DNA of 33,526 nucleotides from Actinomycetes bacterium. Lineage in GTDB: Bacteria; Actinomycetota; Acidimicrobiia; Acidimicrobiales; Palsa-688. Position numbers and translations under genes: made by a program. The stretch lies in the NCBI GenBank assembly GCA_021808785.1, contig JAKBAX010000009.1:1-33526 (forward strand). The letters are read 5' to 3'. The notes beneath the pieces are model-generated. The model did not search any database and had not been told where the DNA came from. It saw only the letters and a program-made list of their open reading frames with translations. Of this stretch, positions 1 through 33,526 are shown piece by piece. Numbering within the stretch: position 1 is the first letter of the stretch; each line of letters starts with the position of its first letter.

Positions 1-32
1 GGCGACCACCTCAGCTAGTCTCACCTTCCACT

Positions 33-103
33 GCGAGCGTAGTTCAGAGGCAGAACATCAGCTTCCCAAGCTGAGAACGCGGGTTCGATTCCCGTCGCTC
101 GCT
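33..103 (+). tRNA. tRNA-Gly (anticodon CCC); integration site
   Basis: Cloverleaf by eye: acceptor GCGAGCG/CGCTCGC, anticodon stem-loop TCAGC-TTCCCAA-GCTGA, T-arm GCGGGTTCGATTCCCGT; no encoded CCA. Confidence 0.95.
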
Positions 104-1324
104 CTCGGAAAGTCCCTGCTCAGGGGCGCTTTCTAGGGTGGTACCCTCCGGGGGTACAGGACCATTTGGGGTCTCCATACCGCGAGCATGCCGCAGCAGC
201 GGGACGTCCGGCGCGCCTCCTATACGAGTTGCCGCCAATAGGACTTCGTCGAGCGCTGCGGCAATCACCGAATCGCGCCGCTCGGCGGCGTGTTGGTAGC
301 GCTGCGCTGCGGCAGGGGATGCGTGGCCGAGCCTGGCCATCAGCTCCCGGACGCTGGCGCCCTGCTGTGCGGCGAGCGTTCCGGCGGCGTGGCGAAGGTC
401 GTGAAGGTGGATCCCCTGGAGGCCGAGCTCGCCGAGGGCCTTGTGCCATGCGGTGTAAAGCGTCGCTCGTCGGAGGCCCTCAGACAGCGGGCCGGTGAAC
501 ACCAGCTCGGTCGGCTGGTCGGCGGTCACGTAGCGGTCGAGGTGCTCGCCCAGCGCGGCGCTCACCGCGGTGGGGAGGTGGACGGTGCGCTGACCGGCGT
601 CGGTCTTGGGCGCAGTGGTGAGCCGCTCGCCCTTCTTCAGCTCGACGGTCTGGCGCACGACGTGGACCAGGTGGCGGTCGAGGTCGAGGTCGCCTCGTTG
701 CAGACCGAGCAGCTCGCCGAGGCGGAGGCCACCGAACCCGGACAGGAGGACCACGGCGCAGTAGCGCTCCTCGATGGCGGCGGCGATGCGTAGGACGATC
801 TCGGCGTCGATGAAGGGCCTTTCCGGGGAGCGTTCGACGCCGGCGCCGCGGACCTTGCACGGGTTGGCGGCGATGCGCTCGTCTTCGACGGCGGTGTTGA
901 GGATGACCCGGAGAAGTCGGTAGGCCTTGGCGGCTTGCATCGCTCCGGCTTCGTCGGTGACCGCCGCGTGCCAGCGGCGCACGTCCTCGGTGCGCAGCGA
1001 AGCCAGGGTGCGCTTGCCGAGGCGGGGAAGGAGGAACCGGTCGAGGCCGTAGCGATAGAGCTCGACCGTCCGGGGCGCCAGTGGCCGGCCGTCGGGTTTG
1101 CGGCGGGTGGCCAGCCAGGTCGGCGCGTATTCGACGAGGGTGATCTCGCCGCGTCGGGGGTCTATGCGAAGCCCCTTGTCTTCCTCTGCCTCGACCTGGC
1201 GTTTGAATGCTTCGGCGTCCTTGACACGGAGGAAGCTGCGCCGCCTCTCGACGCCGGTGATCCGCCACCGGACGTCGTAGCGAGGTGCGCCGCCGGTGGT
1301 GGTGCGCTTCTGGATGTGGGCCAC
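44..1324 (-). CDS. int: Tyrosine recombinase/integrase (phage integrase family)
   Basis: ORF of 426 aa; catalytic motif region HLHDLRHAAGTLAAQQGASVRELMARLGHASPAAAQRYQHA; adjacent to and overlapping a tRNA gene. Confidence 0.95.
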   Translation of the reverse strand: MAHIQKRTTTGGAPRYDVRWRITGVERRRSFLRVKDAEAFKRQVEAEEDKGLRIDPRRGEITLVEYAPTWLATRRKPDGRPLAPRTVELYRYGLDRFLLPRLGKRTLASLRTEDVRRWHAAVTDEAGAMQAAKAYRLLRVILNTAVEDERIAANPCKVRGAGVERSPERPFIDAEIVLRIAAAIEERYCAVVLLSGFGGLRLGELLGLQRGDLDLDRHLVHVVRQTVELKKGERLTTAPKTDAGQRTVHLPTAVSAALGEHLDRYVTADQPTELVFTGPLSEGLRRATLYTAWHKALGELGLQGIHLHDLRHAAGTLAAQQGASVRELMARLGHASPAAAQRYQHAAERRDSVIAAALDEVLLAATRIGGAPDVPLLRHARGMETPNGPVPPEGTTLESAPEQGLSESERRESNPRSQLGKLMFCL

Positions 1325-1342
1325 GGGTTTCTCCGCCTCGGA

Positions 1343-1783
1343 TCAGGCCCGCACAGGGGCAGGTGCCGGAGGAACGAGCGGCGAGAGTGGCTCCTCGACC
1401 CTCGATGGTAGGGCGGCAGAGCGACCATCTGCGCTCCCGGTGCGGCGGGGGCGCCGGCGGAGACGGTCGACGAGTTCGTCGATCGCTGCGGGAGGGACTC
1501 GGACGGAGCGCCCGACGTGGACGACCTCCAGTTCGCCCGCCTCGACCAGGCGGTAGACCGTGGAGCGTCCGACTCCGAGCCGGTCCGCGGCTTCGGGGAT
1601 GGTCAGCAGCGCCGGCTCGGCGGCCGGCACAGGGGCGGCTTGCGGAGGCGGCGTGTTCGCGGGGCTGCCGTAGATGGTGGTGTCGGGGCCGGCGGCGAGG
1701 ACGGTGAGTCCAGCCTTGGCGAGGGTGATGGCCAGGTCGGGGCCGACGGTGCCGTGGACGACGACGATGCGGCTGGATGCCAT
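1343..1783 (-). CDS. Excisionase-like helix-turn-helix DNA-binding protein
   Basis: LLTIPEAADRLGVGRSTVYRLVEAGELEVVHVGRSVRVPPAAIDELVDRLR is a typical HTH_17/Xis motif; internal ATG at 1783 is preceded by GGAGG; lies immediately upstream of int. Confidence 0.85.
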   Translation of the reverse strand: MASSRIVVVHGTVGPDLAITLAKAGLTVLAAGPDTTIYGSPANTPPPQAAPVPAAEPALLTIPEAADRLGVGRSTVYRLVEAGELEVVHVGRSVRVPPAAIDELVDRLRRRPRRTGSADGRSAALPSRVEEPLSPLVPPAPAPVRA

Positions 1784-2190
1784 GGTGTGCGCCTCCGTGT
1801 CGATGGGGGGTACCGACATATGGGGACACGACCCGGTGGTTCGCGACCGGGTCTATGGAAACGACGCCAGCGCCCTCTGATGGACTCCGGGTGCTGGCGC
1901 CAAATGCCGCATCGCCACTCTCGTCCGGCACCCCTTTTAGCACGGGGGGTGGAACTGCCAACGATACCCCTTCGTCGGAGACGTTGCCCGCTGCGAAGCG
2001 ATCGTTTCAAGTCTGGTTCGGGGCTGAGTGGTGCCGGTTTCGGGGTGTGGGTCGCAGCCGTCGGGTTGGCTCCGGATGGATGCGGGTCTGATTGCGCCCA
2101 GAGGTTCCGGGGGCATTGGGGCGACGATGGTCGACCCTGGTCGGCCGGCGGACGATGGCGGCTAGCGGGTGGCGGCTAGCGTGGTCGGGT

Positions 2191-2391
2191 GTGGGCCGCA
2201 GGGTCGAGGTTGATGATCTTGTGGGTACGCATGAGATCGCGGTTCGCCTTGGTGTGCGTCGACCGCAGGTTGTGCATGATTGGCGTCGCCGTCATGTCGA
2301 TTTTCCTGTGCCTTTGGCGCAGGTGAGCGGCGTTTGGTTGTGGTCGTGGCGGGAGGTCGTCTCGTGGGCTCGCCGCACCGGCCGGGCGTAA
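2191..2391 (+). CDS. Small helix-turn-helix protein (DLVGTHEIAxRLGVxRPQVVHDWRRRH family)
   Basis: VDDLVGTHEIAVRLGVRRPQVVHDWRRRHVDFPVPLAQVSGVWLWSWREVVSWARRTGRA; start codon (GTG 2191) is a best guess within ORF 2092..2391. Confidence 0.7.
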   Translation: MGRRVEVDDLVGTHEIAVRLGVRRPQVVHDWRRRHVDFPVPLAQVSGVWLWSWREVVSWARRTGRA

Positions 2392-2444
2392 AGGCCACCG
2401 GATCCGGTCCGATCCGGTGGCCGGTGCCCGCTTTGTCGTGTCGG

Positions 2445-2627
2445 TTAGCGGCTGGCGGAGAGATGGAAGGAGACACCGGGAAGTAACTCTTGGAGCTGCT
2501 GGCGGATGTGGGCGACGATGTGGTGCACCTCGACGCCGCAGGTGTCGACGAGAACGGCGGTGGTGTGTCGGTCGGCCTGGTCGGGGTCGACCAGGAGTTG
2601 GATGTGCCATTCTTCGAGCAGGACCAC
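2445..2627 (-). CDS. Small hypothetical protein (60 aa)
   Basis: GTG-started reading VVLLEEWHIQLLVDPDQADRHTTAVLVDTCGVEVHHIVAHIRQQLQELLPGVSFHLSASR has globular composition; sits inside a longer artefactual ORF 2445..3113. Confidence 0.55.
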   Translation of the reverse strand: MVLLEEWHIQLLVDPDQADRHTTAVLVDTCGVEVHHIVAHIRQQLQELLPGVSFHLSASR

Positions 2628-2815
2628 GGGTCCCCCCCCCCTATCTGACGGGATGTTGGGCAGAAGGGGAGCGTCACGACGGCACGCTCCGAGCCGGGCT
2701 GCGACAATAATAACGCAGCACGTGGGGGTCGAACGGTCGTCGCCCCTATGGGCGGGTGGTCCGCCGACCGACTGACCGGCGTCGTACGCCGGCCGGTCGC
2801 CAGGTGATCCGGGTG

Positions 2816-3313
2816 TTACAGGTAGCGGGGGCGGCGGAGGAGTGCGCGGGCGGGAATGTCGAGGGGTGTGTCGGGCTGGTTGAGCCCGCCGAGGGCGATG
2901 TAGAGAACAGGTCTCGGTCCGTGGGCCCGGTGGGTGATCTCGTAGCGTCCGGCCAGCCATAGGCCGTCGGCGGTGAGGATCTCTAGGCGGATGCCGCAGT
3001 GGACGTCGTCGCCGAGGAGCGTCCAGTAGCCGTCTGGCCGGTGGCGGTGGAGGAGGCCGGCGTGGTGGCCGGCGGCGACGTCGAGCCACCGGGCGCGTAG
3101 CTGGAGGAAGCATGCCCCTCCGTCATCGGCGTAGGGGTCGTGGTGGGCGGCGGCGTGCTGATCTTGTCGCGGGGCCCGGCCGGTGGTCAGGGTCCAGTGT
3201 TCGACGGTCGTGTCGAGACGTCCGCGGCAGCAGTCGCACTGGACGCTTCCTGCACTGCGGCAGCCGGCGTCGAGGGTGAGTTGCGGGTTGTCGTGTCCCG
3301 GGTAGCGGGTCAT
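2816..3313 (-). CDS. Hypothetical protein (165 aa)
   Basis: ATG at 3313 preceded by AGGAGG; globular composition with CDCC motif and ...LWLAGRYEITH...VLYIALGGLNQPDTPLDIPARALLRRP. Confidence 0.65.
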   Translation of the reverse strand: MTRYPGHDNPQLTLDAGCRSAGSVQCDCCRGRLDTTVEHWTLTTGRAPRQDQHAAAHHDPYADDGGACFLQLRARWLDVAAGHHAGLLHRHRPDGYWTLLGDDVHCGIRLEILTADGLWLAGRYEITHRAHGPRPVLYIALGGLNQPDTPLDIPARALLRRPRYL

Positions 3314-3358
3314 CAGGTTGCCTCCTGGATGGTTGTGTCCGGCTTGTGGTTGTTCGGG

Positions 3359-3515
3359 GTTGTCTCGCCGGGTCGAGCACTTCGGGCTCGACCCGACAAC
3401 TGCGGAGCCCGCCGGGCCGGGAGCGGGCGGTCAAGGGCGGCCCGTCGGGGCCGTCCCGTAGGGACCGGAGCCGCAGGCGGAGGCCCTTGAGGGTTCGATC
3501 CCGGGCTGGCACCAC
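3359..3515 (+). ncRNA. Candidate structured RNA (multi-branched fold); strand inferred
   Basis: In the 509-bp gap between divergent CDS: hairpin GTTGTC(3359)...GGGTCGAGC-acttcgg-GCTCGACCC-GACAAC(3400); GCCCGC/GCGGGC; then an 8-bp closing helix TCAAGGGC(3431-3438)/GCCCTTGA(3483-3490) enclosing GGCCC-gtcg-GGGCC, GTCCC-gta-GGGAC and GCC-gca-GGC hairpins, followed by GGGTTCGATCCC. Confidence 0.45.
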
Positions 3516-3843
3516 CCCTAGGAGGACGTGCCGCCGCGAAGGCAGCCGCGTGACAGGACGTAACCGCGGCAGCCGGTGGGAGGTGAGCGGTTGCTGGCAC
3601 GGGAGGGCCATGTGGCTGGTCTTCCGCCCGGTGTCTGATCTCCGTCCAGTGCCGCTGTCGCGGATTGTGGGGCTGCGACCCCCATATGGGTCACGGTGAC
3701 GTTCAGGTCGGTTGCGGCCGGGATGATCGGCCGACGTGCCCGGCTCGTTGGGTGCCAGGGCCTGATCGGGATCGTCGGCCGAGGCGTCTGGGGCGTGGAT
3801 ATCGTTCGGGCTTCAAGTATGGGTGACCGAGGAGGACGGCTGG

Positions 3844-5424
3844 GTGAAGGGCCGGTGGGTGCTGACGGCGGCGGGAGCGTCGATCGTGTTGTTGATGATC
3901 GCTGGCGCGACGGATTTCGCCGTAAACCATGTGCCGCCGACTCCGGTGAGGGTCGGTGGGGTGACGGTCACGAACGCATTGACCGCTGATGACACGGCAC
4001 TCGCCGATTACCAGACGCAGGGGCCGGGGCCGGACAGCTACAGCGGCCGGCAGGGTTGCTATTTCGCGAGTGAGCCGGGCGGGGCGGCGAACGGGTTCAT
4101 CAGCTGCGGTCCGAGCGTGGCCAGTCAGATCTTCGAGGGTGCCTGGTACTTCTACAGTTTCAGCCTGTCACCGGGCGGAGGGTTGATCACCAAGGTGACC
4201 TCGGCTTCTACCGCCGAGGGGAACCTGCCGGTCGGGTCGCAGCTGGTCGACCCGCACGGCTGGACAGGGACGGTGGGACCAGAGCAGAACGCGATCGTGT
4301 CTTCGACTTACGCGTCTGCGCATTCTGCCGTCGGCAGCCTCACCGCGTCCGGTGTGCTCGGCCTGCTGGTAGCGGGGGGGATGGCGCTGGCGTTGCCGGG
4401 AGCCCGCCGCCGTCGGTTCGCGGTTTCGCAGGCGCAGCGGGCGGAGACGGAGGCGGCGATGTCGCGTAGGGCGTCGTTCGGGGTGGTCTCGGCGTGGGCG
4501 CGCGCGGCACCGGTGGTGCCGCCGTCCCCGACGCTCGTCCCCTACCACCCGCCGGCTGTCCCGGCCGCGCCGCCGTCTGCTGTGCCGATCGTGCCGGTGA
4601 TGCCTGCCCGGCCGGTCGTGCGTCTCGCCGAGGCCAGCGGCAGCTGTGATGTGGAGCCAGTCGCGGAGCCGGCTCCAGCGGTGTGGTCGGGGCCGGCGGT
4701 GCTGGTTCTCGGTCCGGTGGTGACGGTCGGCTGGGTGAAGGCACCCGACCGGCGGGTGCTGGTCGAGCTGGCGGCCTTCTTGGTCACCCACCAAGAGCGG
4801 CGGGTGACCGTCGCCGACCTGCGGGAGGCGGTGTGGCCTGCGAACCCGTCCCGCCCCGATGTCGAGGTCAAGGCCGAGACGGTGGTGCAGCAGATGTCCC
4901 GTTTGCGCCGCTGCCTGGGTGCCGAGCATTTCCCCGACGGCAGCGGGAAGACTGGCTGGAAATTGGCGTCGAGCGTGTCGTCGGACTGGTTCCGGTTCCA
5001 GGCCCTGGCGGAGGCAGCCCGCCACGCGGAGGGGGACCGCCGGTCGGAGATCCGCCGGGAGGCCTTGGCACTGGTGCGGGGTCGTCCCTTCGCCGGGGTG
5101 GGGGACGGGACGTACTCGTGGGTGTGGGATCAGATGCTGGTGTCGGAGATGGAGGCGGCCATCGTGTCTTTGGCCCACTCCGTTGCCGAGGATTATCTGG
5201 CGGTGGGGCAGGCGAGGCTGGCGGAATGGGCGGCTCGACGTGGGCTGCTGGCCGTGCCGGCCGACGAGCAGCTACTCGCCGACCGGATGACCGCCGCGTT
5301 GGCCGACGGCGGTCCGGGCGGCCTGGAACGGGCATGGCGTGACGCCCGGGCGACCCTTGGCACGCAAGCGACCGACGGTCCGTTGGCCGGCGTCTACGAG
5401 CAACTACGCCCCAAGCCCGCCTGA
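3844..5424 (+). CDS. Membrane-anchored BTAD-type transcriptional regulator
   Basis: ORF to 5424; N-terminal TM (WVLTAAGASIVLLMIAGATDFAV), ~140-aa predicted external segment, second TM (GVLGLLVAGGMALAL), Pro-rich linker, then winged-helix/BTAD-like C-terminus (VLVELAAFLVTHQERRVTVADLREAVWP...). GTG 3844 has GAGGAGG seven nt upstream. Confidence 0.8.
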   Translation: MKGRWVLTAAGASIVLLMIAGATDFAVNHVPPTPVRVGGVTVTNALTADDTALADYQTQGPGPDSYSGRQGCYFASEPGGAANGFISCGPSVASQIFEGAWYFYSFSLSPGGGLITKVTSASTAEGNLPVGSQLVDPHGWTGTVGPEQNAIVSSTYASAHSAVGSLTASGVLGLLVAGGMALALPGARRRRFAVSQAQRAETEAAMSRRASFGVVSAWARAAPVVPPSPTLVPYHPPAVPAAPPSAVPIVPVMPARPVVRLAEASGSCDVEPVAEPAPAVWSGPAVLVLGPVVTVGWVKAPDRRVLVELAAFLVTHQERRVTVADLREAVWPANPSRPDVEVKAETVVQQMSRLRRCLGAEHFPDGSGKTGWKLASSVSSDWFRFQALAEAARHAEGDRRSEIRREALALVRGRPFAGVGDGTYSWVWDQMLVSEMEAAIVSLAHSVAEDYLAVGQARLAEWAARRGLLAVPADEQLLADRMTAALADGGPGGLERAWRDARATLGTQATDGPLAGVYEQLRPKPA

Positions 5425-5474
5425 CCACCCCGGGCTGCAGCACCTTCGGCACCCATCTGCTTTCCCCTACCGCC

Positions 5475-6863
5475 TCAAGGGATTGGCGACGCCCAGCAGT
5501 GGATGACGGCTGCACGGCCGGGAGGCCGGCCGGGTTGGATGACGAGCATGGTGCCTGGCTGCTGGTGGTGGACCTGGTCGAGGGGGATGACCCGCCGCCG
5601 TTCCCAGGTGGTGGTCCGCTGGATCGGGTGATCCCCGGTCCACCAGCCGACCGGACGGGTGGTGGATGTGATCGGATAGTGGTCCTCTCCGCCGAGCGCG
5701 GAGACCAGCTCGAGGGTGCGCATGTCGGCGACGCCGGGCAGGACGACCTTGGTGCCGAAGAGGGTGAGGAACCCCTCCGCTGCGGCGCCCCACCGGAGGC
5801 GAGCTTGGGACAGGTCCTGGAGGCAGGCCATGGTCACCAGGCCCTGCCCGGCGCCCTCGGCGACGATGGAGGGCAGGTTGGGGAGCGGGGCGATGTTGGC
5901 GACCTCGTCGAGCGCCCACACCACCGGCGGCCAGCCCGGTTCGCGTCGGTATACGGCGCGACGTAACCGGTCCAAGAGGGCGACGACGACCGGGGCGAGC
6001 TGTTCCTGGTCGGCGGCGGGCGCGCACAGGTACAGGGTGTCGGAGGAGCGGACGAAGGCGTCGGGGTCGAAGTTCGGTTTGGCGGCGACGGCGAGGGCGT
6101 CGGGGGACCGGTAGGCGGCGAGGATCCCTGCGGCGGTGGAGAAGATGCCGGAGCGTTCCCGCTCGTCGGTTCCGGCGATCCCCGAGAGCGTCTCGCCGGC
6201 CATCTCATCACCGCCCCGGCGGGCGAGGAGCCCGGCCGGTTCGGCCACGTCGCGGCGCAGCACCCATCGCAGCACCCACGACACGTCGAGCCCGGACTGG
6301 GCGGCGGCGTGGAGGAGCGGGGCAAGGAGCGCTTCGGCTCGTTCGCTCCAGTGGTCGCCGTTGAGACCGGTTCGTTGCTGGCGGATAGCGGACCGGGCGA
6401 GGACGTGGGCGGCGGCGACTGCTTCGCGCCAGTCCTCGCAGCCTGGCACCGGCGACCAAGACAGGCGTGTCAACCCGTCGGGGAGGGGAACGGTGCCGGA
6501 CGGGTCGAACAGCCACAGCCGGCCCCGCCGGGCCCGGGTGGGGGCGGTCCAGCCGATCACGTCGGTCTTGGTAGAGGTGGTGACGACGGCGCCGGGCGCG
6601 AGCTGCACGTTGGGGACGACCAGGGCGGTGGTCTTGCCGGAGCGGGGCGGCCCGAGGACCAGCACGCACTGTTCGGGGCCGGCGAGCACCGGGCCGACGC
6701 TGCCGCCGCCGAGGAACAGGCCCTGCCATCTGGGCAGCTGGTGGAGCGGAACGTAGCCCTCCTGGGCCTGAGGTGCCGTCTGGCGGGGCGGGGTGGGCGG
6801 CGGCCAGCGGTGCATGTCTTCCCGGCTGGTGTCGGGCTCGCCGGCTGCGGTCACCTCGACCAC
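5475..6863 (-). CDS. Type IV coupling protein (VirD4/TraD/TraG-like ATPase)
   Basis: Walker A LGPPRSGKTTALVVPN; VVWALDEVANIAPLPNLPSIVAEGAGQGL; SWSPVPGCEDW; adjacent to MobF relaxase with 4-nt-scale overlap. Confidence 0.9.
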   Translation of the reverse strand: MVEVTAAGEPDTSREDMHRWPPPTPPRQTAPQAQEGYVPLHQLPRWQGLFLGGGSVGPVLAGPEQCVLVLGPPRSGKTTALVVPNVQLAPGAVVTTSTKTDVIGWTAPTRARRGRLWLFDPSGTVPLPDGLTRLSWSPVPGCEDWREAVAAAHVLARSAIRQQRTGLNGDHWSERAEALLAPLLHAAAQSGLDVSWVLRWVLRRDVAEPAGLLARRGGDEMAGETLSGIAGTDERERSGIFSTAAGILAAYRSPDALAVAAKPNFDPDAFVRSSDTLYLCAPAADQEQLAPVVVALLDRLRRAVYRREPGWPPVVWALDEVANIAPLPNLPSIVAEGAGQGLVTMACLQDLSQARLRWGAAAEGFLTLFGTKVVLPGVADMRTLELVSALGGEDHYPITSTTRPVGWWTGDHPIQRTTTWERRRVIPLDQVHHQQPGTMLVIQPGRPPGRAAVIHCWASPIP

Positions 6864-9745
6864 CCCCGATCGTCCGAGCCGCGGCCGCGCCCGGCCTCGA
6901 CCTGTCGAACCGAGGCGAGATCGGCGGCCGGGTCGGGTAGGAAAGGGTCGGGGAGGGCGAGCTCGACAGCTGCGACCCGCACCGGAGCGGCGGCGTCGTC
7001 GAAGTCATCGCGGCGGCGGCCCGGTAGCGGGACAGGACCGAGGAGGCTGGCGGGGTCGGTCACCTGGTAGCGGGCCCGGTAGGTGTCGATGGCTTGCGCG
7101 GCGTCGCCCCAGCGGAGCCGGCCGAGCCCGCCCGCCGGCGGCGGCCCCAGTGGGGCCAGGTGCGGGCCGGGATCGGCGAACGCAGCCCGTCGCATCAGCG
7201 CAGAGTGTTCCATCTCGACGTCTCGGAGGGGTCCGGCAATACCAGCTGCGGTGGCTACCTGCTGGGCGTGGCTGCGGCCGAGGGATTCAACGAGGGTACG
7301 GATGGCACCATCTTGTCCTCTCGCCGGAGGCCGGGTGTGCGCCTCGATCTCCGCTCCGTCGTCACCGGCGACGAGGTACAAGTCGTTGCCGGCGCGGCCC
7401 CGGGACATACCCACATAACCGGCTTCCCGGTACAGCTGGTCGGAGCCGAGTAAGAACGCCCGGTCGACCGTCGCCCCCTGCGCCTTGTGCAACGTGAGCG
7501 CATATCCGAGGTCGACGTGACCGGCGACCAGATAGCCGCCGGGGATGTGCACACTGTCGCCGCCGGCGGTGCGGACCTCGATCGAGGTGGAGGCAAGGTC
7601 GATGGCCGTGACCGTCGCCCGGGTGCCGTTGACCAGCCCGAACCGCCGGTCGTTGCGGAGCGCGACGATCTCGTCGCCGACAGCGAACACCCTGCCGGCT
7701 GCCTGTAACCCGACCGGGCCGAGCCGGCCGGTCTCGGCCTGCACGGCACGGGCCAGGCGATTCAGGCCGTCGACGTCGGCGCGGCGCAGCGCGTACATGC
7801 CCACCTCGGCGCCGTCCTCGCGTGCCGCCCACCAGTCGGCGACCAGCGCCTGGCGGGCATCGGCGGCGCTGTCGGCCATCACCAGCCGGCCGTGGTCCCG
7901 GTAGACCGCCACCGCCCTGGCCGACTGGCCGGCCCGTAGCCGGTCGAGCGCGTCGCGTTCCCACGCGTCGACCTGCCGGCGGTTGTCCCGTAGCTCGGGT
8001 GCGTCCAGCCGTTCGGCCACGGCCCGCAGGACGCCGCCGGCTTCGATCTCGGGGAGCTGCGCCGGGTCGCCGACCAACACCACCTGGGTCCCGTCCCTTT
8101 CCGCGACCTTCAGTAGCCGGTCGAGGGTCCGGGTGCCCGCCATTCCCGCCTCGTCCACTACCACCACACCCCCGCGGGGCAGCCCGCCGCCGGCGTCGAA
8201 GGGCCGCTCGGCGTCGAGAAGCAGCCGGGCGAGGGTGGTGGAGGGGATCCCGGCACCGGCCTGCAATTCGGCCGCCGCCCGTGCTGAGGGAGCCGCGCCG
8301 ATCACCCGCAACCCGGCTGTCTGCCAGCCGGACCGGCAGGCGTCGAGCGCGAACGTCTTCCCGGTCCCAGCTCGCCCGACCACCACCGCAACCCCGTCGC
8401 CGTCGCCGAGCAGCCGCTCGATCGCCGCGGCCTGCTCGTCGCTGAGCGACGGCAGATCAGCCAGCACCTTCTGTTGTAGGGCGGCGGGGACCAGTCCTGC
8501 GCCCGACGCTCTACGCCGCTCCACGCCGGCGAGGACCCGACGCTCGGCGGCCACCAGGTCCACCGTCGTGTACCTCGACTCGCCCGCACCCGCCGGCCGG
8601 TCGGCACCGGAGCCAGTGGCGGTGGGGCCGACGACCAAGATCCGTTCGTCGGCCAGGACCCGGTCGGCCGTCTGCTCCACCGCGGTCCGGGCGGCGCCGT
8701 CACCGGCCGCCTCGGCGACCGCCCGGATGACATCGCGCCGGGCGAACGTCGTGCGCTGCGCGGTCAGGCCGGCCGGTCCGGCGAGCCGCTCGACGAGCCC
8801 GTCCACGTCGAGAGGTTCGGGGGTGCGGCCGGGGCCGGTGAGCGCGGCGACCTTCTCTGGGCTCAGCCCGAGATCGTCGGCTCGGAGCCGCCACGACTCG
8901 ACCAGCACTCCGGCGTCGACATCGTGGTCCTTGGCGGTCCGGCTGCGGTAGGCGGCGACCTGCGCAGCCTTCGCCCCGCTCTCACCGACCGCGGCCAGAT
9001 GCTCCTCGATGTCGCGGCGGCGAGTCGAGAACTCCCGCAGCACACCCCGGGCGATCCCTGCCGGTTCGGCCATCCCTGCCCGTACTGGGCTCCAGCCCAA
9101 CCCGAGACTGCGGGTCAGGCGGTCACGCAACGCCGCCTGGTAGACGAACCCGGCGGTGCGGGCGTGCGCGAACAGGCTGCGGCTGTCGAGCGCCGACCAC
9201 CGCCCATCCGCCCCCTGCACCAAGTTGGCGGCCAGCACATGGGTGTGGAGCTGGGGGTCCCCGGCGCGGGAGGTGCGATGCACGAACCCGGCTGCCACAA
9301 GACCTCCGGTGCCGATCCGCTCCAGCCCATCGTGGCCGCGACGAGCGAAGACCGCATTGTCGTCCAGGTAGCCGAGCGCGTCTGCGACCGCCCTAGCGTG
9401 GGCGGCGTCGATCGCCCTTCCCACCGCCGGGTCGCCGAGCGCCCCGATCAGGCTCACCCCCTTCGGAGCGGAGAACGTCAGGAACATCCCCGGCCGGCGT
9501 CGCCGTCCCGCCAGCGAGGACACCAGGTCGGCGCCGGTCGAAGGGTCGACCCCGGCCAGGACCGCCCGCAAGGCTCGGCCCTCGACCCGGCCGGCCAGAC
9601 CCAGGGCCGGGGACCCGCCACCGACCCACACGCCGGGGCTGTCACCGTCCTGGCTGTAGTACTCGTCGTGACGGACCGGCCCCGCCGACCCGACCGCCAA
9701 GTAGTAGTCCTCGTCCCCGGCGGAGAGCATCCCGACCGACAGCAT
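6851..9745 (-). CDS. MobF-family relaxase (TrwC relaxase domain plus RecD/TraI-type helicase)
   Basis: TrwC motifs MLSVGMLSAGDEDYYL..., LTFSAPKGVSL, DPQLHTHVLAANL (HxH); helicase Walker A VVVGRAGTGKTFALDACR, VVVDEAGMAGTRTLDRLL, C-terminal VDLGYALTLHKAQGATVDRAFLL. Confidence 0.95.
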   Translation of the reverse strand: MLSVGMLSAGDEDYYLAVGSAGPVRHDEYYSQDGDSPGVWVGGGSPALGLAGRVEGRALRAVLAGVDPSTGADLVSSLAGRRRRPGMFLTFSAPKGVSLIGALGDPAVGRAIDAAHARAVADALGYLDDNAVFARRGHDGLERIGTGGLVAAGFVHRTSRAGDPQLHTHVLAANLVQGADGRWSALDSRSLFAHARTAGFVYQAALRDRLTRSLGLGWSPVRAGMAEPAGIARGVLREFSTRRRDIEEHLAAVGESGAKAAQVAAYRSRTAKDHDVDAGVLVESWRLRADDLGLSPEKVAALTGPGRTPEPLDVDGLVERLAGPAGLTAQRTTFARRDVIRAVAEAAGDGAARTAVEQTADRVLADERILVVGPTATGSGADRPAGAGESRYTTVDLVAAERRVLAGVERRRASGAGLVPAALQQKVLADLPSLSDEQAAAIERLLGDGDGVAVVVGRAGTGKTFALDACRSGWQTAGLRVIGAAPSARAAAELQAGAGIPSTTLARLLLDAERPFDAGGGLPRGGVVVVDEAGMAGTRTLDRLLKVAERDGTQVVLVGDPAQLPEIEAGGVLRAVAERLDAPELRDNRRQVDAWERDALDRLRAGQSARAVAVYRDHGRLVMADSAADARQALVADWWAAREDGAEVGMYALRRADVDGLNRLARAVQAETGRLGPVGLQAAGRVFAVGDEIVALRNDRRFGLVNGTRATVTAIDLASTSIEVRTAGGDSVHIPGGYLVAGHVDLGYALTLHKAQGATVDRAFLLGSDQLYREAGYVGMSRGRAGNDLYLVAGDDGAEIEAHTRPPARGQDGAIRTLVESLGRSHAQQVATAAGIAGPLRDVEMEHSALMRRAAFADPGPHLAPLGPPPAGGLGRLRWGDAAQAIDTYRARYQVTDPASLLGPVPLPGRRRDDFDDAAAPVRVAAVELALPDPFLPDPAADLASVRQVEAGRGRGSDDRGWSR

Positions 9746-9760
9746 CGTCCGGGCCGGCCT

Positions 9761-10531
9761 TCAGCTGGCGGCCGGTAGCCCGGCCAGCCCGCCCTCGAGG
9801 TGGGCCCGCAACGCCCGCTCCGCCCGCCGACACTGCTTCCTGATTGCCGCCGGCTGGCGTCCCGTACGAGCGGCGACCACCACGGCCGGCGTCCCGAACG
9901 CCCGGACCTCCCACACCACCCCGGCCGACGCCGGGCTGACCACACCATCAGCGACGGCGCAGCGGAACAGGTCGCGGGCCTCCGCCCCCCAATGCCCGCT
10001 GTCGGCTGCCGGGATCGGCACCCCTCCCCCCCTCCCGCCGCCGCCGCCGTCGTCGTCCGGGAACGGGTCCGTCGGCCTCCGCGACGCCGCCCGCAGCTGG
10101 GCCCGGACCGCGTCACGAGCGGCGCCGGCGATCACCCGGTCCGGCCACTCCACGCTGCTGCCGGCGAGGACGACGATGCGTTCCCATCCTGCCGCCGCCA
10201 CCGCCTGGTCGATCTCGGCCGGCTCCTGGCGCCACACCCGGCACAGGCGGCCGGCGACCGACCGCAACGCCGGGACCACCGCGGCCAGTGCAGCGTCAGC
10301 CGCCAGTGGCTCTGCTCCGGCCAGCCTCAGCAGCGCCGTCAGCGCCGCCCGCGAAGCCACCGCGTCGTTTCGATCGGCGCAGCGGGTGACGGCGTCGACC
10401 GCCCGGGTGATACCAGCCAATGCCGGTTCCTCGGCCGCCCAGGCTGCCGCCGATGCGGCGGTCCGGGGAGAGGACAGCCGGCGGGCCAAGTCGGCCGAGA
10501 GGCGGGTGAAGAGGTCTGCGGTGCTGGTCAT
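9761..10531 (-). CDS. Sigma-70 region 4-like / HTH protein of the mobilization operon
   Basis: C-terminal helices AVADGVVSPASAGVVWEVRAFGTPAVVVAARTGRQPAAIRKQCRRAERALRAHL resemble sigma region 4; co-directional with the relaxase. Confidence 0.65.
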   Translation of the reverse strand: MTSTADLFTRLSADLARRLSSPRTAASAAAWAAEEPALAGITRAVDAVTRCADRNDAVASRAALTALLRLAGAEPLAADAALAAVVPALRSVAGRLCRVWRQEPAEIDQAVAAAGWERIVVLAGSSVEWPDRVIAGAARDAVRAQLRAASRRPTDPFPDDDGGGGGRGGGVPIPAADSGHWGAEARDLFRCAVADGVVSPASAGVVWEVRAFGTPAVVVAARTGRQPAAIRKQCRRAERALRAHLEGGLAGLPAAS

Positions 10532-10555
10532 GGCCGCAACGGTGCGCCCCGACCG

Positions 10556-10669
10556 TTGACACGACCCTTGACGTCAGCGTTGACAAGCCGTAAAAGTTCT
10601 AGTCCGCTATCCGGCGACGAAATCGCAGGTCAACACCGGTTTCGGCGGCTCTGTCAAGGATCCTGTCAA
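10556..10669. repeat. Inverted pair of 12-bp-phased TTGAC iteron arrays
   Basis: TTGACA/G at 10556, 10568 and 10580 (+); reverse-complement GTCAA-containing units at 10628, 10652 and 10664, i.e. spacings 24 and 12. Confidence 0.8.
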
Positions 10670-10809
10670 CCCCAAAAATCCGCCGCCGGGGCTCGCCGAC
10701 TGCCCCTTTGGCCCTCCTGCTGCCTCGCCGGCCGCCACGAAACGGACGGTCGCCCGCGAAGGGTGTCGCTTCCCGCTGGCGCACCGCTGGCAGCCGCGCC
10801 CGGCGGCAA

Positions 10810-10832
10810 CCGTCCCCCCGGCGGGGGGACGG
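10810..10832. promoter_or_regulatory. Perfect hairpin upstream of the mobilization operon (oriT element or terminator candidate)
   Basis: CCGTCCCCCC-GGC-GGGGGGACGG: 10-bp perfect stem with 3-nt loop in noncoding DNA. Confidence 0.6.
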
Positions 10833-11011
10833 ACGCCAGTAGGGGGGCGGCAGCCGAACCCGCACCGGGTGGCCGCCGGTGTGGCTGGCCATGGGACCTT
10901 GGCCGCCAGCGGGGGAGCGACCGGGTTCCATGTGCAGGGCTTCGTCGCAGACGGCCCGCCGCCAGTCGAGCGACTTGGTCGGGTCGGTCCGGTTCCTGCC
11001 ACGATGAGACG

Positions 11012-11415
11012 GTGAGCTCGCTGACCGACTGGCTGGTGATCGCCAGCCCAGACGACGAGCCCCAGCTCATCGAGCTCGCGTTTTGGATCGCCCACGAGCC
11101 AGCCCGCACCGACGAACGCACCGACGCCCCGCGAGGCGGCCTCGAACCCCTCGCCGGTGGGATCGGCCCCGAGTGGGGCATCACCAAGACCGCCGGCAGC
11201 GTCGTCTGGGGCGGCGTCACCAACCACGTCGACACCCACGACGTCCTCGCACACGTGGCAGCGACCTCATGGCAGCAACCGGAGTCGCTCCAGGTCATGG
11301 TTCGTGACGAAGGAGACTCCTGGTTCCGGCTCCACATGCTCGACGGGCGCCAGCTCGTCGCCCACGGAACCCGATCCCGCCGGCGAGTAGCCGCCAAGCC
11401 AGGACTTCGCATCCA
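11012..11415 (+). CDS. Hypothetical protein, 3' end uncertain (ORF continues in frame into the downstream antitoxin)
   Basis: GTG 11012; VSSLTDWLVIASPDDEPQLIELAFWIAHEPARTDER...GDSWFRLHMLDGRQLVAHGTRSRRRVAAKPGLRIQW. After about 11415 the translation looks non-native, yet no stop occurs before 12274. Confidence 0.45.
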
Positions 11416-11551
11416 ATGGATGCCTGTGTGTCGATGTTGTCGTCGCTCCGCTGCAACAGGCTCGGAGTGTCGGCCGGGCTGGTCAGACCAAGAGGCACGA
11501 GCCGCCGGTCATCGGAGGGCGGAAACTACACTCGTGTCACAAGACAGAGCT

Positions 11552-12274
11552 ATGGAGTCCGCCACGACCATCGACAGCCGATTCGACGTTCCGTTGTACA
11601 CCCCGACCGAGGCCGCTCGGGCGGTCGGTGTGCCTTCGACGACGTTCGCGACCTGGGCCAACGGTTATACGCGACGTTCGGCCGGACGGATTGCGCGGGG
11701 AGCGCCGGTGATCGCTGCGTTCCCGTCCTCTGGTCATGGACAGCCCACTATCCCTTTCGTGGGTCTGGCCGAGGGGATGGTGCTCGCAGCGGTGCGCCGG
11801 GCCGTGGTGCCACTGCAGCGGATCCGCCCGGCGCTCGAAGTGTTGGTGAGCGAGCTGGGGGTGGGGCACGCTCTGGCCTCTCGGCGGCTCTATACCGACG
11901 GCGCCGAGATCCTCTTCGACTACGTCGAGTCGGCGAAGGCTGCCGACGCCGGTCTCGTCCGCCAGCTGGTGGTCGTCCGCAACCAGCAGCGGGTCCTGGC
12001 CGATGTGCTCGACCGATACCTGGAGCGCATCGACTACGCACCTGACGGCTACGCCCGGATGATCCGTCTCCCTGGCTACCACCGGGCCGAGGCGGTCGTG
12101 GACCCGGAGCGTTCCTTCGGGCAGCCGGTCTTCGCCCGAGGCGCTGCTCGGGTCAGCGACGTGCTGCAGCGGTTCTGGGCTGGCGACGACCTGGCGACGC
12201 TGAGCGACGAGTTCGGTGTCTCGACCGTCGAGCTCGAAGACGCTCTCCGTGTCGCATCCCGCCGGGCTGCCTGA
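11552..12274 (+). CDS. VapB45-like antitoxin (DUF433-type HTH protein)
   Basis: MESATTIDSRFDVPLYTPTEAARAVGVPSTTFATWANGY...PTIPFVGLAEGMVLAAVRR...GDDLATLSDEFGVSTVELEDALRVASRRAA; followed by an overlapping PIN-like toxin reading frame. Confidence 0.8.
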   Translation: MESATTIDSRFDVPLYTPTEAARAVGVPSTTFATWANGYTRRSAGRIARGAPVIAAFPSSGHGQPTIPFVGLAEGMVLAAVRRAVVPLQRIRPALEVLVSELGVGHALASRRLYTDGAEILFDYVESAKAADAGLVRQLVVVRNQQRVLADVLDRYLERIDYAPDGYARMIRLPGYHRAEAVVDPERSFGQPVFARGAARVSDVLQRFWAGDDLATLSDEFGVSTVELEDALRVASRRAA

Positions 12275-12665
12275 CCTCTTCGTCGACCGCAGTCTGGGAT
12301 GACGGCGGGTCCCTGAGATCCTGAGAGGCGCCGGTCTTCGTCTGGTCACGCTCGCCGAGCGCTATGGCATCCCGGCCGACGAACGCATCACCGATGCGGA
12401 GTGGCTCACAGAGGCAGGAGGGCGGGCAGAGGCGGTCTTCATGAAGGACGAGCGTGTTCGATACAGGCCTGCGGAGAAGCGTGCCGTCGTGGCCAGCGGT
12501 GTCCGGGCGTTCTGCCTCGCTCGGCAGGACTTGCCTGCCGAGGCGATGGCCCAGCTCTTCATCGATCACATCGCCAGCATCGAACGAGCCTGCTTGACCT
12601 ATGAGCACGGTCTCTTCATCGTCACTCGATCCGATCTCCGTCGTGTCGATCTCGGCGGCGGATAG
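12249..12665 (+). pseudogene. VapC45-like PIN-domain toxin with in-frame TGA
   Basis: GTG 12249 ...PDLFVDRSLG*RRVPEILRGAGLRLVTLAERYGIPADERITDAEWL...AVFMKDERVRYRPAEKRAVVASGVRAFCLARQDLPAEAMAQLFIDHI...; TGA at 12300-12302, same frame on both sides, otherwise 138 codons. Confidence 0.8.
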
Positions 12666-12928
12666 CTCGGAACCCTCGCCGTCGCGCCGGGTCGACGCGG
12701 GCTCGCCTGCTGACCGCTCCAGCGGTCGACCGCTGAGATCGCCGTCGCCTACGTACGGCGCGTTGAAGTCGAGTGGGTGTCCCAGGGGCCAGGTACGATC
12801 TCGGCAAGTCTGGAGTAGAGGGGCGGTTGGGCGCAGGTAATGAGACGAGGCGGAGACTGTTCGCGCAGGATGGGAGGGCGGGTTCGTCCAGCCCGTCGAG
12901 GGAGCCGCCCGGACGGTGCAGCCGGGCG

Positions 12929-15900
12929 ATGACGAGCGTTGATGACGCGGCGTTGGTCGGACAGGAGGCTCAAGACCGGTCGCTGCGCTACTTGGACTTC
13001 CTCGAGGCGTACCACCTGAATCGGTTCCCGCCTGTCCGGGACATCGGCGACTACCGAGACGTGCAAGTGACTGAGAGCAACGTACCGAAGGATTCTCTGG
13101 GCGTGGCGTTCATCCCGGGCGGTGAGGCGTGGCTGATCGTCGACTTGGTGGACCTGCCACCAGTTCCTGCCATGCCGCCTGAGTGGGAAGACTGGGTGTC
13201 CGAACCGGTCACTGCCGGGTCTCGGCCCGTGGTGCGCCATCCCGACCCGGTAGCGGCGGCGCTGATCGCGCTCATGGAGGAGCCACCGGACGGTGAGCTG
13301 TCGCAGCTGGACGAGCTGGGCGCCGACGCGCTTGCGGCGCGGGGCCTACACGGCGTCGCCGCTGGGTCGGTCGTCGCTGCGGCTGTCGCGGCACGAACGC
13401 AAGTGGAAGCGGCCGAGCAGGGTCTCGGGCCTTGGTTGGCGCAGGTGTGGCAGCCGTGGTCCGCACGGTGGTTGAACATCGACACCAGCCGAGCCTTCTA
13501 CAAGGCGTTGTTCGACTTGCGAGTCCGCCTGGAACGTGAGCGGGAGACGTTCGAGCTCGTGTGGGCCTTCGGGCGCACCCGCTGGATGGCCCAGTTGGAT
13601 GGTGGCCCGGTCCGGGTCGATCATCCACTGTTGACGGTAGCAGTGGAGGTCGAACTGGAGCGGGCGAGCGGACGGCTACGGGTCCTGCCGGAGGGTGCCT
13701 TGAGCGTCGAGACGAGCTGGACGGTCGGATTGGCGCTGTCGGACCGGGCGGGTCTGGCCGACGCACGATCGAGCGTTCAGCAGATCGAGATCGACCCCTG
13801 GGGTGTCGCCAGGAAGGAGATGGTGGCCCAGCTGTTGCGGTCGCTCGACCAGGACGGGCGACTGCTGAGACTCGATGAGCGACCGACTTTCGGGTCCGAA
13901 GCGGTCGCGGACCCGGAAGGATGGGTGCTGCTCGTCCGTCGCCGCCGCCCGAAGATTCAGGGGTTCATCGACGCGCAACGTGCGCTGTACCGCGACGGCG
14001 TTGCCGTGCCCGCCCCGTTTGCAGCGCTGGTCATCGACCAGCCGTCACTGCTGGACGACCCCAGCGGCGGGGACCTGGTCGAAGGTGATCGGGACGGTGA
14101 GAGTGCGGAGACGGCTTGGGCGGCCGATGCGGAGGAGCGGTACCTTCTGCCGCTGCCAGCGAACGAGGAACAACTCGAGATCGTGTCGTTGGCTCGCAGT
14201 AGAGCGGGGGTGACGGCACAAGGCCCACCGGGTACCGGCAAGAGTCACACGATCGCGAACCTGGTGTCCCATTACTTGGCTCACGGCAAGCGGGTTCTCG
14301 TGACAGCCGAGAAGGAACAGGCCCTGCGAGTACTGATCGAAAAGATCCCTGAGGACATTCGCGGCCTGTGCGTGCCGGTCCTTGGGTCCGATGCGACCGG
14401 GCGCGCCGAGATTCAACGCACTGTCTCCGAGATCGCCGCAGGATCCCAGCGGCGTCCCGACCGGGAAGCCATCAGGCGGCTTGCCGACGAACTGGACCGT
14501 ATCGACAGCCAGTACTCGGTGACCACGAACTTGCTTCGGGTCAAGCGAACCGCCGAGACCGGCGCCGCCCCCCACCGCCCGCCTAGTGTCCCAATAGAGG
14601 AGTGGACACCTTCGGCAGCAGCTAGGTGGGTGGCCGACCACCATCATCTCGTTGGTATCACCGACAACCTCGATCGGCACGCACCGCCGCCGCTCAGCGG
14701 GGCGGAGTTCCTCTCCGCGGAGGCGCTATGCCGGCGGATCGGCAGCGACGACGGTCACGCCGCTCTCCAAGAACTCCCGAACCCCTCGGCCCTACCCACC
14801 GGTGGCCAGCTGGCGTCCCTCGCAGGCGAAGCCGAGCGTCTCCGAATGCTCCTTGCCGACATCGAGGAGCGAATCGTCGGCTGGGAACGGGTGGACGGGC
14901 TCGCTGCCGCAACCACCGAGGCGCTCACCGTCGACCTCGAGCGATGGATCGTCTGGCATACGAAGGCGGCGGGAAGCTGGGTTGGGGAGGTACTCAAAGC
15001 AGCGCGCGACAAGGTGTCGGCTGCCGTTTGGCGTGACTTCATCGACGCTGCAACCGCAGAGCGCGACGCCGTACTGGCCATCAACAGTGAACTGGCGGCG
15101 GATGCCATCACAGTGACTCCTCCTTCCGACGGATCTCTGGCTGGGCCAGACTTGATTGCCGGATTGAACGAGGCTCGGGCACGGTTCGCTGCCGGAAAAT
15201 CCGTCGGCACCTTCCAGCGGGCCGCCCGGCGAGCGCTCGAACACTGCAGCACCAACGGCCACACCCCGTCGACGATCGCCGACCTAGACCTTATCGGCGC
15301 CGAACTCGCGCGCCGCGACTTCCGCCAACGACTCCTCAACCGTTGGGTGAACACTGCGGTCCCGGTCGGTGCGCCGCTGTTGCCCAGCGAACGTAGCGTA
15401 GAAGACGCCATTGGTGAATACCTCGCCGAAGTCACGACCGCCCTGGACTGGTCCGATCGGGTCTGGCCGCAACTGGCCGAACGCCTGTCGCTCGCCGGCG
15501 TCAGGGCACCAGCCGACCCCGATGGCGCCGAGCTCGGCGGGCTAGAGCGCACTTGCCGATCGCTGGGCGAACGGGCCCGTCTGGTTGACATCGAAGGCAA
15601 CATCGGGCGTATCGCCGCCCATCTCGAGGCTGGGGCCGCCGCCCGGGGGGCTTCCCCCTTGTGGGCCGACCTGCGCGGGGCTCTGGTCGACCGCGCCTAC
15701 ACCCGGTTCGACGAGTTGCGCACCGAAGCGCAGCGTTTGGCCGACCTCGCCCCGGAAGCCGCCGGCCGCCGGGATCTGCTCTGCCGGCTCCGCGTCGCAG
15801 CCCCGCTTCTCACGGACGGCGTCGAAGCAACCGGGACACCGATCGACCCGGCTGCCTTCGAACAGTGTTGGATGTGGCGGCAACTGTGGCTGTGGCTCGC

Positions 15901-17803
15901 GGACATCGACGAAGGTCCCCAACCGGCCGAGCTCCAGGCCCGGCTGGAGAGACTGGCGAGGGACCGTCGACGTATCGTCACCGACCTGGTCGCAGCCCGC
16001 GCGTGGGCAGCGCTGTCCGACAGCATCGATGACCGGCGTCGCACGGCTCTCAATCGGTTCACCACGGCAAACTCCAAGCTGGGCAAAGGCACCGGCCGCT
16101 ATGCTCCCATGTGGGCGGCCCAGGCGCGCGAGGCCATGGTCGATGCGCAAGACGCGGTGCCGGTGTGGATCATGCCCCTCCACCGGGCACTCGACAGCTT
16201 TCGCCCCGCAGCGGATCCCCCTTTTGATGTGGTGATCGTCGATGAGGCGAGCCAGGTCGGCCTCCTCGAGACGCCGGTCCTCGGGCTCGGACGGCGGGCC
16301 ATCATCGTCGGCGACGACCAGCAGACCAGTCCAGAGATCGTTGGCGTGGACCGCCAAGGCGTATTCGACCTGATCGATGACTTCCTCGGTGCCATCGGCG
16401 ACCGCAAGACTCGATTCAGTCCCGACAACAGCCTCTACGACATCGCCCGGCAACGATTCCCTCAGATTGTGCAACTCCGAGAGCATTTTCGCTGCCTGCC
16501 TCGTATCATCGAGTTCTCCAGCCAGCGCTGGTACGCGGGCAGCATCATTCCGCTCCGGGATCGGCCGCCACGCCCGGGCTGGCAGCCCGTCGGCACCGTC
16601 TACGTTCCCGGCGGTGTCCGCCGCTACAACGACGACACCAACCCCGAAGAAGCGGACGCCATCGTTGATCTCATCGCCCAACTCATAGCGGACCCCGATT
16701 ACGAGGGAATGACCTTCGGCGTCGTGACACTCCTCGGCTCCGGCCAGGCGCGCCTCATATCCGGCAACCTCATCGACCGATTCGGTGCGACCGGCGAGAT
16801 CGAGGATCGCCGCATCCGGGTTGGGGATCCCGCCGACTTTCAAGGCGACGAACGCGACGTTGTGATCCTCAGCACCGTTGTAGCCCACGACGTCGGCGGG
16901 CGCCTCTTCGGGGCCATGACCGGCGCAGCCGCCAATCGCCGGATAAACGTCGCAGCCTCTCGCGCAGCAAACCAGCTGTGGATGGTCCATTCGGTCGGCC
17001 CCGAGGACTTCAACGCAGGCGACCCCCGCCGCTGGCTGCTCGAGTACTGCTCTTCCGCATCAGACGACGACGGAGCCATCAGGGTCGCCGCCGAGCGAAC
17101 CGAGTCGGTCTTCGAGGCGGAGGTCCTGAAGCGGATCGTCGGTCGTGGCTACACCCGAGTCCACGCCCAGTATCCCGTCGGGGGCTACCGCATCGACCTC
17201 GTCGTCGAGGGCCCCGAGAACAGGTTGGCGGTCGAGTGCGACGGGGACTACTGGCACGGGCCCGACGTCTGGGACCGTGACCGGTCCCGCCAGACGGTCC
17301 TCGAGCGAGCCGGCTGGACGTTCGAGCGGATCCGGGGCAGCAGCTTCTACCGAGATCCCGACGCTGCACTCGAACCCCTATGGCAGCGCCTCGCCGAGCT
17401 AGACATACCCACAGGCGACTGGGCAGGCGACCTCCGCCCCTCACCAGCACAGCGACGCTGGCCGGACGACTTCCCAGAACGCCTGGCCGCCATCGCAGAG
17501 GCTGTCGAGCCGACAACGGCCACCGCATTGTCGAGGGATCGACCCGCACCAGTCGCCGCAGCAGAGCCCTGGGCCAGCCTGGCAGACGCCGACTCCACCT
17601 CCCACCTCAACCGCCCGGGCGACGACCAGACCGGCATGTACCGGCTCATAGCCCCGCGCTCCCCCACGCAGGAGCCCAGCACCCGGGAGGTTCGCCAATG
17701 GGCGGGCGACCACGGCTACCAGGTCGGCGAACGCGGCCGGCTACACCCCGAGGTCATCACCGCATGGAACGCTGCGTTCCCAAACCGTCCCTTCGGCCGG
17801 TAG
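12929..17803 (+). CDS. SF1 (AAA_11/AAA_12-type) helicase with C-terminal Vsr/MTES_1575-like nuclease and Lsr2-like terminal domain
   Basis: Walker A GPPGTGKSHTIANL; Walker B VVIVDEASQVGLLE; nuclease motif YRIDLVVEGPENRLAVECDGDYWHG...QTVLERAGWTFERIRGSSFYRDP; C-terminus TREVRQWAGDHGYQVGERGRLHPEVITAWNAAF. ATG 12929 chosen as start. Confidence 0.85.
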   Translation: MTSVDDAALVGQEAQDRSLRYLDFLEAYHLNRFPPVRDIGDYRDVQVTESNVPKDSLGVAFIPGGEAWLIVDLVDLPPVPAMPPEWEDWVSEPVTAGSRPVVRHPDPVAAALIALMEEPPDGELSQLDELGADALAARGLHGVAAGSVVAAAVAARTQVEAAEQGLGPWLAQVWQPWSARWLNIDTSRAFYKALFDLRVRLERERETFELVWAFGRTRWMAQLDGGPVRVDHPLLTVAVEVELERASGRLRVLPEGALSVETSWTVGLALSDRAGLADARSSVQQIEIDPWGVARKEMVAQLLRSLDQDGRLLRLDERPTFGSEAVADPEGWVLLVRRRRPKIQGFIDAQRALYRDGVAVPAPFAALVIDQPSLLDDPSGGDLVEGDRDGESAETAWAADAEERYLLPLPANEEQLEIVSLARSRAGVTAQGPPGTGKSHTIANLVSHYLAHGKRVLVTAEKEQALRVLIEKIPEDIRGLCVPVLGSDATGRAEIQRTVSEIAAGSQRRPDREAIRRLADELDRIDSQYSVTTNLLRVKRTAETGAAPHRPPSVPIEEWTPSAAARWVADHHHLVGITDNLDRHAPPPLSGAEFLSAEALCRRIGSDDGHAALQELPNPSALPTGGQLASLAGEAERLRMLLADIEERIVGWERVDGLAAATTEALTVDLERWIVWHTKAAGSWVGEVLKAARDKVSAAVWRDFIDAATAERDAVLAINSELAADAITVTPPSDGSLAGPDLIAGLNEARARFAAGKSVGTFQRAARRALEHCSTNGHTPSTIADLDLIGAELARRDFRQRLLNRWVNTAVPVGAPLLPSERSVEDAIGEYLAEVTTALDWSDRVWPQLAERLSLAGVRAPADPDGAELGGLERTCRSLGERARLVDIEGNIGRIAAHLEAGAAARGASPLWADLRGALVDRAYTRFDELRTEAQRLADLAPEAAGRRDLLCRLRVAAPLLTDGVEATGTPIDPAAFEQCWMWRQLWLWLADIDEGPQPAELQARLERLARDRRRIVTDLVAARAWAALSDSIDDRRRTALNRFTTANSKLGKGTGRYAPMWAAQAREAMVDAQDAVPVWIMPLHRALDSFRPAADPPFDVVIVDEASQVGLLETPVLGLGRRAIIVGDDQQTSPEIVGVDRQGVFDLIDDFLGAIGDRKTRFSPDNSLYDIARQRFPQIVQLREHFRCLPRIIEFSSQRWYAGSIIPLRDRPPRPGWQPVGTVYVPGGVRRYNDDTNPEEADAIVDLIAQLIADPDYEGMTFGVVTLLGSGQARLISGNLIDRFGATGEIEDRRIRVGDPADFQGDERDVVILSTVVAHDVGGRLFGAMTGAAANRRINVAASRAANQLWMVHSVGPEDFNAGDPRRWLLEYCSSASDDDGAIRVAAERTESVFEAEVLKRIVGRGYTRVHAQYPVGGYRIDLVVEGPENRLAVECDGDYWHGPDVWDRDRSRQTVLERAGWTFERIRGSSFYRDPDAALEPLWQRLAELDIPTGDWAGDLRPSPAQRRWPDDFPERLAAIAEAVEPTTATALSRDRPAPVAAAEPWASLADADSTSHLNRPGDDQTGMYRLIAPRSPTQEPSTREVRQWAGDHGYQVGERGRLHPEVITAWNAAFPNRPFGR

Positions 17804-17905
17804 CCGCATCCAGCGGCGCTGCCGGCGTTGATTGGGTTGCCCGTCCTTGCCGGTAGCAGCGGGGCCGGAGCCGCAGCCGACAGGCTCTGCCGCGAGGGGC
17901 GTGGA

Positions 17906-18679
17906 TCAGGCGGGGCGGAGGACGCCTTGGCGGGTGAGGCTTTCGAGATGGGCGGCGATCGTGGCCGGCTCCGGGCCGCCTCGGAGCAGGACCCCGCATT
18001 CGAGGTTGTCGGTCATGGCTCTGCCGGTCAGGTTGGCGCTACCGACGAGGGCGGTGGTGCGGTCGACCACGATCAGCTTGGCGTGGAGTGCGGCGCCGGG
18101 CGGGCGTTGCGAGGCAGGCCACGCCAGGCGGCGGATGTCGAGGCCGGTGTAGGCGTCAGCGGTGGCGGTGTAGTGCGGGTTGTCGACGTTGCGCTCGAGG
18201 ACCACGGTGATGGCCACCGCGCGGGTGACCGCGGCGGCCAGGGCGGCGAGGATGCACTCGTCGTCACGGCTGGCGAAGCTGACCAGCCAGATCTCCTCCC
18301 GGGCGCTGCCGATGAGCTCGGCGATTGTTGGTGCGGTGAGGCGAGCGGTGTCGACGCCGGAGTCGGGCCCGGTCCACACCACGTCGATGCCTCCACGTTG
18401 CCCGTCTCGCCGGCTGGCGGCGGCGGCGCCGGCCACCAACCCCGACACCCAGAGGGCTTCGGGGCGGATTCGACGTTTCCATGCCTGGGTGAGGGCGACA
18501 CAGGCGTCTCGGAGCAGTGGGCTTGGTGCGACAGCACGAAGCTCGGCCAAGCCGGAGGGGCCGGCGGCGGCGGCGCGGCTCAGCCGGTCGAGGTCGAAGG
18601 CCGGGAGGCGCTGGGCGAGGGCGGCGACCAGCTCCTCAATGTGGCTGGCGCCGTCAGTGTCATCAGTGCCGGAGGGCAA
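17906..18679 (-). CDS. drmC: DISARM phospholipase D-like protein DrmC
   Basis: PLD HxK(x4)D motif HAKLIVVDRTTALVGSANLTGRA; TTG start; translationally overlapping drmB. Confidence 0.9.
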   Translation of the reverse strand: MPSGTDDTDGASHIEELVAALAQRLPAFDLDRLSRAAAAGPSGLAELRAVAPSPLLRDACVALTQAWKRRIRPEALWVSGLVAGAAAASRRDGQRGGIDVVWTGPDSGVDTARLTAPTIAELIGSAREEIWLVSFASRDDECILAALAAAVTRAVAITVVLERNVDNPHYTATADAYTGLDIRRLAWPASQRPPGAALHAKLIVVDRTTALVGSANLTGRAMTDNLECGVLLRGGPEPATIAAHLESLTRQGVLRPA

Positions 18680-20510
18680 GGCCGTCCCTGCTCAGGTCGA
18701 CTAGCACAGCGCGGTCCAGCCAGCGGTTGTTGGCCTCGCAAGAGGTCTCGGACGCAAACAGGCAGGCGTGGCAGGCGGCGCCGTGCAGCTGGTCGTAGGG
18801 CTCCTGGGGGACGTGCTCGGCGCAGAGCGGATCCGATGAGCAACGCCCGGCGTCGTTGAACGCCAAGTCGAGCAGCCGTTGGAGGTGGCGGGCGGCGCCC
18901 AGCGCGACGAGGCCGCCGAGGGTGCCTTCGCTGTCGCTGGCGGCGGTGGAGAGGAGGATGCCCGCAGCCCGCCGGCCGGGCTGGCCGAGGTAGAGACGCT
19001 CCCGGATGCTCGCCGAGGAGTAACCGCACTCGAGGGCGATCTGCCGGATCAGCAGGTGGCTGAAGGTGTGCAGCAGGACGTATCTGGGGATCGGAAACGC
19101 TGGGTCGGGTGTCTGATCACGGTTGGCGGCCCAACGCCGGTAGGCGTGGCGGAGCGCGTCGATGCGGGGGTGGTCCTCGACGTCGTGCTCCCAAGCGGCG
19201 AGGCGGTCTTCTCGCAGCTGCAAGAAGACGCCCTCGCCGCGCTGCTCGACAGCCGGCACCCATTCCGGCGGGCCGACGGTGAGCGGCAGGCGGTTGACGG
19301 GGGCCAGCTCACGGCGTTCGGGCGCGACGAGGCGGGTGAAGCCGACCAGGGCCCGGACCTCCCGCAGCCGGCTGACTTGCACCACCTGGTCGAGGAGGTG
19401 ATCGTAGCCAACGGGAGTCGGGGTGGGGACCGCCCGAAAGTCGTCGTCCTGGCGTTCGGTGGTGGGCCGGGCCAGCAGCTCCCATTCGGCGTCGAGGAGC
19501 CCCCCGGTCGGATCAGGGATGCGAGGACCGCCGGCAGCCCGGGTCTTCTCGATGGTAGCCCACACTTCGACCAGGGGATAGGCCCGGAGCGGACGGAGCT
19601 GTTCCATGCTCTCGACCATCACACCGACGACGCTCTGGTCGGACTGGGACGACAGGATGTGCCAGTTCTCCTCCACCACGTCGGTGAGGGAAACCTCCAG
19701 CGGCAGATGGAGGGCGCTGGCGGTGACCGAGAACCACAGGTTCGATGAACCGAGAACCATCAGCTTGGTCGGGGCAGCGCAGTCCTCGAAGCGTTGCAGG
19801 TGGGGATGGCGCCCCCGGCAGCGGGGAAGCTGCTCATGGCCGTCCCGGCCGGCGGCTTCTTGGATGTTGCGGCTCTTCCCGCACTCGGCGCAGCGGATCG
19901 TGACCCTCGGTCCGAGGGTGCTGGCCGAGTCGCTCATGGCCAACTTGGGCGCCGGGCAGGGTGACCCGTGGTGCACGAACTCGACGTAGGGGAAGTCGTC
20001 GAGGTGCCCGGCGGCGCAGGTGACCAGGAACCGCGCGGGAAGGCACGGTCGTTTGCGGGCGTCGCTGGCGTGGCTCTGCTTGTCGCAGTAGGCGTGCACC
20101 CACTTGGCCAGGTCGGGGCGGCGTCCCCAACGGTGGACAAGGGTGAACTGCCCGGGCGGGTCGAGGGGCCCCAAGCGGTAGCACCGGGGGCAGCGCACCC
20201 AGCGAGGGAACGGGCTGACCGGCACCCCCGTGCGGGTCCAAGGCTCGTCGGCGGTCGTCGGATCCCACGGCGCCTTGCGCAGACCCCGCACTTGGTCACC
20301 GAGGACGGCGTGGACTTCCCGGAGCAGCCGGGCCTCGACGACGGTGTCGGCGTGCTCGGGGCTCCAGGCGTGCAGGCCACGGACGATGACGCTCATCGCT
20401 GGCAGGTCGATGACCGCCCCGACCCCGGCGGTGGTCACGAGTCCGCTGGGGCGGGCCGAGCCGATGCGGGTCGGCTCGGAGGGACGGGCGTCGGAGGTCG
20501 TCGCGCTCAT
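18663..20510 (-). CDS. drmB: DISARM DrmB (DUF1998 domain)
   Basis: Cys clusters RCPRCYRLGPL, CAAGHLDDFPYVEFVHHG, IRCAECGKS, CHACLFASETSCEANNRWLDR; ATG at 20510 overlaps the drmA stop as ATGA. Confidence 0.9.
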   Translation of the reverse strand: MSATTSDARPSEPTRIGSARPSGLVTTAGVGAVIDLPAMSVIVRGLHAWSPEHADTVVEARLLREVHAVLGDQVRGLRKAPWDPTTADEPWTRTGVPVSPFPRWVRCPRCYRLGPLDPPGQFTLVHRWGRRPDLAKWVHAYCDKQSHASDARKRPCLPARFLVTCAAGHLDDFPYVEFVHHGSPCPAPKLAMSDSASTLGPRVTIRCAECGKSRNIQEAAGRDGHEQLPRCRGRHPHLQRFEDCAAPTKLMVLGSSNLWFSVTASALHLPLEVSLTDVVEENWHILSSQSDQSVVGVMVESMEQLRPLRAYPLVEVWATIEKTRAAGGPRIPDPTGGLLDAEWELLARPTTERQDDDFRAVPTPTPVGYDHLLDQVVQVSRLREVRALVGFTRLVAPERRELAPVNRLPLTVGPPEWVPAVEQRGEGVFLQLREDRLAAWEHDVEDHPRIDALRHAYRRWAANRDQTPDPAFPIPRYVLLHTFSHLLIRQIALECGYSSASIRERLYLGQPGRRAAGILLSTAASDSEGTLGGLVALGAARHLQRLLDLAFNDAGRCSSDPLCAEHVPQEPYDQLHGAACHACLFASETSCEANNRWLDRAVLVDLSRDGLALRH

Positions 20511-23500
20511 GGGGCTGTCCGCTCGTGGTCGGTGTAGCGCCACGGCGGTGGGTCGTCAGTGCTCGGGTCACTGCGCTGGAGCTGCAGGAAGATGTCCGGC
20601 TCCACTTCCCGGAGGCTGCGGGGGACGGACCATCCGTCCCAGTCGCCGTCCTCGGGCCGGCGGATGAGCCCGGTGACGTCCTTGCCCTGCTCGTAGCCGA
20701 GTATCCCGGTCGAGAGCCGCCGACGCCGGTCGCCCCACTCGTCGATGCGATGCTGTAGCCGCCGTCCGACATCGTCGGCCTGCGCACGATCGTGGGTGAC
20801 CCGCAGGGCCCGGGCCGTGATGTCGGCCGCCAGCGAGCGGGCAGCCTCGTCGTCGAGGGGCAACGTGGTGGCCGCCGGGTTGGCCAGGGCGTCGAGGCGG
20901 GAGTGACGGAGGGCGGTGACCAGGATGCCGGTGAGGCCCCGGTCGAGGGCCCGATCGCTGAAGGGTGTGGTCGTGAGACCTTCTACCATGGCGCCGAAGG
21001 TGGCGTGGTAGTGCCCGAAGGTCTCGTAGTGGGCCAGATCCCGGGGCCGGGCCCACTGGTAGATCGTGAGGACCAGCCCCGGGCGGCGGGGATCGCGCCC
21101 CACCCGGGAGGTGGCCTGAATGTACTCGGCGGTGTTCTTCGGTTGGCCGGTGACAGCCATCAACCCCAGGCGGGGAACGTCCACGCCGACCTGGAGCATG
21201 CTGGTGGCGAGGAGAACGTCGAGTGGTTGGCGGACGCCGTCGGGTCGCCGGGCGGTGAGGGGCTGACCGGCCCGGGCCTCGGCTCGGAGGGCATCGAGGG
21301 CCGCAGAGGTGTCGAAGGTCGGGTCGAACGGCGTCTCGAGGTCGGCGAGGGTTGCCGAGATCCGGTCGCTCGGCATGCGGCTGGTCAGCTCCGACACGTT
21401 GGGCCGGCGCCGGCGAGTCCGGACCTGCCGGCTGGAAAGACGGTCGGCGATGTCGTCGTCGACCAGCCGGCGCATGCTGGCCAGATCACGGGTTGAGGTG
21501 AAGTAGTCGGCGACGGTCATGTACGGGTCAGCGGCTGCGCCGTGGCGGTCGAAAAGGGCTTGAGCGTGCTCGAGGACGGCGGCCACGACCCGTATCTCGA
21601 TGGCGGTCATCCGCTCACCAGAGGCCAGTATCCCCCGGTACCGGCGGCCCGGTGTAGCCGGGCTGGGGGCGACGGGAGCCGAGAAGAAGGTCGTCCCGGC
21701 ATCGAGGATCTGCGGGGGGAACACGGCCAGGTCACGGGCAAAGACCTGCTCCACCTGATCCGACGCCCGCCGGACGGTGGCGGTGGAGGCCACCAGCACC
21801 GGACGGATCTGACCGGCAGGCCCCGGCCGGCTGCACAGGCGGTCGATCACGGTTTCATAGAGGCCGACGAGCGAGCCGAGGGCGTCGCTGATGAGGTGCA
21901 GCTCGTCCTGGATGATCAGATCGGGTGGACGGAGCGGCAGGACCGGCTCCGCAGAGGTGGCCGGTAGGCCGCCGGCAGCGGGGTGGCGCCCCCGGCACAC
22001 CTGGTCGAAGTCGGGGTTGCGCCAGCCGTGGCGAGGGCAACGCTCGGCGACCAACCCGAACAGGGTGGCGGTGGCGGCCTTCCAGGGCAGCTGGGCCAGC
22101 TTGTCGACGGTCGCGATGACCAGCGCTGGTGTCAGCCGGTAGAGGTCCTCGTCGACGGTGAGGACCGGGATGCCTTCCCCGGGGGTGCGCCGCTCGGTGA
22201 ACAGGCACCGGCCTTCGGGGTCGGAGCAGTAGACGAGAACCCGGCGGCGAGCGCGATCAGTGCGCAGGTCGGCGTAGCTCAGTCGGGCGCCGCACCACGG
22301 GCAGGCCACCAGCTGAAGCACGCCACCAGCGCCGCCCCGCCCGCCGCGCTCGTCCTCCACCTGCCGCTGGGCTTCCTCGAAGGTGTTGGGGGTGACCGAC
22401 GAGCCGACCCACAGCCCGACCCGGAAGGGGGTGTCTCCCCAACGGGTGTCTCCGCTGGCGATGCGCTCGCGTCGCAGCGCCTCGCAGGCGCAGGTGAGCG
22501 CTGCCGCCCGGGAGAACTGCTGGGCGGTGAGAAGCCGGAGCGTGTACCGCATGAGGACGGCCACCCCGTCGGTGCCGTCCCGGGCGTCGGGCCCGTCACC
22601 GACGACGCCTTGGAGGCGGCGGATGGCGAAGGTGTAGGCGGTGAGCCCCAGGTAGCTCTCGGTCTTGCCGCCGCCGGTCGGGAAGAACAGCAGCTGGGCC
22701 TGACCGTCGAGGTCGCTGCGGTGGGCGTCGGGATGGGCCGGGTCGGTGAGGCCCGGCAGGCAGAGCAGGACAAAGGCCAGCTGGAATGGGCGCCAGCTGC
22801 GCTGAGCGGGGACGTCGAGGTCGTCGAGGAGGCTGTCGGCGCTGCGGTCAGGCTGCGCGAGGCGGGCTCGGACCATCTCCGAACGGACCCGCTGCAGAGC
22901 CATGGCCTGGTTGGCGAAGCGGAACGCCTCCCGGGCGGTCGGGTTGTCGTGGAGAAGGTCGACGGCTCGGTCTAGGCGATCGGCGATGTCCCGGCCCTTC
23001 GCCAGCATCCTGGCAGCCGCAGCCCCGTACCGGGCGATCTCGGGGTCGGTGGCGGCTCGCTCGGCTTGACGCTCCAGCCACGCCCGGTAGCCGGTGACTA
23101 GTGGGCGGACAGCCCGGATCAGGTCGTCGCGGGCTAGGTCCTGACTGCCGAGGCGGGCCATGTCGAGGACCAGGCCCGGCATCTCCTCGGCGCCGGCGGG
23201 GACGGTGAGGGAGACTTCGGCGGCGGGGAAACTGGTGGTGGTGAGCTTCCAAGCCCGCAGCTCGCCGTCTCGGACCTCGACGTCGACGGCGCACTGGCGG
23301 CCGTGGGCGTACTGGCGATGGTGGCGGTAGAGGAGGGCCAGCTCCAGACGTTCGTCGTCGTGGTCGGCGGGCGGCTCGCTGAGCTCCGGATCGTTGTTGG
23401 CGACGAACACGGCGGCGTCGCCGCCGGCGGCGGTGACCTCGATGCGGACCTGATACAGCCGGGAGAGGTCGGGACTTCCGGCGGCGGAAGGCTGAGCGTT

Positions 23501-24163
23501 GACCAGGGCCAGGTCGACCAGCCGGCAGCCGGGACGGTGCCGGACGGTGACGCGAAGCTGCACACCTTCGGTCTCGGGGTCGGGGATGAGCACCTGGTCG
23601 CCGGACGCGTCGAGGTCGACGACCACCGCGGCTCGCACCGGCACCCGGCGCCACACCGTGACGGGCCGGCCCTGCTCGGTCACATGCTGCTCGGAGGGGG
23701 CTCGTCCGTAGCGGCCCCAGGTGGTCGTGACCCGGACGGCGGCGACCTCGGCAGGCACCTCGAAGCTGAGACCGAGCGAGGACGCCGCCATGGTGCCGGA
23801 GCGGACGGTGGCCTGGCTCTCGGGTGCCTCCGGGTCGTCGTCGGCGCCGACGATGTCCCGGTCGACGAGATCGGCGTCGGAGGCTTCCGGCTCGGGCGGC
23901 GCTTGCCCGGCGGACGCCTCCCCGCCGGATGCTTGCCCGGCCGGGGACAGCCCGGCTCCTGCTTGCCCGGCCGGGGACTGCCCAGCCGGGGACTGGCAGG
24001 GAACGAGACGGCCGAGGATGTAGCGCTCGGCGGGCGGGACGCCCGGGGGCAGCTCCTCCTCGGGGCCGTCCCAGGGGCCGAGCAGATCCCGCTCGAGCAA
24101 GCCCTCCAGCTCGGCCCGCACCCGGTAGGACCGGTGCTCGCCGGTCGCTGCCGCGCGGGTCAA
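20507..24163 (-). CDS. drmA: DISARM helicase DrmA
   Basis: Walker A LLFFPTGGGKTESYLGL; DLIIQDELHLISDALGSLVGLYE; STATVRRASDQ; QATSRVGRDPRRPGLVLTIY. ORF extends to 24277 but TTG 24163 is more consistent with the upstream gene ending at 24180. Confidence 0.9.
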   Translation of the reverse strand: MTRAAATGEHRSYRVRAELEGLLERDLLGPWDGPEEELPPGVPPAERYILGRLVPCQSPAGQSPAGQAGAGLSPAGQASGGEASAGQAPPEPEASDADLVDRDIVGADDDPEAPESQATVRSGTMAASSLGLSFEVPAEVAAVRVTTTWGRYGRAPSEQHVTEQGRPVTVWRRVPVRAAVVVDLDASGDQVLIPDPETEGVQLRVTVRHRPGCRLVDLALVNAQPSAAGSPDLSRLYQVRIEVTAAGGDAAVFVANNDPELSEPPADHDDERLELALLYRHHRQYAHGRQCAVDVEVRDGELRAWKLTTTSFPAAEVSLTVPAGAEEMPGLVLDMARLGSQDLARDDLIRAVRPLVTGYRAWLERQAERAATDPEIARYGAAAARMLAKGRDIADRLDRAVDLLHDNPTAREAFRFANQAMALQRVRSEMVRARLAQPDRSADSLLDDLDVPAQRSWRPFQLAFVLLCLPGLTDPAHPDAHRSDLDGQAQLLFFPTGGGKTESYLGLTAYTFAIRRLQGVVGDGPDARDGTDGVAVLMRYTLRLLTAQQFSRAAALTCACEALRRERIASGDTRWGDTPFRVGLWVGSSVTPNTFEEAQRQVEDERGGRGGAGGVLQLVACPWCGARLSYADLRTDRARRRVLVYCSDPEGRCLFTERRTPGEGIPVLTVDEDLYRLTPALVIATVDKLAQLPWKAATATLFGLVAERCPRHGWRNPDFDQVCRGRHPAAGGLPATSAEPVLPLRPPDLIIQDELHLISDALGSLVGLYETVIDRLCSRPGPAGQIRPVLVASTATVRRASDQVEQVFARDLAVFPPQILDAGTTFFSAPVAPSPATPGRRYRGILASGERMTAIEIRVVAAVLEHAQALFDRHGAAADPYMTVADYFTSTRDLASMRRLVDDDIADRLSSRQVRTRRRRPNVSELTSRMPSDRISATLADLETPFDPTFDTSAALDALRAEARAGQPLTARRPDGVRQPLDVLLATSMLQVGVDVPRLGLMAVTGQPKNTAEYIQATSRVGRDPRRPGLVLTIYQWARPRDLAHYETFGHYHATFGAMVEGLTTTPFSDRALDRGLTGILVTALRHSRLDALANPAATTLPLDDEAARSLAADITARALRVTHDRAQADDVGRRLQHRIDEWGDRRRRLSTGILGYEQGKDVTGLIRRPEDGDWDGWSVPRSLREVEPDIFLQLQRSDPSTDDPPPWRYTDHERTAP

Positions 24164-24179
24164 CGCCAGGCCGTCATAG

Positions 24180-24956
24180 TCAGGCGAAGTCCGGAGTGTC
24201 GAACGGCTCGTTGTCGAACGGCCAGGGGAACACCACATCGCAGAGCAGCCGGAAGTGGCTGGGGCCGTGACGGTCACCGACGTGTCGGACGGTCACCTCG
24301 ACCCGAGAGAAGTCACCGCCGGAGGCTTCGGACGAGCGGTGGAGGGCCGGGCAGAGATACATGGGGATCCAACCGAGCGGCACGCCGGTGCGAGGCTGCA
24401 CGAGCAGGGCGAGACGGTCGACGTCGTTGGTCGGCTCGGGTCTGACCTCGAGACGGTCGCCGGGGCGAAGGGCATCGACAGCGATCTGGGCCGCCTCGCC
24501 TCGGTGGCGCACCCCTCGTACGAGGATGCGGCCCGACGCCAGTCGGCGGACCCGGTCGAGGGCGGGCGGCGCGAAGACCTCCAGCGTGTCGGTGGCCCTC
24601 GGACCTCCACTCGAGGCCAGCACCTCGAACGGGTCGGCGTCGGGCTCCAAGCCGACAGACGCAGCCCAGTCGGCGTAGTCGCTCCGAGCGACGGGGACCA
24701 TGCGGTTCTCGAAGAACGGGAAGAGCCGCTCGGAGCGGTAGGCGACGTCGAACGCAGGAAAACTGGTCAAGGGTCGCCCCATCACGGCAGCCGCCCGGGT
24801 GAGATACCGGAACTCGTAGGTGCCGTCGACCTCGATGGTGAGGCGTCCGACCGGCGTGATGGTCCGGTCGGGTTGCTGCCAGGCGACGTAGAGGACCCGA
24901 GTGTCGGCCCGGGCGCGGACGATCGTGCCGGTACCGCGGCTTGCGTCATGCGCCAT
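24180..24956 (-). CDS. HIRAN-like domain protein
   Basis: ILVRGVRHRGEAAQIAVDALRPGDRLEVRPEPTNDVDRLALLVQPRTGVPLGWIPMYLCPAL resembles HIRAN; ATG within an 11-nt overlap with the upstream kinase gene. Confidence 0.75.
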   Translation of the reverse strand: MAHDASRGTGTIVRARADTRVLYVAWQQPDRTITPVGRLTIEVDGTYEFRYLTRAAAVMGRPLTSFPAFDVAYRSERLFPFFENRMVPVARSDYADWAASVGLEPDADPFEVLASSGGPRATDTLEVFAPPALDRVRRLASGRILVRGVRHRGEAAQIAVDALRPGDRLEVRPEPTNDVDRLALLVQPRTGVPLGWIPMYLCPALHRSSEASGGDFSRVEVTVRHVGDRHGPSHFRLLCDVVFPWPFDNEPFDTPDFA

Positions 24957-25845
24957 CGAGCAACCTCCTTCTGTTCGTCGTCATCACCGCACGGGCGAAC
25001 CTACGGCTCACCTGTGACATTCTGGCTTCGGGCGGAGCGTCGAGCAGCGATGATTGTTGTTCGGGGCTGAGCCGGGCCAGACGGTCGATCCAGTGGCGAG
25101 CGGGGGCTCCTGCGACGTGGACGGCCTGCGAAGCCAGATCGACGAGGCGAGGCTGGTTCTCCATGGGCCGGCACACGCCCTTGCCGGCCCACTGTTCGAC
25201 CTGGCCGCCGGCGAGGCGTCTGTGCTTGTCGTCGTCGTGGAGGGAGAACCCCAGGCTGCTCCCATGGTCGAAGGTGGGGGCGAGGATCGGCGCGGCGGCG
25301 CCTCGTTGGTCGTCGAGGACGCCCCAGTTCTGGTGGTGACGGTCCTGGTTGGCGATCCAGGCGTCGAGGACCAGGTATCCGGCAAAGACGGACGCGGCGG
25401 TCTGAGGTGGGGCGTCGGCGCAGGCGGGTCCTTCGACGCCGGACGCCTCGAGGGCGTCGAGGATCCGTTCGAGCCGGTAGCCGGGCACGGTGCCGCCCTT
25501 CTGGGCCGGGTAGGTGCTGTCGAGGGCGTAGATCAGCTCGTTGCCGTGGACCAGGCGCCGTCCGTCGCTGATGTCCCGGGACAGGGCGCCTGGCCGGCCG
25601 TCGCGGGAGGCGGGGAGGACCAGCGCAGCGGGAAGGCCGATGGCCGTAGCGGCGGCAGAGGCGATCACCTCCGCCCAGTCCTCGCCGCGAGGGAAGTCAC
25701 CTCGCCGCCCGTCGTGCTGGATACCGGCGGGCTTCCAAAGCCATTGGTCGCCGGCAGGGTCGACCAGCCACAGCTTTCCGGGCTCACCCATCGGCTCGAC
25801 GTCGAGTGCGGCCCACCCTCCGACATCGACCTCCTCGACCGTCAC
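24946..25845 (-). CDS. HipA-like Ser/Thr kinase
   Basis: LWLVDPAGDQWLWKPAG (ATP-binding Lys), LVLDAWIANQDRHHQNWGVL (catalytic loop), ILAPTFDHGSSLGF (Mg-binding); no HipB-type HTH partner adjacent. Confidence 0.8.
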   Translation of the reverse strand: MTVEEVDVGGWAALDVEPMGEPGKLWLVDPAGDQWLWKPAGIQHDGRRGDFPRGEDWAEVIASAAATAIGLPAALVLPASRDGRPGALSRDISDGRRLVHGNELIYALDSTYPAQKGGTVPGYRLERILDALEASGVEGPACADAPPQTAASVFAGYLVLDAWIANQDRHHQNWGVLDDQRGAAAPILAPTFDHGSSLGFSLHDDDKHRRLAGGQVEQWAGKGVCRPMENQPRLVDLASQAVHVAGAPARHWIDRLARLSPEQQSSLLDAPPEARMSQVSRRFARAVMTTNRRRLLDGA

Positions 25846-25878
25846 GGCAACGACCGCCGGCCGAGGGCCGGAAGGTTG

Positions 25879-28800
25879 CTACGCCGAGGCGTGACCGGCC
25901 TCCAGGGCGTGGCGGCGGTGGTTCTCGGCGAGGAGCCGGTCGAGGAGCTCGAAGCGGACCCGGGGGCTGACGGTCCAGCGAACGCCGATCTTGGTGGGGT
26001 GGTGGCCGATCTCGGTGTCGAGGTCATTCCAGCCGTAGGAGTCGAACACGGCCCGGTCGATGGCGGCGTGAATGTCGCGCAGGTTGGCGACCTCGGGGTC
26101 ACGGTCGGCGGGGTCGTGGACGTGGTTGTAGGTGGTCGTGAGACCCCAGCTCCGGGAGAGCATCAGCGCCCGGCGGTCGGTGTCCAGCCGCTGGCCCAGT
26201 GCCTCCAACGCGTCGGTGACCTCGGGGCCAGGAAAGGTAGCGAAGACGTCCGAAGGCGCGTACCGGATGTCGGTCCGCATGGTGGACGTGTAGCGGATGG
26301 CCCAGATGGCATGGGCGTCGGAACTGAGGATCGCCAGGTGGGCGAAGTCGTCGAAGGCGAATACGCCGCACACGTGGGCGAACACCGGGCCGGTCGGGAC
26401 CCGCACCGGAAGGAGGGTGCTGCCGACCAAGGAGATGGCGAGCACGTGGTCGAGCTTGGCGATCGTCTCGTACAACTCGGGACGCGCTCGTGTGTACTGC
26501 CACCACTGCTCTCGGGTCCTACGCTCCTTGATCCTGTCCCGCTCGGGCCTCACCGAGCGAGTAACGATGGCGAGGGCTTCGGGGAAAGCGGCGCAGCGGT
26601 CAAGTGGCCAGTCCCGGAAGTTGATGATCCAGCGGCTGGCTGAGGTGTCGGGCCGTTGGTTGAGGTCCTTGCCGATGACGTAGGGCTGGACGACGTCGGC
26701 GTAGCGGGCGTCGCGGTCGATCATGGCGGTGGCCTGGTCGGGGGTGAGGGTGAAGCCGAGACCGAGGACGTTCGTTCCCTGGAAGGCAAGATCGTCGTTG
26801 GCCCGCAGCCGGAACGGGCGGCCGATGACGGCGCCGACGGGTTGGAGGTCGGGGCCGATGTGGGGGACGTCCTCGCCGTCGAGCCAGCAGCTGGCCCCGG
26901 CGGCGAGGGGGGCTCGGGTGGCCCACAGGTCGACGATCTGGAGGTTGGCGCTGCGGCTGGGCCACTTGTGGCCGCCACGGCCGCGGCGGATAGTCAGACC
27001 GCCGGCGGTGGCCTGAAGGAGACCGACCTCCAGGGTGTCACCCTCGACGAGGGTGTTGACGGCGAGGTAGCCGAGCTGCCCGCGCTTGGATAAGAGCCGG
27101 TCGGCGCGGAGGAGGAAGCTGGCGACGAGGTCGGCGCTACCCTTTGCTCGCCTGGCGTCCCAGGCTTGGAGCCAGTTGCGGTAGTCGGTGCCGAGGCTGC
27201 CGGTGAGCTTCTGGCCGCCGAGGAAGGGCGGGTTGCCGATGATGGCGTCGAAGCCGGGGTCGGGGGTGTCGGCGAAGACTTCGGGGAAGGCGAGGGGCCA
27301 GTGCAGCGGCTGGCGGGGGGCGGTGCCCGCGGGGCGACCGCGTTGGAGGTCGGTGTCGGCTTCTCGGCGGAGGTCGGCGAGGCCGTCGTGTTCGACGGCG
27401 TTGTCGACGCGGTCGGCGAGGAGGGTGAATGCCACGGCGCGGTCCCGGGCGGGGCGGCCGGCGGCGACGAGGCCGGTAGCGGTGACGGCGTCGGCAACGG
27501 CTAGGAGATCGGCGGTGGCGGCGTCGGCTTCGGCCAGGAGGCTGGCCTTGTGCTCGACGTCGCGGGCGGTGACGACCGGTTGCGCGGTGATGCGTCGGCG
27601 GATGTCGGCGGCGGCCGCCAGGAGCGGCCGGACGCGGGGGGTGGTGGCGTGAAGCTGGTGGTGGCCGGACGGGTCGACGTGGAGGTATTCGAGCTGCTCG
27701 ACGTTGACCAGGCCGAGGAGGCTGTCGCCGCAGCGGAGGCGGTCGTCGAGGAACCCGAACGGCCGTTGGCGGTCCATGGTGATCAGCCACAGGCTGAGCT
27801 TGGCCATCTCCACGGCGAGGGTGTTGACATCGACGCCGTAGAGGCAGTGCTCGGTGATGAGGCGACGGGCGTCGAGGAGGACCGGTTCGACTTCGGCGTC
27901 TGCGTCTCTGTGTGGCCCGGCGTGGGATCGTCCGGCGCGGGCCAGGACTGCTCGCTGAGCGTCGGTGCGGCCCTCGGCGTCCCAGGCCTCGACCAAGCGG
28001 TCGGCGAGATACCGGCAGGCGGCGACGAGAAACGCGCCCGAGCCCATGGCGACGTCGGCGACGCACAGGTCGAGCAGCTCGCTGGAGGGCCGGAGGCGCC
28101 ATGCTGCCCGGTCGGCGGTTTCGAGCGGGCCGGGCCGGTAGGCGAGCGGTTCGAGGGCGTTGCCGGCAATGTCCTCGGCCAGTGAACGGGGGGTGTAGTG
28201 GGTGCCGGTGGCGGCCCGGCGGTGGCTGGCGGCCAGGTACCGGCCGCCGGCCGGGACGACAGCGGGACGCCCGTCGGGCCGGGGACGCAGCGCCCCGTAG
28301 AGGGGAGTGAGCAGGTCAGTGAGGCTGCTGTCACCGTCGCAGGCGGCGACGAGCCGGCCGTGGTCGGTGGCGTCCAGGGCGGCGTCGAGGGTGCGGGCGG
28401 CGCGCGCCGCGCTCCAACCCGTCCGGTCGGTCAGCCAGGGCACCTGCTCGGCGTTGGTCAGGGCGTCGATGGCCTCGGACCATTCGGCGACGCTGACCTC
28501 GCCGGGAGTCTTGGTCTTCTTGCCGTTGGCCGGTCGGGCCAGGAGGACCATCGGGGTCTCCGCGGTGCGGACCTCGAGCTCGAGGAGGCCTTCGTAGACG
28601 TAGCCGATCTGTTCGACGTCGAGGGCTCGGAAGGTGAGCCTGCGGCGCTGGCCGGCGATGGTGACGAACTGGACGGCGCGCAGCATGCGCAGCACGGTCC
28701 GGTCGTCGACCCGGGGCGGGGCGGCGGTAGGCGGGTCGCCGGGCCGGCGGCCTTCGAGCCACGGGTAGCGGTCGGGGTCGAACAAGCCGCCGCCGTAGGC

Positions 28801-29958
28801 GGGGAGGCGCAGGTCCTCGTGGGCGACACCCTGGTGGACGGCGCGGCTGACGGCGAGGAGGCGGTGCCAGGCGGCGGTGCGATGCTCGAGGGCGGCCTCG
28901 CCGGTCAGGGTGGCCCGGTCCTCGAGGTGGTCGACGAGGCGGCCGACGCTGTAGGCGTCGAGGTAGCTGGCGTCGTCGGAGGGCAAGAGGCGGCGCTCTT
29001 CGGCGAAGAGCAGGAAGACCAGGCGCATCATGACGGTGACCGCACCGTCGTAGAGGTCGTCGTCGTCGACTCCGGCGAGGAGGGTGCGGCCGGACTCGGC
29101 GTCGAGGGTGTCGAGGGTGGCGACGAGTAGCTCGACCGCCTCGCGGACCTGACGGCCGAGGGTCTCGGTGATCTCCTCTTGGCGGTCGAGGCTCTCGACG
29201 AACAGGGCGGGGAGGGTGTCGGGGAGGGGGACGGCCAGGAACCGGGACCGGGTCAGGAGGGCGACGAACCCGTCGAGGGTCTCGGGTTCTTCGCTCCAGA
29301 GGGTGGCGTCCCAAGTGGCGGAGGCGACGGTGGCGCCGCGAGGCGCCCACACGATCGTCCACCACCGGCCGTCGGTGACCAGCCCGACGGATACGTCGCG
29401 AGCCCGGAGCAGAGTGGCGAGGCGTTCGACGGGACTGGCGGCCCAGCCGTCGACGTCGAGGCGGGCGAGGGGGTGGGTGCCCCACGGGCTGATCATCCCG
29501 AGCATCCGCCACGGCCCGAAGGTGTTCGACGGCTCGGGGGGCGGCGTTTCGGTGTCGCTGTCGCCACCCTCTTCCTGATCGTCGCCGGGTTCGGCGGCCT
29601 CGGCTCCTTTCTCCTCCTCCTCTGCGTAGAAGGCGAGGGTCGGGCGGATGATAGCGGTGTGTTCGGGGACCGGCTCGGCCAGGCTGTCGGGGACCTGGGT
29701 GTCGAGGCGGAGATGGCCTCCCCAGCCGAGAGCGGCGTCGAGGACCAGGTGGACGAGGCGGTGGCGGCTGGCGCCCCGGTCGGCGACGGTCTCGGCGGTG
29801 GCAGCGCGCAGCCGGCGGCGGATGTCGGTCGATACCCGGGCCGGGCCGTCAGGCAGGATGCGGTCGAGGACGGGCGTGGTCAGCCAGGGGCCGGTGGTCT
29901 GGAGCAGATCGGTCCAACCGTGCGACGCGGCACGGGCGGAAGGCCGGCGGGCGTTCAT
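25879..29958 (-). CDS. drmMI: DISARM class 1 adenine methyltransferase DrmMI (Eco57I-like)
   Basis: SAM motif ADVAMGSGAFLVAACRYLADRLVEAW; catalytic motif IIGNPPFLGGQKLTGSLGTDYRNWL; operon position next to drmD. Confidence 0.9.
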   Translation of the reverse strand: MNARRPSARAASHGWTDLLQTTGPWLTTPVLDRILPDGPARVSTDIRRRLRAATAETVADRGASRHRLVHLVLDAALGWGGHLRLDTQVPDSLAEPVPEHTAIIRPTLAFYAEEEEKGAEAAEPGDDQEEGGDSDTETPPPEPSNTFGPWRMLGMISPWGTHPLARLDVDGWAASPVERLATLLRARDVSVGLVTDGRWWTIVWAPRGATVASATWDATLWSEEPETLDGFVALLTRSRFLAVPLPDTLPALFVESLDRQEEITETLGRQVREAVELLVATLDTLDAESGRTLLAGVDDDDLYDGAVTVMMRLVFLLFAEERRLLPSDDASYLDAYSVGRLVDHLEDRATLTGEAALEHRTAAWHRLLAVSRAVHQGVAHEDLRLPAYGGGLFDPDRYPWLEGRRPGDPPTAAPPRVDDRTVLRMLRAVQFVTIAGQRRRLTFRALDVEQIGYVYEGLLELEVRTAETPMVLLARPANGKKTKTPGEVSVAEWSEAIDALTNAEQVPWLTDRTGWSAARAARTLDAALDATDHGRLVAACDGDSSLTDLLTPLYGALRPRPDGRPAVVPAGGRYLAASHRRAATGTHYTPRSLAEDIAGNALEPLAYRPGPLETADRAAWRLRPSSELLDLCVADVAMGSGAFLVAACRYLADRLVEAWDAEGRTDAQRAVLARAGRSHAGPHRDADAEVEPVLLDARRLITEHCLYGVDVNTLAVEMAKLSLWLITMDRQRPFGFLDDRLRCGDSLLGLVNVEQLEYLHVDPSGHHQLHATTPRVRPLLAAAADIRRRITAQPVVTARDVEHKASLLAEADAATADLLAVADAVTATGLVAAGRPARDRAVAFTLLADRVDNAVEHDGLADLRREADTDLQRGRPAGTAPRQPLHWPLAFPEVFADTPDPGFDAIIGNPPFLGGQKLTGSLGTDYRNWLQAWDARRAKGSADLVASFLLRADRLLSKRGQLGYLAVNTLVEGDTLEVGLLQATAGGLTIRRGRGGHKWPSRSANLQIVDLWATRAPLAAGASCWLDGEDVPHIGPDLQPVGAVIGRPFRLRANDDLAFQGTNVLGLGFTLTPDQATAMIDRDARYADVVQPYVIGKDLNQRPDTSASRWIINFRDWPLDRCAAFPEALAIVTRSVRPERDRIKERRTREQWWQYTRARPELYETIAKLDHVLAISLVGSTLLPVRVPTGPVFAHVCGVFAFDDFAHLAILSSDAHAIWAIRYTSTMRTDIRYAPSDVFATFPGPEVTDALEALGQRLDTDRRALMLSRSWGLTTTYNHVHDPADRDPEVANLRDIHAAIDRAVFDSYGWNDLDTEIGHHPTKIGVRWTVSPRVRFELLDRLLAENHRRHALEAGHASA

Positions 29959-29971
29959 CGGCGCGTACCGC

Positions 29972-32900
29972 TCATGGTGCCGGGCTGGCGCAGACGACGG
30001 CGACGGGGAACACCAGGTGGCGGATGTCGGCGAAGCGGCGCTCCACGATCTCGAGCTCCCGGCGGCGTCCCTCGGTGATCCCCTCGAGCCGGTCCTGCCA
30101 GGCCCGGCGGTCCCGGGTCAGCTGTTGGCGTGACGCCGCGTCGAGGTCGTCGAAGCTGAGCTGGGTGGCACCGGGACCTTCCAGCGCACGGCGGAGGGTG
30201 ACCTCCAGCTGGTCGAAGATAGCGGTGGTGCGGTCGGCCTCGGCCTGGCGTCGCGCCGCGACGGCCCGTTCGAGCGCCTGCACCTGCTCGCCGGCGCGCC
30301 GGTCGACGTCCTCGGCGAGGCGGGGGGCGATGTCGCGCCACTCCCCGGCGAGACGTTCGGCGGTGCCGGGCGGGGCTGCTACGCAGGCGGCGGGGTCGAG
30401 AGCGGCCTCAACCGCGGCGCGGACCTCGGCGTAGCGACTGGCGTCGAGCTCGACACGCCGGGAGCGGCCGGTCGGCGGGAGGTACCGGCCGGCGAGGATG
30501 ACCTCCTCGTGGATGCGGGCGCCGTCGCCGCCGACGACCACCAGCCGGGCGAAGACGGCGACGAGGAGGCCGTCAGCGTCGACCCCGGCGGGCGGGCGGT
30601 AGCTGACACCGGCGACCCGGCGGAGGGCGAGGCGGCCGCCCCACACGGCGGAGCGCAGCAGCCGGGTGCTCTGCGCCACTAGGGGGTGCTCGAGGTGGGC
30701 GAGGACCACGTCACCCGAGACCCCGTCGCCGATGGCGGCCACCTCGGCGTCGAAGGTGAGCGGACGGAGGGTGCCGTCGAGGGGATCGGTGAGGTCGGCG
30801 ACGGTCCGTTGCCACCCGTCGCGCAGCACCGGGGGCGCAATCCGGCCGCCGCCGAGGTCCTCGAGCGGTGTCTGGCCGGCCAGGCCGAGGGCGGTGTCGA
30901 CGACACGACGGACGTTGGCGGGGGCGACGTGGAGTCGGCGGACGCTGGCCGCGAGCTGCTCGTGGAGGCGGGCCGCGGCGCTGCGCAGATCCCGTTCGGC
31001 GCGCAGCGCGGCCGCCGACGGTGTCGGGTTCACAGCGGTGGGGTCGGCGAAGACCGGGGCGCCGAGCATCCTGGCCTCGACGGCGGCGGCGAGGACCGGG
31101 TTGACGCTGCCGAGATCCCGCCGTTCGACGGCCACCTTGGCCGCGACCCGGCTGAGGAACTCGAGGTCGGCCTCGAATGACCCGGTGGGGGCGTCGCGCC
31201 AGCCGGCGCCGACGAAGTGGGTGACCTCGACAGGGTGGCGCTGACCGAACCGGTCGAGGCGGCCGATGCGCTGCTCGAGCCGGTTGGGGTTGAAGGGGAT
31301 GTCGTAGTTGACCAAGCGGTGGCAGTGGTGCTGCAGGTCGATGCCCTCGCTGGCGGCGTCGGTGGCGAGCAGGATCCGCACCGGGTCCCGGGCCGGATCG
31401 GCTTGGAACGCCGACTTGAGGTGGTCACGGGCGGCGGGGTCCATGCCGCCGTAGAGGAGGCCGAGGCGGGTGCCGCCCAGGCCGCGGGCGGTCAGAACCC
31501 CGGCCAGCCAGCGAAGAGTGTCGAGATACTCGGTGAAGATCACGACTCGTTCGTCGCTCCAACTGCCAACGGGTCGGCATACGCCATCGAGGAGCTCGAT
31601 GAGCGCTTGGGCCTTGGAGTCCTCGGCTTCGGCGTGGCGCTCGGCCCAGAGCGCCAACTGGTCGAGGAGGGCGGTCGTGTCGGCCTGGTCTGCGGTTTTC
31701 GTGCGCCCAGGCTCGCTGATGGGTGACGCGGTCGTGGCGAGGAGGTCGGCGGCGCGAGTCAGGAGGAGGCCTTCCTCCTCGTCGGCGCCGGGTGCAGCAT
31801 CGGCGTCGTCGAGGTCCCAGGCCAGGGCGTCGGCGAGCCACTCCGGTAGGTCGTCGTCGTGGCTGCCTCTCCCGCTGGTGTCCGGGCCGGCTGCTGCCGG
31901 GCTGGATGGTGCCGGGCTGGATGCTGCTGGGCCGCCGGCTCGGCGGAGGGTGTCGGCGTGGGCGGCCAAGGTTCGGGCGAAAGCGGCCGGCGAGGAGAAC
32001 AGGCGCTTCTTCAACAGCAGTGTGATCAGGTCATTGAGGCGGCCGGTGGTGACGCCCGGCTGGCGACGCCGGGCGGCGCTGTACTGCTCGAGCAGGCGGT
32101 GCCCGTGGCGTTCGTCGTCGCGGTAGGCCACCTCGGTGGCGTGGGTGTGGCGGGCCGGGAAGCGGGGCTTGCCGTCGGCGTCGACGATGTCGTCCTTCAG
32201 GCGGCGGACCATGACCTGGCGGACGACATCGGGGTCGGGCTCCACGCCTCGGGCGAAGCGCTGCGGGTCCAGCATCTCGAGGAGGGCTTGCCAGCTCTCG
32301 CTGTACCCGTTGTGCGGGGTGGCGGAGAGGAACAGCCGGTGCTGGGCATGGTCGCCCATGCGCCGCACCGCCCGAGTTTGGTGGGAGTCGACGGCGTACC
32401 CCTTGGCCCGGGTCGGGGCCGGCGGGGCGCAGTGGTGAGCTTCGTCGACGATCAGCAGGTCGAAGAACTCGGCATGGCGAGCATCAGGGGCGAGGACCTC
32501 GTCGAGTAGGCGCTGAATGCGTGGGGTGCGCAGCCACTGCAAGCTGATGATGGTGCGAGGGAAGACCGTGAATGGGTTGGCCTGCAGACCGTTGGTGCGC
32601 CGCAGCTCTTTCAAACGGTCGGTGTCGAGGACCTCGAACGCCAGACCGAACCGGTCGGCCATCTCAGAGCGCCACTTGCCGGTCAACGATGCCGGGCAGA
32701 CCACCACCACCCGCCGGGCCCGATGGCGTAGCAGCAGCTCCTGCACGATCAGGCCGGCCTCGATCGTCTTGCCCAAGCCCACATCATCGGCGATGAGCAG
32801 GTTGACCCTCGGCATCTCCAGCGCCTTGGCCACCGGCTCCAGCTGGTAGTCCTCGATGCGGATACCGGCACGGAACGGGGCCTGCAACGTGGCGGTGGCG

Positions 32901-33226
32901 GCGCTGGCCACCGTCCCCCACCGCACCGCGTCGAGGAACGCTCCCAGCCGCTGCGGCTCGTCCCAGTCTCCGGCGGTGATATCGGGAAGTTCGCTGGCGG
33001 GCAGGACCCGCCGGCCCGGCTCGATCTCCCACACCACCCGCAGCTCGTCGCCCAGATCGTCGTCACTGACGCTGGTCAGGGTGACCATGGTGCGCCCCGG
33101 TGGGACGCTCGGGGAGAGCTCGTCGACCGGCTGGTGGCTTCTCGCCAGGGCCGACACCACCCACTGCTGCCCGCGAGCCTGCACCAGCTGGCCAACCTCT
33201 GGTGTGTCGATGTCCGTCACCGCCAT
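29972..33226 (-). CDS. drmD: DISARM SNF2-like helicase DrmD
   Basis: LLIADDVGLGKTIEAGLIVQELLLRHRARRVVVVCPASL; LIVDEAHHCAPP; LATDAASEGIDLQHHCHRLVNYDIPFNPNRLEQRIGRLDRFGQ. ATG at 33226 preceded by GGAGG. Confidence 0.92.
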   Translation of the reverse strand: MAVTDIDTPEVGQLVQARGQQWVVSALARSHQPVDELSPSVPPGRTMVTLTSVSDDDLGDELRVVWEIEPGRRVLPASELPDITAGDWDEPQRLGAFLDAVRWGTVASAATATLQAPFRAGIRIEDYQLEPVAKALEMPRVNLLIADDVGLGKTIEAGLIVQELLLRHRARRVVVVCPASLTGKWRSEMADRFGLAFEVLDTDRLKELRRTNGLQANPFTVFPRTIISLQWLRTPRIQRLLDEVLAPDARHAEFFDLLIVDEAHHCAPPAPTRAKGYAVDSHQTRAVRRMGDHAQHRLFLSATPHNGYSESWQALLEMLDPQRFARGVEPDPDVVRQVMVRRLKDDIVDADGKPRFPARHTHATEVAYRDDERHGHRLLEQYSAARRRQPGVTTGRLNDLITLLLKKRLFSSPAAFARTLAAHADTLRRAGGPAASSPAPSSPAAAGPDTSGRGSHDDDLPEWLADALAWDLDDADAAPGADEEEGLLLTRAADLLATTASPISEPGRTKTADQADTTALLDQLALWAERHAEAEDSKAQALIELLDGVCRPVGSWSDERVVIFTEYLDTLRWLAGVLTARGLGGTRLGLLYGGMDPAARDHLKSAFQADPARDPVRILLATDAASEGIDLQHHCHRLVNYDIPFNPNRLEQRIGRLDRFGQRHPVEVTHFVGAGWRDAPTGSFEADLEFLSRVAAKVAVERRDLGSVNPVLAAAVEARMLGAPVFADPTAVNPTPSAAALRAERDLRSAAARLHEQLAASVRRLHVAPANVRRVVDTALGLAGQTPLEDLGGGRIAPPVLRDGWQRTVADLTDPLDGTLRPLTFDAEVAAIGDGVSGDVVLAHLEHPLVAQSTRLLRSAVWGGRLALRRVAGVSYRPPAGVDADGLLVAVFARLVVVGGDGARIHEEVILAGRYLPPTGRSRRVELDASRYAEVRAAVEAALDPAACVAAPPGTAERLAGEWRDIAPRLAEDVDRRAGEQVQALERAVAARRQAEADRTTAIFDQLEVTLRRALEGPGATQLSFDDLDAASRQQLTRDRRAWQDRLEGITEGRRRELEIVERRFADIRHLVFPVAVVCASPAP

Positions 33227-33328
33227 GGCTCCTCCCGGCCGGGGAGGATAGACGGCGGACGTCCGGCGTGGACTGAGCGCCATGCCAACTGGGCAGTGGG
33301 CACGACCGTACGGCCAGCGGTTCTGGCT

Positions 33329-33526
33329 GTGAGGGACCAGCGGGAGGCGGTCGCTGTTGAAGGAGCCGCAGGTCTTGAGTTCAAGTCAACGGCACGCTGG
33401 AACCTCCACACCGGCGCCGTCGACCCGAAACTTGAACACGTCATTGTCAAGACTGTCTGCGGCTTCCTCAACGCCGAAGGAGGCACGCTCCTCATCGAGG
33501 TCGAGGTCGAGGACAACGGCAACGTC
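33329..33526 (+). CDS. AlbA_2/Schlafen-type ATP-binding domain protein (5' part, runs off window)
   Basis: VRDQREAVAVEGAAGLEFKSTARWNLHTGAVDPKLEHVIVKTVCGFLNAEGGTLLIEVEVEDNGNV; open to the window end; GTG 33296 is an alternative start. Confidence 0.75.
   Translation, partial: MRDQREAVAVEGAAGLEFKSTARWNLHTGAVDPKLEHVIVKTVCGFLNAEGGTLLIEVEVEDNGNV

Follow-up and report, generated by a model that had tools for sequence, protein, structure and literature searches.

A helicase-nuclease ending in an Lsr2 DNA-binding domain, encoded beside a DISARM operon on an integrative mobile element

The window, i.e., the whole stretch of DNA analysed here, comprises 33,526 bases and represents the entire contig C65; the right end of the element that it carries lies beyond the contig. 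Its left part (44..10531, minus strand) harbours mobile-element genes assigned by Pfam: an integrase (44-1324), an HTH gene (1343-1819), a T4 coupling protein (T4CP, 5475-6863), and a TrwC relaxase (6851-9745). At its end, the integrase gene overlaps a tRNA-Gly(CCC) at 33-104. This tRNA stretch recurs as a perfect 74-base copy close to the beginning of contig C152 and, at 94% and together with downstream sequence, in contig C514; both copies may be attachment-site partners or sister elements. Upstream of the gene of interest lie a DUF433/HTH_66 antitoxin-like gene (11552-12274, plus strand) and a toxin-like frame (12237-12665, plus strand). The latter contains an early in-frame stop (LPDLFVDRSLG*RRVPEILR) and is probably a broken or misassembled partner.

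The right part is occupied by a defence operon on the minus strand. PADLOC identified drmC, a PLD nuclease (17906..18679), drmB (18663..20543, also matched by Pfam MZB), the helicase drmA (20507..24277, E=3e-264), the methyltransferase drmMI (25879..29958, 1586 bits), and the SNF2-type helicase drmD (29972..33283, 1216 bits), i.e., all five genes of a class 1 DISARM system. A HipA-like candidate defence pair is nested between drmA and drmMI (24180..25845, minus strand, PADLOC), composed of PDC-M03B (24180-24956), which shows weak HIRAN and Couple_hipA matches, and PDC-M03A (24946-25845). Relaxase, coupling protein, an integrase at a tRNA-Gly and DISARM together identify the window as part of an integrative mobile element carrying defence genes.

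Between both parts, and convergent to the complete DISARM operon, lies an SF1 helicase-nuclease gene with an Lsr2 tail (12929..17803, plus strand), delimited by its open reading frame, homologue alignments and motif positions. The frame (12773-17803, plus strand) comprises 1676 codons and opens at GTG 12773. Since homologue alignments begin at about residue 66, translation probably starts at ATG 12929, residue 53 of this frame. By Pfam and motif positions, the first RecA-like domain (AAA_11, residues 464-555, 14162..14437) includes the Walker A motif GPPGTGKS (residues 484-491, 14222-14245), and the second half of the helicase (16232..16987) consists of a Walker B-type DEAS box (residues 1154-1161) and the second RecA-like domain (AAA_12, residues 1230-1405) with its INVAASRA motif (residues 1391-1398). 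An MTES_1575 (PF18741) Vsr-type nuclease domain follows (residues 1447-1540, 17111..17392, Pfam 109.9 bits), whose acidic residues E1448, D1475, E1488, and D1490 are conserved in two alignments with relatives. Walker A, DEAS box, INVAASRA motif and nuclease acidic residues are all intact, and the Pfam matches to AAA_11, AAA_12 and MTES_1575 agree with an earlier note on this DNA, which had described a helicase fused to a nuclease.

A structure model of residues 1440-1676, covering nuclease, linker and tail, shows a confident nuclease, some 47 residues with pLDDT <50, and a confident two-helix tail. The closest PDB fold to the nuclease is the catalytic domain of the homing endonuclease I-Bth0305I (TM 0.83 by target length). 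The low-confidence stretch corresponds to a predicted disordered linker at residues ~1581-1627 (17513..17653, plus strand).

The tail itself is an Lsr2_DNA-bd domain at residues 1635-1668 (17675..17776, plus strand), assigned by Pfam PF23359, phmmer, the structure model and Foldseek. The Pfam match scores 38.9 bits (E=5.5e-10) against a curated cut-off of 26.9, and in a whole-genome profile search the tail is the top Lsr2_DNA-bd site with 46.3 bits. Its RGR motif occupies residues 1654-1656 (17732-17740) and is followed by a PNRPF ending, the protein terminating at residue 1676. In a phmmer search against the PDB, the Lsr2 C-domain chains 2kng, 6qkp, and 6qkq rank first (E ~0.0014-0.0019). Modelled alone, the tail reaches a mean pLDDT of 91.9, with the RGR located between two helices, and superimposes on 2kng with 0.8 A rmsd over 32 columns. 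Foldseek likewise places the same three Lsr2 C-domains at the top of its PDB matches. For a query of 47 residues, weak E-values are to be expected (0.2-0.5 here); since they exceed 0.1, the identity of the tail is argued from hit ranking and sequence evidence together. The earlier note had placed an Lsr2 C-terminal domain at the protein end. Pfam score, the predicted Lsr2 fold with its best PDB matches, and the RGR bear this out, and the position was also right: the tail sequence which it quoted forms the in-frame end of the ORF, from residue 1636 (about nucleotide 17678) onwards. A PADLOC profile for a type II methyltransferase, PDLC03328, also matches the Lsr2 tail.

Given its identity as an Lsr2 C-domain by sequence, predicted fold and RGR, the tail likely prefers the AT-rich minor groove. 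Lsr2 inserts its RGR loop into the minor groove (PMC6936261) and prefers 8-mers of 87.5-100% AT with little sequence specificity (PMC6212790). The protein shares with the nucleoid-associated protein Lsr2 the C-terminal DNA-binding domain, the RGR motif and the predicted fold. In contrast to Lsr2, it carries the DNA-binding domain once, joined to an enzyme, and lacks a dimerisation domain: PF11774 has no Pfam match anywhere in the protein.

Among known defence families, the Hhe/MTES_1575 proteins come close. Their architecture comprises HEPN or transglutaminase, SF1 helicase, Vsr REase and two wHTH domains (PMC3710099). An SF1 helicase followed by an MTES_1575 nuclease is common to both, and many members have a small C-terminal module. 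However, a HEPN domain gave no Pfam match in our protein at E up to 1, and the Lsr2 domain takes the place of the DUF3320-type winged helices. Lacking HEPN, the helicase-nuclease is not classed as Hhe. The PADLOC Hhe profile fits best in the C-terminal region, over helicase and nuclease. The best whole-protein match is PDC-S37 (198.9 bits in two stretches), a candidate defence protein of unknown function; this match is partial, the best stretch covering only residues 1128-1543 of the protein and 916-1341 of the 1550 profile positions. None of the DISARM profiles of PADLOC matches the protein. Hence it is neither an Lsr2 silencer nor a DISARM component nor an Hhe, but a defence-type helicase-nuclease in which an Lsr2 adaptor replaces the usual winged helices.

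Genome contigs, genomes at order, class and phylum level, and plasmids supplied the homologues of the helicase-nuclease core. Their distribution is sparse, with 9 out of 299 genomes of the order. The Lsr2 tail occurs on four of 43 cores, namely our query, L149, L082 (identical in sequence to L008) and L006. Elsewhere the nuclease is followed by nothing, by DUF3320-type winged helices, a GreA/B C-domain, a topoisomerase zinc ribbon, or one of several unnamed modules. The winged helices are found in L079, L014, L005 and others; among those scanned only L079 has a Pfam match to DUF3320, a weak one, and the others were grouped by eye. The topoisomerase (Top1) zinc ribbon is the C-terminal module of L090. 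GreA/GreB C-domains end planctomycete and other relatives (L025:6107-6757; L034, by eye) and possibly act as adaptors to transcription complexes. In the Streptomyces and Tsukamurella plasmid relatives no Lsr2 tail was found. On the Streptomyces plasmids, a conserved hypothetical gene of ~270-280 codons directly follows the helicase-nuclease (L142:10149-10964, L143:7492-8334) and looks like a partner. The earlier note had made its reading depend on a tail conserved among homologues. This expectation holds for the four tailed cores out of 43 and fails for the others, which mostly end in an alternative tail or none.

The distribution of the tail does not follow the relatedness of the cores. The nearest cores, L078 (68% identical) and L145 (67%), have no tail, which indicates that it is not needed for basic activity. 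Loss by frameshift was considered for L078 and rejected, as the three frames downstream of its core contain no Lsr2 relic. The three other Lsr2-tailed cores are remote, at approximately 45-48% identity to the query core. The tails are more alike: that of the query is 61.5% identical to the L149 tail (cores 47.8%) and 56.4% identical to the L082 tail (cores 44.5%), a comparison which rests on 39 residues. In a tree of the 43 cores, the four tailed ones fall into two distant clades, and at least three gains or losses are forced. A single clade is rejected with p-AU 6.9e-38, and with it one ancestral fusion with plain descent. A PxRP ending is shared by all four helicase-nuclease Lsr2 tails and by none of the 70 other Lsr2 tails collected. 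RGR and the remaining Lsr2 signature are retained in three of the four, the L006 tail having lost RGR and scoring under the Pfam cut-off.

The simplest reading of this pattern, suggested by the sequence comparison, is that one helicase-nuclease-specific Lsr2 module may have moved between core lineages. Alternatively, the Lsr2 tail may be ancient and have been lost repeatedly. That most relatives have a different tail or none speaks for exchange rather than a chance match. A phage origin of the fusion was rejected: only two weak matches to phage records were obtained, both to the helicase/nuclease part, and a search of IMG/VR revealed only short nuclease-domain matches.

The search for further fusions of helicases or nucleases to an Lsr2 domain, proposed along with the original observation, was productive beyond the three remote helicase-nucleases. 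ERCC4-type nucleases lacking PF11774 end in an Lsr2 DNA-binding domain in L002 (478-1620), L069, L074, L095, L098, L100, and L104; this family is scattered across order and class, with one member in the host genome. SF2 (ResIII-type) helicases of ~870-890 codons end in the same domain in L126, L127, and L128, and the dimerisation domain is absent from the L126 and L128 proteins. These fusions (L002, L069, L126, L128 and others) resemble the query in joining an enzyme to a C-terminal Lsr2 domain without the dimerisation domain, but their catalytic domains are unrelated and their tails lack the PxRP ending. In L070, a small ORF of ~126 codons encodes three tandem Lsr2 DNA-binding domains. A literature search found no paper naming Lsr2 together with ERCC4, and searching for Lsr2-domain fusions by phrase yielded a single report, on Ku-Lsr2 C-domain fusions of the cluster J mycobacteriophages Omega and Corndog (PMC8612146). 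There, too, a DNA-processing protein has at its C terminus just the DNA-binding C-terminal part of Lsr2, RGR included; unlike our protein, the partner is the end-joining protein Ku, the fusion is phage-encoded, and the role of the Lsr2 part is a putative one. That DNA enzymes employ the Lsr2 domain as a handle for DNA binding is thus a recurrent theme, for which the Ku-Lsr2 report is the only one found in the literature.

The host itself appears to lack an Lsr2 silencer. No PF11774 dimerisation domain was found in its genome (90% complete) or in either of the two congeners searched, the three genomes being 90-96% complete. An lsr2 gene could be hidden in the missing 10% of the host genome, but the absence from all three genomes makes this unlikely. 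Only two sites in the host exceed the PF23359 cut-off, the helicase-nuclease tail and the end of an ERCC4 nuclease; both carriers are enzymes, not silencers. These observations bear on the proposal of the earlier note that the enzyme might be aimed at Lsr2-coated DNA, whether regulated by it or competing with host Lsr2 for silenced regions. Lsr2-like proteins with a dimerisation domain do occur elsewhere in the family, in other genera, which would leave room for such a target. Yet PF11774 is missing from the host and both congeners, and the tail, itself without this domain, contacts DNA and not Lsr2. For this host the idea was therefore rejected and is already largely refuted; we regard it as highly improbable.

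We favour, by a modest preference, a single-chain defence-type helicase-nuclease whose Lsr2 domain serves as a flexible, monovalent DNA anchor and steers the enzyme preferentially to lower-GC DNA. By homology, the RGR loop would enter the minor groove of AT-rich DNA, and the long linker, disordered in the model, would let helicase and nuclease work near the anchor. For xenogeneic silencers, multivalent binding matters (PMC6212790), so a lone Lsr2 C-domain should bind weakly, and the tail could do no more than bias the search. Base composition may provide the discrimination. In a 69-kb sample of the genome (70.8% GC), from which both GC content and 8-mer density were taken, there are 36 AT-rich 8-mers (at least 7/8 A/T), i.e., 0.52 per kb; in random DNA, 8.5 per kb are expected at 60% GC and 35 at 50% GC. 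Since such sites are rare in the host, a single anchor would concentrate the enzyme on lower-GC phage or plasmid DNA with no need for a modification system. To cut, the enzyme would still depend on a DNA end, gap or fork as the substrate of its helicase. Many actinophages are GC-rich, which would blunt discrimination by GC content. Relative to its length, the element has even fewer AT-rich 8-mers than the genome sample, namely 5 in 33.5 kb. The Lsr2 tail that it encodes would thus find few sites there, and coding bias could explain the rarity.

A possible but rather doubtful alternative holds that the tail is a generic grip which raises affinity or processivity on any DNA, its AT preference having no biological weight. 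The flexible linker would suit such a grip, as would the nature of the alternative tails, mostly small nucleic-acid-binding modules like the DUF3320-type winged helices and the Top1 zinc ribbon, and the fact that one of the four tails dispenses with RGR. Against it, the other three tails keep RGR along with the Lsr2 signature, and this motif is specific for the AT minor groove in Lsr2 (PMC6936261, PMC6212790).

The neighbourhood raises the question of how the anchored enzyme relates to DISARM. Its gene and drmC share the element and end only 103 bp apart, and the operon already houses the PDC-M03 pair according to PADLOC, so that the helicase-nuclease might be a DISARM accessory, a DISARM-dependent effector rather than an independent system. 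We consider this decidedly unlikely: the gene runs convergently to drmC on the other strand; the defining class 1 genes are complete without it; and no DISARM operon was detected near the relatives scanned, with only a partial IIG/DrmMI-like match near L149. A literature search on the combination of Hhe and DISARM found nothing. The helicase-nuclease would probably act alongside the DISARM operon, not within DISARM.

Phage defence by the helicase-nuclease is plausible, favoured by the DISARM neighbour, the relaxase/integrase element and the PADLOC similarity to PDC-S37 and Hhe. The metabolic genes neighbouring two of the four tailed genes, L006 and L082/L008, count against such a role. They fit instead with an enzyme for repair or maintenance of the mobile element, as do the adjoining relaxase/RecD and integrase genes and the presence of Lsr2 tails on Ku and ERCC4 nucleases, which are repair-type proteins. 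We nevertheless judge this reading unlikely in view of the similarity to Hhe and PDC-S37, the sparse distribution within the order, and the defence-type neighbours at the query, L149, and L146.

If the anchored, defence-type enzyme is the correct reading, the tail would be an aiming part that can be exchanged while the chassis stays the same; exchange is suggested by the comparison of relatives, and aiming would follow from the domain's expected preference. A further-reaching version, to which we give little credence, sees in the chassis a restriction machine that takes its target from the C-terminal adaptor, swapped between lineages like immune receptors. The Lsr2 adaptor would then read base composition and tell self from non-self by GC content alone, a Top1-type zinc ribbon would address single-stranded DNA, and a GreA/B domain would address RNA polymerase or transcription complexes.

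The earlier note had missed the DISARM neighbour, the tailless close relatives and the alternative tails. Xenogeneic silencers read foreign DNA by its AT content and only silence it; joining such a reader to a helicase-nuclease would turn recognition into destruction. How helicase-nuclease defence proteins find foreign DNA is mostly obscure, and direct tests are rarely possible. Here, relatives with different tails on one core constitute natural chimeras for a direct test of the aiming part. The fusion is real and apparently exchanged between lineages, and thus provides a directly testable case of aiming by base composition.
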